From contig NZ_NEVN01000008.1 of NCBI RefSeq assembly GCF_002261475.1, positions 1 through 64,000 of the forward strand: a stretch of DNA of 64,000 bases. The letters run 5' to 3'. The DNA is from Bordetella genomosp. 5. Lineage in GTDB: Bacteria; Pseudomonadota; Gammaproteobacteria; Burkholderiales; Burkholderiaceae_B. Every line of letters begins with the position of its first letter. The stretch's first letter is position 1. Under the pieces are notes generated by a model. It had not been told where the DNA came from. It did not search any database and saw nothing but the letters and a program-made list of their open reading frames with translations. Shown here one piece after another: positions 1 to 64,000 of this stretch. Both the position numbers and the translations under genes were made by a program.

Positions 1-114
1 GCGGGGCGCGGCCTGCGCGGCGCGGCCTGCGCGGCGCGGCCTCCGCGGCCCGGCCTACGCGGCGCGGCCTCCGCGGCCCGGCCTACGCGGCGCGGCCTAC
101 GCGGCCCGGCCCGA
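1..114. repeat. 14-bp GC-rich tandem repeat
   Basis: Seven head-to-tail 14-bp units of the form GCGGCGCGGCCTNC, or with GCGGCCC at the front, begin at base 17. A 16-bp irregular unit precedes them. Units alternate between GCGGCGC and GCGGCCC fronts. The array touches the window edge and so may be longer. No gene is assigned here. The next gene starts about 120 bp downstream. Confidence 0.85.
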
Positions 115-234
115 ACCGCACGCACTGACGCGGCACCCGGCCGCGCGTTCCGGGCAGGGATCGCTCCCCGCCATTTCTGCCCTTTCTGCGCGTCGTGTCA
201 CCCGACGCGCGTCTTCATCTGTCTGGATCGCATC

Positions 235-1128
235 ATGGATTCCGCTGTCCGCACGCCCTCCCCCTTCGCCGGCATCGCCTGCGTGATGGGCGGCATTTTC
301 TGTCTGACCCTGAGCGACGCCCAGGCCAAGTGGCTGGGGGATCATTACTCGCCGATTCAGATTCTGTTCATGCGCGCACTGATCGCGCTGCCCGTGGTGC
401 TCGCCGTCGTGGCGTCCCTGGGCGGGCGCCGCAGCCTGCGCACGCAGTATCCGCTCATCCATCTCCTGCGCGGCGCGATCAACATCGTCTCGGCGACCTG
501 TTTCTACATCGGGCTGACCCATCTGCCGCTCGCCGAAAACACGGCGATCGCGTTCGCCGCGCCGCTGTTCGTCACCGCGCTGTCGGTGCTGCTGCTGAAG
601 GAAAAGGTCGACGGCGCGCGCTGGCTCGCCGTGGGCGCGGGCTTTGCCGGCGTGCTCGTGATCGTGCGCCCGGGCTCGGGCGGCTTCCAGATCGCGGCCC
701 TGTGGCCGCTGATCACGGCGCTGCTCTATGCCGTGATGATGATCACCGCGCGCGCCATCGGCCGCGGCGAGAGCATGCTCACCACCATGTTCTACATCGT
801 GGCGGGCCAGCTCGTGTGCAGCGCGGTCGCGGTGCCGTGGTTCTGGAACACGCCCGCCGCCGAGCACCTGCCCTACTTCGCGGGCGTGGCGCTCTTTTCC
901 ACGCTGGGCCTCACGCTCATCACGCAGGGCTTTCGGATCGGGCCCGCGTCGGTCGTGGCCCCGTTCGACTACACGGGCCTGATCTGGGCCACCCTGCTGG
1001 GCTGGATCATCTGGAACGAGCAGCCCGACCTGCAGGCCTATGTCGGCGCGGCCTTCATCGCCGGCAGCGGCCTGTACATCGCGCTGCGCGAAACGCGCGG
1101 CGAGCGCCGCCGGCGCAAGCGCGCGTAG
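235..1128 (+). CDS. EamA/DMT-family transporter (probable metabolite exporter)
   Basis: This is a 297-residue, strongly hydrophobic protein with two similar halves of about five membrane segments each. That matches the ten-helix EamA drug/metabolite transporter fold and its usual length of about 300 residues. The first half carries the conserved LRG…LPLAENTAI…PLF segment after the third helix and a Lys-Glu-Lys stretch before the fifth. The C-terminus ends in a basic tail (RRRRKRA). It probably exports a small metabolite or amino acid across the inner membrane, but the substrate cannot be read from sequence. It stands alone and converges on a glutathione transferase gene. The start is the first ATG that keeps the first helix intact; no strong ribosome site is visible. 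Confidence 0.85.
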   Translation: MDSAVRTPSPFAGIACVMGGIFCLTLSDAQAKWLGDHYSPIQILFMRALIALPVVLAVVASLGGRRSLRTQYPLIHLLRGAINIVSATCFYIGLTHLPLAENTAIAFAAPLFVTALSVLLLKEKVDGARWLAVGAGFAGVLVIVRPGSGGFQIAALWPLITALLYAVMMITARAIGRGESMLTTMFYIVAGQLVCSAVAVPWFWNTPAAEHLPYFAGVALFSTLGLTLITQGFRIGPASVVAPFDYTGLIWATLLGWIIWNEQPDLQAYVGAAFIAGSGLYIALRETRGERRRRKRA

Positions 1129-1252
1129 CGCCGGAGCGGCGGCGGGAGACGGTGCCTGTCGGGCAACGGCGGGAGGCCTCACACCCGGCCGCACGTGACG
1201 CGCGCCGCACCTGCCCCGCGTGCGCGTCGACGCCGCGTTGCGCGAGAGCCCG

Positions 1253-1933
1253 TTACTCCAGCGGCGGATCGAAGTGGCGGTCGAGCACGGCCGCCAGATG
1301 CGGCTCGAGCGCGGCCGTCTCCGCCACCGCGGCGAGTCTGGGGCAGCTGCGCCGGAACCAATCCTGCCCGGGGCGCCAGCGCGTCATCACCGCCACGTAC
1401 AGATCGAGTGCCGAGAAATGCGCGCCCAGCGCATGCGGCGCCCCGATCTCGCGCTCGATCTCCTGCCAGAGCTCGGCGCGGCGGTCGTGCACTTTCACGC
1501 GCATGAGCTCGGCGGCCGCGCCGGGGCCCGCCCATTTGGCGGGATCGTCGCCGTAGGTAAAGGTGGGATAGACCGAGCCGATCAGGCGCTCGAGCAGATT
1601 CCAGAAGCGCCAGCGCTCCGGCGTGCCGGCGGGCGGCACGAGCCCGGCGTGCGGCGCGAGATCGTGCAGGTGCAGGATCATCGCCGCGCTTTCGGTCATG
1701 ATGCCGCCGTCGGGCAGCACCAGCGTGGGCACCTGCCCGCTCACATTGAGCCGAAGCAGGCGGTCGCGCCCGGGGCCGGGCTTGAGATAAGGCAGATCGG
1801 TAAGGTGAAACGGCAGGCCGGTGAGGCGCAGCGCGGCCTCGACGATGGCCGAGCCGCAGCCGCGCGAGCCGATGAGCTCGAACGAACCGGGTCCTGCGGC
1901 GCCCTGCGGCGCAGTCTCGCGGGTGGCTGGCAT
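1253..1933 (-). CDS. Glutathione S-transferase family protein
   Basis: A 226-residue protein with an N-terminal thioredoxin-like domain. It has a Gly-Cys-Gly-Ser segment at the position of the GST active-site loop. The VSGQVPTLVLPDG and ESAAMI glutathione-site motifs follow, then an all-helical C-terminal half. The family conjugates or reduces electrophiles with glutathione in the cytoplasm. An in-frame start 177 bp further upstream would add a proline/arginine-rich leader that looks non-coding, so the ATG giving MPATRETAP was chosen. It lies 118 bp downstream of the serine-hydrolase gene on the same strand and could be co-transcribed. The substrate is unknown. Confidence 0.82.
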   Translation of the reverse strand: MPATRETAPQGAAGPGSFELIGSRGCGSAIVEAALRLTGLPFHLTDLPYLKPGPGRDRLLRLNVSGQVPTLVLPDGGIMTESAAMILHLHDLAPHAGLVPPAGTPERWRFWNLLERLIGSVYPTFTYGDDPAKWAGPGAAAELMRVKVHDRRAELWQEIEREIGAPHALGAHFSALDLYVAVMTRWRPGQDWFRRSCPRLAAVAETAALEPHLAAVLDRHFDPPLE

Positions 1934-2051
1934 GATGCGCTCCCTGCACGCCGCGAAGCTGCCGGCGCGCGCTACGGATCGTGGGGGGATGTCACACGGA
2001 CCACTATAGCGCGCCAGGGCGGGCGCGGGGCGCCCGGCCCGGGTCTTCGGC

Positions 2052-3110
2052 TCAGCCCTGCTGCTCGGCGTCCACCGCCGCCAGGATCTTGCCGAACAGC
2101 GCGTCGGCATGGCCCGAATCGAGCCAGCGCACGATCGCCACCATGCGGCGCTCGGGCTCGACCCACGTGAACGAACTGCCAGCGCCCACGCCGAAGAAGC
2201 TCGATGCGGGCAGGCTCGGGAACATCTTGCGCTCGTGATTGAGCCAGATCAGATAGCCGTAGTACGGCGCGATATCGACCGGCTCGCGCATCGCGCGCAG
2301 CCACTCGCGCGACAGCACCTGCTTGCCATTGGCCTGCCCCTCGTCGAGCAGCATCTGCCCGATCAGCGCCTGATCCTTGGCGCTGATCGACATGCCGCCG
2401 CCCCAGTGCGTGCCACCCGGCACCGACTGCATGCGCTTGCCGTCGATCTCGACCCACGCGGTGTCGTAGCCCACCCATTGCCAGTTTTCGCTGGCGCCCA
2501 CCGGCCGCGTGATGGCCTCGCGGAACACCTCCGGCAGCGGCTTGCGGAACAGATGCAGCAGCGCGTACGAGAGCTGATTGATCCGGACGTCGTTGTATTC
2601 CCAGTACGTGCCGGGCTTCTGCAAGGGGCGCGGATCGCCCTTCTTGCCATCGGGCGGCACGCCGAAGGTGACCGCACGGTAGCGGTCGACCTGATCGGGC
2701 AGACCGAAGCGCTCGCCTTCCCATTCGCTCGTCTGCTGCAGCAGCTGGCGCCAGGTGATCTCGGCATTCTGGCCCTCGTCGAAGCCGATGCCGGGCACCC
2801 GCGCGCCCACGCGCTCGTTCACGTCCGGCAACAGGCCGCGGTCATGCGCCACGCCGGCCAGCAGGGCCAGATACATCTTGGCCACGCTGAAGGTCAGGTC
2901 GGCGCGCTCGGGCTCGCCCCAGGACGCCACCGTCTTGCCGTCGACCACCACCACACCGGTGTTGGGCCCGCGGTCGTGGACCGGACCGTAGAGCCGGTTG
3001 TACGGCGGCGGGTCGTTCTGGTGCACGCCCCAATTGCCCTTGACGCTGCGGTCCCAGGTGGATTCGTGTTCGGTCGCGAACTGGATCGCGTCCTTCATCA
3101 ATGGGTTCAT
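2052..3110 (-). CDS. Serine hydrolase, beta-lactamase/penicillin-binding-protein-like family
   Basis: This 352-residue protein has the serine beta-lactamase-like fold signatures. An SxxK motif (S75-V-A-K78) carries the nucleophile, and a Tyr motif reads Y172-N-D, where the family usually has Y-x-N. There is no signal peptide, so it should be cytoplasmic, unlike true beta-lactamases. Relatives include esterases, D-aminopeptidases and amide hydrolases. The start follows a good AGGAAG ribosome site. The gene begins 28 bp after the aminotransferase stop, so the two very probably form one transcript under the GntR operator. A role in hydrolysing a peptide or amide taken up by the neighbouring ABC system is an inference. 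Confidence 0.8.
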   Translation of the reverse strand: MNPLMKDAIQFATEHESTWDRSVKGNWGVHQNDPPPYNRLYGPVHDRGPNTGVVVVDGKTVASWGEPERADLTFSVAKMYLALLAGVAHDRGLLPDVNERVGARVPGIGFDEGQNAEITWRQLLQQTSEWEGERFGLPDQVDRYRAVTFGVPPDGKKGDPRPLQKPGTYWEYNDVRINQLSYALLHLFRKPLPEVFREAITRPVGASENWQWVGYDTAWVEIDGKRMQSVPGGTHWGGGMSISAKDQALIGQMLLDEGQANGKQVLSREWLRAMREPVDIAPYYGYLIWLNHERKMFPSLPASSFFGVGAGSSFTWVEPERRMVAIVRWLDSGHADALFGKILAAVDAEQQG

Positions 3111-3138
3111 CTCGCTTCCTCTTGGTAAGTTGTGCGCT

Positions 3139-4326
3139 TCAGACGGCGGGGGCCTGCGCGAGCCGCCGCATGGCGGCAGCGACGCCGCCGGCCCGGTGCG
3201 GCACGCCGGCGGCCGCCAGGCCCATCTCGACACCGGCCAGCGTGCCGCACAGTGTCAGATCGTTGAAATGGCCCAGATGGCCAATGCGGAAAATACGGTC
3301 GGTGAGCTTGCCCAGGCCCTGTCCCAGCGACATGTCGAAGCGCTCGAGCACGGTCTTGCGCAGGGCGTCGGCGCTGTGCCCCTCGGGCATCAGCACGGCG
3401 GTCAGCGCCGGGCTGTGACCGTCGGGCTCCTGGCACAGAATCTCGAGACCCCAGGCCTGCACCGCCGCGCGGGTGGCTTCGCCGTGGCGGCGATGGCGTG
3501 CGAACACGGCGGGCAAGCCTTCCGCGCGCAGCATCTCGATGGCCTCGTGCAGGCCGTAAAGCAGGTTGGTGGCCGGCGTGTACGGGAAATAGCCCTTGCC
3601 GTTCACGCCCAGCATGTCGCGCCAGTCCCAGTAGGCGCGGGGCAGCTTCGCCGTCTCGGCGCGTGCCAGCGCGCGTTCGCTCACGGCATTGAACGACAGA
3701 CCGGGGGGCAACATCAGGCCCTTCTGAGAACCCGATACGCTCACGTCCACACGCCATTCCTCGTGGCGATAGTCGATCGAGCCCAACGACGAAATCGTGT
3801 CGACCATAAGCAGCGCGCCGTGGCCGCTGCGGTCCATCGCGGCCCGCACGGCCGGAATGTCGCTGACCACCCCGGTGGAGGTTTCGTTGTGCACCACGCA
3901 GACGGCGGCGATATCTTGGCCCGCGTCGGCGCGCAGCGCCGCCTCGATCGCGCCGGCATCCACGCCGTGGCGCCAGTCGCCGGGCAGGAAGGTCACGCGC
4001 AGACCCAGGCGGTCGGCCAGCCGGCGCCACAAACTCGCGAAGTGCCCGGTTTCGGCCATCAGCACGTGATCGCCGGGCGACAGCGTGTTGACCAGCGCGG
4101 CCTCCCAGGCGCCGGTGCCGCTGGCCGGATAGATGATCACGGGGCCGCTCGTCTGAAAAATCGCCTGCATGCCCGAGAGCACGGCCAGACCCAGCTCGCC
4201 GAAGGCCGGTCCGCGATGGTCGATGGTCGGCTGATCGATCGCGCGCAGCACGCGATCGGGCACATTGGTCGGGCCGGGAATCTGCAGAAAATGTCGACCG
4301 GAGGGATGACGGTTCAGGGCAAGCAT
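3139..4326 (-). CDS. Class V aminotransferase, serine/alanine-glyoxylate type
   Basis: A 396-residue fold-type I PLP enzyme. The N-terminus carries the QIPGPTNVP signature typical of alanine/serine-glyoxylate aminotransferases. Asp176 (MVDTISS) should hold the pyridine nitrogen and Lys202 (GSQKGL) should form the PLP Schiff base. The family transfers the amino group of serine, alanine or a related amino acid to glyoxylate. The start chosen, giving MLALNRHP, has GAGG six bases upstream and matches the family N-terminus. Two earlier in-frame ATGs overlap the operator region. It is divergent from the GntR gene, with TGGTATACCA 21 bp before its start, so GntR control is likely. Confidence 0.88.
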   Translation of the reverse strand: MLALNRHPSGRHFLQIPGPTNVPDRVLRAIDQPTIDHRGPAFGELGLAVLSGMQAIFQTSGPVIIYPASGTGAWEAALVNTLSPGDHVLMAETGHFASLWRRLADRLGLRVTFLPGDWRHGVDAGAIEAALRADAGQDIAAVCVVHNETSTGVVSDIPAVRAAMDRSGHGALLMVDTISSLGSIDYRHEEWRVDVSVSGSQKGLMLPPGLSFNAVSERALARAETAKLPRAYWDWRDMLGVNGKGYFPYTPATNLLYGLHEAIEMLRAEGLPAVFARHRRHGEATRAAVQAWGLEILCQEPDGHSPALTAVLMPEGHSADALRKTVLERFDMSLGQGLGKLTDRIFRIGHLGHFNDLTLCGTLAGVEMGLAAAGVPHRAGGVAAAMRRLAQAPAV

Positions 4327-4346
4327 GCGTGGCCTCATGTTCAGGG

Positions 4347-4356
4347 TGGTATACCA
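4347..4356. promoter_or_regulatory. Probable GntR operator, aminotransferase side
   Basis: The perfect palindrome TGGTATACCA lies 21 bp upstream of the aminotransferase start. It repeats the core of the palindrome at 4544-4555, and the two centres are 198 bp apart. TGGT/ACCA arms are typical of FCD-type GntR operators. Binding by the adjacent regulator is inferred. Confidence 0.75.
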
Positions 4357-4543
4357 AAGCACGGCACGAGCGGAGTGGGCGGCAAACGGCCCGCCCGCGC
4401 ACGAACGCGAGCCGACCCCGGCGAACCCGATATCTCGCCCGCAGCCACTCTATCCCATTGTTTTCGCGCTTGGAACGCAGGGTATTCACGCATGCAGTAA
4501 ATCGCCGGAGCGGGTCTATAGTGGCCGCTATTCACCGGTCGAG

Positions 4544-4555
4544 TTGGTATACCAA
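4544..4555. promoter_or_regulatory. Probable GntR operator overlapping the regulator's own start
   Basis: The 12-bp perfect palindrome TTGGTATACCAA has as its final base the A of the GntR start codon. A protein bound here would cover the ribosome-loading region template and the promoter-proximal DNA, which suggests autorepression. The core is identical to the site beside the divergent aminotransferase. Confidence 0.78.
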
Positions 4556-5334
4556 TGAGCAGTGACTCCACCCTGGCACTGGGCCCTCGCCCGCACTTCG
4601 CCCCGTCCGACGACGCGGGCGAGCCCGGGGCGCCGCCCGCGCGCGGCACGCCGAGTCCGGCGCCCCGCGCCGCGGCCACGCTGCCCGCCACCGTGGCCGT
4701 CAGCCTGCGCGAGCGCATCGTGCAGGGCCAGTTCCCGCCGGGCGCGCGCCTGAACGAACGCTACCTCTGCGAACTGCTTGGCGTGTCGCGCACGCCGTTG
4801 CGCGAAGCGTTCCGGCTGCTCGCCGCCGAAGGGCTGATCGAGCTCGAGCCCAAACGCGGCGCGCAGGTGGTCGCCATGTCCGAGACACGCATCCGCGAAG
4901 CGTTCGAGGTGATCGGCGGGCTCGAGGCCATGTCGAGCCGCTTCGCGTGCGAGCGCGCCACCGACGCCGAGATCGCCGAGATCCGCGCGCTCACGTTCGA
5001 GATGCAGGCCAGCCATGCGCGGCGTGATCTCCCCACGTACTACCGGCTCAATCACGCCATCCACGAGTGCCTGAGCAAGGCGGCGCACAACACGCTGCTC
5101 AATCAGCTCTACGACACGCAGAACGCCCGCATCCAGCATTTGCGCTTCGCGTCCAACGAAGACCCCGCCAAGTGGGATCAGGCCATGCGCGAGCACGTCG
5201 AGATGGCCGATGCCCTGGGCGCCCGCGATGGCGAACGCCTGGCCGGCATTCTGCGCGGCCATCTCCAACGCAAATGCGACGCCGCCCTGCGCGCGCTCGC
5301 CAGCCACGGCGTCGCCGCTCCGGAGAGCGGCTAG
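4555..5334 (+). CDS. GntR-family regulator, FadR/FCD subfamily
   Basis: This 259-residue protein has a disordered Pro/Ala-rich N-terminus of about 42 residues. A winged helix-turn-helix follows (about 44-108, with the signature GARLNERYLCELLGVSRTPL). An all-helical FCD ligand-binding domain occupies about 115-250; its His residues (RLNHAIHE, REHVEMA) resemble the metal/ligand site of the subfamily. Such regulators usually repress catabolic operons and release DNA when a carboxylate or amino-acid ligand binds. It sits between the divergent aminotransferase/hydrolase pair and the peptide ABC operon, and probably controls both. The ATG overlaps the operator and has only a weak ribosome site (GAG), consistent with low, autoregulated expression. 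Confidence 0.9.
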   Translation: MSSDSTLALGPRPHFAPSDDAGEPGAPPARGTPSPAPRAAATLPATVAVSLRERIVQGQFPPGARLNERYLCELLGVSRTPLREAFRLLAAEGLIELEPKRGAQVVAMSETRIREAFEVIGGLEAMSSRFACERATDAEIAEIRALTFEMQASHARRDLPTYYRLNHAIHECLSKAAHNTLLNQLYDTQNARIQHLRFASNEDPAKWDQAMREHVEMADALGARDGERLAGILRGHLQRKCDAALRALASHGVAAPESG

Positions 5335-5488
5335 ACGGCGTCGGCGCAAGACCCATTCCAACGGATCGGCGGCCCACGCCGGCCTCGGAGACGACAGATA
5401 TCAGCAGTGCAGTTTCGACGCAGCACCCGGCAGCATCTCGTCCAACCATACAGGCCTCGTACAGAGGCAGGAACAGGGGAATCACGAC

Positions 5489-7039
5489 ATGGCACTCTCG
5501 CCCGCTCACCGCTTTTCGGGCCGCCTCCAGCGGCTGCGCCTGACCGCCGGCGCCCTCGCGCTCGGCTTCGCCTTCGCCTTGCCGGCGCACGCGGCCAAGA
5601 AAGACGACACCGTCCGCATGGCCTACGATCAGGCGCCCGAAAGCGTCGACCCGTACTACAACAACGTGCGTATCGGCGTGATCATCGCCGCCAACGTCTG
5701 GGACACGCTGCTCTACCGTGACCCCGTCACGAACGAGTACAAGGGCCAGCTCGCCAAGAGCTGGAAGCAGGTCGACGACAAGACGCTCGAGTTCGAACTG
5801 CGCCAGGGCGTGAAATTCCACAACGGCGAAGAGTTCGACGCCGACTCCGTCGTGTACACGCTGAACTTCGTCGCCGATCCGAAGAACAAGGCCGTGACGC
5901 AACAGAACGTGGCGTGGATCGACAAGGTCGAAAAGATCGACAAATACCACGTGCGGCTCACCACCAAGAAGCCCTTCCCCGCGGCCAAGGAATATCTGTC
6001 CACCACCGTGGCGATCCATCCGGCCAAGTACTACCAGGAGGTCGGACCGCAAGGCATGAACGCCAAGCCGGTGGGCAGCGGCCCGTACAAGGTAGTGGAC
6101 TATCAGCCGGGCAAGTCCATCACGCTCGAGCGCAATGCCGACTACTTCAAGGATTCGCCCAAGGCCCAGCCCAAGGTCGGCAAGGTCGTGATCCGCTTCA
6201 TCCCGGATCGCCAGACGCAGATGGCCGAAGTGATCTCCGGCGGCGAAGACCTGATCATGAGCGTGCCGAAAGATCAGGCCGAGCAACTCAAGAGCGTGCC
6301 CTCGCTGCAGGTGATCAACGGCGAGACCATGCGCATCGTGTTCATGCAGATGAACATCCTCGACAACACGCCCGCCGCGCCGCTGAAAGACGAGCGCGTG
6401 CGCAAGGCGATCAACCACGCGATCGACCGCCAGGCCATCCTGAAAAACATCGTGGGCGAAGGCGGTTCGCTGCTGAACGCCGTCTGCACGCCGTCGCAGG
6501 TGGCATGCACGCAGGACGTGCACAGCTACAAATACGATCCCGCGCTCGCCAAGAAGCTGCTCGCCGAGGCGGGCTACCCGAACGGCTTCGACCTCGACCT
6601 CGTCGCCTACCGCGAGCGCAATCAGACCGAGGCCATCATCAACTACCTGCAGGCGGTCGGCATCCGCCCGCGTCTGAGCTTCCTGCAGTACGCGGCCATG
6701 CGCGACATGATCCGTGGCGGCAAGGCATCGCTCACCCATCAGACCTGGGCGTCGAACCTCGTCAACGACGTCTCGGCCTCGACGCCGGTGTACTTCGGCT
6801 TCGGCAACGACGACATCACGCGCGACCCGAAGGTCAAGGAGCTGCTCGACAAGGGCGATCAGACCATCGAGCCCGGCGCCCGCGCCGCCGCCTACAAAGA
6901 GGCGCTCGGCATCATCGCCGACAAGGCCTACGCCGTGCCCCTCTGGACGCTGCCGGCCTATTACGTCGCCAACAAAGACCTGCAGATCAAGCCCTACTCC
7001 GACGAGCTGATCCGCTTCTGGGACATGAGCTGGAAGTAA
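5489..7039 (+). CDS. ABC transporter peptide-type substrate-binding protein (SBP family 5)
   Basis: This 516-residue protein is the size expected for DppA/OppA-type binding proteins. It has a cleavable signal peptide (hydrophobic core about 17-31, cleavage after ALPAHA). The lobe I pattern includes ESVDPYYNN and a FELRQGVKFHNGE segment typical of solute-binding family 5. It would capture peptides, glutathione-like compounds or opines in the periplasm and deliver them to the two following permeases. A GGGGA ribosome site precedes the ATG; longer upstream frames lack one and would spoil the signal peptide. It begins 154 bp after gntR and leads a five-gene transport set. The exact ligand is not readable. 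Confidence 0.9.
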   Translation: MALSPAHRFSGRLQRLRLTAGALALGFAFALPAHAAKKDDTVRMAYDQAPESVDPYYNNVRIGVIIAANVWDTLLYRDPVTNEYKGQLAKSWKQVDDKTLEFELRQGVKFHNGEEFDADSVVYTLNFVADPKNKAVTQQNVAWIDKVEKIDKYHVRLTTKKPFPAAKEYLSTTVAIHPAKYYQEVGPQGMNAKPVGSGPYKVVDYQPGKSITLERNADYFKDSPKAQPKVGKVVIRFIPDRQTQMAEVISGGEDLIMSVPKDQAEQLKSVPSLQVINGETMRIVFMQMNILDNTPAAPLKDERVRKAINHAIDRQAILKNIVGEGGSLLNAVCTPSQVACTQDVHSYKYDPALAKKLLAEAGYPNGFDLDLVAYRERNQTEAIINYLQAVGIRPRLSFLQYAAMRDMIRGGKASLTHQTWASNLVNDVSASTPVYFGFGNDDITRDPKVKELLDKGDQTIEPGARAAAYKEALGIIADKAYAVPLWTLPAYYVANKDLQIKPYSDELIRFWDMSWK

Positions 7040-7047
7040 GCACGAGC

Positions 7048-7072
7048 GGCCCGGCGCCTGTCGCGCCGGGCC
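7048..7072 (+). terminator. Intercistronic hairpin after the binding-protein gene
   Basis: A 10-bp perfect stem (GGCCCGGCGC with GCGCCGGGCC) and a 5-nt loop lie between the binding-protein and permease genes. There is no T-run, so it more probably stabilises the upstream mRNA or attenuates transcription than fully terminates it. Confidence 0.5.
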
Positions 7073-7102
7073 TGTGGTCATGCAAGCAAGAGGTGGATGT
7101 CT

Positions 7103-8020
7103 ATGTTGGGTTATACGCTCAGACGCCTGGGCCTGGCGGTGCTCGTCGCACTGACGGTGTCCGTGCTGGCGTTTCTGCTGTTGCATCTGTCGGGCGATCC
7201 GGCGCTGGCGCTGGCCGGTGAAGGCGCGCGGCAGGCCGATATCGATGCGGTGCGCAAGGCCTACGGGCTCGATCGCCCGCTGGCGGTGCAGTACGCCGAC
7301 TGGCTCTGGCACGTGGTGCGGGGCGACTTCGGCATGTCGGTGTACTTCAAGACGCCGGCGGGTCCGCTGATCTGGGGCAAGCTCCAGACCACGCTGATGC
7401 TGGGCATGGGCGCGCTCGCCGTGGCCCTGCTGATCTCGATCCCGCTGGGCGTGCTGGCGGCGCTCTACAAGGGCAGCTTCATCGACCGGCTCTGTCTGGC
7501 CATCGCGGTGCTCGGCCAGGCGCTGCCGAACTTCTTCTTCGCCCTGATCCTGATCATGCTGTTCTCGCTGACCCTGCGCATGCTGCCGGTGTCGGGCAGC
7601 GGCACCTGGCAGCACTTCGTCATGCCCTCGATCGCGCTGGGCTACTACGTCGCGCCGGCCTTCATGCGGCTGATCCGCGCCGGCATGATCGAAGTGCTGG
7701 GCGCCGACTACATCCGCACCGCGCGCGCCAAGGGCCTGCCGGCCGGCACCGTGATCTTCAAGCATGCCTTGCGCAACGCCATCGTGCCCGTGGTGGCGCT
7801 GGCCGCCGTGCAGCTGGGCTATCTGCTGGGCGGGTCGGTCGTGGTCGAGACCATCTTCGCGCTCGATGGCCTGGGCTACCTCGCCTACCAGAGCATCACC
7901 TACAAGGATTTCCCGGTGATGCAGCTGATCGTGTTGTTGCTGTCGGTGCTGTATGTCCTGCTCACGCTGGCCGCCGACGTGGCCAATGCCTGGCTCGACC
8001 CGCGCATCCGCGCCGCCTGA
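7103..8020 (+). CDS. ABC transporter permease, DppB type
   Basis: A 305-residue inner-membrane permease with an N-terminal TM helix (LGYTLRRLGLAVLVALTVSVLAF). The periplasmic segment DPALALAGEGARQADIDAVRKAYGLDRP is typical of DppB/OppB proteins. About five more helices follow. The cytoplasmic EAA loop is IRTARAKGLPAGTVIFKHALRNA, which docks on the ATPases. Of two nearby ATGs, the second gives correct spacing (6 nt) from AGGTGG; the first would touch the ribosome site. It forms the channel with the next gene's product. Confidence 0.92.
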   Translation: MLGYTLRRLGLAVLVALTVSVLAFLLLHLSGDPALALAGEGARQADIDAVRKAYGLDRPLAVQYADWLWHVVRGDFGMSVYFKTPAGPLIWGKLQTTLMLGMGALAVALLISIPLGVLAALYKGSFIDRLCLAIAVLGQALPNFFFALILIMLFSLTLRMLPVSGSGTWQHFVMPSIALGYYVAPAFMRLIRAGMIEVLGADYIRTARAKGLPAGTVIFKHALRNAIVPVVALAAVQLGYLLGGSVVVETIFALDGLGYLAYQSITYKDFPVMQLIVLLLSVLYVLLTLAADVANAWLDPRIRAA

Positions 8021-8030
8021 GGAACGCATC

Positions 8031-8960
8031 ATGGATATACGCACCCTCGCCTCGGCGCCGCCCACCCAGGGGCCGGCGGCGCCCCAGCTCAGCCCGGCCG
8101 CCGCGCCGCCCCGACGCAAGCGCCGCGGCGCGCTCAAGCGCAACATGGCCCTGGTGGTGGGCGGCGGCCTGCTCGCCCTCATCGTCTTCGTGGCCCTGTT
8201 CGCGCCCTGGCTGGCCCCGCACGACCCCTACTTCCAGGATCTGGCCTACCGCACCGCCCCGCCGGTCTGGTACGAAAAGGGCACCTGGCTCCATCCGCTG
8301 GGCACCGACCAGCTCGGCCGCGACTACCTGTCGCGCCTGATGTATGGCGCCCGCATCTCGCTCCTGATCGGCGTGAGTGTCGCGCTGCTGTCCGGCCTGA
8401 TCGGCACCACCATGGGCATGGCCGCCGGCTACTTCGGCGGCAAGGTCGACCTCGTCGTGTCGTTCCTGATCACCACGCGCCTGTCGCTGCCGGTCATCCT
8501 GGTGGCGCTCGCCACGGTCGCGCTGGTGGGCGGCTCGCTGTGGGTCGTGATCCTGGTGCTGGGCCTGCTCAAGTGGGACCGCTACGCCGTCGTGATGCGC
8601 AGCGCCACGCAGCAGGTGCGCTCGCTCGAGTACGTGGCGGCGGCGCAGGCCGCCGGTGCCTCGACCTGGCGCATCATCCGCGGCGAAGTCCTGCCCAATG
8701 TGGTGCCCCACCTGATCGTGATCGCCACGCTGGAAGCCGCCAGCGCCATCCTGCTCGAGGCCTCGCTGTCGTTCCTGGGCCTGGGCGTGCAGCCGCCGCT
8801 CCCCTCATGGGGGCTCATGATCTCCGAGGCCAAGGCCTACATGTTCTTCTCGTTCTGGCTCATCGCCATTCCCGGCACCGCGCTGGCGGTGCTCATCTTC
8901 GCGATCAACCTCGCCGGCGACGGCTTGCATCAACTGCTGACGCCGCAGGAAAGGAGCTGA
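8031..8960 (+). CDS. ABC transporter permease, DppC type
   Basis: A 309-residue permease with a Pro/Ala-rich cytoplasmic N-terminus of about 35 residues and a first TM helix at about 41-63. The DppC/OppC hallmark LGTDQLGRDYLSRLMYGARISL follows, then five helices. The EAA loop is YVAAAQAAGASTWRIIRGEVLPN. It pairs with the preceding permease. The start lies 10 bp after the previous stop and follows GAGGAA; upstream in-frame codons run inside the previous gene. The C-terminal NLAGDGL segment is typical of the family. Confidence 0.92.
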   Translation: MDIRTLASAPPTQGPAAPQLSPAAAPPRRKRRGALKRNMALVVGGGLLALIVFVALFAPWLAPHDPYFQDLAYRTAPPVWYEKGTWLHPLGTDQLGRDYLSRLMYGARISLLIGVSVALLSGLIGTTMGMAAGYFGGKVDLVVSFLITTRLSLPVILVALATVALVGGSLWVVILVLGLLKWDRYAVVMRSATQQVRSLEYVAAAQAAGASTWRIIRGEVLPNVVPHLIVIATLEAASAILLEASLSFLGLGVQPPLPSWGLMISEAKAYMFFSFWLIAIPGTALAVLIFAINLAGDGLHQLLTPQERS

Positions 8961-8961
8961 G

Positions 8962-9944
8962 ATGACACACGAACACGCATTGGAAATCGAAGGCCTGTCG
9001 GTCGATATCGACACCGCGGGCGGCACGCTGCACGCGGTGCGCGACGTCTCGTTCCAGGTCAAGCGCGGCGAGACGCTGTGCCTGGTGGGCGAATCCGGCT
9101 GCGGCAAGTCGATGACCTCGCTGGCCATCATGGGCCTGCTGCCCCGCTCCGCGCAACGGCGCGCGCGCCGGCTGGCGGTCATGGGCGAAGACCTGGCGCA
9201 TGCGAGCCGGCGCCGCGCCAACGCCCTGCGCGGCGACAAGATGGCGATGATTTTCCAGGAGCCCATGACGGCGCTCAATCCCGCCTACACGATCGGCACC
9301 CAGCTTACCGAACACTACATTCATCATCGCAAAGCCAGCGGCGCGCAGGCCCGCGAACGCGCGGCGGAGCTGCTGCACAAGGTCGGCATCGCGTCGGCCG
9401 GCGAGCGGCTGGGCCAGTATCCGCACCAGTTGTCGGGCGGGCTGCGTCAGCGCGTGATGATCGCGATGGCGCTCATGTGCGGCCCGGAGGTGCTGATCGC
9501 CGATGAGCCCAGCACCGCCCTCGACGTCACCATCCAGGCGCAGATCCTGCGCCTGCTGGCCGATCTGCAGGCCGAACTCGGCATCGCCATGGTGCTCATC
9601 ACCCACGACCTCGGCGTGGTGGCCCGCATCGCGCATCAGGTGGCGGTGATGTACGCCGGACAGGTCGTGGAGGCCGCGCCGGTGCGCGAGCTGTTCGCCA
9701 CGCCGCGCCACCCGTACACGCGTGGCCTGCTCGACTGTATCCCGGTGCCCGGGCGCAACACGCCGGGCAGCGAGCTCGGCACCATTCCGGGTGTCGTGCC
9801 CTCGCTGGTGGGCGACATCGCGGGCTGCGCCTTCGCCGATCGTTGCCGCTACGCCGAGGCCGCGTGCCGATCCGCCGTGCCGGTGCACGCGAACGAGCGC
9901 GGCCAGCAATGGCGCTGCATCCACACCGACCTTGGAGCCGTCGC

Positions 9945-9948
<4 letters not shown>
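8962..9948 (+). CDS. Peptide ABC transporter ATPase, DppD type
   Basis: A 328-residue ATPase with Walker A GESGCGKS at about 43-50. The ABC signature is LSGGLRQRV, where a Leu replaces the more usual Gln in SGGQ/M. Walker B reads [13 protein letters not shown] and the switch His sits in THDLG. The C-terminal oligopeptide-transporter domain has a Cys-rich loop ([15 protein letters not shown]) that binds a metal cluster in relatives. A strong AGGAAAGGAG site precedes the ATG. It forms a heterodimer with the next gene's product, which its stop codon overlaps by ATGA. Confidence 0.92.
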
Positions 9949-10924
<976 letters not shown>

Positions 10925-10928
<4 letters not shown>

Positions 10929-12322
10929 GCCGTGACCTCGCCCTCGAACATGCCGCCGCCCGCTTCGACTCGGGCGACTTCGGCCGCCTGCTGGCGCGCC
11001 GCATCGCCATCCCCACCGAAAGCCAGAACCCCGACCGCGGCGCCGATCTGGCGCGCTACCTCGACGAAGAGATGAAGCCGGCGTTCGAAGAGATGGGTTT
11101 CCGCTGCCGCACGCTCACGCACCCCAAGGCGCGCGCCCCCTTCCTGCTGGCGGAGTGCATCGAGGATCCGGCACTGCCCACGGTGCTCGGCTATGGCCAT
11201 GGCGACGTGATCCGCGGCCTCGAACCCGAGTGGCACGCCGGCCTGTCGCCGTGGCAGATGCAGGAGCGCGACGGCCGCTGGTATGGCCGGGGCATCGCCG
11301 ACAACAAAGGCCAGCACAGCATCAATATGGAAGCGATGCGGCTGGTGCGGCAGACCCGCGGCAAGCTGGGCTTCAACGCCAAGTATCTGATCGAGATGGG
11401 CGAGGAGACCGGTTCGCCGGGCCTGCGCGAACTGTGCGAGGCCGAACGCGAGGCGCTGCGGGCGGATCTCCTGATCGCCTCCGACGGCCCGCGCCTGGCG
11501 CCCACCCGGCCCACCGTGTTTCTGGGCGCGCGCGGCAGCCTCAACTTCGACCTCACCATCGAGGCCCGCGCGGGCGGGCATCACTCGGGCAACTGGGGCG
11601 GCCTGATCTCCAATCCGGGCATTCAGCTGGCGCACGCCATCGCGAGCCTGGTGTCGCCCACCGGCCAGATCCGCATCCCCGAATGGGTTCCGCGCGAACT
11701 GCCCGATTCGGTGCGGCGCGCGCTGGCGGATTGCGAGGTCGACGGCGGCAGCGACGGCCCGGAGATCGAGCCGTGGTGGGGCGAGCCGGGCCTGTCGCCC
11801 GCGGAACGCGTGTTCGGCTGGTGCTCGTTCGAGGTGCTGGCCTACAAGACCGGCAATCCCGAGACGCCCGTCAATGCGATTCCGCCGCGCGCATGGGCGC
11901 GCTGCCAATTGCGCTTCGTGGTCGGCGTGGATCCCGATGATCTGTTGCCGGCGCTGCGCCGCCATCTCGACCGCCAGGGCTATCCGATGGTGCAGATCAG
12001 CACCACGCGCGAAACGATGTTCAACGCCACCCGGATCGATCCCGACGACGCCTGGGTGCGCTTCACGGTGGAGTCGCTGGCCCGCACCACCGGCAAGAAA
12101 CCGGCGATCCTGCCCAATCTGGGCGGCTCGCTGCCCAACGACATCTTCACCGAGGTGCTGGGCCTGCGCACCGTCTGGGTGCCCCACTCGTATCCCGGCT
12201 GCTCGCAGCACGCGCCGAACGAGCACCTGCCGCCCGAGCTGCTGCGCGAGGCGCTGCTGGGCATGACCGGACTGTATTGGGATATCGGCGCCGCGGCCGC
12301 CGAGGGTCGCGCACCCGCCTGA
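10925..12322 (+). CDS. M20-family metallopeptidase/deacylase
   Basis: A 465-residue zinc peptidase. The family's metal-site residues are visible: H92-G-D94, bridging D126 (GIADNKG), catalytic E160 and metal ligand E161 (EMGEETG), and a C-terminal His in PNEH. A lid/dimerisation domain lies between. M20 enzymes hydrolyse dipeptides, N-acyl amino acids or carbamoyl compounds. It overlaps the ATPase stop by ATGA, so it is the last gene of the transport operon. It probably cleaves what the transporter brings in, a textbook import-then-hydrolyse arrangement. No signal peptide is present, so it acts in the cytoplasm. Confidence 0.9.
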
Positions 12323-12335
12323 CGGAAGCCGGGCA

Positions 12336-12361
12336 GCGGCCCACCCGAAACGGGGGGCCGC
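12336..12361. terminator. Hairpin between convergent genes
   Basis: Arms GCGGCCCACCCG and CGGGGGGCCGC pair with one bulge around an AAA loop, in the 46-bp gap between the M20 peptidase and the convergent sugar dehydrogenase. No clear T-run follows on either strand, so termination is only suggested. Confidence 0.35.
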
Positions 12362-12368
12362 GTCGGCC

Positions 12369-13598
12369 TCAGTTTGCCGGCGTCACGCGCAGCAAGGCGC
12401 CTTCGGGCGCATCGGTCAGCACGTAGATCGCGCCATCGGGCCCCTGGCGCACATCGCGCACGCGGGCCTGGTGCTTGCCCAGCAGACGCTCCTCGCGCAC
12501 GATCTTGTCGCCGTCGAGCTGCAGACGGATCAGGTCTTCTTCGGCCAGCGCGCCGATGAACAGCGAGCGCTGCCACGCCGGATAGCGGTCGTCGGTATAG
12601 AACGCCATGCCGCTCACGCCCGGCGACTTCTTCCACCAGTAGTAGGGATCGACCGCGCCCTCCATCGAGTCACCCTTGGCTTCGGGAATGCGCAGGCCCG
12701 AATAGTTGATGCCATGGGTGGCGATCGGCCAGCCATAGTTGGCGCCTCGCTCGATCAGATTGATCTCGTCGCCGCCGCGCGGGCCATGCTCGTGTTCCCA
12801 CAGCACGCCGGTCCAGGGATTGAGCGCCATGCCCTGCGAATTGCGGTGACCGTACGACCAAATCTCGGGACGCGCGCCCGCGCGGCCCACGAACGGATTG
12901 TCTTGCGGCACGCGCCCTTCCGCGGTCAGGCGCACCACCTTGCCCTGCAGCTTGTCGAGATCCTGCGCCGTGGGGCGCTGGTTGTTCTCGCCCAGCGTGA
13001 CGAAGAGATAGCCCTTCTCGTCGAACACGATGCGCGAACCGAAGTGGTTGCCGGTCGAGAGCTTGGGCTCCTGGCGGAAGATCACCTTGAAGTCGGTCAG
13101 CGAACGGTTGTCGGTGGCGAGCCGGCCATAGCCGACCGCCGTGCCGGCCTTGCCGCCACCCGCTTCGGCGAACGACAGATACACGCGCCGGTCCTGCGCG
13201 AAGCCCGGCGAGAGCACCACGTCGAGCAGCCCGCCCTGACCATCGGCTTCGACGGTGGGCACGCCCGCCAGCGGCGCCGACAGCCGGCCGCTCTTGTCGA
13301 GCAGGCGCAGACGGCCCGGGCGCTCGGTGATCAGCATGCTGCCGTCGGGCAGGAAGGCCAGGCCCCAGGGATGTTCGAGGCCGCGCGCGATTTCGCTGAC
13401 CTGGGCCTGCACCTTCTGAGGCGCGAGGCTCTCCATGGCCTGGGCTGGCGCGAAGGCCGCGCAGGCCAGGGCCAGCGCGCTCGCCCATGCGGCGAGCTTC
13501 AGGCGCGGCCGCGTGGCCGTGGACAGGATGAAGGCGGAACGCGCGCTCGAGCGAGCGGCAGTGTGAGAAGCGACGGCAGGCGCACCGTAAAACGTCAT
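12369..13598 (-). CDS. PQQ-dependent sugar dehydrogenase (soluble aldose dehydrogenase-like)
   Basis: A 409-residue secreted protein. A long N-terminus with a hydrophobic stretch (about 33-53) ending APAQA is a probable signal peptide. The beta-propeller follows, with family motifs HPWGLAFLPDGSMLITERPGRLR, the catalytic-His type segment GNHFGSRIVFD, YGHRNSQGMALNP and EHGPRGGDEINLI. Relatives such as E. coli YliI oxidise aldoses in the periplasm with PQQ. GGGGAGG with a 6-nt spacer sits before the chosen ATG; a longer upstream frame lacks a site. No PQQ biosynthesis gene is in view, so the cofactor would be made elsewhere or acquired. Confidence 0.88.
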   Translation of the reverse strand: MTFYGAPAVASHTAARSSARSAFILSTATRPRLKLAAWASALALACAAFAPAQAMESLAPQKVQAQVSEIARGLEHPWGLAFLPDGSMLITERPGRLRLLDKSGRLSAPLAGVPTVEADGQGGLLDVVLSPGFAQDRRVYLSFAEAGGGKAGTAVGYGRLATDNRSLTDFKVIFRQEPKLSTGNHFGSRIVFDEKGYLFVTLGENNQRPTAQDLDKLQGKVVRLTAEGRVPQDNPFVGRAGARPEIWSYGHRNSQGMALNPWTGVLWEHEHGPRGGDEINLIERGANYGWPIATHGINYSGLRIPEAKGDSMEGAVDPYYWWKKSPGVSGMAFYTDDRYPAWQRSLFIGALAEEDLIRLQLDGDKIVREERLLGKHQARVRDVRQGPDGAIYVLTDAPEGALLRVTPAN

Positions 13599-13805
13599 TG
13601 AAGACCTCCCCGCGAAAGGTGGTTGGCGTACGGAAGAAAAGCCCCGGCGGAAGCATGCTGCGATGCGCAGATGACACGATGCGAGAGGCCGGGCCGATGC
13701 GAAAAATCGCGGGACCACGATCGGCACGAGGCCGCCGTCCGATTGGCGTACCATAACGCGATGCCCGGACGGCAAGGCCGCCCGGCCTCTTGGAGACCAC
13801 GTTCA

Positions 13806-14417
13806 ATGAAACTGTACTACATGCCTGGCGCCTGCTCGCTCGCAGGTCACATCGTGCTCGAGTGGGCCGGCAAGCCCTATGACACGCAGCGCGTCTCGCG
13901 CGAAGAGCTCAAAGAGCCGCCTTATCTCGCGCTCAATCCGCTGGGCGCCGTGCCCACGCTCACCGACGGCGATCTCACGCTCACGCAGAACGTCGCGATC
14001 CTCGAATACATCGCCGAACAGGCCGCGCCGTACCTGCTGGGCGATGGCTCCGCGCGCGGCCGCGCCGACGTGCGCCGCTGGCTGGGCTTCCTGAACTCCG
14101 ACGTGCACAAGACCTTCTCGCTGGTCTTCGGCCCGCAGCGCTTCGTGAGCGAAGAAGCCGCGCAGCAGGAGCTGCGCGCCTCGGCCCTCACGCAGCTGCG
14201 CAAGCTGTTCGGCATCGTCGACACGCAGCTGGGTGGCCGTCCTTACCTGACCGGCCCCAATCCCACGATCGCCGACGCCTACCTGTACGTCGTGCTGCGC
14301 TGGGCCCACGCCAAAGAGGTCGACCTGAGCGGCATGCGCCATCTCGCCACGTTCTTCGAACGCATGCAGGCCGACGCCAAGGTGCAGGCCGCGCTCAAGG
14401 CGGAAGACCTGCAGTAA
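13806..14417 (+). CDS. Beta-class glutathione S-transferase
   Basis: A 203-residue protein starting MKLYYMPGACSLAGH. Cys10 and Ser11 match the beta-class catalytic position, where Cys10 forms a mixed disulfide with glutathione. NPLGAVPTL supplies the cis-Pro. The N-capping-box-like segment ending in IADAYLYVVL lies in the helical domain. The length is typical of bacterial beta GSTs. It is cytoplasmic and probably handles oxidative or xenobiotic stress. It converges on the carbamoylase gene with 28 bp between stops. The chosen start gives the canonical family N-terminus. Confidence 0.9.
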   Translation: MKLYYMPGACSLAGHIVLEWAGKPYDTQRVSREELKEPPYLALNPLGAVPTLTDGDLTLTQNVAILEYIAEQAAPYLLGDGSARGRADVRRWLGFLNSDVHKTFSLVFGPQRFVSEEAAQQELRASALTQLRKLFGIVDTQLGGRPYLTGPNPTIADAYLYVVLRWAHAKEVDLSGMRHLATFFERMQADAKVQAALKAEDLQ

Positions 14418-14445
14418 ACGCCGGCCCGCGCCGCGCGAGCCCGCG

Positions 14446-15405
14446 TCAGACGGGCTTGCGCGGCAGCGGCGCGCCCGGACCGACGCGTTCGGTGATGAGC
14501 GAATAGTGTTCGGGACGGCGGTGCCGCGCGAAGTCGAACACGTTGCGGCGGAAGGTTTCGGCCAGATCGAGGTCCACGTTCACGGCGATCACCTCGTCGT
14601 CTTCCGTGACGGTCTGCGCCGCGATCTCGCCCGTGGGGGCCACGATCACCGAGCCGCCGATCATGTGGTGGCCGTCCTCGGAGCCGCACTTCGCCGCGGC
14701 CGCCGCCCAGACGCAGTTCTGATAGGCACTGGCCTGCAGGGTGATGAGGTGGTGGTGCATCCGCAGATGCACCGGCTCGGGCCAATGGATGTTGTGCGAC
14801 GGCGTGTTGTAGCCCAGCACCACCAGCTCGGCGCTTTGCAGCGACATCATGCGCCACGTCTCCGGCCAGCGGCGGTCGTTGCACAGACACATGCCGATGC
14901 GCGCGCCGAGCGCGTCCCACACGCCGAAGGGCTCATCGCCCACATTGAAGAACTTCTTTTCCAGATGCTGGAACGGCGCATCCGGCTTGTGATCGTCGTG
15001 CCCCGGCAGGTGGATCTTGCGGTACTTGCCCACGATGGTGCCGGCCTTGTCGACCAGGATGGCGGTGTTGAACGGCACGCCCTCCGGCGTGAGCTCGGCG
15101 TAGCCCAGATAGAAGCCGACGCCCAGTTCGCGCGCCGCGTCGAACAGCGGCTGCACCTGCGGGTTGGGCATGGCGGTCTCGAAGAAGCGCTGGCGCGCTT
15201 CTTCGTCGCTCATCCAGTAGCGCGGGAAGAACGTGGTGAGCGCCAGCTCCGGAAACACCACCAGCTCGGCGCCACGACCGTGCGCCTCGCGCAGCATCTC
15301 GACCAGCCGGGCCACCACGCGCTCGCGCGTGTCGGCCAGATGCACCGGCCCCATCTGCGCCACCGCCAGCCCGATCCTGCGCTTGTTCTTCCCCGTCTCG
15401 CTCAT
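14446..15405 (-). CDS. N-carbamoyl-D-amino-acid hydrolase (nitrilase superfamily)
   Basis: A 319-residue carbon-nitrogen hydrolase. The catalytic triad is E53 (VVFPELALTTFFPRYW), K130 (KYRKIHLPGHDDH) and C175 (CNDRRWPETWR). These three blocks are, from memory, closely like Agrobacterium D-carbamoylase (E47/K127/C172) and more specific than the general nitrilase pattern. The reaction would be N-carbamoyl-D-amino acid to D-amino acid, CO2 and ammonia. The start has GAGGAC upstream; a longer in-frame extension is low-complexity. No hydantoinase is next to it. A D-acylase and an amino-acid racemase lie 3-5 kb away, which supports a D-amino-acid role. A related amidase specificity is possible. Confidence 0.85.
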   Translation of the reverse strand: MSETGKNKRRIGLAVAQMGPVHLADTRERVVARLVEMLREAHGRGAELVVFPELALTTFFPRYWMSDEEARQRFFETAMPNPQVQPLFDAARELGVGFYLGYAELTPEGVPFNTAILVDKAGTIVGKYRKIHLPGHDDHKPDAPFQHLEKKFFNVGDEPFGVWDALGARIGMCLCNDRRWPETWRMMSLQSAELVVLGYNTPSHNIHWPEPVHLRMHHHLITLQASAYQNCVWAAAAAKCGSEDGHHMIGGSVIVAPTGEIAAQTVTEDDEVIAVNVDLDLAETFRRNVFDFARHRRPEHYSLITERVGPGAPLPRKPV

Positions 15406-15749
15406 GTTTTGTCCTCGATCGGCGGCCCGGCCGACGCCCTCGCCAGCCCCGCGCACGCCGCAAAGGCGTAAGAATGCCGCGAGTCGGGCCCGTGGCATAG
15501 CGGCGACCCCGGCGCCGCGCGGGTGCCCGTGATCAGGCGCGAACCCGCGCCAATGCTGGCGCTGCGGCCGGTGCATCGCGGCGCGGCGATAGCGCCACGT
15601 TATGGCGCAGGCACAAAATTCAATGACCGGAGTCCCTGCGCGCGCCGGTGCGTGCCACCAGAACGCCTGGCGGCGGGCGGCGGCCGTTATCGCCGCGCCG
15701 GGCACGCCGCGTGCTGCCGGACGGCCTTCCCCTTTCAAGGAGTCCCGCC
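15406..15749. promoter_or_regulatory. Divergent intergenic region, carbamoylase/GST
   Basis: A 344-bp GC-rich gap that must hold promoters for both flanking genes; no convincing -35/-10 pair was found. It contains an inverted repeat GCGCCA-N5-TGGCGC at 15592-15608, followed by the AT-richest stretch of the region (ACAAAATTCAATG). That could be an operator next to a promoter. AAGGAG lies before the plus-strand GST. Confidence 0.35.
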
Positions 15750-16472
15750 ATGACCTACGACCTTTGGTACTGGGACGGCATTCCCGGCCGCGGCGAATTC
15801 GTGCGGCTGGCGCTCGAAGCCGCCGGCATCCCCTACCGCGACCGCGCCCGCGAGGACGACGGCAAGAACCATGACGGCGATTCCGCCAGTCTGGTCGAGG
15901 ACCTGCAGCGCGACCGGCCCCACCCGCCGTTCGCCCCGCCCTACCTCGTCGCCGATGGCATGACGATTGGTCAGGCGGCCAACATCCTCCTGTATCTGGG
16001 CGAGAAGCACGGCCTGGCCCCCGCAGACCTGGAGGGCCGGCTCTGGGTCAATCAGATTCAGCTCACCATCGCCGACATGGTGGCCGAGGTGCACGACGTG
16101 CATCACCCGATCGCGGCCGGCATGTACTACGAAGACCAGAAAGACGAGGCCCTGCGCCGCGCGGAGGATTTCCGCGCCAACCGCATGCCTAAATTTCTCG
16201 GTTACTTCGAGAAGCTGATCCAGCCCGATGGCTGGCTGACGGCGGGGCGCTGGACCTATGCCGACCTGTCGCTCTTCTTCCTGATCGACGGCCTGCGCTT
16301 CGCGTTTCCGCGCCGCATGCTGACCATCGCGCACAAATATCCGCGCCTCATGGCCCTGCACCAGCGTGTCAGTACCCTGCCCGAGCTGCAGGACTACTTC
16401 AAGAGCGACCGGCGCCTGCCCTTCGGCGACGGCATTTTCCGGCATTACGAAGAGCTCGACCCGCGCGAGTGA
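15750..16472 (+). CDS. Glutathione S-transferase (sigma/pi-like)
   Basis: A 240-residue protein beginning MTYDLWYWDGIPGRGEFVRL. The GRGEFVRLAL pattern with an N-terminal Tyr resembles Tyr-type GSTs more than the beta-class enzyme 1.3 kb upstream. A PPYLVADG segment supplies the cis-Pro and the helical domain ends in a WTYADLSLFFL motif. It would conjugate glutathione to electrophiles in the cytoplasm. AAGGAG seven bases before the ATG fixes the start. It is the third GST-type gene within 15 kb, and the three differ enough in sequence not to look like recent copies. Confidence 0.87.
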   Translation: MTYDLWYWDGIPGRGEFVRLALEAAGIPYRDRAREDDGKNHDGDSASLVEDLQRDRPHPPFAPPYLVADGMTIGQAANILLYLGEKHGLAPADLEGRLWVNQIQLTIADMVAEVHDVHHPIAAGMYYEDQKDEALRRAEDFRANRMPKFLGYFEKLIQPDGWLTAGRWTYADLSLFFLIDGLRFAFPRRMLTIAHKYPRLMALHQRVSTLPELQDYFKSDRRLPFGDGIFRHYEELDPRE

Positions 16473-16529
16473 CCCGCACGACGGCGCAAGCATCGCCGCC
16501 GTGCGCGCGGCTTCGGCCTTTGGCGGATC

Positions 16530-17471
16530 TCAGTCCTGACCCTCGAGTACCTGGCCCACCGCGGCCAGGAAGCGCCGGCCCAGCAGCGGCAAGGGGGCGA
16601 GATTGGTGTGCGTGGCCCAGATGGACGCGTGCACGGGCGGCTCGATGGGCCGGATTTCCACGTGATCGGCCAGCTCCGGCGTCACGCACCAGCGATCCAC
16701 CAGCGCGGGGCCCAGCCCCTGCAGCACGAAGGCGCACGCGGTCACGGGCGAATGCACCTCGACCGCCGCCGGACAGGCCGGCGCGCCGCCGAAAAAAGGC
16801 GCGAGCGCGCGTCCCAGCGGCGTGTCGGGCGGGTAGCCGATCCATTGCGCCGACGAGAAATCGGCCGCATGCACCACCTCGTGTCCGGCCAGCGCATGGC
16901 CACGCGGCACGAGGCACACGACCGGCACCTCGCCCACCAGCGTCGAGCTCAGGTTCGGGTGCTCGGGCGGTGACATCGACAGCCCGACGTCGGCCCGCCC
17001 GGTGAGAAAGTAGCCGGCCAGCTCGTCGAACGTGACGCTGCGGTAATCGACCCGGCTGCGTTCGTTGCGCTGGCGCATGCGCTGCAAGGCCTGCGGCACC
17101 AGCCGCTGGCCGAAGCTCGCGCTCGACACCACGCGCAGCATGCCGGCGCCGTCCTGCCCGAGCGCCGCGGCGAGATCGTTCACACGCTGGATCCCGCCGT
17201 AGACCTGCTCCACTTCGCCATACAGCCGCCGCGCCTCCGGCGTGGGCACCAGACGGCTGCGGCCGCGCTCGAACAGCGCGTAGCCCAGGCGCGACTCGGT
17301 CAGCGCCAGCACGCGGCTCACCGCCGGCTGCGAGACGTGCAGCATGCGGCCGGCGCCGCTGATGGAGCCTGCCATCATGATGGCGCGAAACACCTCGATC
17401 TGCCGCAGGTTCAGCGGCCGGCTCCCCGCGGGGCCGGGGCTGGCGTCGTCGGCAAATTCGTCATCGGGCAT
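16530..17471 (-). CDS. LysR-family transcriptional regulator
   Basis: A 313-residue LysR protein. After about 18 flexible residues comes the HTH (LNLRQIEVFRAIMMAGSISGA…SQPAVSRV, about 20-60), a linker helix and a periplasmic-binding-protein-like effector domain (about 105-310). It is divergent from the Bug/deacylase/racemase operon with 183 bp between, the usual arrangement for a LysR activator and its target. The start used gives MPDDEFADD; an ATG 36 bp upstream is possible. The AT-rich stretch ATTATAGG near 17560 lies in the shared promoter region. The effector is unknown. Confidence 0.88.
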   Translation of the reverse strand: MPDDEFADDASPGPAGSRPLNLRQIEVFRAIMMAGSISGAGRMLHVSQPAVSRVLALTESRLGYALFERGRSRLVPTPEARRLYGEVEQVYGGIQRVNDLAAALGQDGAGMLRVVSSASFGQRLVPQALQRMRQRNERSRVDYRSVTFDELAGYFLTGRADVGLSMSPPEHPNLSSTLVGEVPVVCLVPRGHALAGHEVVHAADFSSAQWIGYPPDTPLGRALAPFFGGAPACPAAVEVHSPVTACAFVLQGLGPALVDRWCVTPELADHVEIRPIEPPVHASIWATHTNLAPLPLLGRRFLAAVGQVLEGQD

Positions 17472-17654
17472 GGCGGCGCATCCTGTGTTCGAAGAGCCTC
17501 GCCGCACCTTCGAATGGCGGTGGCGAAGCCCAAAAAGTCGGTCTCGGGCAATAACGGCGAATTATAGGTTTGGGACATTTTTCGATGAGGGACCGGCGTG
17601 ACCCCGGTGATAACCTGCCCGACGCAGTATCACATCACAACAGGGGAAATCACC

Positions 17655-18632
17655 ATGAATCGCATCGTCAACCGCGGCCTGGGCATTGCCGCCCTCGCCG
17701 CCTCCCTCTTCGCGGGCAGCGCCACGGCCGCCTTCCCGGAAAAGCCCATCACCTTCGTCGTGCCCTCGGCCGCCGGCGGCTCGCCCGACGTGCTGTCGCG
17801 CCTCTTCACCACGCAGATGTCCAAGGACACCGGCGCGACCGTCGTGGTCGAGAACCGCCCGGGCGCGGCCGGCAACATCGGCATCTCGCTCATCAAGCGC
17901 GCGGCGGCCGACGGCTACACCATCGGCTACGGCAACATCAACACCCTGGCCGTGAACCGCTCGCTCTTCAAGAAGCTGCCCTACGACGTCGACGCGGACC
18001 TGACGCCGGTGGCGCACCTGTTCGACCTCTACAACGTGCTGATCGTGCCGGCCGAGTCGCCCGTGAAGTCGGTGCAGGACCTGATCGAGCGCGCCAAGGC
18101 CGCGCCGGGCAAGCTCTCGTACGGCGCGTCCGGCGTGGGCACCACCGGCCACATGGGCGGCGAACTCTTCAAGAGCATGGCCAAGGTCGATGTCATGTTC
18201 ATCCCCTACAACGGCGGCCCGGCCGCGCTGCAGGATCTGCTGGGTGGCCGTCTGGACTTCATCTTCGTGAACACCTCGGAAGCCGTGCCGCTCATCAAGA
18301 GCAACAAGGTGCGCGCGCTGGGCGTGAGCAGCCTCAAGCGCCTGACGCTGCTGCCCGAGGTGCCCACGCTCGACGAGAGCGGCCTGAAGGGCTACGAAAC
18401 CATCGCCTGGGGCGGCGTGGTCGCGCCCAAGGGCACCCCGCCCGCGGTGGTTGAGCAGCTGAACGCGGCGCTGGTCAAGGCGCTGGCCGCCCCCGAGGTC
18501 AAGACCGGGCTGGCCGGGCTGGGCGCCGAGCCCGCCGGCGGCTCGCCCGCCGACTTCCAGAAGCTGATCGACGCCGAAACGGCCAAGTGGAAGAAGATCA
18601 TCGACACGGCCGGCATCGAAAAGCTCGACTGA
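17655..18632 (+). CDS. Bug-family tripartite tricarboxylate transporter solute-binding protein
   Basis: A 325-residue periplasmic receptor with signal peptide (cleavage near ATAAFPEKP). The Bug hallmarks are YP/FPEKPITFVVP and AAGGSPDVLSR near the N-terminus and ENRPGAAGNIG further on. Bug proteins bind carboxylates, amino acids or related acids. No TctA/TctB membrane partners are nearby, as is common for the hugely expanded Bug families of Bordetella-like bacteria. GGGGAA precedes the ATG. It leads an operon with the D-aminoacylase and racemase, so an N-acyl amino acid or D-amino acid is a plausible ligand (inference). Confidence 0.92.
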   Translation: MNRIVNRGLGIAALAASLFAGSATAAFPEKPITFVVPSAAGGSPDVLSRLFTTQMSKDTGATVVVENRPGAAGNIGISLIKRAAADGYTIGYGNINTLAVNRSLFKKLPYDVDADLTPVAHLFDLYNVLIVPAESPVKSVQDLIERAKAAPGKLSYGASGVGTTGHMGGELFKSMAKVDVMFIPYNGGPAALQDLLGGRLDFIFVNTSEAVPLIKSNKVRALGVSSLKRLTLLPEVPTLDESGLKGYETIAWGGVVAPKGTPPAVVEQLNAALVKALAAPEVKTGLAGLGAEPAGGSPADFQKLIDAETAKWKKIIDTAGIEKLD

Positions 18633-18642
18633 GCCCGACCCC

Positions 18643-18664
18643 GCGCGCGGCCCCGGCCGCGCGC
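18643..18664 (+). terminator. Intercistronic GC hairpin after the Bug gene
   Basis: A perfect 10-bp inverted repeat, GCGCGCGGCC and GGCCGCGCGC, with only 2 nt between the arms (a few pairs must open to form a loop). It lies just after the binding-protein stop and before the deacylase. No T-run follows. It probably protects the upstream mRNA or reduces read-through. Confidence 0.45.
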
Positions 18665-18725
18665 CGCACTTGGCGCGCCGCCCGACCCGCGCCTCCCTTC
18701 TCCACGCTTTCGCCGCACCCTGCCC

Positions 18726-20186
18726 ATGCAAGCCGATTTCATCATTACCAATGCGCTCATCGTCGACGGCACCGGCGCCCCCGCCGTGCCGGGTCATCTC
18801 GCGATCCGAGGCCAGACCATCGCCGCGGTCGGCCAGTTCGCGCTGCCCGACGGCGTGCCCTGCATCGACGCGCGCGGCAAGGTGCTGGCGCCGGGTTTCA
18901 TCGATTCGCACACGCACGACGACGGCTATCTGCTCGCCCATCCCGACATGCGGCCGAAGGTATCGCAAGGCATCACCACGGTGGTCACCGGCAACTGCGG
19001 CATCAGCCTCGCGCCGCTGTCGGCGCGCGATGCGCTGCCGCAGCCGCTCGACCTGCTGGGCCCGCCGGCGCTGTTCGGCTTCGACACCTTCGCCGACTGG
19101 CTCGCGCGCCTGGCCCGGCAACCGGCCGCGACCAACGTGATCCCGCTGGTCGGCCACACCACCCTGCGCGTCGCGGTGATGGACGATACGAGCCGCGCCG
19201 CCACGCCCGCCGAACGCAGCGCCATGGCCGCCCTGCTCGACGAGGCCATGGACGCGGGCGCGTTCGGCATTTCCACGGGCACGTTCTATCCGCCGGCCAG
19301 CGCAGCCCCGACCGACGAGCTGCTCGATGTGTGCGCCCCGCTCGCCGGCCGTGCCGCCATCTACGCCACCCACCTGCGCGACGAGGCCGACGCCATCGTG
19401 CCCGCCATGGAAGAAGCCTTGCTGATCGGCCGCGCCACCGGCGCCCGCGTGGTGTTCTCGCACCACAAGCTGGCGGGCGAGCGCAACCACGGCCGCAGCC
19501 GCGAAACGCTGGACCTGATCTCGCGCGCCGCCGAATCGCAGCCGGTCTGCCTGGATTGCCATCCCTACCCCGCCACCTCGACCATGCTGCGGCTCGATCG
19601 CGTGCGCCTGGCCAGCCGCACGATGATCACCTGGTCGCAGGGCTACCCCGAGGCCACCGGGCGCGATTACAGCGATGTGCAGGCCGAACTCGGTCTGGAC
19701 GACGACGCCATGCTGGCGCGCCTCGCGCCCGCCGGCGCCATTTACTTTTTGATGGATCCGCAGGACGTCACGCGGATCTTCGAGCACCCGCTCACGATGG
19801 TCGGCTCCGACGGCCTGCCCTTCGATCCGCATCCGCACCCGCGCCAGTGGGGCACGTTCACGCACGTGCTGCGCCGCCTGGTGCGCGAAGAACGGGTGCT
19901 GAGCCTGCCGGCCGCCATCCACCGCATGACCGGCCTGGCCGCCGAGCAGTACGGGCTCGAAAAACGGGGGCTCCTGCGAAAGGAGTATCATGCCGACGTC
20001 GTTTTGCTCGATCCCGAGACCGTCACCGACCTGGCCACCTTTGCCGCCCCCGTGCAGCAGAGCCAGGGCATCGACGCGGTCTGGGTCAATGGCGAACTGG
20101 TCTGGAACGGCCAGCAGCCCAGTGGCGCACTGCCGGGCCAGGTACTCAAGCCTGCCCGCGGCGCCGGTACGGAAGTCGTAGGATGA
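18726..20186 (+). CDS. N-acyl-D-amino-acid deacylase (amidohydrolase superfamily)
   Basis: A 486-residue metal-dependent amidohydrolase. FIDSHTHDD supplies His62 and His64. GNCG carries Cys91, the metal-bridging Cys characteristic of D-aminoacylases rather than other amidohydrolases. Later His residues (FSHHKLAG, DCHPYP) and the catalytic Asp region (MVGSDGLPFDPHPHPR) are in the expected order. The family releases D-amino acids from N-acyl-D-amino acids in the cytoplasm. It sits between a Bug receptor and a racemase, whose ATG overlaps its stop. This suggests uptake, deacylation and racemisation in sequence. Confidence 0.9.
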   Translation: MQADFIITNALIVDGTGAPAVPGHLAIRGQTIAAVGQFALPDGVPCIDARGKVLAPGFIDSHTHDDGYLLAHPDMRPKVSQGITTVVTGNCGISLAPLSARDALPQPLDLLGPPALFGFDTFADWLARLARQPAATNVIPLVGHTTLRVAVMDDTSRAATPAERSAMAALLDEAMDAGAFGISTGTFYPPASAAPTDELLDVCAPLAGRAAIYATHLRDEADAIVPAMEEALLIGRATGARVVFSHHKLAGERNHGRSRETLDLISRAAESQPVCLDCHPYPATSTMLRLDRVRLASRTMITWSQGYPEATGRDYSDVQAELGLDDDAMLARLAPAGAIYFLMDPQDVTRIFEHPLTMVGSDGLPFDPHPHPRQWGTFTHVLRRLVREERVLSLPAAIHRMTGLAAEQYGLEKRGLLRKEYHADVVLLDPETVTDLATFAAPVQQSQGIDAVWVNGELVWNGQQPSGALPGQVLKPARGAGTEVVG

Positions 20187-20926
20187 ATCACCCGAAGCAA
20201 TCTTGTTTTCTGGGCGTGCTCGGTGGCATGGGCCCCATGGCCGGCGCCGCCTTCGCCCTCAGGCTGGCCGCCCTCACGCCCGCCAGCGTCGACCAGCAGC
20301 ACATCCCCACCCTGCTCCTGAACGATCCCCGCATTCCCGACCGCAGCACCGCGCGGCTCGCAGGCGGCGAGGATCCGTTGCCGCACATGCTGGAGCGCGT
20401 GCGCTTTCTGAACGATGCGGGCTCGCAGCTCATCGCGATCCCCTGCAACACGGCCCACCTCTGGTACGAGCAGATCGCCGAAGCCGCGCAGTGCCCGGTG
20501 CTGCACATCATCGAGGCCGTGGCCGAAGACCTGCGCCGTCAGGGCATTCCCAAGGGTCGCATCGGCCTGATGGGCACGCCCGCGACGCTGGCGCTGGGCC
20601 TGTACCAGCAAACGCTGGAGCGCCACGGCTACGAATGCATCGTGCCGACCGACGACGAAGTGCAGTCGCTGTGCGCCCCCTCGATCGCCGCGGTCAAGGG
20701 CAACCGGCTCGAGAACGCCTACGCGCCCGCCGCCGAATGCATCACGCGCCTGAAGGCGCGCGGGGCCGACGCGGTCGTGCTCGGATGTACCGAACTGCCG
20801 CTGGCCGTGCCGCATGCCCTGCGCCCGAGTCTCGGCGTGCCGCTCACCGACTCGATCGACGCGCTGGCGCTGGCCGCCATCGCCTACTACGAGCGCGTGC
20901 GCTCGGCGCAGCGCCAGGCCGCCTGA
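20183..20926 (+). CDS. Aspartate/glutamate racemase family protein
   Basis: A 247-residue cofactor-independent racemase. The N-terminal GVLGGMGPMAG signature, LLNDPRIPDR and the two catalytic cysteines C88 (IPCNTAH) and C202 (LGCTELPL) match aspartate racemase/YgeA-type proteins. The two Cys residues act as acid/base pair for inverting the alpha carbon. Hydantoin racemases belong to the same superfamily but lack this N-terminal pattern. The ATGA overlap with the deacylase stop shows coupling. It would convert the released D-amino acid to the L form; the preferred amino acid is unknown. Confidence 0.88.
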   Translation: MNHPKQSCFLGVLGGMGPMAGAAFALRLAALTPASVDQQHIPTLLLNDPRIPDRSTARLAGGEDPLPHMLERVRFLNDAGSQLIAIPCNTAHLWYEQIAEAAQCPVLHIIEAVAEDLRRQGIPKGRIGLMGTPATLALGLYQQTLERHGYECIVPTDDEVQSLCAPSIAAVKGNRLENAYAPAAECITRLKARGADAVVLGCTELPLAVPHALRPSLGVPLTDSIDALALAAIAYYERVRSAQRQAA

Positions 20927-20941
20927 TCCCGGCATGCATGA

Positions 20942-20982
20942 AAACGGGGCGATGATCGCAACACGCGATCATCGCCCCGTTT
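20942..20982. terminator. Strong bidirectional terminator
   Basis: An 18-bp perfect stem (arms 20942-20959 and 20965-20982, AAACGGGGCGATGATCGC and its complement) with a 5-nt loop, between the racemase and the convergent chemoreceptor. T-rich ends (TTTGCTTT on plus, CCGTTTTC on minus) allow termination in both directions. Confidence 0.9.
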
Positions 20983-21028
20983 GCTTTCGGCGACCGGCGC
21001 GCGGGCGCGCCCGTCGTTGCAGCGCGTC

Positions 21029-22984
21029 TCAGGTCTGGAACACGCCCACCGACTCATCCAGCTGACCGGCCAGATCCGCCAGGCTGCTGGCGATGCGCGC
21101 CGCCTCGTCCGCGAGCGCCGCGTTGCGCTGGGTCATGTCGCCGATGTGCGCCACCGCCGAGTTGATCTGCGCGATACCCGCCGATTGCTCGCGGCCGGCG
21201 GTGGAGATGTCGTTGACCAGCACCGCGACCTCGCGCACCTGGCCCGCGATGCCGGCGATCGCCAGACGCGTCTCGCCCGCGTGCCGATGACCGGCGCCCA
21301 CCTGCTCGAGCGCCGTGTGGATGAGGCCTTCGATCACCTTGGCCGCGTCGCCGCTGCGCTGCGCGAGCTGGCGCACTTCCGAGGCCACCACCGCGAAGCC
21401 GCGCCCCTCCTCGCCCGCGCGGGCGGCCTCGACCGCGGCGTTGAGCGCCAGAATGTTGGTCTGGAATGCGATGCTGTGGATCACCGCGATGATCTCCGAC
21501 ATCTTGTCGGCCGCGATGCGCACACCGTCCATCGCCTCGACCAGCGTGTCGACCACCACGGCGCCCTCGTCGGCCGCGCGCGCGGCATGCCGCACCTGCT
21601 CGTCCACCTGGTCAGAGTTGCTGGCGTTCTGCGCCACCGTCGCCGTCAGTTGCTCGAGGCTGGCCACCGTCTCCTCGACGTTGGCGGCCTGGCTCTCGCT
21701 CTGGCTCGACATGTCGGCGCTGGCGTTGGCGATCTCCTGCGTCTGCACGCCCATCGTGGTGCTCGCCGCGCGGACGCGCTGCACGATGGCGATCAGACCG
21801 TCGCCGATCCCGTTGACCGCCGCCGTGAGCCGGCCGATCTCGTCGGGCCGGCCGATGTCGGCGCGGGCGCGCAGGTCGCCCTGCGCCAGCTTTTCGGCCA
21901 CGGCCATCGCGGCGTTCAGGCGCCGGCCCACCGTGCGCCGGATCATGAAGAACAGCAGCAGCGTCAGGCCGGCGATCGCCACCAGCGCCGCCCCCACATA
22001 CAGCAGCCGGGCGCGCCGCACGTCGGCCGTCAGCTCGGCCACGCTCGCCTGTCCCACCACCAGCCACTGCCACTCGGGCATGTAGGCGTGCGCGACGATG
22101 TGCGGCTCGCCCCGCAGGCCGGTCGTGAACGTGCCATCGCGCGCGCTCAGCATGCCCGGCACCAGCGCCGTGCCCGCGTCGTCCACCAGCGCATCGGGGC
22201 CCGTCAGCGCGCTCTTCTGCAGCAAGTTCTCGGGGACCAGATACTGGCCGTGCGCCGGACCGGCCGCGCCCGACACCACGCGGTAGTCGCCCGTTTGCGC
22301 GACCTTGCGCCGGGCCACGTCCTGCTTGAGCGCGGTCGTGGTGGCGCCGATGTCCACGCCCACGAACAGCACGCCGATCACGGCGCCCGAGGCATCCTTC
22401 ATCGGCCGGTACGTGGTCATGTAGAAAGTGCCGAACAGCGTGGCCGGACCCGAGTAGGTCTCGCCCTTGCTCACCTTGGCATAGGCAGCGCTGTCACGGG
22501 CGAGCAGCGTGCCCATGGCGCGATTGCCCGCGGCGTCCTTCACCGAGGTCGTGATGCGCACGAAATTGTCGCCGTCCTTGGCGAAGATCGTGGCCACGCC
22601 CTGGGTGCGTTCGGTAAAGCGATCGGGCAGCGCGATGTTCTGGTTCAGCACCACCTCCCCCGCGCGCAGCGTCGGGGTCTGGCGCTCGCCGACCGCCACG
22701 CGCTCGGCGGGCGACAGCGTGTAGGGTTGCGCCAGGTCGGCCTCGAACACGTTCGTGAATCGATCGGCTTCGGCCTGCACGGTGGCGCTGTACATGCGCA
22801 CCATGGCGGCGATGCCCTGGGCTTCCACGCGCATGCGTTCGGTCGCCTCGCGCTCCACGCTGGCCACCATGCCGCGGTAGAGCGCCCAGGTAAAGCCCAC
22901 AAAAACGATGGTCACCAGGCAGAGCACCATCAGGGAAAGACGGGTCGCCACGCTCCAGGCGCGGCCAGTCGATGCAACGGTCAT
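21029..22984 (-). CDS. Methyl-accepting chemotaxis protein with Cache sensor domain
   Basis: A 651-residue chemoreceptor. TM1 is at about 12-35. A periplasmic Cache domain of roughly 270 residues follows, with a [22 protein letters not shown] half typical of single-Cache type 3/2 sensors. TM2 ([20 protein letters not shown]), a HAMP region and a cytoplasmic signalling domain complete the order. The hairpin tip [21 protein letters not shown] contacts CheA/CheW. The C-terminus lacks a CheR-docking pentapeptide. GAGGA precedes the chosen ATG. The small binding pocket suggests an organic acid or amino acid ligand; adjacency to amino-acid genes fits but proves nothing. No other chemotaxis genes are present. 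Confidence 0.92.
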
Positions 22985-23282
22985 GCAGTCCTCTTGCAAA
23001 AGTGCGGGGCAGCCCGAGACATTCATGCTGCGGCGCACTTAACGACTACGACGTCTACTAAGAAAACTTAAATATTTCGCCGAAGGTACGTTTAGATACA
23101 TGAAATTGCATGCACTTGGCTGCAGAATCGGTGAGATACGTGTCTCAAAACCGGCCGGGCGGCGCGAATCGGCCCGGATCCGCGCAGGCCGCGCCTGCCC
23201 GTGACGGTTGCACACATGACAGCGCTGTCTACACGGCGGTGACCGGCCGGGCGCGACGCCGTGGCGCCGGCCGCCCAAAGAA
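22985..23282. promoter_or_regulatory. Intergenic region upstream of the chemoreceptor
   Basis: About 300 bp between the chemoreceptor start and the livF terminator. The part at 23040-23110 is distinctly AT-rich (ACTTAAATATTTCGCC, CGTTTAGATACATG) against GC-rich surroundings and should hold the chemoreceptor promoter. I could not assign a sigma-28 or sigma-70 pair with confidence. No small gene is seen in the rest. Confidence 0.4.
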
Positions 23283-23314
23283 AATCGGCCCCGGAGTCTC
23301 CTCCGGGGCCGATT
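23283..23314 (-). terminator. Rho-independent terminator of the liv operon
   Basis: A perfect 14-bp stem (AATCGGCCCCGGAG with its complement) with a TCTC-side tetraloop, followed on the minus strand by TTTTCTTT. It lies 24 bp after the livF stop. Confidence 0.92.
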
Positions 23315-23338
23315 CATGCCAGGCAGACCGCGATCGCG

Positions 23339-24804
<1,466 letters not shown>

Positions 24805-24808
<4 letters not shown>

Positions 24809-26040
24809 TTGCGCAGCTCCACGTGCGGACGCTTCATGGGGAGCAGGCCTTGCGGACGCCACATCATCATCAACACCATCAACAGACCGAACATCAACAT
24901 GCGGTACTCGGCGAACTCGCGCGCCAGCTCGGGCAGCACGGTGAGCAGGATCGCGGCGAGGATCACGCCGACCTGAGAGCCCATCCCGCCCAGCACCACG
25001 ATCGCGAGGATCAGCGCCGACTCGATGAAGCCGAAGGATTCGGGATTGACCATGCCCTGACGCGCCGCGAAGAACGCGCCGCCGAAGCCGGCGAACATCG
25101 CGCCCAGCGTGAACGCCGAGAGCTTGATCCGGGTGGGATTGAGGCCCAGCGAACGGCAGGCGATCTCGTCTTCGCGCAGCGCCTCCCAGGCGCGTCCTAC
25201 CGGCATGCGTATCAGGCGGGTCGACACGAACAACGTGATGAGCGCGAGCAACAGCGCCATCAGGTACAGGTAGATCACCATGTGGTTGTTCTGGAAGGTC
25301 AGGCCGAAGAACTGATGGAAGGTCTCCGCCCCTTCGGTGCTCGCGCGCCGCGTGAGCTCCAGACCGAAGATGGTGGGCTTCGGAATGCCGGAGATGCCGT
25401 CGGGACCGCCCGTGACCGTGTTCAGGTTGATGAGCAGCAGGCGGATGATTTCACCGAAGCCCAGCGTCACGATGGCGAGGTAGTCGCCGCGCAGGCGCAG
25501 CACCGGAAAGCCCAGCAGGAAGCCGAACAGCGCGGCCATCGCGCCGGCGAACGGCAGCGCTTCCCAGAAGCTCCAGCCGCCCCAGTGATACAGCAGCGCG
25601 TAGGTATAGGCGCCCACCGCGTAGAAGCCCACGAAGCCCAGGTCGAGCAGGCCCGCGAAACCGACCACGATGTTCAGGCCCAGGCCCAGCATGACGTAGA
25701 TCAGCACGAGCGTGGCGATGTCGACGTTGCTGCGGCCCGCGAAGAACGGCCAGATCATGGCCGCGGCCACGATCAGCAGGAAGAACCACTTGCGCCCCTT
25801 GGTGGGCGCGGCCGGCAGGACCGGCAGGCTGGTCTTGAGCGCGCGGAACGGCTTGGCCAGCCACGGACGCAGCAGCTGGAACACGAACACACCGATCACG
25901 GCGATCGCGACCAGATCCCAGCGCGGCTCCATCAGGGTGCGCGCGCCCTGCCGGACCAGCTGCAGCCCGAAGATGGGCGTGACGATGAAGGCGGTCAGGA
26001 CGGCCGCGATCGTCGCATTCTTGAGAGCGTTGTTGGCCAT
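24805..26040 (-). CDS. livM: Branched-chain amino acid ABC transporter permease LivM
   Basis: A 411-residue inner-membrane permease, longer than LivH because of an N-terminal extension with extra helices. The core includes [27 protein letters not shown], the family signature. It also has [25 protein letters not shown] and the ATPase-contact loop [30 protein letters not shown]. Start and livH stop share one base (TGATG), indicating coupling. It forms the channel with LivH. Confidence 0.95.
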
Positions 26041-26966
26041 CAGACTTTCTCTACCTCAGGTTTACCGAGCAGCCCGGTGGGACGGAACAGCAGGATCAGC
26101 ACCAGCAGGCCGAACGCCACGATGTCCTTGTACTGCGACGAGATATAGGCCGCCGCGAAGGTCTCGGCCAGGCCCAGCAGCACGCCGCCCAGCATCGCGC
26201 CGGGGATGCTGCCGATGCCGCCCAGCACCGCCGCGGTGAACGCCTTGATGCCGGCGATGAACCCGATGAACGGATTGAGCTTGCCCACCGTGATGGCGAT
26301 CAGGACCCCGCCCACGGCCGCGAGAGCCGCACCGAGGATGAAGGTGAACGAGATCACCTTGTTGGTGTCGATGCCCAGCAGGTTGGCCATGTGCATGTCC
26401 TGCGAGCAGGCGCGCGACGCACGGCCCATGCGCGAATACTTGATGAAGAGCGTGAGCGCGATCATCAGCAGCACGGTGACCACGATGATCATCACGCGCG
26501 AGTACGGGATGGTGACGTCGAAGTCGGTGCCCATGTGAAACTGCATGGCGCCGGAGACGAGCGACGGCACGGCCATGTCACGGGCGCCCTGACCCAGGGC
26601 CACCCAGTTCTGCAGGAAGATCGACATCCCGATGGCCGAGATCAGCGCCACCAGGCGCGGGCTGGTGCGCACCGGCCGGTACGCCACCCGCTCGATCGAG
26701 AAACCGTAGATGCTCGTGACCACGATCGCGACGACCAGCATCGCGGCAATCACGAAGGGCAGCGGCAGGCCGCTGTTGGTGCCGATCGCCGTCAAAGTGA
26801 CCAGGCCCACGTAGGCCCCGATCATATAAATCTCGCCGTGCGCGAAATTGATCATGCCGATGATGCCGTAGACCATTGTGTAGCCAATGGCGATCAACGC
26901 ATAAATGGCACCCAGGGACAGTCCGTTGAAGAACTGCTGGGTGAGTTGTGGGAGTAGATCGGACAT
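26040..26966 (-). CDS. livH: Branched-chain amino acid ABC transporter permease LivH
   Basis: A 308-residue permease. [37 protein letters not shown] is the LivH signature spread over the first two helices. The cytoplasmic contact loop is [21 protein letters not shown], and the last helices carry [19 protein letters not shown]. It lies 99 bp downstream of livK, separated by two hairpins. Confidence 0.95.
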
Positions 26967-26989
26967 ATTGAGTCATGCTCCAAACGGAA

Positions 26990-27057
26990 CCGGCTCCGGT
27001 AGGACGACCCGGAGCCGGAAACCTGGGCGTATACGACACGCCGGCACGAAGCCGGCG
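26990..27057 (-). terminator. Two hairpins between livK and livH
   Basis: One stem of 10 bp (CCGGCTCCGG/CCGGAGCCGG, 26990-27018) and one of 7 bp (CGCCGGC/GCCGGCG, 27039-27057) fill the livK-livH gap. No long T-run follows either. Such partial terminators usually let the binding protein be made in excess over the membrane parts. Confidence 0.55.
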
Positions 27058-27065
27058 GCGCGTGA

Positions 27066-28181
27066 TTACAGCTGGGTCTTCTTGCCGGCCTTATCCCACT
27101 TGAAGACGGCAAATTCAAAGTCCTTCAGATCGCCCTTGGCATCGTACTCGACCTTGCCGATGGCGGTATTGAAGGTGTTCTTGTGCAGGTGGTCGGCCAC
27201 CTTGGCGGGATCCTCGCCGACCGCGTTGATGCTTTCGGCGATGAGCTGCACCGCGGCGTATGCCGGCATCTGGAACGCGCCGTCGGGATCGCGCTTGGCG
27301 TCCTTGAATGCCTTCACCACGCCTTCGTTACCGGGCAGCTTGGTGAAATCGGAGGGCAGCGTCACCAGCAGGCCTTCGATGGCCGGACCGGCAATGGCCA
27401 CCAGATCCTGGTTGGCCGTGCCTTCCGGACCCATGAACTGCACATTCAGGCCCTGTTCGCGCGATTGGCGCAGCAGCAGACCCAGCTCGGGGTGATAGCC
27501 GCCGAAGTATACGAAATCCACGCCAGCCGACTTCAGCTTGGTGATGACGGCCGAGTAATCGCTGTCGCCGACGTTGATGCCTTCGAACAGGACGATGTTG
27601 ACCTTCTCGCTGTCGAGGGTGTTCTTGACCTGGGTGGCCACGCCCGAACCGTAGGTCTGCTTGTCGTGCAGAACGGCGACCTTCTTGGGCTTGATCGTGT
27701 TGGCGATATAGCGCGCGGCGAACGGACCCTGCTGGTCGTCGCGGCCGATCGTGCGGAAGAAGAAGTGCGGCTTGATCGTGTCGGTGACCAGCGGCGAGGT
27801 GGCGCCCGGGGTGATGCCGACGATGCCTTCCTGTTCGTAGACGTTGACGGCGGCCACGGTCACGCCGGAGCAGGCGTGCGCGACGGCGAACTTGGCGCCC
27901 GAGTTGACCACGCGGTTGGCGGCGGGAACGGCCTGTTTGGGTTCGCAGCCGTCGTCGATCAGGATGGCCTCGAGCTTCTTGCCCTTGACGCCGCCTTTGG
28001 CGTTGATGGTTTCGATGGCAGTGAGGGCGCCGGCCTGGATCTGATCACCGTATTGGGTGTTCGGGCCGGTCATGGGCTGGGGAATACCGATCTTGATGGT
28101 ATCGGCGGCGTGGGCGGCACCTGCCAGTGCCAACGCACCGATCGCCAGGGCAAGCGGAGTAAAGCGTTGCGACAACTTCAT
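27066..28181 (-). CDS. livK: Branched-chain amino acid ABC transporter substrate-binding protein LivK
   Basis: A 371-residue periplasmic receptor with signal peptide (GALALAGAAHA cleavage). The type I binding fold includes IKIGIPQPMTGPNTQYGDQ, a conserved Cys pair (DDGCEPKQ and HACSGV) likely disulfide-bonded, and FFRTIGRDDQQGP. GGGAG precedes the ATG; an upstream in-frame ATG lacks a site and would mask the signal sequence. It is first gene of livKHMGF. A paralogue lies 10 kb away at 38532-39659. Confidence 0.93.
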   Translation of the reverse strand: MKLSQRFTPLALAIGALALAGAAHAADTIKIGIPQPMTGPNTQYGDQIQAGALTAIETINAKGGVKGKKLEAILIDDGCEPKQAVPAANRVVNSGAKFAVAHACSGVTVAAVNVYEQEGIVGITPGATSPLVTDTIKPHFFFRTIGRDDQQGPFAARYIANTIKPKKVAVLHDKQTYGSGVATQVKNTLDSEKVNIVLFEGINVGDSDYSAVITKLKSAGVDFVYFGGYHPELGLLLRQSREQGLNVQFMGPEGTANQDLVAIAGPAIEGLLVTLPSDFTKLPGNEGVVKAFKDAKRDPDGAFQMPAYAAVQLIAESINAVGEDPAKVADHLHKNTFNTAIGKVEYDAKGDLKDFEFAVFKWDKAGKKTQL

Positions 28182-28470
28182 GCGGAATTCTCCCGGCTTA
28201 GAGGGTTGGTTTACAGCGGCTTTGCATTGACCGGAAGAACGGGCCGATAAAACCCGTGCCAGAGGCGCCTGCATTACCGGCTTCTTGGGCGAAAAACCAA
28301 TGTCGGCGGTATTCTGAAAGCAAGCCTAAAGCCTGTCACTGCGTGTATTCCCCAATATTTTGTTTTGCCACAAAAAACGTGACGGATACGCAGAATTAAC
28401 CGACGTAATCGTCACGTAAGCCTGGTGTTTTAGGAAAATGAAATACCGCGCCGCGGGCGCGCCGCCGGCC
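28182..28470. promoter_or_regulatory. Upstream region of livK
   Basis: This stretch should carry the liv promoter. The part at 28340-28440 is AT-rich (CCAATATTTTGTTTTGCC). It includes a separated inverted repeat, ACGTGACG at 28377-28384 and CGTCACGT at 28410-28417, 25 nt apart, which could be a regulator site. No -35/-10 pair was assigned confidently. No gene is seen. Confidence 0.4.
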
Positions 28471-28502
28471 AAAAAAATCGGGGCGCCAGATGGCGCCCCG
28501 AT
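28471..28502 (-). terminator. Rho-independent terminator
   Basis: A perfect 12-bp stem, ATCGGGGCGCCA and TGGCGCCCCGAT around a 2-nt gap, followed on the minus strand by seven T. It ends the proC/queuosine-transporter transcript, 5 bp past the transporter stop. Confidence 0.92.
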
Positions 28503-28507
28503 GGCTT

Positions 28508-29086
28508 TCAGCGGGCCTGCGGCACGCCGCCCGGCCGGGCCAGATTCCACATGAGGGCACGGAACGGGGCCAGCATGCTGATGTTCACCACCAGCTTGAT
28601 GGCTAGGTCGCCCAGCATCCAGGTGACCCACGGGGTTCCGGTGGCGGCGAACGCCACCGAAAAGAAAATGGCGGTATCGAAGATCGCGCCCAACATGCCC
28701 GACAACAGCGGCGCGCGCCACCAGCGCTGATCGCGCAGGCGATCGAACACCTGGATGTCGATCAGTTGCGCGCACAGGTAGGCCAGGCCGGATGCGAGCG
28801 CGATCCGAGGCGAGGCCACCCACATCGACACCAGCAAGGCGGCGGCAAAGCCGAACCACACCACGCGGCGCGCAGCCACCGGGCCGAACCGGCGGTTCAG
28901 CACGTCGGTGACCAGAAACGCCACCGGATACGACAGGCCGCCCCAGGTGAGCCAGTCGTTGAGCGGCACCTGGACCAGGATGTTGGACCCGACCACCACC
29001 GCGCACATGCACAGCACCGCGATGGCAAACTGGGCCGGACGCAGCGGCTCGAAACGCCCCTGCCCGGCCGATACGCCCGATGTCAC
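28508..29086 (-). CDS. Queuosine precursor transporter (YhhQ/VUT family)
   Basis: A 192-residue integral membrane protein with about six helices. Family marks include NILVQVPL near the N-terminus, SYPVAFLVTDVLNRRFG after the second helix, and the closing LGDLAIKLVVNISMLAPFRAL. Members take up queuine or preQ precursors for tRNA modification. The start is a GTG whose GTGA overlaps the proC stop, with AGGAG eight bases before it; the frame upstream has no better start. It is translationally coupled to proC, an odd metabolic pairing. Confidence 0.85.
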   Translation of the reverse strand: MTSGVSAGQGRFEPLRPAQFAIAVLCMCAVVVGSNILVQVPLNDWLTWGGLSYPVAFLVTDVLNRRFGPVAARRVVWFGFAAALLVSMWVASPRIALASGLAYLCAQLIDIQVFDRLRDQRWWRAPLLSGMLGAIFDTAIFFSVAFAATGTPWVTWMLGDLAIKLVVNISMLAPFRALMWNLARPGGVPQAR

Positions 29087-29916
29087 TTGCCGAACTCCTG
29101 TGCGAGCTCGCGCGAGCGGTTCGCGGCCGCCTCGAGCGCACGGCCCACCAGGCCGCGGAAATCGCCGTCCTGGAACACGCCCAGCGCCGCGGCGGTGGTG
29201 CCGCCCTTGGAGGTGACGCGCTCGCGCAACACGCCCGGGGGATCCGACGACTCGGCCGCCAGGCGGGTCGCGCCGGCAAAGGTGCCCAGTGCCAGCTGGC
29301 GGGCCTGCTCGGCGCTCAGCCCCAGCGACTGGCCCGCCTCGATCAGCGCTTCCAGGAACAGGAACACGTAGGCCGGGCCGCTGCCCGACAGGGCCGTGAC
29401 CGCATCCAGCGCCGCGTCGTCGGCGACCCACACGACCTCGCCCACCGAGCCCAGCAGCCGCGCGGCCAGCTCGCGGTCGGCGGCATCCACGCCGTCCAGC
29501 GCGGCCAGGCCGGTCATGCCGGCGCCCACCAGCGCGGGGGTGTTCGGCATGCAGCGCACCAGCCGCTGCCAGGGCTGACCCGGCGCGCCCAGCCAGTCGG
29601 CCAGGGTGTCGGCACGCAGGCCGGCGGCCACGCTGATGACCAGCGTGTCGTCGCGCAGCCACTGGCGGGTCGAGGCGACCACGTCGCGCATGTTCTGTGG
29701 CTTGACCGCATAGATCCACACGCGCGCCCGCGCGAGGGCCTCGTCACCGGCGGTGGCGGTGGTCATGCCACGCGCCTGCCAGGCCGCATGGGCCTCGGTA
29801 TTGATGTCGATGACGTGGATGTTTCCCGCCGGGCAGACCTTGCCGGCCAGGCCGCTGGCCAGCGCCGCGGCCATATTGCCGCCGCCGATGAAGGCGATAG
29901 AGAGTTGATTTTCCAT
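29083..29916 (-). CDS. proC: Pyrroline-5-carboxylate reductase
   Basis: A 277-residue NAD(P)H-dependent enzyme that makes the last step to proline. The Rossmann motif IAFIGGGNMAAALASGL opens the protein. AVKPQNM lies in the cofactor domain. The C-terminal helical domain has the family signature (DAVTALSGSGPAYVFLFLEAL…). The length is as expected. The start chosen gives MENQLSIAF; a more distal ATG eight codons upstream lacks family similarity. It is first gene of a two-gene transcript and lies next to the 75-77-bp repeat array. Confidence 0.95.
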   Translation of the reverse strand: MENQLSIAFIGGGNMAAALASGLAGKVCPAGNIHVIDINTEAHAAWQARGMTTATAGDEALARARVWIYAVKPQNMRDVVASTRQWLRDDTLVISVAAGLRADTLADWLGAPGQPWQRLVRCMPNTPALVGAGMTGLAALDGVDAADRELAARLLGSVGEVVWVADDAALDAVTALSGSGPAYVFLFLEALIEAGQSLGLSAEQARQLALGTFAGATRLAAESSDPPGVLRERVTSKGGTTAAALGVFQDGDFRGLVGRALEAAANRSRELAQEFGK

Positions 29917-29976
29917 GGGGCAGGATTGTAAACCCGCCACTCACGGCGCAGAATGGGCTCGCCGATTCGGGGACGG

Positions 29977-30297
29977 TTTTTTGTCGTAGGGCCGCCCCTT
30001 CGACAAAAAAAGCCCCTTCGGGGGCAGCAAGCCGAAGGCGCAGCGTGGGGGCACTTTTTGTCGAACGGCCGCCCGGAGACAAAAACGCCCCCTCGGGGGG
30101 GCAGCAAGCCGAAGGCGCAGCGTGGGGGCACTTTTTGTCGAACGGCCGCCCGGAGACAAAAAAGCCCCCTCGGGGGGCAGCAAGCCGAAGGCGCAGCGTG
30201 GGGGCACTTTTGTCGAACGGCCGCCCGGAGACAAAAAAGCCCCCTCGGGGGGCAGCAAGCCGAAGGCGCAGCGTGGGGGCACTAACCCGAAGGCGTT
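29977..30297. repeat. Tandem 75-77-bp repeats with nested inverted repeats
   Basis: Four near-identical units (GACAAAAAAGCCCCC…GCAGCAAGCCGAAGGCGCAG…GGGGGCACTTTTTGTC) start at about 30002, 30078, 30155 and 30230. A degenerate fifth piece follows. Each unit has outer arms GACAAAAA/TTTTTGTC and an inner CCCCC/GGGGG hairpin. The left edge forms another hairpin (TTTTTTGTCG at 29977 with CGACAAAAAA at 30001). The array fills the gap between the divergent proC and ugpB. It contains open frames on both strands with repeating peptides, judged non-coding. It resembles tandem terminator/REP-like elements. Confidence 0.88.
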
Positions 30298-30323
30298 GCG
30301 TGGGGCAGCTTTTCCTTTTGCAT

Positions 30324-30351
30324 TTGACAGGGCCACGGCATCGTTTAAAGT
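30324..30351 (+). promoter_or_regulatory. Probable sigma-70 promoter of ugpBAEC
   Basis: TTGACA (30324-30329), a 16-bp spacer and TAAAGT (30346-30351) lie about 90 bp before ugpB. A weak PhoB-box-like direct repeat, TTGTCAC-AAAC-AATTCAT, follows at 30359-30376. Its second half is poor, so phosphate control is only suggested. Confidence 0.55.
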
Positions 30352-30441
30352 CACGCCTTTGTCACAAACAATTCATAAGGTGTAACGCTTCGCGCGATCC
30401 GGATCCGAATCGCGCGGTCGCTCAAACCGGAGGAACATCTC

Positions 30442-31755
30442 ATGCGACCCCAACGTCTCGCACTCACATTCGCCGCCCTGATGGCGGCCTTCGCGGGTGC
30501 TTCGGCGCACGCCGCCACCGAAATCCAGTTCTGGCACTCGATGGAAGGCGCGCTGGGCGACCGCGTCAACGGCCTCGTCGAAGAATTCAACAAGGCCAAC
30601 CCCGACTACCAGGTCAAGGCGGTCTACAAGGGCAACTACGGTGAGTCGATGAACGCCGGCATCGCCGCGTTCCGCGCCGGCAATGCCCCCGACATCCTCC
30701 AGGTGTTCGAAGTCGGCACCGCGACCATGATGTACGCCAAGGGCGCCATCAAGCCGGTCCAGCAGATGTCCGAGGAAGCCGGCGATCCGATCGATCCCAA
30801 GGGCTTCATCGGCGCCGTGGCGGGTTACTACTCGTCGCCCGAAGGCAAGCTCGTGTCGATGCCGTTCAACAGCTCGACCGTGGTCTTCTACTACAACAAG
30901 GACGCCTTCAAGAAGGCGGGCCTGGATCCCGAGAAGCCCCCCAAGACCTGGGAAGAGCTGGCCGCCGCCGGCGCCAAGCTCAAGGCCGCCGGCCAAGAGT
31001 GCGGCTACACCACCTCGTGGCCGTCCTGGACCCAGCTCGAGACCTTCTCGGCCTGGCACAACGTCCCGTACGCCACCAAGGACAACGGCTTCGGCGGTCT
31101 GGACGCGCGTCTGGCCATCGACACCCCGCTGCATGTGCGCCACCTCGAAAACCTCGCCAAGATGGGCAAGGAAGGCATCTTCATGTACGGCGGCCGTGGC
31201 GACGAGCCCAACTCGCTGTTCATCAGCGGCAAGTGCGCCATGATCACCGGCTCGAGCGGTCTGCGCGCCAACATCGCGAAGAACGCCAAGTTCGAGTTCG
31301 GCACGTCCACCGTGCCCTACTACGCCGACGTGCAGGGCGCGCCGCAGAACACCATCATCGGTGGTGCCTCGCTGTGGGTCTTCGCCAACAAGAAGCCCGA
31401 GATCTACAAGGGCGTGACCAAGTTCTTCAAGTTCCTGGCCACCCCTGAAGTCGCGGCCCGCTGGCACCAGCAGACCGGCTACGTGCCGGTCACCGTGGCG
31501 GCCTACGAGCTCACCAAGAAGCAAGGTTTCTACGACAAGAACCCGGGCACCGAAGTGGGCGTGAAGCAGCTCAACGTCGAAACGACGGCGCAATCGCGCG
31601 GTCTGCGTCTGGGCTACCTGCCCCAGATCCGTGAGATCGAGGACGCCGAGATCGAGCGCATCGTGTCGGGCAAGACCAACGCCAAGGACGGTCTGGCCAG
31701 CGTCGTGAAGCGCGGCAACGAGCTGCTCGAGAAGTTCGAAAAGAGCGTCAAGTAA
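30442..31755 (+). CDS. ugpB: sn-Glycerol-3-phosphate ABC transporter binding protein UgpB
   Basis: A 437-residue periplasmic receptor. The signal peptide ends AGASAHA-A. The mature part opens with TEIQFWHSMEGALGDRVN, the UgpB form of the family 1 fold. NYGESMNAGIAAFRAGNAPDI, SMPFNSSTVVFYYNKDAF, SWTQLETFSAWH and GGASLWVF are ligand-site blocks recognisable from UgpB. It binds glycerol-3-phosphate or glycerophosphodiesters. GGAGGAA precedes the ATG. It leads ugpBAEC, with a hairpin before ugpA. Confidence 0.94.
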   Translation: MRPQRLALTFAALMAAFAGASAHAATEIQFWHSMEGALGDRVNGLVEEFNKANPDYQVKAVYKGNYGESMNAGIAAFRAGNAPDILQVFEVGTATMMYAKGAIKPVQQMSEEAGDPIDPKGFIGAVAGYYSSPEGKLVSMPFNSSTVVFYYNKDAFKKAGLDPEKPPKTWEELAAAGAKLKAAGQECGYTTSWPSWTQLETFSAWHNVPYATKDNGFGGLDARLAIDTPLHVRHLENLAKMGKEGIFMYGGRGDEPNSLFISGKCAMITGSSGLRANIAKNAKFEFGTSTVPYYADVQGAPQNTIIGGASLWVFANKKPEIYKGVTKFFKFLATPEVAARWHQQTGYVPVTVAAYELTKKQGFYDKNPGTEVGVKQLNVETTAQSRGLRLGYLPQIREIEDAEIERIVSGKTNAKDGLASVVKRGNELLEKFEKSVK

Positions 31756-31787
31756 GATCCGACGCCCTGGGCCGGGTTCGCCCGGCC

Positions 31788-31828
31788 GCTGGCCCGTCGC
31801 CGCCGGTTTTCCGGCGCGACGGGCCAGC
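31788..31828 (+). terminator. Hairpin between ugpB and ugpA
   Basis: Long arms (GCTGGCCCGTCGCCGCCGG and CCGGCGCGACGGGCCAGC) pair with one bulge around a TTTT loop, within a 293-bp gap. No T-run follows. It probably lets ugpB be expressed above the membrane genes. The rest of the gap shows no gene. Confidence 0.6.
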
Positions 31829-32048
31829 CGTTTATGATGCAGCCGCAGATGCTGCGCCCGCCCTGCCCGGCCCGCACGCCGGGGGCGAGCCAGCATGCTG
31901 CGGAATTTTTCGTTGTGCGCCCGGTCGGGCGCACACGTCGTAGGGCAGGAATGTTTCGTTCCCGCCTGGCGTCGCGGCAACCCCGCCGGCGCGGTACTGG
32001 CGCTGCCTCGTGCAACGCTTTCATTGAATCCTCCTAGGCATCCGCCCC

Positions 32049-32930
32049 ATGGAAAAACGTGTAGTTTTCGGCCACAAGACACTGCCCTATCTGCTGCTGG
32101 CTCCGCAGCTGATCATCACGGTGGTGTTTTTCTTCCTGCCTGCCGGTCAGGCCATGTGGCAGTCCATGCGCATCGAAGATGCGTTCGGCCTGTCCTCCGA
32201 ATTCGTCGGTCTGGCGAACTTCGCCGAGCTGTTCTCTCAAGACAGCTATCTCGACTCTTTCCGCGTCACCGCGATCTTTTCCGTGCTCGTGGCCTTCGTG
32301 GGCCTGGCCGTATCGCTGCTGCTGGCCGTCATGGCCGATCGCGTGATCCGCGGCGCCGGGCTCTACAAAACCCTGCTGATCTGGCCGTACGCCGTGGCGC
32401 CCGCCGTGGTGGGCGTGCTGTGGCTGTTCCTGTTCTCGCCGTCGGTCGGCATCCTGGCCGTGGCGCTCAACGGCATGGGCGTGCCCTGGAATCCGCGTCT
32501 GAACGGCAACCAGGCGCTCACGCTGGTGCTGATCGCCGCCGTCTGGAAGCAGATCTCGTACAACTTCCTGTTTTTCCTGGCCGGCCTGCAATCGATTCCG
32601 CGTTCGCTGATCGAGGCCGCCGCCATCGATGGCGCCTCGCCGGCGCGACGCTTCTGGAGCATCGTGTTCCCGCTGCTCTCGCCCACCACCTTCTTCCTGC
32701 TGGTGGTGAACGTGATCTACGCATTCTTCGACACCTTCGCCGTGGTCGACACCACGACGCAGGGCGGTCCGGGCACCTCGACCTCGATCCTGGTCTACAA
32801 GGTGTACAGCGACGGTTTCCGCGGCCTGGATCTGGGCTCCTCGGCCGCGCAGTCGGTGGTGCTGATGTTCATCGTGGTGGCACTCACGGTGATCCAGTTC
32901 CGCTACATCGACCGCAAAGTGCAGTACTGA
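32049..32930 (+). CDS. ugpA: sn-Glycerol-3-phosphate ABC transporter permease UgpA
   Basis: A 293-residue MalF-type permease with six helices. [22 protein letters not shown] is the first helix. The EAA loop is [26 protein letters not shown], which contacts UgpC. The last part has [27 protein letters not shown], typical of UgpA. It pairs with UgpE 25 bp downstream. No strong ribosome site is visible before the ATG. Confidence 0.94.
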
Positions 32931-32955
32931 TACAAGACAGAACAGGTATCGAATC

Positions 32956-33807
32956 ATGGTAGAACGCCGTCCCTGGCTGGACATTCTGGCCCACGTCATC
33001 CTGCTTTGCGGGGTGGCGCTGGTCGCCTTTCCGATTTACGTCACGTTTGTCGCATCGACCCAGACCGCGCAGGAAGTCGCTTCCGCGCCGATGTCGCTGA
33101 TCCCCGGCAAGCACTTCGTCGACAACTACATGCAGGCGCTGTTCGCCGGGTCCGGCGGCGGTTCGTCGGGCACCCCGGTGGCGCGCATGATGTATGTGAG
33201 CCTGATCATGGCCCTGGCGATCTCGCTCGGCAAGATCCTGATCTCGCTGCTCTCGGCCTTCGCGGTGGTGTACTTCCGCTTCCCCGGCCGCATGTTCTTT
33301 TTCTGGATGATCTTCGTCACGCTGATGCTGCCGGTCGAAGTGCGTATCGCCCCCACCTACAAGGTCGTCGCCGACCTGGGCATGCTCAACAGCTACGCCG
33401 GTCTCACCCTGCCGCTGATCGCCTCGGCCACCGCCACCTTCCTGTTCCGGCAGTTCTTCCTGTCGGTGCCCGATGAGCTGGTCGAGGCCTCGCGCATCGA
33501 CGGCGCGGGTCCGATGCGCTTTTTCCGCGACGTGCTGCTGCCGCTGTCCAAGACCAGCATCGCGGCCCTGTTCGTGATCCAGTTCATCTATGGCTGGAAC
33601 CAGTACCTGTGGCCGCTGCTCATCACGACCCAGGAAGACATGTACCCGGTGGTCATCGGCATCAAGCGCATGATCAGCGGCGGTGACAGCGTCACCGAAT
33701 GGAACATCACCATGGCGACCGCCATCCTGGCCATGATCCCGCCCGCCCTGGTCGTGATCCTGATGCAGAAATGGTTCGTCAAGGGCCTGGTCGACACCGA
33801 GAAATAA
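32956..33807 (+). CDS. ugpE: sn-Glycerol-3-phosphate ABC transporter permease UgpE
   Basis: A 283-residue MalG-type permease with six helices. [19 protein letters not shown] opens the protein. The EAA loop is [26 protein letters not shown]. The C-terminus [14 protein letters not shown] is typical of Ugp[11 protein letters not shown] precedes the last periplasmic loop. With UgpA it forms the inner-membrane channel. Confidence 0.94.
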
Positions 33808-33924
33808 GGTTTGCACGCCGCGCCGCCGGCGTGCGGCCGCCCGAGTCAGCATCGATCTCGGCGCGACCCCGCCGCCACGGCGCCAGCAGCCCCTCCGAAC
33901 AAGATTACGCAGACGAAGAAACAC

Positions 33925-35013
<1,089 letters not shown>

Positions 35014-35034
35014 TCCTTCGGCGGGCAGCATGAC

Positions 35035-35070
35035 AAAGGGCGTCCGATGCCTGTCGGACGCCCTTTTTTA
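35035..35070 (+). terminator. Rho-independent terminator of ugpBAEC
   Basis: A 13-bp perfect stem (AAAGGGCGTCCGA/TCGGACGCCCTTT) with a 6-nt loop, running into seven T in all, 21 bp after the ugpC stop. Confidence 0.93.
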
Positions 35071-35132
35071 TTTCATGATGACGCCTGCCCTGCCCTGCGC
35101 CGGACGACGTCGGGGTCGAGCCCGATGCGCGC

Positions 35133-36104
35133 TCAGTCCGCCTTCGCTCCCGATGCCTTGACGATGTCGCGCCATTGCTCGAACTCCGCGGCCTGGCGGC
35201 GAGCCAGCGCCTCGGGACCATCATGCAACACGGTCACGCCGAGCTGCTGGAAGCGTTGCTGAACCGCGGGCGCGGCCAGCGCGGCCTCGATGGCCTCGTA
35301 GAGCCTGCTCGTGGCCGCCTTGGGCGTGCCGGCCGGCGCGTAGAAGGCCACCCACAGATCGCCGCTGAAGCCCGGCAAGGCCTCGGCAATGGCCGGCACG
35401 TCGGGCAGCAAGGGCACACGGCTGGCGCTGCTCACGCCGATGGCGCGCAACTGGCCCGCCTTGACCGCCTCGAGCGCCGAGGGCAGGCTCGCGAACAGCA
35501 TGGGCACCTGATTGCCCAGCACGTCCGTCATGGCGGGGGCCACGCCCTTGTAGGGCACATGCTCGAGTTCGAGGCCGCCCTTTTCGTTCAACATCGCACC
35601 CAGCAGATGATTCAGCGTGCCGGTGCCGGCCGAGGCGTACCGATACTTGCCGGGATGCGCCTTGACCTCGGCGATGAAGCCCTTCAGGTCCTGCGCCGGG
35701 AAGCCGGGATTGACGAGCAGCACGTTCGGGACGACGCCCACCGCCGCGATGGGCTCGAAGTCGCGCAAGGGATCGAAACCCGGCTTGGCGTAGATCCACG
35801 GCACGATGAGCTGGTTGCTGTTGGCGGTGAACAGCAGGTTGTAGCCGTCGGCCCGTTCGCGTTTGGCGGCCTGGGTGCCGACCACGCCGCCCGCCCCGGC
35901 CTTGTTGCTCACGATGACCGACTGCTTGAGCGTATCGGCGAGCTGTGTCGCCATGATGCGCGCCACGATGTCCACGGTACCGCCCGGCGCGGTCGGCACG
36001 GTCACGGTGATCGGGCGGTCCGGGTACTCGGCCCGGGCGGGAAGGATGGCCAGCAGGCCGCACAGCAGCACGGCGGGCTTGAACAGTTGATGCAGTCGAA
36101 TCAC
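35133..36104 (-). CDS. Bug-family tripartite tricarboxylate transporter solute-binding protein
   Basis: A 323-residue periplasmic receptor with signal peptide (AVLLCGLLAILPARA). Bug motifs are EYPDRPITVTVP, APGGTVDIVAR and SNKAGAGGVVG. The start is GTG; its GTGA overlaps the amidase stop and CGGAG lies six bases before it. The pairing with an amidase suggests that the bound acid or amide is the amidase's substrate (inference). No TctAB partner is near. It differs clearly from the other Bug protein at 17655. Confidence 0.9.
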   Translation of the reverse strand: MIRLHQLFKPAVLLCGLLAILPARAEYPDRPITVTVPTAPGGTVDIVARIMATQLADTLKQSVIVSNKAGAGGVVGTQAAKRERADGYNLLFTANSNQLIVPWIYAKPGFDPLRDFEPIAAVGVVPNVLLVNPGFPAQDLKGFIAEVKAHPGKYRYASAGTGTLNHLLGAMLNEKGGLELEHVPYKGVAPAMTDVLGNQVPMLFASLPSALEAVKAGQLRAIGVSSASRVPLLPDVPAIAEALPGFSGDLWVAFYAPAGTPKAATSRLYEAIEAALAAPAVQQRFQQLGVTVLHDGPEALARRQAAEFEQWRDIVKASGAKAD

Positions 36105-37345
36105 GGCAGACTCCGGTTAAGTGAAGGAAGCGACGCGGTATCACGCCGGTCGATCAGGGAATGGATCTCGCCCGCCCAGCGCAGCAGCGCCGGGTCCATG
36201 CCCGGGCGCGCCACCAGCATGACGCCCAGCGGCAGGCCCCGATCGTCCTGCGTGGTGGGCAGATGCAGGCAGGGCCAGCCCAGCACGGACCAGGCCTTGT
36301 TGAAGCCCGATTCGCCCGTGTGGGACAGGCCGTGCGGGGCCGGGCCGAGCGCGCTGCTCGTGAGGACGAGGTCGGCATCGCCGAAATCGGCCTCCCAGTC
36401 GCGCCGGCGCGCGGCATGCAGACGCGCCAGCGCGGCTTCGTAATCCGCGTGCGCAAGCGCCTGGCCCTGCCGCAGGTCCGCGCGCAGGCGCGGGCTCAGG
36501 CGCTCGTCCCGGGCGGGATCGGCATCGGCGCTCAGCGCGGTCAGCGCGCGCGTCAGTTCGTAATGCACCACGGTGCCGTGCGTGCGCAGCAGGTCCTGCG
36601 ATTGCGGCATCGCTTCGGTCTGCGCGACCGCGTAGCCAGCGTCGCCGAGCGCCCTGGCGGCTTGGCGCACGGCCTCGAGCGCGGCCGGTTCCAGGCGGTA
36701 TCCCGGCTGCGCCGGCAGCACGCGCACGCGCGGCCGGCGCGGCGATTCGCAGGGCTGCGGCGGCAGCAATACGCCGGCCACGCGCGCGGCCGTGTCCACG
36801 TCGCGGGCATGCCAGCCGATGGTGTCCAGACTCGGACACACGACCTGCATGCCGGCCCGCGACACGGCGCCGTAGCTGGGCTTGAAGCCCACGACTCCGC
36901 AGAACGCCGCGGGGCGGATGATGGAGCCGCCCGTCTGGGTGCTCAGCGCGAAGTCGACCATGCCGGCGGCCACGGCGGCCGCCGAGCCGCTGGACGATCC
37001 GCCCGGCGTGTGGGAGAGCTGGCGGGGATTGCGCGTCGGCCCCGGAGAGACATGGGCGAACTCGGCGGTGACGGTCTTGCCCAGCGGCAGGGCCGCGGCC
37101 GCGCGCAAGGCAGCCACGCAGTCGGCATCGACCGCCGCGGGGCGGTCGTCCGTGACCGGCGAGCCACAACGGGTCGCCAGGCCCGCCACGTCGATGACAT
37201 CTTTCACGCCAAAAACCAGGCCCGCCAGCGGTCCATGCGCCGCGGCCCGCGGCGCGGAATCGAGGCAGACCCAGGCGTGCAGCACCCGGTCGGCTTGCGT
37301 GAGGTCCGCGACGAGGCGGGCGAGATCGGAATGAGAAAGGGACAT
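36101..37345 (-). CDS. Amidase signature family protein
   Basis: A 414-residue amidase with the Ser-cis-Ser-Lys triad. Lys48 (FGVKDVID) is the first member. The cis-Ser is in TPGGSSSGS (about 117-119). The nucleophile Ser141 is in TQTGGSIIRPA. The family hydrolyses amides or acts in Gln-tRNA amidotransfer; the lack of GatB/C neighbours and the shorter length favour a catabolic amidase. The start MSLSHSDLARL was chosen because the longer frame overlaps the divergent LysR promoter. Its stop overlaps the GTG start of the Bug gene. Confidence 0.88.
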   Translation of the reverse strand: MSLSHSDLARLVADLTQADRVLHAWVCLDSAPRAAAHGPLAGLVFGVKDVIDVAGLATRCGSPVTDDRPAAVDADCVAALRAAAALPLGKTVTAEFAHVSPGPTRNPRQLSHTPGGSSSGSAAAVAAGMVDFALSTQTGGSIIRPAAFCGVVGFKPSYGAVSRAGMQVVCPSLDTIGWHARDVDTAARVAGVLLPPQPCESPRRPRVRVLPAQPGYRLEPAALEAVRQAARALGDAGYAVAQTEAMPQSQDLLRTHGTVVHYELTRALTALSADADPARDERLSPRLRADLRQGQALAHADYEAALARLHAARRRDWEADFGDADLVLTSSALGPAPHGLSHTGESGFNKAWSVLGWPCLHLPTTQDDRGLPLGVMLVARPGMDPALLRWAGEIHSLIDRRDTASLPSLNRSLP

Positions 37346-37448
37346 GGCAGCTTCTGAACGGGCCCGGCAAGCGATCGCTGGCCGGGAAGGACAGCCGCAT
37401 GTTAAACAGCCCATTACCTACGGTCCAATTCAGAATTCGACATGGATT

Positions 37449-38348
37449 ATGAGCAATAGCGAATCAATGTTTCTCGACGACCGCATGCTGGCCTGCTTCT
37501 GCGCCGCCGCCGAAGAGCTGCATTTCGGCAGGGCCGCGGCGCGCGTCTTCATGAGCCAGCCGCCCTTCAGCCAGCACATCAAGCGGCTCGAAACCCTCGT
37601 GGGCGTGCCCTTGTTCGAGCGCACCACGCGCTCGGTCCGGCTCACGCCCGCCGGCGAAGTGATGGCTCGGCACGCGGCGGGGCTGGCCGTGAGCACCGCC
37701 GCGATGCTGCGCGCCACGCGCCGGGCCGCGTTGGGCGAAGCCGGACCACTGCGAGTGGCACTCGCGCCCACGGCGGCCTACTCACCGCTGGCCGACGCCT
37801 TGTATCGCTACCGCAGCGCGAATCCGGACGTGGAGCTGGATCTCGTCGAGGCCAATTCCAACCGGATGGAGGCCATGCTGCGCGGCCATCACATCGACGT
37901 CGCCATCATGCGTCCCATGACCCTCGACGCAGGCATAGCCACCGTGGAGATCTGGCGTGAGCCCATGATGCTGGTGCTGCGCCAGGATCATCCGTGGGCA
38001 AAGCGCCGCAGCATCGATATCGCGCAGGCCTGCACGCTGCCGCTGATCGGTTATGCGCAGTCGGCCTCGCCGTACTTCCGGCAGTTGCTGGACCGGATGT
38101 TCGCGCGCATCGGCGCGCACCCGTCCATCGTGCGCGAAAGCGTGATTCCCACGTTGCTGACCCTGGTCGAAGTGGGCGTGGGTGCGGCCATCGTGCCGAA
38201 GTCGCTGTCGCGCATGCGCGGCGAACCGCTGGTGTTCCTGCCGCTGCGCGAGGCGGAGCCGGCACGCATTCTGGCGGCGCACCTGAGCGCAGAGGCATCG
38301 GCGGCCGCCCGCTCCCTGATCGCGCAACTGCGCGGCGGGTCGCGTTAG
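37449..38348 (+). CDS. LysR-family transcriptional regulator
   Basis: A 299-residue LysR protein. The HTH reads FCAAAEELHFGRAAARVFMSQPPFSQHI (about 17-44), with the CatR/BenM-like ELHFGRAA pattern. It is followed by a type 2 periplasmic-binding-protein effector domain. It is divergent from the amidase/Bug pair across 103 bp and is the obvious controller. That gap contains the palindrome AATTCAGAATT at 37427-37437. A second in-frame ATG 18 bp downstream would give MFLDDRML, the more usual family start; neither has a clear ribosome site. Confidence 0.87.
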   Translation: MSNSESMFLDDRMLACFCAAAEELHFGRAAARVFMSQPPFSQHIKRLETLVGVPLFERTTRSVRLTPAGEVMARHAAGLAVSTAAMLRATRRAALGEAGPLRVALAPTAAYSPLADALYRYRSANPDVELDLVEANSNRMEAMLRGHHIDVAIMRPMTLDAGIATVEIWREPMMLVLRQDHPWAKRRSIDIAQACTLPLIGYAQSASPYFRQLLDRMFARIGAHPSIVRESVIPTLLTLVEVGVGAAIVPKSLSRMRGEPLVFLPLREAEPARILAAHLSAEASAAARSLIAQLRGGSR

Positions 38349-38456
38349 CGGGGCATGGGTGTGATGCCCGACGGCCACGGGCGCGACTGGCCGCGGCTGG
38401 CTTCATGGCCGCCCGGCGCGGCCGGGTCGCCTACTCCGGCGCGCCGGGCCCGGACG

Positions 38457-38517
38457 AAAAAAACCGGGCCCGCGATCACATCGCGGCCCGGCGCGCGCGC
38501 TCCTCGTGGAGCGCGCG
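38457..38517 (-). terminator. Double-hairpin terminator of the orphan livK-like gene
   Basis: On the minus strand a 10-bp hairpin (arms 38494-38503 and 38508-38517) lies just past the stop. A second near-perfect stem (CCGGGCCCGCGAT/ATCGCGGCCCGG, one bulge) follows and runs into seven T (38463-38457). Confidence 0.85.
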
Positions 38518-38531
38518 GGATCACTGCTGGC

Positions 38532-39659
38532 TTACTTGAAGGCCGACTTGCTGCCGTCCTTGTGCCAGGTGAACACCTGGAACTCGAAGTCGGTCAGGTC
38601 GCCCTGCTTGTTCCAGGCCGTCTTGCCGATCGGCGTGTTGAAGCTGTTGGCGTGCAGGTACTGGGCCACCTTGCCCGGATCCGTGCTGCCTGCTCCCTTG
38701 ATGCCATCGGCGATGACCTGGGTGGCGGCATAGGCCGTGAGCTGGAACGCGCCGTTGGGATTGCGCTTCTTGTCCTTGAACGCCTTGACGATGTCGGCGT
38801 TGGCGGCGTTCTGGGTGAAGTCGGCCGGCAGCGTCAGCAGCATGCCTTCGGCGGCGTCGCCCGCGATGGCGTTGATGTCGGGGTTGCCCACGCCCTCGGG
38901 GCCCATGAAGCGGGCCTTCACGCCCTGCTCGGCCGCCTGGCGCAGCAGCAGACCCATTTCGGGGTGGTAGCCACCGTAGTAGACGAAGTCGACGCCATTG
39001 CTCTTGAGCTTGGTGATGACGGCCGAGAAGTCGCTGTCGCCCGCGTTGATGCCTTCGAACACGGCGATCTTGACGCCCGCCTTCTCGAGCGTGTCTTTCA
39101 CGGCGGTGGCGATGCCCTGCCCATACGACTGCTTGTCGTGCAGCACGGCGACGGTCTTGGGCTTGATCTTCTCGAGCACGAACTTGGCGGCGGCGGGACC
39201 CTGCTGGTCATCGCGGCCGATCGTGCGGAAGATGAACTCGTAGTTCTTGCCGTCGGTCACGGCCGGCGAGGTCGCCGACGGCGTGACCATCACGACGCCT
39301 TCGTTGTTATAGATCTCGGTGGCGGCGATCGTGGCGCCCGAGCACACATGGCCCACCACGAAGCCGATCTTGCCGTTCACCACGCGGTTGGCGGCGACCG
39401 GGCCCTGCTTGGGCTCGCAGGCGTCGTCGATGACCACGGCCTCGAGCTGCTTGCCATCGACACCGCCGGCGGCGTTGATGCGCTCGATGGCGGTGTTCAC
39501 GCCTTCGCGCACCATCTCACCATATTGCGTGACCGGACCCGTGGTCGGACCGACCACGCCGATCTTGATCGTCTCGGCGTGCGCGCCCGCGGCGAACGTC
39601 AGGCTGGCGGCTGCGCCGAGCGCGGCGAACAGCGGGGTCAGACGAATCGATTTCTTCAT
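38532..39659 (-). CDS. Orphan branched-chain amino acid ABC binding protein (LivK paralogue)
   Basis: A 375-residue periplasmic receptor with signal peptide (ending AAGAHA-E). It aligns by eye along its length with the livK product at 27066, including the Cys pair (DDACEPKQ, HVCSGA), FRTIGRDDQQGP and GINAGDSDFSAVITKLKS. AAGGAG precedes the ATG and a double terminator follows its stop, so it is a single-gene transcript. It has no permease or ATPase beside it, and probably feeds LivHMGF with another ligand or affinity. The duplication is old, since many positions differ. Confidence 0.9.
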   Translation of the reverse strand: MKKSIRLTPLFAALGAAASLTFAAGAHAETIKIGVVGPTTGPVTQYGEMVREGVNTAIERINAAGGVDGKQLEAVVIDDACEPKQGPVAANRVVNGKIGFVVGHVCSGATIAATEIYNNEGVVMVTPSATSPAVTDGKNYEFIFRTIGRDDQQGPAAAKFVLEKIKPKTVAVLHDKQSYGQGIATAVKDTLEKAGVKIAVFEGINAGDSDFSAVITKLKSNGVDFVYYGGYHPEMGLLLRQAAEQGVKARFMGPEGVGNPDINAIAGDAAEGMLLTLPADFTQNAANADIVKAFKDKKRNPNGAFQLTAYAATQVIADGIKGAGSTDPGKVAQYLHANSFNTPIGKTAWNKQGDLTDFEFQVFTWHKDGSKSAFK

Positions 39660-39865
39660 GGGCTTGCTCCTTCAAAGGCTTGTCGTCGTTGATCTCAATC
39701 ACGGGACACCGGCTCGCGCCGGCCTCCAGATCCCGTGCTTTGGCGTGGGAAGCATACACTGAAAGACCGGACCGACCGGCCACGCAGCGGACGCATTCCA
39801 TATACCGCTTCGGACATATGCAATCGCCTATTTATTCGTTTGTGTTCTTAAGCGCCGATTGCATC

Positions 39866-40495
39866 ATGCTGGTCATGAGACTTCAGCCCCTCCTCGTTCC
39901 TGGCTGGAAAGATTCCGGTCCCGGCCACTGGCAAACCCTCTGGGAGCAGCAGCTGCCCAACGCACGGCGCCTGCGCCAGCGCGACTGGGAGCATCCCGAG
40001 CGCGGCGAGTGGCTCGCCACCCTGTCGGCCGCCGTCGACCAGGCGACGAGTCCCGTCCTGTTGATCGCGCACAGCCTCGGCTGCCTGATCAGCGCCAGCC
40101 TGCCCGTGCCGCTGCGCGGCAAGGTGGCGGGTGCGCTGCTGGTGGCGCCGGCGGACGTGGAACGGCCGCATGCGCCGGCATGCCTGCAGTCGTTCGCGCC
40201 GGTGCCGCGTCAGCCGCTGCCGTTTCAGAGCGTGGTGGTGGCGAGCGACGACGATCCTTATTGTCGACTCGAACGCGCACACCAATTCGCACAGGACTGG
40301 GGCAGCCGTCTGGTGGTCCTCGAACAGGCCGGCCACATCAATGCCGATAGCGGCCTGGGCCAATGGCCCCAGGGATTGAAACTGCTGGGCGCGCTCAGGC
40401 GCCGGGCCAGCTGGCGGGTCTCGCCGCCGCCCGAGAAAATATCCCCCGTCCAGCTCGCACCGCTAGGCGCGGGCACGAGACTCTCGAATACCTGA
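39866..40495 (+). CDS. RBBP9/YdeN-family alpha/beta hydrolase
   Basis: A 209-residue serine hydrolase. The N-terminus LLVPGWKDSGPGHWQTLWEQ is the family hallmark. The nucleophile is S70 (AHSLGC). Asp128-130 (SDDDPY) and His157 (AGHIN) complete the triad. A C-terminal tail of about 30 residues extends past the usual end. Function in bacteria is unclear; relatives are esterases or serine proteases. Three candidate ATGs lie within 60 bp and no ribosome site separates them; the middle one was used. It is followed by a terminator before the capsule region. Confidence 0.8.
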   Translation: MLVMRLQPLLVPGWKDSGPGHWQTLWEQQLPNARRLRQRDWEHPERGEWLATLSAAVDQATSPVLLIAHSLGCLISASLPVPLRGKVAGALLVAPADVERPHAPACLQSFAPVPRQPLPFQSVVVASDDDPYCRLERAHQFAQDWGSRLVVLEQAGHINADSGLGQWPQGLKLLGALRRRASWRVSPPPEKISPVQLAPLGAGTRLSNT

Positions 40496-40521
40496 GGCGC
40501 GCCGCCGCAGCCGGGATAATC

Positions 40522-40546
40522 CGCCGCCCCCGAGGGCGGCGTTTTT
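40522..40546 (+). terminator. Rho-independent terminator
   Basis: An 8-bp GC stem (CGCCGCCC/GGGCGGCG) with a CCGA loop, followed by five T, 27 bp after the hydrolase stop. Confidence 0.85.
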
Positions 40547-41094
40547 CGTCGGGCTGCGGCACGTGGCCTACGCGGCCGGATTTTCTGACCGGCAAATATT
40601 AAAGGCCGATTAAAACGCCACCCCGAAAATGGGAACTCGCACATTTTTCTGCGGTCGATACATATAAATACGCCGCGCCCCGAATAATGTTTCCGAATGA
40701 TGGATTGGGCACCTGTAAGGGCCATGTAAATCGCGCCGCGCCGATGTAAGCAGTCGTTCGTTGTTGCAGGGCAGCATTCCCCCCTTCCCCCTCCCGGCCA
40801 CCGGGGCGCCCCCGGGGCTTCCGATAAATATTGGCAACTTTGCCATTAATACTGTCGGGTCTTGACATACTCTCCCCCGCCCCGCTCCCTAGAATCTCAC
40901 TCCGTGAATCCGCCTGCCGGCAGCCCGGCACCGATCACGCAGGCTCTAAATACAAATAATCGCAGCGTCGACTGATCCGGACAGGGGCCGAACAGGTCGC
41001 GCAGTGCCTGCCGGCACCCGATTCGCTGGCGCTGCAACTCATTCCGACGCCTCATCCGGCGACGCTGCCCTCAGCTATTGCTAAAGGAAGTTAA
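40547..41094. promoter_or_regulatory. Upstream regulatory region of the polyketide synthase gene
   Basis: A gap of about 550 bp without a credible gene. The stretch at 40580-40760 is much richer in A/T than the flanking genes. A 14-nt palindrome TGGCAA-CT-TTGCCA lies at 40832-40845. TTGACA (40862-40867) lies just after it and TAGAAT at 40890-40895; their 22-bp spacing is too long for a standard promoter, so only the TTGACA is noted as a candidate. CCGGGG-CGC-CCCCGG at 40801-40815 can form a hairpin. AAGGAAG sits before the synthase ATG. Confidence 0.5.
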
Positions 41095-44000
41095 ATGGCA
41101 AAGCGCGTCGCCGTCGTGGGCATGTCGTTCCGTTTTCCCAGCACCAACACCGCCGAATATTGGACGGATCTGCTGGCCGGCAAGGATCTGGTAACGGAAA
41201 TCGACCCCGGACGCTGGTCTCCCGACCGCTATTTCCACCCGTCCAAGCAAAATCCCGGCACCGCCTATACGCGCAGCGCGGGCACGCTCGGCGACATTTC
41301 CGGATTCGACGCCGATTTTTTCGGCATTTCCCCGCGTGAAGCCGCGGTCATGGATCCGCAGCAGCGCCTTTTGCTCGAGCTGTGCTGGGAAGCCATGGAA
41401 GACGCCGCCATCCCGCCTCAGCGTTTGCGCGGCAGCGATTGCGGCGTCTACATCGGGATCTCGACGGCCGACTACGCCTACCGCATGGCGCATGACCTGG
41501 ACCTGCTCGACAGCACGGTCGCCACCGGCAACACCAGCAGCATCGCGGCGAATCGTCTCTCGTATGTGTTCGACCTGCGCGGCCCCAGCATGGCGGTGGA
41601 TACCGCATGCTCTTCGGCGCTCGTTGCCTTCCATCAGGCGGTGCGCGCCATCGCCAGCGGCGAATGCACCCACGCGATCGCGGGTGGCGTGAGCCTGCAC
41701 CTGCACCCTTATGGTTTCATCACGTTCTCCAAGGCGTCGATGCTGTCGCCGCGCGGACGCTGCAGCGTGTTCGACGCGTCGGGCGACGGCTACGTGCGCT
41801 CGGAAGGCGGCGGGCTGTTCGTTCTGAAAGACTACGACCAGGCGCTGGCGGACGGCGATCCGATCATCGGCGTCGTGGCGGGCAGCGCGGTCAATACCGA
41901 CGGCCGCAAGTCGGGCCTGACCGTGCCCAGCGCGCAGGCGCAGGCGCAACTGCTGGAGCAGGCTTATGGCCGCGCCGGCATCGACCCCGCCGAGCTCGAC
42001 TACCTCGAAGCGCACGGCACCGGCACGCGCGTGGGCGACCCGATCGAGACCCGCGCCATCGGCATGGCGCTGGGCGCGCGCCGCCCGCAGGGCAAGCCGC
42101 TGCCGATCGGCTCGGTCAAGAGCAACCTGGGCCACCTCGAGGCCGCCTCCGGCGTGGCCGGGCTGGTCAAGGCCCTGCATGCGCTGCGCCATCGTGAAGT
42201 GCCCGCCACCATCGGCGTCCGGGAGATCAATCCCAACATCGATTGCAGCGGCTGGAACATCGACATCGTCACCCGCAATCTGCCGCTGCCGGCCGAAGGC
42301 ACGCTCACGATCGGCGTGAACTCGTTCGGCTTCGGCGGCGCCAACGCGCACGTCATTCTGCAAAGCGCGCCCGAACTGGCCGCCGCCAGCGTGCCGGCGC
42401 CGCTCGCGCCACCCGCGCGCGAGGTGCCCGTCTTCGTGAGCGGCCGGACCGAGGCCGCGCTGCAACAGGCCGCGCTCGACCTCGCGGCACGGTTGCGTGC
42501 GCAACCAGAGCGGCTGTACGACATTGCCTGGCAGAGCTGCCTGCGGCGCGACTGGCATGCGAGCCGCGCGCTCGTTTTCGGTCAGGATGCCGCGGCCGTG
42601 GCCCAGACCCTCGCGCAACACGCTGCGGGTCATGCGCCGCGCCACGCGCTGGCGCACGGCACCGCGCTGCCGGACGCCACGCGCGTCGTCTACGCCTACT
42701 CGGGCAACGGCTCGCAGTGGATGGGCATGGGACGCCGGTTGATGACCCATCCCGTCTTCGCCGAAGCGGTCGACGCCATCGATCGCCTGTTCGAACCCTT
42801 GGCCGGCTACCGGCTGGCCGACGAGCTGCGGCGCCAGGACGCGCCCAACCGTTACGACAGCACCGAGTACGCGCAGCCGGCCCTATTCGCATTGCAGGTC
42901 GGCATCACTCACCTGCTCGCCGAGCGCGGCCTGCAACCCGGTGCCGTGCTCGGTCACAGCGTGGGCGAAGTCGCCGCGGCGTGGGCCAGCGGCGCGCTGA
43001 CGCTGCAGGACGCGGTGCAGGTGATCTACCACCGCAGCCGCCTGCAGGGCACGACCCGAGGCGTGGGCGCGATGACGGCCGTGGGCTTGAGCGGCAACGC
43101 CGCCCAGGACCTGATCGACGCCGCCGGGCTCGGCCAGGAGGTCTGCGTGGCCGGCTACAACAGCGTGCGGGGCGCAACGCTGGCCGGCACCCCGCGGGCC
43201 TTGAGCGTGATCGAAGGACAACTCAAGGCCCAGCGCCAGTTCCAGCGCCGGCTGGATCTGGACTACGCCTTTCACAGCACGGCCATGGACAGCATCGAGG
43301 CGGGCCTGCGCGAGTCGCTCGCGGGCCTCGCGCCCGAGCAGGTGGCGGTGCCCATGATTTCCACCGTGACCGGCGCGCCCTTGATCGGCACCGAACTGGA
43401 CGCGCAGTACTGGTGGGACAACGTGCGCCAGCCCGTGCGTTTCGAACAGGCGCTCGAGACCCTGACCGCGCAGGGCGATGTGCTCTATCTTGAAATCGGC
43501 CCGCATCCCGTGCTGCGCGGCTACCTCAACGACGCGTTGAAGGCGGCCGGCCTGACGGGCCGCGCATTGACCACGGCAGCCCGCGGTGAAGACGATCCGG
43601 CGCGCATCCTGGACGCCGCCGCCCAGGCCATCGTGGCGGGTGCGACGCCGCGCTGGGATACGCTGCTGCCGCGCGCCGGCCGGCCGCTGACCCTGCCCGC
43701 CTACCCCTGGCAGCGCGAACGCCACTGGCACGACGAGACGCCGGAGAGCGCCAGCCTGCTCGGCCGCCCGGATCTGCATCCCCTGTTGGGCTACGCCCTG
43801 CCTCAGCACCCCTGGACCTGGGAGAACCGGCTGGACGCCGAGCGCCATGCGCCGCTGGCCGACCACGTGGTGGGCGAGGCCGTGGTGTTCCCCGGCACCG
43901 GCTTCGCCGAGCTGGCCCTGGGCGCGGCCGCGCAGCACGCCCCCGACGCCGCCTTGCTCGACATCGAAGACCTCGAGATCCGTGTGCCGCTGTTGCTCGA

Positions 44001-47000
44001 CGGCGAGCAGGCGCAACGCGTGCGCACCGAGCTGGACACTGCCGATGCCAGCGTGCGCATCAGCGCCCGCGCGACCGGCAGCGATGCCGCGTGGACACTG
44101 CATGCCACCGCGCGCGTACTGACCGGCTCGGCACCGGCGCATCTCGATCAGGGCGCCCCCGCGGCGCCTGCCCGCGCGGCGGATTTCGACCACGCCCTGC
44201 ACGCGCGGCTGACCCGCGCCGCCGGCCTGGCCTATGGGCCGCATTTCAGCATGGTGCGCCAGGGCTGGCTGACCGATGCCGACACCGTGCTGGCCGAACT
44301 GGACGCGCCCGCGGCGGACGCGCTGTGGCAGGATCTGCTGCTGCATCCGGGCTCGCTCGACTGCACCTTCCAGCTCATCATCATGTTGATGCGCGAGCAT
44401 GCCCATCGCTACGCGGGCATGACCTTCGTGCCCGCGCGCATGGGACGCATCACGGTGCGCCGCGGCGCGGGTCCGGTGCGCTGGGTGCGCGCGCGGCTGC
44501 TGCGCCGCAATCCCCACTCGCTCACCGCCGAATTCGACCTGTACGACGCCGAGGGGCAATCGGTGGCCGCGGTCCGGCAGGCGCGCTTTCGCAGCGTGCG
44601 GCTCGGTGGACAGGGCACGCCCGCGCTCCATTACCTGGCCGACGCAGCCGTGGCCGCGCCGCATCCGCGTGCCAGCACGCCGGCACAGCCCTTCCCTCAA
44701 GCCCTGCTCCAGCGACTCGGCCAGACCTCCGTGCCGGCGCGCGAGCGCCAGTATCACTACGCCGACGAGGTCGAGCCGCTGCTCTACGCGCTGAGCGAAC
44801 AGTTCGGCCTGGAAGCATTGCAGACGCTGGCCGACGACGAGGGTCTGCTGCCCGCGGCCACCGTGACGCGCCTGCGCGAGCAAGCCCGCGACATCGCGCC
44901 GCTCTTCGACCATCTGCTGCGCCAGGGCACGGCCGCCGGCTGGCTGGCGCCCACCCCGGCGGGTTGGCGCTTCGTGACGGACCATACCGATGAGTCCAGC
45001 CCCACGGCGGCCGACATCTGGAATCTGCTCTCGCACGACTATCCGGACGAGTTCGCCCTGATGCAGGCCTGCTCGCGCCTCGGCATGGCCTTGCCGGCGC
45101 TGCTGCGCGGCGACGGCGCGGCCGCCGAGCCGCAGGGCGCATTCACGCCGGGACAGGCGCAAGCCGCCATCCTCGGGCGCGCCGGACAGTTGCACTGGCA
45201 ACAGACGGTGGCCGACGCCATCGCCGCCGCGCAGGATGCCCTGCCGGCCGGCGCGCGCCTACGCGTGCTGGAGATCGGCGGCTGCGGCCCCGAGCTGGGC
45301 GCCGCCTGCTGCGCGGCCCTCGACTTCGATCGCGCCGACTACCGTTATCTGGCGCTGCATCCCGACGCGCAGGATGCCGCCGCCAGCGCGCTCGAAGACT
45401 GGCCCGCCGCCCGCATCCAGCCCGCCGGAGAGGCAGTGCAGGACGGCGCGTTCGATCTGGTGATCGTGCATACGGCCTGCCACGCGCTGTCGCAGAGCCA
45501 GGCCGCCTTTGCCGCGGGCCGCGCCGCCCTCGCGCCGCACGGCCTGCTCGCGCTGACCGGCAATCACCCAGACGGCTGGCTCGATCTGGTGTTCGGCGCC
45601 CGCGCCGACTGGTGGGCGGAGTCGGCCGAAGGCGGCGCCGTCCCGGCCTTGCAGCCCGCCGCCCATTGGCGTGGCGCGCTCGAGGCCGCCGGCCTGACGC
45701 CGCTCGCGCAGGAAGAAGACGACGCCGTTCAGGCGGGCCCTTATCTGCTGTGGGCACAGGCCCAGACGGCCAACGCCAACGCCAACGCCGACGGCGCCGA
45801 CGGCGCGGAGCCCGCCTCCGCCGCGCGCGCCTGGCTCATCCTGGCCGACGATGCGTCGGCCGACTGGGCCGAGCAGTTGCAGGCGCGCCTGCACCAACGC
45901 GGGGACCAGGCCATCCTGGTGCGCGATGTCGCCGCGGACGCGCCGGCCGTGGCCGCCAGCCTCGCCATGGCGCTGGACACCGCGGGCAGCCTGCACGGCG
46001 TGATCCATGCCGACGGCCTGTCGCCGGCGGACGACGGCCCGGAGACGCGGCTCGCGCGCCAGACGCGCCGCGTCACGCTGGCCGCCCTGGTCGCGCAGGC
46101 CTGCGAAGCGCTGCCCGCACCGATAGACTTCATTCTGCTCACGCGTAACGCCGCCCAGCACCTGACCGGCGCCGGGTCGCAGGAAGACGACGCCGCGCTG
46201 TGGGGCTTCGGCCGCACGCTGCAGAACGAGGCCGCCAACTACGCCGTGCGCCAGATCGACCTGCCGGCACACGAGGCCGGCACCGACTGGGAGGCCCTGC
46301 TGCGCGAGCTGCTCACCCCCGATGAAGAAACCGAGATCGTGCTGAGCGCGGCCGGCGCCCGCCACGCGGTGCGGCTGCGGCAGGTCGAGGCACCGCGCGG
46401 TCCGGCGCGGGATCAGGGCGACACCGTGGTCCGCCTGGGGCTGTCGTTCCCGGGTCAGTTGCGCAACCTGCGCTGGGAACGCGTGGCCGCCCCGGCGCCC
46501 GCCGCCAACCAGATCGAAGTCGATGTCCAGGCGACCGGGCTGAACTTCCGCGATGTGATGTATGCCCTGGGCATGCTGTCCGACGAAGCCATCGAACAGG
46601 GTTTTGCCGGGCCCACACTCGGCCTCGAATTCGCCGGCGTCGTGCGCCGGACCGGCAGCGAGGTGCACGACTACAAGCCGGGCGACCGCGTGGTGGGGTT
46701 CGGTCCGGCGAGCTTCAGCAATCGCGTGCTGACCACCGGCGACGCCATCGCCCTCATTCCGCGCAACCTGAGCGCCGCCGCCGCGGCCACCATTCCGAGC
46801 ACCTTTTTCACGGTGTATTACGCGCTGAACCATCTGGCGCGGCTCGAGGCGGGCGAGCGCATCCTGATCCACGGCGCGGCGGGCGGCGTGGGTATCGCGG
46901 CCATTCAGTATGCGCAGGCGCTGGGCGCCGAGGTGCATGCCACGGCCGGCACCCCCGAGAAGCGCGACTTCCTGCGCCTCCTGGGCGTGAAGCATATCTA

Positions 47001-48687
47001 CGACTCGCGCGCGCTGAGCTATGCCGACGAGATCCTCGCGGCCACCGGCGGCGACGGCGTGGACGTGGTGCTCAACTCCCTGGCGGGCGAAGCGATCAAC
47101 CGCAACTTCGCGGTGCTCAAGCCGTTCGGCCGCTTCCTCGAACTGGGCAAGCGCGACTTCTACGAAAACACCCGGATCGGCCTGCGCCCGTTCCGCAACA
47201 ACATCAGCTACTTCGGCATCGATGCCGATCAGCTCATGCGCGAGCGCCCGGCCCTGACGCGCCGGCTGTTTGGCGAGATGATGGCGCTCTTCGAGACCGG
47301 CACGCTGCGGCCGCTGCCCTATCGCGGCTTCGAGGCACGCGATCTGGTCGACGCCTTCCGCCATATGCAGCAGGCGCGCCAGATCGGCAAGATCGTCGTG
47401 ACCTACGACGGCGGCCTGCCCGCGGGCGTCACGGCGAACGACGCGGCGCCGGCCTGGCAAGCCAGCTCGCAAGCCAGCTACCTCGTGACCGGCGGACTGC
47501 GTGGCTTCGGTCTGCGCACCGCGCAATGGCTGGCCGAGCGTGGCGCCCGCCACCTCATCCTGTGCAGCCGTAGCGGTCCGGCCGACGCCGAGGCCACCGA
47601 CGCGCTGGCCGCCCTGCGGGCGCAAGGCGTGAACGTGCTGGCGCGCGCGTGCGACGTGACCGACGCCACGGCGCTTGCCGCGCTGCTCGACGAGGCGCGC
47701 GCCACGATGCCCGCGCTGCGTGGCGTGGTGCACGCGGCCATGGTGCTGGACGATGGCCTCGCGCGCAGCCTCGATGCGAGCCGCATCCAGCGCGTGCTCG
47801 CGCCCAAGATGTTGGGTGCCCTGCACCTCGACCGTCTCACGCGCGACGATCCGCTCGACCTGTTCGTCTGCTTCTCGTCGGCCACGACACAATTCGGCAA
47901 CCCGGGCCAGGGCAACTACGTCGCCGCCAATGCCTGGCTGGAGGCCTTCGTGCGCCAGCGCCGCGCCCGGGGCCAGGCCGCCACGGCGGTGTGCTGGGGC
48001 GCCATCGACGATGCGGGCTATCTGGCCCGCAACACGCAGATCAAGGATGCGCTCGCGAGCCGCATGGGCGGCAGGCCGCTGCCGGCCACGCTGGCCCTGC
48101 ACGCGCTGGGCGACATGCTGGCCCACGAAGCGAGCGGGCTGGGCGTGCTCGAGCTCGACTGGCAGCCGCTGGCACGCTTCCTGCCCGCCGCCGGGCACCC
48201 GCGCTTCGCCGAGCTGGCGCGTGCGGGTGGCGGCGCCGACGGCGAGGCGGGCGACGACATCGCGCACCTGCTCGACACGCTGGACGACGAGTCCCTCCAC
48301 GAGCGCGTGGTCGACATGGTCAAGCGCGAAGTGGGCGAAATCCTGCGCGTGGCGCCTGAGCGCATCGATGCGCTCCGGTCGGTCTACGACATGGGGCTCG
48401 ACTCCCTGATGGGCGTGGAACTGGTCGTGGCGCTGGAACAGCGCTTCGGCCAGCGCCTGCCGGTGATGGCCCTGTCGGAGAGCGCCACCATCGACAAGCT
48501 GGCCCGCCGCCTGGTGGTGCTGCTGCGCGGCGAGGAGACGGCCGCCGCCCAGGCGCCGGCCGTGTCGAGCCAGATCGAGCAGGTCGTGGCGCAACACGCC
48601 GTGGACGTGCCCCTGGAGGCCATCGCCGACTTCGCCACCCACCTCGAGCAGCGCGCCGACGCCGGCGCGCCGCGCATGATCCGCTGA
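41095..48687 (+). CDS. Highly reducing type I polyketide/fatty acid synthase, capsule-associated
   Basis: A 2,530-residue single-module synthase. KS (about 1-430): C172, H307, H347. AT (about 555-860): GHS622VGE and YAFH727, a malonyl-type pattern. DH (about 890-1180): H924 in HVVGEAVVFPG and D1089. A region (about 1250-1570) has a degenerate SAM motif, EIGGCGPEL at 1393. ER (about 1775-2095) has GAAGGVG at 1927-1933. KR (about 2125-2375) has TGGLRGFG, S2261/2262 and Y2275. ACP has GLDS2437L, followed by a 50-residue tail. There is no thioesterase. All reducing domains look intact, so it should make a saturated chain by iteration. It resembles Burkholderia WcbR and Sinorhizobium RkpA (from memory). 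The oxoamine synthase 12 bp downstream is the likely release enzyme. Confidence 0.93.
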   Translation: MAKRVAVVGMSFRFPSTNTAEYWTDLLAGKDLVTEIDPGRWSPDRYFHPSKQNPGTAYTRSAGTLGDISGFDADFFGISPREAAVMDPQQRLLLELCWEAMEDAAIPPQRLRGSDCGVYIGISTADYAYRMAHDLDLLDSTVATGNTSSIAANRLSYVFDLRGPSMAVDTACSSALVAFHQAVRAIASGECTHAIAGGVSLHLHPYGFITFSKASMLSPRGRCSVFDASGDGYVRSEGGGLFVLKDYDQALADGDPIIGVVAGSAVNTDGRKSGLTVPSAQAQAQLLEQAYGRAGIDPAELDYLEAHGTGTRVGDPIETRAIGMALGARRPQGKPLPIGSVKSNLGHLEAASGVAGLVKALHALRHREVPATIGVREINPNIDCSGWNIDIVTRNLPLPAEGTLTIGVNSFGFGGANAHVILQSAPELAAASVPAPLAPPAREVPVFVSGRTEAALQQAALDLAARLRAQPERLYDIAWQSCLRRDWHASRALVFGQDAAAVAQTLAQHAAGHAPRHALAHGTALPDATRVVYAYSGNGSQWMGMGRRLMTHPVFAEAVDAIDRLFEPLAGYRLADELRRQDAPNRYDSTEYAQPALFALQVGITHLLAERGLQPGAVLGHSVGEVAAAWASGALTLQDAVQVIYHRSRLQGTTRGVGAMTAVGLSGNAAQDLIDAAGLGQEVCVAGYNSVRGATLAGTPRALSVIEGQLKAQRQFQRRLDLDYAFHSTAMDSIEAGLRESLAGLAPEQVAVPMISTVTGAPLIGTELDAQYWWDNVRQPVRFEQALETLTAQGDVLYLEIGPHPVLRGYLNDALKAAGLTGRALTTAARGEDDPARILDAAAQAIVAGATPRWDTLLPRAGRPLTLPAYPWQRERHWHDETPESASLLGRPDLHPLLGYALPQHPWTWENRLDAERHAPLADHVVGEAVVFPGTGFAELALGAAAQHAPDAALLDIEDLEIRVPLLLDGEQAQRVRTELDTADASVRISARATGSDAAWTLHATARVLTGSAPAHLDQGAPAAPARAADFDHALHARLTRAAGLAYGPHFSMVRQGWLTDADTVLAELDAPAADALWQDLLLHPGSLDCTFQLIIMLMREHAHRYAGMTFVPARMGRITVRRGAGPVRWVRARLLRRNPHSLTAEFDLYDAEGQSVAAVRQARFRSVRLGGQGTPALHYLADAAVAAPHPRASTPAQPFPQALLQRLGQTSVPARERQYHYADEVEPLLYALSEQFGLEALQTLADDEGLLPAATVTRLREQARDIAPLFDHLLRQGTAAGWLAPTPAGWRFVTDHTDESSPTAADIWNLLSHDYPDEFALMQACSRLGMALPALLRGDGAAAEPQGAFTPGQAQAAILGRAGQLHWQQTVADAIAAAQDALPAGARLRVLEIGGCGPELGAACCAALDFDRADYRYLALHPDAQDAAASALEDWPAARIQPAGEAVQDGAFDLVIVHTACHALSQSQAAFAAGRAALAPHGLLALTGNHPDGWLDLVFGARADWWAESAEGGAVPALQPAAHWRGALEAAGLTPLAQEEDDAVQAGPYLLWAQAQTANANANADGADGAEPASAARAWLILADDASADWAEQLQARLHQRGDQAILVRDVAADAPAVAASLAMALDTAGSLHGVIHADGLSPADDGPETRLARQTRRVTLAALVAQACEALPAPIDFILLTRNAAQHLTGAGSQEDDAALWGFGRTLQNEAANYAVRQIDLPAHEAGTDWEALLRELLTPDEETEIVLSAAGARHAVRLRQVEAPRGPARDQGDTVVRLGLSFPGQLRNLRWERVAAPAPAANQIEVDVQATGLNFRDVMYALGMLSDEAIEQGFAGPTLGLEFAGVVRRTGSEVHDYKPGDRVVGFGPASFSNRVLTTGDAIALIPRNLSAAAAATIPSTFFTVYYALNHLARLEAGERILIHGAAGGVGIAAIQYAQALGAEVHATAGTPEKRDFLRLLGVKHIYDSRALSYADEILAATGGDGVDVVLNSLAGEAINRNFAVLKPFGRFLELGKRDFYENTRIGLRPFRNNISYFGIDADQLMRERPALTRRLFGEMMALFETGTLRPLPYRGFEARDLVDAFRHMQQARQIGKIVVTYDGGLPAGVTANDAAPAWQASSQASYLVTGGLRGFGLRTAQWLAERGARHLILCSRSGPADAEATDALAALRAQGVNVLARACDVTDATALAALLDEARATMPALRGVVHAAMVLDDGLARSLDASRIQRVLAPKMLGALHLDRLTRDDPLDLFVCFSSATTQFGNPGQGNYVAANAWLEAFVRQRRARGQAATAVCWGAIDDAGYLARNTQIKDALASRMGGRPLPATLALHALGDMLAHEASGLGVLELDWQPLARFLPAAGHPRFAELARAGGGADGEAGDDIAHLLDTLDDESLHERVVDMVKREVGEILRVAPERIDALRSVYDMGLDSLMGVELVVALEQRFGQRLPVMALSESATIDKLARRLVVLLRGEETAAAQAPAVSSQIEQVVAQHAVDVPLEAIADFATHLEQRADAGAPRMIR

Positions 48688-48699
48688 GGACACGGACCC

Positions 48700-50046
48700 A
48701 TGGCTACACTCAAACCCGCCAAGGCGCCCGGCGACAGCCTGAAAGATAAGCTGATCCGTCATGCCCTGGAACGGCGGCTGAACCGCGCATCGGCCCCGGT
48801 GCCCGCCGTCGGCGCCGCCGCGCCGGCCAGCGCGCCGGTGCCCGACGCCCATTGCCGCTTCGACCAGCATCCGGCCTATCAGCAGTTGCGCATCATCAAC
48901 GACGGCGCCGCGCGGCTGGGCGTGGCCAATCCGTTTTTCAAGGTGCACGAGGGCTCGGCCGCCGCGAGCACGCGGATCGGTGGCGAGCGCTATCTGAACT
49001 TCTCGAGCTACAACTATCTGGGCTTATCGGGCGACCCCGTCGTCGCACAGGCGGCCAAAGACGCCATCGACCGCTACGGCACGTCGGTATCGGCCAGCCG
49101 CCTCGTCTCGGGCGAACGGCCGATCCACCGCGCGCTGGAACAGGCGCTGGCCGAGCTCTACGACGTGGACGACGCCATCACCTTCGTCAGCGGCCACGCG
49201 ACCAATGTGTCGACCATCGGCCACCTGTTCGGTCCGAACGATCTGATCCTGCACGATGAACTGATCCACAACAGCGTGCTGCAGGGCATTCAGCTCGCGG
49301 GCGCGCGCCGCCTGTCCTTCCCGCACAACGACGCCGCCGCGCTCGATGAGTTGCTCACCCGCGAGCGGCGCGGCTTCGAACGCGTGCTGATCGTGCTGGA
49401 AGGCATCTACAGCATGGACGGCGACTACCCGGATCTGCCGGCCTTCGTCGAGCTCAAGCGGCGCCATCAGTGCTTCCTGATGGTGGACGAAGCCCATTCG
49501 CTGGGCGTCATGGGCGCGCGCGGTCACGGCATCCGCGAGCATTTCGGTCTGGCCGGCGACGACGTCGATATCTGGATGGGCACGCTGAGCAAGACGCTGG
49601 CGGGCTGCGGCGGTTACATCGCCGGCGAGACGGCGCTGGTGGAGCACCTCAAGTTTCTCGCGCCGGGCTTTCTCTACAGCGTGGGCATGCCGCCGCCGGT
49701 GGCCGGCGCGTCGCTGGCCGCCCTGCAACGCCTGCACGAGGTTCCCGACCGGGTCCGCACGCTGCAACAGCGCGGCCAGGCATTTCTCGCCCAGGCCCGC
49801 GCCGAGGGCATCGACACCGGCACCAGCACGGGCCTGGCGGTGATCCCCGCGATCATCGGCAACTCGATCAAGGCGGCCCGACTCTCTGCCGCCCTGTTCG
49901 ACCGCGGGCTCAATGTGCAGCCGATCCTGCACCCTGCCGTGCCCGAGCAGTCCGCGCGCCTGCGCTTCTTCATCTGCAGCGAGCACAGCGAAGCCGACAT
50001 CCGCGACGCGGTGCAGCTGACGGCGCAGGAAATCCGGCGGCTCTGA
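48700..50046 (+). CDS. Alpha-oxoamine synthase (KAPA synthase/serine palmitoyltransferase-like)
   Basis: A 448-residue fold-type I PLP enzyme. Asp263 and His266 (DEAHS) and the Schiff-base Lys298 (TLSKTLAG) are the PLP residues; SSYNYLGLSGDP is the family's substrate-entry block. The N-terminal extension of about 75 residues is rich in Ala/Pro, possibly for docking to the synthase ACP. Family members condense an acyl thioester with an amino acid and lose CO2, giving an alpha-amino ketone. No bio genes are near, and placement directly after the PKS argues for acyl-ACP use rather than biotin synthesis. Known counterparts in memory are WcbT and RkpG. It ends 7 bp before the convergent operon. 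Confidence 0.9.
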   Translation: MATLKPAKAPGDSLKDKLIRHALERRLNRASAPVPAVGAAAPASAPVPDAHCRFDQHPAYQQLRIINDGAARLGVANPFFKVHEGSAAASTRIGGERYLNFSSYNYLGLSGDPVVAQAAKDAIDRYGTSVSASRLVSGERPIHRALEQALAELYDVDDAITFVSGHATNVSTIGHLFGPNDLILHDELIHNSVLQGIQLAGARRLSFPHNDAAALDELLTRERRGFERVLIVLEGIYSMDGDYPDLPAFVELKRRHQCFLMVDEAHSLGVMGARGHGIREHFGLAGDDVDIWMGTLSKTLAGCGGYIAGETALVEHLKFLAPGFLYSVGMPPPVAGASLAALQRLHEVPDRVRTLQQRGQAFLAQARAEGIDTGTSTGLAVIPAIIGNSIKAARLSAALFDRGLNVQPILHPAVPEQSARLRFFICSEHSEADIRDAVQLTAQEIRRL

Positions 50047-50053
50047 GCGGCGC

Positions 50054-51637
50054 TCAGGCCGCCACGCGGGCGCCGCCGCGGTACAGCCCGGCGGCGGCCA
50101 GAAAGGTCTGGGCGAGATCGTGCACGGCAAGCTCGCGCACGGCCCGCGCGCCTTGCGATCGCGCATTCCACACCAGGTAGTCGGTCAGGCCGTCGGGCTC
50201 GCCCAAGGCGCCGTAGACCTTTTCCATGATCGGCACGTGATCGCCGTACACGCAGAGGGTCGCGGGCCGGTCGAGCGAGCGCATGGTGTCGGCCAGGGTC
50301 TGGAACATGCGGTCGGCATTGCGCAGATGGCGCACATAGGCGCCGAGCTCGTCGCAGCCGGCCGGCAACTCGCCCCGGATCAACTCGGCCACTTCCGCCG
50401 GGTCCAGGGACTCCCAGTGCAGCGGACCGTGGTTCTCCATCGTGATGACGTGCACATAGAGCGGCTGATCGCCCGCCTCGCGCAGCAGCGCCGCCACGTG
50501 TTCCGCCACCGGCACGTCGCCCACGTAGGCGCCCACGCGATCCGCCGGATCGAAGGCCGCGATGTCGGTGAAGGCGTCGAAGCCCAGGCGGGGCAAGACC
50601 CGGTCGCGCCGATAGAAGCCGCCGTGATAGGGATGCACGCACACCGTGCGGTAGCCCCATTGCCGCAGATGCGAGGCCAGCGTGGGCACGGGCCGCGCAC
50701 ACAGCCGGCGATACGGGTTATAGCGATGCACGCCCAGCTCCTCGGCCGACACGCCGGCAAGAAAGCCGAATTCCGAACGCACCGTGTTCGCGCCCCAGGC
50801 GGCCACGCGCAGCCGCCCGCTGGACTCGGCCTGCGCGCGCAGGCCGTCCCAGTGCGCCAGGACCTCCGGGCGCACCATGGGATAGCGGCTGCGCGGATCG
50901 AAGAAGGACTCGCTCTGCACCGACACCAGATGCGGCAGCGCCGCGGCGGGCCTGGGCCGCAGGTTGACGAACGGAAAGCCGGCGAGCGGCTTGGGCGGCT
51001 CGCGACGCTCGGCACGCCCATACGTCCAGAGCAAGGCGGCCATGCCGAGACGGCGCAGGTCGCTGCGGGCGCGGAACGACGCGCGCGGCAGCCGCCGGGC
51101 GGCCAGCAATGCGAGCGCGGCGCCCGCCGCCAGGAAGGCGGCCACGGCCCCGAGCCAGTCGGTCCAGGCCGCGCCGTAGGCGGGCTCGAAGCGCAGGGCC
51201 ACCCACACACTCGCCGCGTAGACGGCGATCGGCACCACCACGCCGGCCCAGCCCAGGAACGGCAGATAGAGGCGCGGGTGACGCAGGGCGTCGATGAAAT
51301 ACTCGAAGTCCGCGGTGACGAAGGGTTCGCGCAGCGAGCGATACTTCGCGTTGCTCACGCCCACCAGGATGCCCTGCACCACCACCAGATTGGCGATGGC
51401 GAACCAGGGCCGCCGGAACAGCGCCAGCTCGAGCGCGAACAGCACCGTCCACCCGCCCGCGTGCAGGCACAGCGCGGACACCGGGCGCCGCCACGGCGCG
51501 CGGGGTGCGGGCCGCAGCGCCCCTTCGATCAGAAAACTCAACACGAGCCCGCAGGCCCAGGGCAACGCCAGGGTGGCATGCGACTGCCACCACGCGCTGA
51601 CCGGCCACAGGCCGGCGAATTGCCAAAACTCAGTCAC
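50054..51637 (-). CDS. Membrane sulfatase-fold transferase (LTA-synthase/phosphoethanolamine-transferase-like)
   Basis: A 527-residue protein with about five N-terminal helices (1-190) and a sulfatase/alkaline-phosphatase-fold domain (about 230-520). Metal/nucleophile marks are VQSESFFD, the Thr in GANTVRSEFGF and YGDHVP. HPYHGGFYRRD and MENHGPLHW are further family blocks. Relatives transfer phosphoglycerol or phosphoethanolamine from phospholipids, or hydrolyse sulfate esters, on the periplasmic side. It is the last gene of the capsule operon and overlaps the reductase stop by 8 bp. It may modify the capsule or its lipid; WcbQ/RkpI are candidate counterparts (memory, unsure). No hydroxyl acceptor can be read. 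Confidence 0.8.
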   Translation of the reverse strand: MTEFWQFAGLWPVSAWWQSHATLALPWACGLVLSFLIEGALRPAPRAPWRRPVSALCLHAGGWTVLFALELALFRRPWFAIANLVVVQGILVGVSNAKYRSLREPFVTADFEYFIDALRHPRLYLPFLGWAGVVVPIAVYAASVWVALRFEPAYGAAWTDWLGAVAAFLAAGAALALLAARRLPRASFRARSDLRRLGMAALLWTYGRAERREPPKPLAGFPFVNLRPRPAAALPHLVSVQSESFFDPRSRYPMVRPEVLAHWDGLRAQAESSGRLRVAAWGANTVRSEFGFLAGVSAEELGVHRYNPYRRLCARPVPTLASHLRQWGYRTVCVHPYHGGFYRRDRVLPRLGFDAFTDIAAFDPADRVGAYVGDVPVAEHVAALLREAGDQPLYVHVITMENHGPLHWESLDPAEVAELIRGELPAGCDELGAYVRHLRNADRMFQTLADTMRSLDRPATLCVYGDHVPIMEKVYGALGEPDGLTDYLVWNARSQGARAVRELAVHDLAQTFLAAAGLYRGGARVAA

Positions 51638-52393
51638 GATAGCCCAGCCTGCGCAGAATGAAGCCCGACACGGCGGGATGGATGCCGGCCAGCAGCCAGC
51701 ACCCGAAGTTCAGGGGAAAAGGAAAGCTGATGCGGGCACGGTTGGCCGCCAGCCCGCGGCGGATGCGTTGCGCCGCGCGGGCCGGCTGCCACAGAAACGG
51801 CTTGGGTCCGGGCATCGCCTCGCACATCGGCGATTCGACGTAACCCGGCATCACTACATTGACGCGCACGCCGTAGCCGGCGAGGCCGTCGCGCAGCGCC
51901 TCGCCATAGGCCTTGAGCGCGGCCTTGCTCGCGCTGTAGCTCGGCGTCTCGGGCAAGCCGCGCCACGCGGCCAGCGAGCTGATGAGCGCGATCTGCCCGT
52001 CGCGGCGTTCCCGCATGGCGGGCAGCACCCCTTGCACGGTCGCCATGGCCGCCCGCACGTTCACATCGATGAGCATGCGCGACTCCTCGCGATCCTCGCC
52101 CATGCCGTTGGCGCGGGCGTGGATGTTGACGCCTGCATTCACGATCACCAGGTCCGGCACACCGGTCGCGCACACGGCGGCGAGCCACGCGTCGAGCGCG
52201 GCCAGGTCGCGCACGTCGAGCACCTGGGTGCTGACGCGCGCGCCGCGCGCCTGGCATTGCGTGGCCAGCTCCGCCAGGCGGTCCTCGCGGCGGCCCTGCA
52301 AAATCAGCGTGGTGGCGGGCGCGGCATAGGCCAGCGCGAGCGCGGCGCCGATGCCGCCCGTGGCACCGGTGATCAGGATCGAGCCCGGGCGTT

Positions 52394-52397
<4 letters not shown>
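51630..52397 (-). CDS. Short-chain dehydrogenase/reductase, capsule-linked
   Basis: A 255-residue SDR. The cofactor loop TGATGGIG (10-17), NAG in the fourth strand, catalytic Ser (ISSLAAW) and YSASK are all present. The C-terminus has a hydrophobic stretch (NFGCWLLAGIHPAVSGFIL) that could hold the protein at the membrane. 3-ketosphinganine reductases and RkpH/WcbP belong to this general type, so reduction of the amino ketone made by the oxoamine synthase is a reasoned guess. Its ATG overlaps the kpsS stop by ATGA, fixing the start. Confidence 0.85.
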
Positions 52398-53614
<1,217 letters not shown>

Positions 53615-53617
53615 GGC

Positions 53618-55680
53618 TCAGCCCCGATACGCCAGACGGGCCTGCCACACCGCCTGGAGCTTGCGCACCTGCCGCCGGGCATAACCCGCGCGCAACGATG
53701 CGAGGCGGCCCTGCGCCTGCAGGCGCTCGCGCGTCTGCATGATGCGGGTCAGCACGGCCTCGCAGGTGGTGTAGCCGCGCAGCTCCCAATCCCAATACAG
53801 CGGATAGCGCAGCAGCGTGCCGGCCACCAGCTCGTCGAGCGTGAGCCGGCGGTGCCGGCGCACGATGCGGCCGCGGTCTTCGGTCAGCCCCCAACCGGCG
53901 TAGAAAGGCTGGCCGTAGACCACCACGCGCTTGCCGCGCAGCAGGGCGTCGAAGCCCGACAGCGAGGTCATGGTGTGCACCACGTCGCAGGCCTCGATGC
54001 AGCTCACCACCGACAGATCCTGCTCGATATGGTCCGCATACTCCAGCGCCTGGGCCTGGGCCACGCGGCCGCGCCGGTTGCGGCTCAGCACGTCGGGATG
54101 CGGTTTGTAGACGATATAGGCATCGGGATGCGCCAGCCGGGCCTCGGCCAGCAGGGCCAGGTTGGTGCGCACGCTTTCGCAGCCGAAGCGCACCGAGGCA
54201 TCGTCCTCGACCTGACCCGGGACCAGCACCACTTCCCTGCCCTGCGTGTCCCAGCCCGCAGGCTCGGGCTGCGCCACGTTGTACTTCGTGATGCCGTGCG
54301 CCACGATGAAGGCGCGTATCCGTTGCGCGGCCGCGCGGTCGCCCACGCTGAAGTGGCCGTGGTTGAGCTCACGCTCCAGGTCCGACTCACGGCGCGGGTC
54401 GAAGTAGATGCCGCTGCCGTCCAGCGCCAGGCTCATGGGCTTGATCAGGTCGGAACCCAGCCCCACCGAGCGCATGAAGCCGTCCTCGATCGCGACCAGC
54501 GCCGCGCCCGTGCGCTCGGCCAGTTCCGTCAGGCCGCCCGGCGGCTCCGCGCCCCAGAACGCCAGCGCCTCGCCCGGCTCGGGCTGCAACGCGGCGGCCT
54601 GGGCGGCGTTCTCGGCGCTCACCACGCCACCGGGGAACGGCGACAGGATGGGCGAGAGATGCGCCGTCTTCCAGCGCCGGGTACCCACCAGGATGGTGCG
54701 CACCGGCATGCGGCGCGCCATCGTCCGCTGCCGCACCAGCCAGTCGATCACGTCGAAGATCGTGCCGCGCCCGTGCGAGAGCGGATCGATGTAACGCGTG
54801 TAGTGAAAATAGGCCGCGGCAAACAGCTCTTCGAGCGATCGTTTGCGCGTGCGGCGCGAGCAGCTTTGCCGGTCGTCCGTCAGGCCCCAGCCGGCATACC
54901 ACGGCATGCCGAAGCAGGTCACGGGCTTGCCCGCCAGCAGCGCCTCGAAGCCCATCTGCGACGTCACCACGTAGACGTGGTCCATCTGCTCGAGCAGGCC
55001 GATCGCGTTCATGTCCGTGTCGAGCAGCACCAGATCGGGATCCGAGATCGCCTCGCCCAGATAGCCGGCCTTGGTGCCGGCCACCACTTCGGGGTGCGTC
55101 TTCACATGGATCAGCGCGTCCGGGTGTTCGGCGCGCGCGGCCGCCAGCATGCGCTGGAACGTGTCCGCGTCGGCCAGCCCGAGCGTCACGCTGGTGTCGC
55201 CCAGCGTCTGGTCCACGACCAGCACGCGCTTGCGCCCGTTGGCCGGGGCCAGCAGCGGCGGCTCGAACGGCGTGTGGTTGTACTTGGAGAGCCGATGCGC
55301 GCGGACGCGGGTCATGGCGTCGGGCACCGCGTCGTCGAGGTCCGCCAGCAGGTCGGTGTCGCTCTGCAGCATGACCTCGAGCTCCGACGGCCGCGTGGCG
55401 TCGTAGTAGATGCCCAGCCGGTCCACCACCAGCGACAGGGTCGGGCTGCCCTGCCCCATGCCGAACGAACGGAGAAAGCCGTCTTCGAGGGCCAGGTACG
55501 GGAGGCCCAGCCGGTCCGCGCGCCGGCGCGCACCCTGCGCGCTCGGCTTGGCGCCCCACCCCGCGACCGCCTGCAGGCGGCGGCGCGCGGCCGGCCGCCA
55601 GGGCCGATAACGCGTGATCGCCGCACCCAGCAACTCGGCCAGGAGCGGGATCCGCGCAATACCGCTGGAGTGGATCTCGA

Positions 55681-55684
<4 letters not shown>
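53618..55684 (-). CDS. kpsC: Capsule polysaccharide Kdo-transferase KpsC, two-domain
   Basis: A 688-residue protein made of two homologous halves (about 1-330 and 340-688). Each half repeats [60 protein letters not shown] and [18 protein letters not shown]. This internal duplication is the normal KpsC architecture; the halves make alternating beta-2,4 and beta-2,7 Kdo linkages. The start overlaps the stop of the epimerase gene by ATGA. It acts with KpsS in the cytoplasm at the membrane. Confidence 0.93.
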
Positions 55685-56718
<1,034 letters not shown>

Positions 56719-56733
56719 GTCGTTTCCCCCCGC

Positions 56734-58023
56734 TTACAGACGGATGTCGGCCGCGTCGGCCGGCAGCACGTACTTGAGGTCGTACAGGATGTGCTTGGCC
56801 TTGCCGAGCTTGCGGATCTCGGCGGCGCCCATCTTGACGAACTCGTCGTGCGACACGGCCAGGATCACGGCGTCGTATTTGCCTGCCTCGGGCGATTCGA
56901 TCGGCGTGATGCCGTACTCGTGCTCGGCCTCTTCCTTCTCGACCCACGGGTCGTACACGTCGACAGCGACGTTGTACTCACCGAGTTCCTTCACGATGTC
57001 GACCACGCGCGTGTTGCGCAGGTCGGGGCAGTTTTCCTTGAAGGTCAGGCCCATTACCAGCACGCGGGCGCCTTCCACGTAGATGCGCTGCTTGGTCATG
57101 GCCTTGACCAGCTGCGACACCACATAGCCGCCCATCGAGTCGTTCAGGCGGCGGCCCGCGAGAATGATCTCGGGGTGGTAGCCGATGGCCTGCGCCTTGT
57201 GCGTGAGGTAGTACGGGTCCACGCCGATGCAGTGACCGCCCACCAGACCCGGACGGAACGGCAGGAAGTTCCACTTGGTGCCGGCCGCCTGCAGCACGGC
57301 TTCGGTGTCGATGCCCATCTTGTTGAAGATCAGGGCCAGCTCGTTGATCAGCGCGATGTTGACGTCGCGCTGGGTGTTCTCGATCACCTTGGCCGCTTCT
57401 GCCACGCGGATCGTCGGCGCCTTGTGCGTGCCGGCCACGATGATCTGCTTGTACAGCTGGTCGACCAGCTCGGCCACTTCGGCCGTCGAGCCCGAGGTCA
57501 CCTTCTTGATGGTGCTGACGCGGTGCGCCTTGTCGCCCGGATTGATGCGCTCGGGGCTGTAGCCGGCGTAGAAGTCTTCGTTGAACTTCAGGCCCGACAC
57601 GCGCTCGAGCACCGGCACGCAGTCTTCTTCGGTCGCGCCCGGGTACACGGTGGACTCGTAGATCACGATGTCGCCGCGCTTGAGCACGGCGCCGATGGTC
57701 TCGCTCGCCTTGACCAGCGGCGTCAGGTCGGGCTGGCGGTACTCGTCGATCGGCGTGGGCACCGTCACGATGAACACGTTGGCGCGGCCGAGGGTTTCCT
57801 TGTCGGTGGTGTAGCTCAGCTGTTTGGCGCTGGCCAGCTCGTCGTCATCCACCTCCAGCGTGTGGTCATGACCCTTGCGCAGCGCATCGACGCGGCGCTC
57901 GTTGATGTCGAAGCCGATAACCTCGCGCTTCTTGCCGAACTCGACGGCCAGGGGCAGGCCCACATAGCCCAGGCCGACGACGGCGAGCTTGATTTGGTCC
58001 AAGGATTTAAGCAATTGCGACAT
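56734..58023 (-). CDS. tviB: UDP-N-acetylhexosamine 6-dehydrogenase, TviB/WbpO type
   Basis: A 429-residue UDP-sugar dehydrogenase. The NAD motif is [10 protein letters not shown] (15-24). The catalytic Lys is near 212 ([16 protein letters not shown]) and catalytic Cys265 is in [24 protein letters not shown] is the UDP-HexNAc dehydrogenase form rather than UDP-glucose dehydrogenase. It oxidises UDP-GlcNAc or UDP-GalNAc twice to the uronic acid with NAD+. It lies 15 bp before the epimerase. Confidence 0.92.
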
Positions 58024-58044
58024 GAAACACCTTCTACAAAAAAA

Positions 58045-59139
58045 TCAGTTGGAGCCGACACGTTGGCCGACGATCAGGACCTGGACGATCGGAGTGATGA
58101 TCTTTTCCCACTCGTACATCGGCGCGTTGCTCACGTACACCACGTCTTCCGGCATCAGCTCGAACTGCTTGGCCAGGAACATCGACTCGGGGTTGCGCAT
58201 GTTCAGACGGAACACGGTCGGATGCGGCGCGGCGCCCGCATTGCGCCCATCGAGGCGGAACACGAACACGCCGGTCGCGTCGGCGGCGCGGTCATTCAGA
58301 CCGCCCGCCACACCCAGCGCGTCCAGCAGATTGGTCTGCTTGGAGGGCAGCTCGTGCAGGCCCGGCTTGGTCAGCGCGCCCATCGCCACGAAGCGCTTCA
58401 GATTGGGTTCGACCACCACCTCGGAACGCGGCTCGACGGCCACGTTGCGGCCATTGAGCAATTGCTGGTAGGGAATGCGTTTGACCTTCTTGCCGCTGCG
58501 GATCACCACGTCGGCCTGATACGGCGGCAGCGTGGAGCCGCCGGCCTGCGTGATGGCGTCCAGCGCGGTCAGCGGCCCCTTGTTGCCACCGAAGCGGCCC
58601 GGCCGGGGCACGGCGCCCGCCACCAGCACGGAGTTGGAGCGGTCGTCCGCCAGGTCCACCATGACCTGCGGCTGCACCGCGGCGCTGGCGCGCAGCGCGC
58701 CGCGCACCTGCTGCTCGATGGCTTCCAGCGACTTGCCCCGCACCTTCAGGCGGCCGACATAGGGCAGCGAAATCGAGCCGGAGGCATCGACGCGCACCGC
58801 CTCGAACACCGTGCCGCCATTGGCGAGCGGCGCGAACAGGCCACCTTCCATGCTGTCGGCCACCAGCACGCGCAGCACGTCGCCGGGCATGACGGTCATG
58901 TTGCCCACGTAGCCGTCGCTGGTCGCGCCTTCGGCGTCGGCGTCGTGCCGCACCAGCACATACGGTGCGATCGTGTCGGCCCGCACATCCACCACCTCGT
59001 AGGCGGGCTGGGCATCGCCCGACGGTTTGGCGCCATCCAGGATCGCGCCCTTCGTGGGCCCCGAGCCGGACAGCACGCCGCAGCCGGAAAGCGCCAGTAC
59101 GGCCAGCACCGATAGCAGTCGAAATAGGTTCTTATTCAT
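58045..59139 (-). CDS. Outer-membrane polysaccharide export lipoprotein, Wza-like
   Basis: A 364-residue lipoprotein with lipobox LALSGC20. A polysaccharide-export domain follows (MPGDVLRVLVAD…FEAVRVDASGSISLPYVGRLKVRG). SLBB-type repeats (VLVAGAVPRPGRF, FVAMGALTKPG) and a C-terminal segment EDVVYVSNAPMYEWEKIITPI, the amphipathic outer-membrane helix of Wza-like channels, complete it. It would form the outer-membrane export pore with KpsE and KpsMT below. The start was set at the lipoprotein signal peptide; a longer frame exists upstream without such features. Confidence 0.9.
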   Translation of the reverse strand: MNKNLFRLLSVLAVLALSGCGVLSGSGPTKGAILDGAKPSGDAQPAYEVVDVRADTIAPYVLVRHDADAEGATSDGYVGNMTVMPGDVLRVLVADSMEGGLFAPLANGGTVFEAVRVDASGSISLPYVGRLKVRGKSLEAIEQQVRGALRASAAVQPQVMVDLADDRSNSVLVAGAVPRPGRFGGNKGPLTALDAITQAGGSTLPPYQADVVIRSGKKVKRIPYQQLLNGRNVAVEPRSEVVVEPNLKRFVAMGALTKPGLHELPSKQTNLLDALGVAGGLNDRAADATGVFVFRLDGRNAGAAPHPTVFRLNMRNPESMFLAKQFELMPEDVVYVSNAPMYEWEKIITPIVQVLIVGQRVGSN

Positions 59140-59149
59140 GCCCGTCTTG

Positions 59150-60076
59150 TTACTCCGGTAAAGAAAAGGAATGGCGTGCGGCGCGAGCCGGACCCGAGCG
59201 GCGCAGTTGCGCGCGCACGCGGTCCAGCATGTGTTCGGCCAGCACAGCCTCGAAACGTGGGGAATAGTGATTGACGTCGGCCCCGTCCTTGTCGAGCAAG
59301 GCGGCTTCGTCCCAGCCCTGGGCAATCTCCAGCGGATCCATGACCTCGACGCCGGGCACGCCCTCGGCCGCGGTCTTGACCCGCTCGACGTGACGGCTGC
59401 GCGACACCATGCGGCGGCCGTCCGGGCGCGCCACGTCGACGTGCGTCACCGCGAGCAGCGGCTTGTCGACCACGCGGGCCAGATAGTGCAGATCGGCGCG
59501 CACATCGGCTTCGGTGTCCTCGGCGCACACCGCGCCGCGCAGCACGCGCTCGCCCGCCGGCTTGAGCGCATCGTCGATCACGTGCTCGAACACCGGCCGC
59601 ACCGCGTCGTAGGCCTCGGGCAGCACCCGGCCGTTGCGGACCAGCGAGCGCCACCAGGCCATGCCTTCGTCACCCAGTTCACGCACCAGATGCCGCACGA
59701 CGAGATTCTTCTGCAGGAACACGCCGTCGACGCTCACGCTGCGCTCGGCGGCCGCCTCCACCACCAGCAGGTCCGCGGTGCGCAGCTCGTCGGCCAGCGC
59801 CGGCGTCACGATGGGCACGCGCGCGGCCGGAAACAGGAACGGCAGCAGTTGACGGTCCAGCCCGGTGCGCTCGGCCAGCCAGCGCACACGCTGCGCGGCC
59901 TCGCGGGTGCTGTGGATGTAGCCGCTGACGCCGGAGGTGTGCAACCGCGCACTCCCGCTTTCCTGCAGCAGCTTCACCGGACGGTGCACGCGGCAGCTGC
60001 CGAGCACGAACAGGTTCAGGGCGGCGGAATCGGGGGTGGACGCGGTATGCAGGGGCGCCTGGACGGCTTGGATCAT
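59150..60076 (-). CDS. SGNH-hydrolase-like protein of the capsule operon
   Basis: A 308-residue protein of uncertain function. An N-terminal LFVLGSCR (Ser27) resembles the nucleophile block of SGNH/GSCFA- or WcbI-like proteins. Near the C-terminus D267-V-N-H270-YSP matches the D-x-x-H catalytic pair of SGNH enzymes. There is no signal peptide or membrane helix, so it is cytoplasmic. Members of this superfamily include O-acetyltransferases and esterases acting on glycans, and O-acetylation is a feature of Vi-type capsule. GAGGAAA precedes the ATG. It lies between the glycosyltransferase and the export lipoprotein. Confidence 0.65.
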   Translation of the reverse strand: MIQAVQAPLHTASTPDSAALNLFVLGSCRVHRPVKLLQESGSARLHTSGVSGYIHSTREAAQRVRWLAERTGLDRQLLPFLFPAARVPIVTPALADELRTADLLVVEAAAERSVSVDGVFLQKNLVVRHLVRELGDEGMAWWRSLVRNGRVLPEAYDAVRPVFEHVIDDALKPAGERVLRGAVCAEDTEADVRADLHYLARVVDKPLLAVTHVDVARPDGRRMVSRSRHVERVKTAAEGVPGVEVMDPLEIAQGWDEAALLDKDGADVNHYSPRFEAVLAEHMLDRVRAQLRRSGPARAARHSFSLPE

Positions 60077-60087
60077 CGGCGGTTTCC

Positions 60088-62172
60088 TCAAGGATTCTGG
60101 TAGCAACGCACGGTGGACGCGATCATCTGCGACAGCGAGAAGCGCGCCGTGGCCCACTGGCGGGCGTGTTCGGCGATGCGGGCGTCGGCCTGGCACATCT
60201 CATGGATGCGCGTGAGGGCCTGCGCCACGTCGTCGGCCGTCACGGTGTCCGCGGGCAGCGTGAGACCGGTCACGCCTTCCTGCACGGCCTCGCCGGCGCC
60301 GCCCGCGAGCGTGGTCACGACCGGCACGCCCGAGAACTGCGCCTCGATCAGCACATTGGGCAGCCCCTCGAAACGGGACAGCAGCAGAAAGGCGTCGAAC
60401 TGCGTGAGCCAGTAGCCCACGCGCTTGGACAGACCCGTGAAGAGGATGCGGTCGGCCATGCCGATGCGATGCGCGAACTCCTTGACCGGCTCGAGCAGCG
60501 GACCGCCGCCCACCATGATGAAGCGCGCGTGCGGGTGCGTGGCGGCGAACTTCTGCGCCGCCTCGACCCACAGGAACGGCCGCTTGTTGTCATCCACGCG
60601 CATCACCGTGCCCACCGTGAACGTCTGCTCGGGGGTGCGCGACGCGAACTCGGCCATCAGGCCCAGCGCCTTGTCGTCGCTGGCCGGCTTGAGCGGCGCC
60701 AGGCCGTTGTAGACCACCGGAATCCGGCGCGCATCGACCTTGAGCCAGTCGGCATAGCGGTGCGCGGCGAATTGGGAATTGGAGCTCAACACCACGCCGC
60801 GCATCTTCAGCAGCTCCGAGTAGATGGTGTCGTACTCGACGCGGTAGCGGTCGGGCCGGTCCACCGGCGGCATGGTGCGCACCGACAGCACGATGCGGGG
60901 CACGCCCGCGAGCAGCGCGGCCAGTGCGGTCGCGAAGATCGAACCGTCCTGCCAGATGTGCGCGACCTGCGGCACCGACGAGCGCATCACGTCCGTGAGC
61001 TTGGTGGTGCCCTCGATGATCTGCTTGGGCAGAAAGCGCAGATATTCGCGGTACGGGGCCAGCAGCGACGAATACTCGCAGCCGCCCCACGCCTGCATGT
61101 CCGCGTAGACCGACACGGGGATACCGTTCTCGCGCAGCGTCGCCGCGAAGAAGTCGGCGCCCTCGCGGCTGCGCAGCGACCGGCACACCACCTGCACCGG
61201 GCCCACGACGCCATAGCCGGCCACCGACTGTCCCGACTGGATCGCGGTCTGCAGCGCCACCGCGGTGTTGACGAACTGCCGTTCCGCGCCGCCGGCGCCG
61301 AGCGAGCCGTTGATCATGAGGACGGTGCCCACGAACGATTCCGGGCCCGCGTCGTACTCGGCGTTGCGGCGCTTGCCGATCTCCTGGAACAGCCGCTCCA
61401 GCACCAGAATGCTGACCGGCACGTCGCGGCCTTCGCCCTCCACGCCCAACTGGCGCAAGGCGGCGATGTCGTTGTCGAGTTCGCCCAGCCGGCGCGCGAC
61501 CTTGCGCCCGGCATCGCCCAGCGTCGCCGCACCGGTGCGCAGCATGGCGCGGGCACGCCAGAGCGCGCCGCGGCGCACCAGCGATTGGGCCCAGCCCACG
61601 TAGCCGTTCTCGAATGCGGGATGCTCCGCGACCAGCCGCGCGAAGCAACGGTCGGCCTCGTCCGAATTACCGATCTCGTCCCAGCTCTTGGCTTCGAGCA
61701 GGATGTCACGCGCGCTGGTGCTGCCGCCCGAGAAGTACAGCTCGAGCTCGCCGCGTGCCGCCTCCACGCCCAGCTGGCGCTTCACGCCGCGCAGCATCAG
61801 GATGAAGGCATCCGAGGAATCCGGAAAGCGCTGGTGGATGCTGCGCCACACGACCAGGCTTTCGTCGGGCTTGTGCGCCGCCTCCAGGCTGCGCGCCACC
61901 AGCACCTGGAACAGCTCCGTTTCGGGATAGTGGCGCACATATTCGAGCAGTTTGGGCACGGCGCCCTGCGGGTCGCCGGCGGCCACATGCTGTTCGAGCA
62001 GCTTGCGCGCCTCGAGCAGCGTGTCGCGCGAAGGCTCCTCGTTCTGCGGCTCGGCGGTCGCGGCCGCGGTCAACATATCGACGACAGCCAGCGTGCTCGG
62101 GCGGCCGCCGGCCGGGCCGTCGCCGGGCTCGGCACGACGCGGCTTGCGAAGACGTGAGAGAAAGGAAAACAT
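60088..62172 (-). CDS. TPR-glycosyltransferase, VipC/TviE-like
   Basis: A 694-residue protein. An N-terminal helical TPR-like region (about 45-235) precedes a GT-B glycosyltransferase domain (about 280-690). Marks are MINGSLGAGGAERQ at the start of the first Rossmann half and E602-GLPNVLI-E610, the EX7E retaining motif of GT4. VGTVMRVDDNKRP and FIMVGGGPL are GT4 blocks. It resembles Vi-polymer glycosyltransferase TviE and Bordetella VipC (from memory). It probably polymerises the uronic-acid chain. Being the only glycosyltransferase in view apart from KpsCS, it may make a homopolymer. Confidence 0.85.
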   Translation of the reverse strand: MFSFLSRLRKPRRAEPGDGPAGGRPSTLAVVDMLTAAATAEPQNEEPSRDTLLEARKLLEQHVAAGDPQGAVPKLLEYVRHYPETELFQVLVARSLEAAHKPDESLVVWRSIHQRFPDSSDAFILMLRGVKRQLGVEAARGELELYFSGGSTSARDILLEAKSWDEIGNSDEADRCFARLVAEHPAFENGYVGWAQSLVRRGALWRARAMLRTGAATLGDAGRKVARRLGELDNDIAALRQLGVEGEGRDVPVSILVLERLFQEIGKRRNAEYDAGPESFVGTVLMINGSLGAGGAERQFVNTAVALQTAIQSGQSVAGYGVVGPVQVVCRSLRSREGADFFAATLRENGIPVSVYADMQAWGGCEYSSLLAPYREYLRFLPKQIIEGTTKLTDVMRSSVPQVAHIWQDGSIFATALAALLAGVPRIVLSVRTMPPVDRPDRYRVEYDTIYSELLKMRGVVLSSNSQFAAHRYADWLKVDARRIPVVYNGLAPLKPASDDKALGLMAEFASRTPEQTFTVGTVMRVDDNKRPFLWVEAAQKFAATHPHARFIMVGGGPLLEPVKEFAHRIGMADRILFTGLSKRVGYWLTQFDAFLLLSRFEGLPNVLIEAQFSGVPVVTTLAGGAGEAVQEGVTGLTLPADTVTADDVAQALTRIHEMCQADARIAEHARQWATARFSLSQMIASTVRCYQNP

Positions 62173-62212
62173 CGAGATCTCGCTTTCGGCTATCTGCCCT
62201 CGCCCACCGGGC

Positions 62213-63394
62213 TCAGGCGTGGTCCTTGATCGCGTACACCACCAGCACCGCCACGATCCACAGGATGAACAGGCCCAGAATGCCCAGCGCCGTATCGATC
62301 AGGCGGCGCGGATACTGGGATTCGTCGGCCATCGTCGGCTGCGATGCCACCACCGTGTAGAGCATCTGGCGCGCGGCCAGGCCACGGGCCTCTTCGAGCG
62401 CCTTGAGGGCGCCGGTGTAGTACACCTCGGCAAACTGCCGCTCCGTTTCGGCCGCTTCGTACTCGCGCAGCACGGCCGACAGAGAGCCCTTCTCCTGGCC
62501 GGTGGTCGACGCACGCGCCACGCTGATCTGGTGATCGTTGAGCTCCTTGAGCTGGCGTTGCAGCGCCTGCAGGCGCGCCTGCACCCGCTCGTAGGCCGGG
62601 CCGCTGCGCAGTCCGCCGGCGCGCATGGCGTCCAGCTCGGCCGCCGCGGTGGCGATATCGGCGCGCACCTTGGCCGCGATCTGCAGATTCGCCTCGGCTT
62701 CCTTCACGGGGTCCAGCACGCCGGTACGGGCGCGCAGATCCTGCACCTCGATACGGGCGGCCACCAGACGCTTTTCGGCGGTCTGAACTTCGCCCTGCGC
62801 GAAGCGCACGCTGTCTTCGCGTGCCTTGACGGACATCTGATTCACCAGCTTTTCACTGGCGGTCAGGATGGCCTGGGCGAGGCGCAACGACTCTTCCGGC
62901 GTAAACGCGCGCACGCGCAGAATGATGGCGCCGGTCGACATGTCGAACTCGATGTCCACCATGCGCTTCCATTGCCGCCAGAGCGCCTCGTCGGTATCGT
63001 CGCTCGAGATGCGGTACCAGAGGTCGATCGTCGGCTTGGACCACATGTCGCGCAGATTGAGCTGCTTGTCCAGCTCGCGCACGATCTGGCGCGACTTGAC
63101 GTAGTCGACCACCGCGAACGAGTCCACGAACAGCTCGGCCGTCATTTCGCTGCCGCCCAGCGTGGCGCGGCCGTCGCGGCTCGCCGCCGTCGACTGCGTC
63201 TGGGCGCCCGCGCGCAGGCCGAAGCGCGCCTCCGACACGAACTGGTCGTGCGCAATGAAGGTCAGATACAGGGCCAGCAGCACGCCGGGCACGCCGATCA
63301 GCAGAATGGCCGACCAGCGCAACCAGTGCGTCTTCTGCCGCGGGCGTCCGCCAGGCAGGCGCGGCCCCGTGTAAGTACTCTCCGGACTCGTCAT
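62213..63394 (-). CDS. kpsE: Capsule export inner-membrane protein KpsE
   Basis: A 393-residue protein with TM1 at about 27-48 and TM2 at about 366-390. A long periplasmic part between has a coiled coil (about 180-340). It is the KpsE/Wzc-type periplasmic adaptor that bridges the KpsMT transporter and the outer-membrane pore. FIAHDQFVSEARFGLR after TM1 is the family signature. The ATG used has no strong site; a TTG two codons upstream is an alternative. Confidence 0.92.
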   Translation of the reverse strand: MTSPESTYTGPRLPGGRPRQKTHWLRWSAILLIGVPGVLLALYLTFIAHDQFVSEARFGLRAGAQTQSTAASRDGRATLGGSEMTAELFVDSFAVVDYVKSRQIVRELDKQLNLRDMWSKPTIDLWYRISSDDTDEALWRQWKRMVDIEFDMSTGAIILRVRAFTPEESLRLAQAILTASEKLVNQMSVKAREDSVRFAQGEVQTAEKRLVAARIEVQDLRARTGVLDPVKEAEANLQIAAKVRADIATAAAELDAMRAGGLRSGPAYERVQARLQALQRQLKELNDHQISVARASTTGQEKGSLSAVLREYEAAETERQFAEVYYTGALKALEEARGLAARQMLYTVVASQPTMADESQYPRRLIDTALGILGLFILWIVAVLVVYAIKDHA

Positions 63395-63425
63395 AAGCAA
63401 TCGTCGTCTTGGTTCAAAAAGGGGT

Positions 63426-64000
63426 TCAGGACTGCGGTTCTTCCTGCGTCACGTCGTCGGGCAGCGGCTCGGCCTTGGCGACCGGGGCACCGTCCTGCGT
63501 GAAGCGCTCGGCCACCTCGGGCAGCGGACCGAAGTCCACCAGCCGGCCGTCGCGCAGGATTACCGCGTGGGTGCAGAAGCGCCGCACGGTCGTGGTGGCG
63601 CTGGAGGCCATCAGAATCGTGGCGCCGCGCGTGCGTTCGGCGAACACCTCCAGGCATTTGCGCTTGAAGGCCATATCGCCAACGGCCAGCATCTCGTCGA
63701 CGACGTACACGTCGCACACGAGTGCCATCGAAATGCCGTAGGAAAGTCGGGCGCGCATGCTGTTGGCGTAGGTCGCCACGGGCAGGTCATAGGCGCGGCC
63801 CAGTTCGGAGAATTCGTACACGAAGCGCTCGACCTCGCCCACGTCGCAGCCGTAGACACGGGCGACGAAGCGCACGTTGTCGCGCCCGGTCATGTTGGAG
63901 CTGATGGCGCCCGCGAAGGCGAGCGGATAGGAGATCACCGCATGACGGTGGATCCGGCCCGAGTCGGGCAGTTCCATGCCGCTGATCATGCGCACGAGCG
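63426..64000 (-). CDS. kpsT: Capsule export ATPase KpsT (partial, cut by window end)
   Basis: The C-terminal 191 residues or so of a KpsT/Wzt-type ABC ATPase. The Walker A part lies beyond the window. Visible are YPLAFAGAISSNMTGRDN, the degenerate signature YANSMRARLSYGISMAL normal for KpsT, Walker B VYVVDEMLAVGD and ASSATTTVRRFC, where the family usually has a switch His. It exports the finished capsule with KpsM, whose gene should be just outside. It lies 31 bp before kpsE. Confidence 0.92.
   Translation of the reverse strand, partial: LVRMISGMELPDSGRIHRHAVISYPLAFAGAISSNMTGRDNVRFVARVYGCDVGEVERFVYEFSELGRAYDLPVATYANSMRARLSYGISMALVCDVYVVDEMLAVGDMAFKRKCLEVFAERTRGATILMASSATTTVRRFCTHAVILRDGRLVDFGPLPEVAERFTQDGAPVAKAEPLPDDVTQEEPQS

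Follow-up and report, generated by a model that had tools for sequence, protein, structure and literature searches.

The window analysed here, a stretch of 64,000 nucleotides from Bordetella genomosp. 5, carries on its plus strand a gene for a large polyketide synthase (PKS) followed by one for an alpha-oxoamine synthase (AOS) and, convergent to this pair, a capsule operon of the KpsS/KpsC/KpsDEMT type (Table 1). The PKS, the AOS and an SDR gene all lie inside or beside this ABC-exporter locus. A KpsM-type gene follows KpsT past the window end, and genes for KpsS, a dual-module KpsC and KpsD, KpsE, KpsM and KpsT are all present at the locus (KpsE-like by its pattern of transmembrane helices and its place). 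A preliminary description of this DNA had placed the SDR in the convergent capsule operon, and it does lie there, directly downstream of kpsS and beside kpsS/kpsC. The gene placed between the AOS and the SDR, encoding a membrane protein related to phosphoglycerol transferases (hereafter the transferase), had been overlooked.

Table 1. Genes and domains of the PKS-AOS pair and of the capsule operon, in window coordinates
Feature	Position	Strand	Remarks
Reducing type I PKS, predicted iterative (RkpA/WcbR/SgaA-like)	41095..48687	+	2530 aa, one ORF, without thioesterase
KS domain	41101..42354	+	DTACSS, HGTGT, SNLGH kept; Pfam
AT domain	42688..43644	+	GHSVG, YAFH; Pfam
DH domain	43777..44604	+	Pfam, motif conservation
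Pseudo-methyltransferase	44647..45774	+	C-MT fold without SAM motif
ER domain	46450..47403	+	Pfam, motif conservation
KR domain	47473..48009	+	Pfam, motif conservation
ACP domain	48319..48513	+	GLDSLM; Pfam
PLP alpha-oxoamine synthase (AOS; RkpG/WcbT/SgaB-like)	48700..50046	+	PF00155; predicted serine acyltransferase releasing the chain
Membrane phosphoglycerol-transferase-like protein (GacH/LtaS kin)	50054..51637	-	PF00884
SDR (RkpH/WcbP/SgaC-like), predicted 3-ketodihydrosphinganine reductase	51630..52397	-	TGATGGIG and YSASK motifs
KpsS-type capsule linker (beta-Kdo) transferase	52394..53614	-	PF05159; NF050054 278 bits, below cut-off of 600
KpsC-type dual capsule linker transferase	53618..about 55684	-	PF05159, two stretches; start codon (~55684) is our choice
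NAD-dependent sugar epimerase (capsule sugar)	55681..56718	-	
UDP-sugar dehydrogenase (capsule sugar)	56734..58023	-	
Polysaccharide export outer-membrane protein (KpsD/Wza-like)	58045..59325	-	
TPR plus glycosyltransferase	60088..62172	-	
KpsE-like inner-membrane exporter subunit	62213..63400	-	Two end TM helices; no Pfam match; labelled by pattern and place only
KpsT-type ABC ATPase	63426..64000	-	Cut by window end; continues in locus L089

The polyketide synthase, the oxoamine synthase and their relatives

The preliminary description had read the large gene as a complete reducing single-module PKS without a thioesterase, with an oxoamine synthase 12 bp behind it, and both points hold. In the one PKS ORF Pfam recognizes KS, AT, PS-DH, ADH_zinc (ER), KR and PP-binding (ACP) domains, no thioesterase family is among its 15 Pfam matches, and the AOS ORF begins 12 bp past the PKS stop codon. 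The closest solved relative of the PKS is mycocerosic acid synthase. When the window PKS was aligned with 69 related full-length PKSs, the active-site motifs of KS, AT, DH, ER, KR and ACP were found to be conserved, most positions at 95% or more, and the His-x-x-Gly of the DH was kept in 69 of the 70. By motif rule we take the AT to be of the malonyl type, and the PKS probably acts iteratively. The same description had also counted a methyltransferase among the domains, and here it has to be corrected: Pfam finds no methyltransferase in the PKS, and although a profile comparison assigns residues 1185-1560 to the C-MT fold (CurJ, E 7e-30) and their predicted structure has a mean pLDDT of 91, the SAM motif E-x-G-x-G-x-G occurs in 0/70 sequences. 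The region thus reads as a pseudo-methyltransferase, and methylation is not to be assumed.

The best solved relatives of the AOS in the PDB are serine palmitoyltransferases (SPTs), its active-site motifs are conserved, and it is predicted to condense L-serine with a long acyl thioester. Among the 80 best-matching of 242 related loci, to which the window AOS is 64-87% identical (67-70% for those of Pseudomonas), a same-strand PKS match lies upstream of the AOS in 78, the two others being on contigs of 5,291 and 3,517 bases. The pairing of PKS and AOS is more than chance.

The chemistry that we infer for this pair is not new, as it is already in print for the homologue SgaAB. According to the available text of PMC12134224, Pseudomonas SgaAB gives rise to C24-C28 sphinganines, accompanied by phosphoglycerol-sphingolipids, the identity assigned there to lipids 154 Da heavier; deletion of sgaA or sgaB abolishes the C24, C26 and C28 sphinganines; and SgaB, an SPT by assay, uses L-Ser virtually exclusively in comparison to Ala and Gly. 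By analogy, the need of sphinganine for both PKS and AOS, the serine activity and the phosphoglycerol-sphingolipids may extend to the window. The available part of that paper does not name an enzyme for the phosphoglycerol step, and its main text showed no match to "capsul", "polysaccharide" or "sulfatase". Published sgaA primers match our Pseudomonas locus L075 with 0/22 mismatches at the PKS start and 1/23 at its end, while the sgaB end primer finds a match in L079 only (4/21 mismatches). The window resembles the SgaAB(C) cluster of Pseudomonas fluorescens MYb115 in that PKS and AOS stand together with an SDR nearby: a thioesterase-less reducing PKS and then an AOS are present, with a putative KDSR-type SDR close to them. 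The PKS is about 50-52% identical to those of the Pseudomonas loci. However, SgaAB(C) was published as a secondary-metabolite cluster, whereas those of the window have a full capsule operon and a phosphoglycerol transferase next to them.

Fungal fumonisin and sphingofungin pathways likewise employ a reducing PKS released by an AOS, and then a ketoreductase (in part PMC12134224, available text), but their products are secreted toxins with no capsule context. The fumonisin-type logic proposed earlier for this locus survives as regards the PKS/AOS chemistry, published for the SgaAB homologue, and the predicted SDR step, and fails as regards the methyltransferase function. The methyltransferase of the fumonisin PKS is active, while that of the window, lacking the SAM motif, looks dead.

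The transferase gene across genomes and known capsule systems

On sequence grounds the product of 50054-51637 is a phosphoglycerol transferase of the GacH/LtaS type, an assignment that is new here. Its profile matches are GacH (E 7e-26), which is also its closest solved relative, LtaP (8e-17) and LtaS (3.5e-9), and it shares with them both family and catalytic-set residues: E243, T285, R344, H403, D466 and H467 are invariant in 23 aligned transferases (the window and 22 of the 32 full-length copies from loci), presumably comprising the metal-binding Glu, the nucleophilic Thr and the Asp-His set. GacH, LtaS and LtaP act in Gram-positives on wall carbohydrate or lipoteichoic acid, whereas for the window enzyme we propose a sphingoid base as acceptor. 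Its loop charges, examined as a guide to the side of the membrane on which the catalytic domain lies, are biased, and a control paralogue of assumed topology has a similar, weaker bias.

In all 31 loci holding both genes the transferase adjoins the SDR on the same strand, and in 29 of these the SDR abuts KpsS. AOS and SDR were found in the identical 37 of 151 family genomes, even though they are 8-641 kb apart in 23 of the 37 and on different contigs in three. The transferase is present in 34 of these 37 genomes (absent from three) and in two others; KpsS is present in 29 of them and in seven others. As the remaining eight AOS-bearing genomes gave no KpsS match at E<=1e-30, the step after the lipid cannot everywhere be that of KpsS. 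Of three AOS-bearing genomes without a KpsS match that were read over a wider region, two have a row of SDR, transferase and KpsD/M/T/E-type genes 23-24 kb from the AOS, and the third has exporter-type genes beside the AOS, the exporter labels in all three coming from 25-37% identity. The transferase also follows the type of KpsS. Among the 36 KpsS-bearing genomes it occurs in 27/27 whose KpsS is at least 47% identical to that of the window and in 0/9 whose KpsS is 32-38% identical, a split that was set after the list had been seen. Fisher values overstate this association, and because the genomes are kin and the two genes are often neighbours, part of it could be explained by shared descent or joint transfer. 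At the phylum scale, the transferase occurs in 13 of 19 AOS-bearing genomes, and 20 genomes without AOS match its family, 12 of them at 27-29% identity.

Group 2-type capsules of E. coli and others share KpsS, KpsC and exporter genes with the window and, to our knowledge, need no PKS, AOS or SDR. Their anchor is phosphatidylglycerol (PMC11041684 and PMC9597891, parts available), and the same part of PMC9597891 describes phosphatidylglycerol and Kdo for the known ABC-dependent capsules and calls Vi "the sole known outlier". A parallel is provided by the Sinorhizobium rkp-1 region (rkpU, A, G, H, I, J) and by Burkholderia wcbR, which likewise place a large PKS/FAS gene, together with further genes, in capsule-required loci; rkp-1 is credited with a capsule "lipid carrier" and its mutants are capsule-deficient (PMC4881576), and the available portions of PMC4881576, PMC7902896 and PMC3908369 do not give the chemical identity of the rkp-1/wcb lipid. 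In Porphyromonas gingivalis, a sphingolipid-null mutant lacking SPT has less K-antigen capsule, and its authors raise the idea, as speculation, of sphingolipids as anchors for surface polysaccharide or capsule; the effect may be indirect, as they say of part of it (PMC5126122, available text). That case differs in having an ordinary SPT and dihydroceramides and in belonging to another phylum, and no PKS or transferase is named in the available text of PMC5126122.

A putative sphingolipid anchor and competing readings

The polyketide-type pathway of the capsule cluster very probably makes a sphingolipid, and its distribution among genomes suggests, but does not prove, that the sphingolipid is the foot holding the capsule on the cell. 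In the model that we propose, the PKS would build a long acyl chain, saturated and bound to its own ACP, and, since it has no thioesterase, the AOS would free the chain by decarboxylative condensation, most likely with L-serine, to give 3-ketodihydrosphinganine, which the SDR would reduce to sphinganine. The transferase would then move phosphoglycerol from phosphatidylglycerol onto sphinganine, its presumed substrate. The resulting glycerophospho-sphinganine, a look-alike of lyso-phosphatidylglycerol, could serve as a dedicated acceptor for the capsule linker (KpsS/KpsC where present) and be recognised by the KpsMT exporter as the anchor. As KpsS and KpsC are cytoplasmic while catalytic domains of the LtaS/GacH type act outside the cytoplasmic membrane, this model needs a flip. 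Gene content, conservation and co-inheritance were observed here directly; that the SDR is the reductase, that the transferase catalyses the phosphoglycerol step and that the lipid is the anchor we infer. To the model as a whole we give an even chance. The earlier idea that the lipid anchors the capsule is plausible, strengthened by the phosphoglycerol transferase and by co-occurrence in genomes, while its other half, that the lipid modifies the capsule, is a possible rival to anchoring.

It might be assumed instead that PKS, AOS and SDR provide free membrane or secreted sphinganines and phosphoglycerol-sphingolipids, the capsule genes being mere neighbours of a capsule built on ordinary phosphatidylglycerol. 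Peters et al. indeed class the sga products among secondary metabolites that affect the host and detect free sphinganines in cells (PMC12134224, available text), and no Kps-type gene was found in the examined flank of 13 of our 57 loci of at least 20 kb. However, mere neighbours would hardly be expected to show the 29/31 adjacency to KpsS, the 27/27 against 0/9 split by KpsS type, the capsule deficiency of rkp-1 mutants or the grouping with exporter-type genes in the three KpsS-less genomes read more widely, and we consider this reading fairly unlikely, if worth serious attention.

Another view accepts sphinganine as the anchor and separates the PF00884 enzyme from it, as a decorator of the capsule glycan with glycerol phosphate. 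GacH acts on a streptococcal polysaccharide, so the window transferase may do likewise, and the normally extracytoplasmic catalytic domain of this class would suit such a role. On the other hand, the transferase stands beside the SDR in every locus with both, and phosphoglycerol-sphingolipids are reported from an organism with homologous PKS and AOS (PMC12134224, available text), which makes glycan decoration unlikely in our view. Much less probable, and disfavoured, is that the AOS is simply the biotin enzyme BioF, coincidentally linked to the PKS. This would agree with the lack of a second AOS-family gene in the genome at E<=1e-10 despite the presence of bioB, and with bioF being the top NCBIfam match. 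Yet the bioF score (337 bits) is under its cut-off of 426, and the SPTs as best PDB matches, the PKS upstream in 78 of the best 80 of 242 loci and the assayed SPT activity of SgaB all argue against it. The AOS scores on three NCBIfam SPT models are likewise under their cut-offs (281 vs 640, 266 vs 500, 210 vs 670 bits).

Returning to the glycerophospho-sphinganine anchor, we take RkpG and RkpH to be an AOS and an SDR, and wcbT and wcbP likewise, following the preliminary description. It is conceivable, at slightly less than an even chance, that a large group of capsules in proteobacteria, whether or not they have KpsS/KpsC, stands on glycerophospho-sphinganine made for the purpose instead of phosphatidylglycerol, and that the rkp-1 "lipid carrier", Burkholderia wcbR/T and the host-active sphingolipids of Pseudomonas belong to one pathway. 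If so, surface capsules of a widespread class would gain a hitherto unrecognised lipid anchor, PKS-made bacterial sphingolipids, for which Peters et al. count 6,101 clusters homologous to sga, predominantly in Burkholderia, would gain a physiological reason, the missing head-group enzyme would have a name, and the rhizobial question of a "specific lipid carrier" would become a direct mass-spectrometry test. In the Pseudomonas locus L075, the opposite strand after the AOS holds genes for a KpsC-like protein, the transferase, the SDR, KpsS and KpsC.

Probable sphinganine synthesis by the PKS and the AOS

The sphinganine-type chemistry proposed in the preliminary description turned out to be right in kind, and it is already in print for the homologous pair SgaA (PKS) and SgaB (alpha-oxoamine synthase, AOS) of Pseudomonas fluorescens MYb115. 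According to the text of that report (Peters et al. 2025, PMC12134224), C24, C26 and C28 sphinganines require both proteins, SgaB condenses L-serine with acyl-CoA surrogates, and SgaC (SDR) is the reductase by its authors' proposal. We consider it very probable that the genes of the window make a sphinganine as well. The published sgaA primers fit the Pseudomonas locus L075 with 0/22 mismatches at the PKS start and 1/23 at the PKS end, and thus L075 may serve as a close stand-in for MYb115; the sgaB-end primer has a match only in another locus, L079, with 4/21 mismatches.

The AOS matched 12 NCBIfam families, none of them above its own cut-off (bioF, 337 bits against 426; serine palmitoyltransferase (SPT) models, 210-281 bits against 500-670). 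Its best PDB matches are SPTs (chains 3a2b and 8guh, E 5e-65), with BioF/Kbl-type enzymes ranking after them (E 2.5e-60). As the bioF score stays under the cut-off and the best structural matches are SPTs, identity with BioF is disfavoured. The active-site motifs that bear His, DEAH and Lys are kept in the window and 80 relatives. No second AOS-family gene was found at E<=1e-10 in the window's own genome (5.2 Mb, 13 contigs), which has bioB, yet no BioF-like gene was found there besides the AOS. Another genome, G162, bears two AOS copies, with 51% and 49% identity to the AOS of the window; the one whose surroundings were fetched lies near KpsT/E/M-type genes.

The PKS reads KS-AT-DH-(pseudo-MT)-ER-KR-ACP, without a thioesterase, and the catalytic motifs of KS, AT, DH, ER, KR and ACP are kept, most positions at >=95%, in the window and 69 full-length relatives. 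The methyltransferase domain read earlier into this protein did not hold up in function. Residues 1185-1555 are the least conserved of nine regions compared, with 7% of columns at >=95%, versus 46% in KS and 54% in ER. A profile of this middle region, built from the window plus 28 of those 69 relatives (29 sequences), matched the CurJ C-methyltransferase at E 7e-30, and AlphaFold gave a confident model of it, with a mean pLDDT of 91. We rejected an active methyltransferase, as the E-x-G-x-G-x-G SAM motif occurs in 0/70 sequences, there is no Pfam methyltransferase match, and the CurJ match is one of fold only. Because the motif is missing throughout, the cofactor site has apparently been lost, and the region looks like a methyltransferase fold without it. 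Animal fatty acid synthase also has a methyltransferase fold of this kind, with its cofactor site gone, and the profile matched it weakly (E 0.017). The chains are expected to be unbranched. Among solved whole enzymes, mycocerosic acid synthase, a reducing PKS working iteratively, is the closest. In one genome (G319, locus L100), AOS and PKS matches share a single open stretch of 2622 aa, which suggests a fused protein.

Arrangement of the locus

The AOS starts 12 bp past the PKS stop codon, and the capsule operon runs convergently towards this pair, 7 bp separating the two stop codons. PKS, AOS and SDR were named correctly in the preliminary description, which took the PKS to contain a methyltransferase and left out the last gene of the operon, a GacH/LtaS-type phosphoglycerol-transferase-like ORF (hereafter the transferase).

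Features of the PKS-AOS and capsule region, the operon in its reading direction, and of other stretches mentioned in the text
Feature	Position	Strand	Remark
PKS	41095-48687	+	
AOS	48700-50046	+	
KpsM-type		-	past window end
KpsT-type		-	across window end (L089)
KpsE-like		-	
TPR-GT		-	
ORF of no known family	59150-60196	-	348 aa, no Pfam match
KpsD/Wza-like		-	
UDP-sugar dehydrogenase		-	
Epimerase		-	
KpsC		-	
KpsS		-	
SDR	51630-52397	-	predicted 3-ketodihydrosphinganine reductase
Transferase	50054-51637	-	last gene of operon
Ferritin, LysR, recG	L089 8230-12084		own genome
Ferritin, LysR, recG	L102 9582-13450		
bioB	G000:C9:194316-195230		own genome (L115)
AOS copies of G162	C8:203248-204462; C9:15351-16544		
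KpsC, KpsS, transferase	L096 8952-15081		genome G092

The nearest named relative in the scan (best 80 of 242 AOS relatives) is Bordetella genomosp. 1 (L009), with AOS 87% and PKS 81% identical and a gene order that agrees as far as KpsD and the ORF following it. The ORF of no known family has a counterpart there (88% over 272 residues). Ferritin, LysR and recG genes, assigned by Pfam, adjoin the capsule or SDR region in L089 and L102, which suggests a common chromosomal site; a ferritin gene was also seen in L105, and L101 has ORFs of similar size, known by size alone.

Co-inheritance with the SDR, the transferase and capsule genes

In a family sample of 151 genomes from 43 genera (E thresholds: AOS 1e-100, KpsS 1e-30, transferase 1e-20, SDR 1e-60), the AOS was found in 37 genomes and the SDR in the identical 37. 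The transferase occurs in 36, namely 34 of the 37 AOS-bearing genomes plus G092 and G088 (in the latter as a 179-residue open frame), and KpsS in 36, including 29 of the 37. Fisher tests against the AOS gave 4e-36 for the SDR, 6e-28 for the transferase and 2e-17 for KpsS, values overstated by the relatedness of the genomes. At least five genera (g1, g2, g6, g27, g30) have members both with and without the AOS, and the SDR tracks it in each; the two lie within 6 kb of each other in 11 genomes, 8-641 kb apart in 23 and on separate contigs in three.

Among 398 genomes of the phylum, the window's own included, 19 have the AOS, and 13 of those 19 also have the transferase. Where the AOS is at least 55% identical (13 genomes other than the window's), the transferase accompanies it in 10; of the three genomes lacking the transferase, one has a completeness of 71%. 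The transferase family was also matched in 20 genomes lacking the AOS, with identity no higher than 27-29% in 12 of these 20. AOS and transferase are therefore strongly linked in close relatives and more loosely in distant ones.

In all 31 fetched loci bearing both, transferase and SDR lie next to each other on one strand, and in 29 the SDR abuts KpsS; within the fetched stretch, L063 and L065 have the transferase without the SDR, and L049 the reverse. Beyond its PKS-AOS pair, L075 has KpsC-like, transferase, SDR, KpsS and KpsC genes on the opposite strand. Pseudomonas loci such as L048, L056, L061 and L075 hold a transferase-SDR-KpsS block between two KpsC-like ORFs.

The transferase and a possible capsule anchor

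The transferase is a PF00884-domain protein with five hydrophobic segments, and PF00884 phosphoglycerol transferases draw glycerol phosphate from phosphatidylglycerol. It matched GacH by phmmer (E 3e-13), and its profile, made of the window plus 22 of 32 full-length copies in the loci (23 sequences), matched GacH at 7e-26, LtaP at 8e-17 and LtaS at 3.5e-9. All 23 aligned copies have E243, T285, R344, H403, D466 and H467, and so do two more distant ones, whose genomes (G178, G293) belong to a different class of the phylum. By the positive-inside rule, the loop charges seemed to favour a cytoplasmic catalytic domain, but a paralogue (L109, topology assumed) has a similar, weaker pattern, and the charges were therefore not counted as evidence for either side of the membrane. 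The MYb115 lipids include species at +154 Da, most likely phosphoglycerol-sphingolipids according to the authors (PMC12134224, text); the terms 'capsul', 'polysaccharide' and 'sulfatase' gave no match in a term search of its main text. Judged by its sequence and its place beside the predicted sphinganine reductase, the transferase is a natural candidate for the enzyme behind such a lipid, and it probably acts on sphinganine.

We propose that the PKS would deliver an acyl-ACP, the AOS would convert it to 3-ketosphinganine, the SDR would reduce this to sphinganine, and the transferase would yield glycerophospho-sphinganine, on which capsule linker and polymer would then be built before export by KpsMT. 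A flip step for the lipid may be needed. The end lipid would share both its head group and its single chain with lyso-phosphatidylglycerol. We give about even chances to the pathway's lipid being the capsule anchor. That the sphingolipids are instead free lipids seems rather unlikely to us, and somewhat less likely still is that the transferase decorates the capsule glycan.

Of the fetched loci, 57/80 are at least 20 kb long; 44 of these 57 have a Kps-type gene in the flank (KpsS or KpsC in 40), and 13 have none within it. KpsS as an obligatory partner of the lipid was rejected, as 8 of the 37 AOS-bearing genomes have no KpsS match at E<=1e-30. In 40-kb stretches of three such genomes, KpsD/M/T/E-type exporter genes (25-37% identical to the window's) directly follow SDR-transferase in G077 and G118 and lie beside the AOS in G097, and these stretches showed neither KpsS nor KpsC; therefore, the lipid module accompanies capsules exported by ABC transporters but is not strictly tied to the Kdo linker. 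When the KpsS matches were split by identity to the window's, a division drawn after the list was seen, those at >=47% came with the transferase in 27/27 genomes and the AOS in 26/27, those at 32-38% in 0/9 and 3/9, these three being exactly the AOS-bearing genomes without the transferase. As KpsS and the transferase often lie side by side, this association may partly reflect joint transfer.

As described in passages of PMC9597891 and PMC11041684, published anchors of the Kps-type capsule class are phosphatidylglycerol-Kdo, with Vi 'the sole known outlier'; PMC5126122 cites a lyso-phosphatidylglycerol motif. The rkp-1 locus (rkpABCDEFGHIJ, rkpU upstream; PMC7902896) is stated in a review to make 'a specific lipid carrier' for capsule secretion (PMC4881576). 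In Porphyromonas gingivalis sphingolipids are tied to the capsule, and anchoring was speculated by the authors (PMC5126122, text); the general idea of a sphingolipid anchor therefore predates this work. Among the matches listed from the open-licence literature, as far as their text is accessible, none linked a sphinganine of PKS origin, or this AOS, with the anchoring of a capsule, and none combined the PKS pathway, the transferase and Kps/rkp loci in one paper. What is new is the proposed capsule-anchor role of the PKS sphinganine pathway, the chemistry being known for the homologue; with the transferase as a fourth enzyme, this role is now better supported and directly testable.

Genome G092 (4.0 Mb, same genus) keeps KpsC, KpsS and the transferase, in which one of the residues shared by all 23 aligned copies is changed; there was no AOS match at E<=1e-100, and the SDR match covers 75 residues only. 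This looks like decay following loss of the lipid module.
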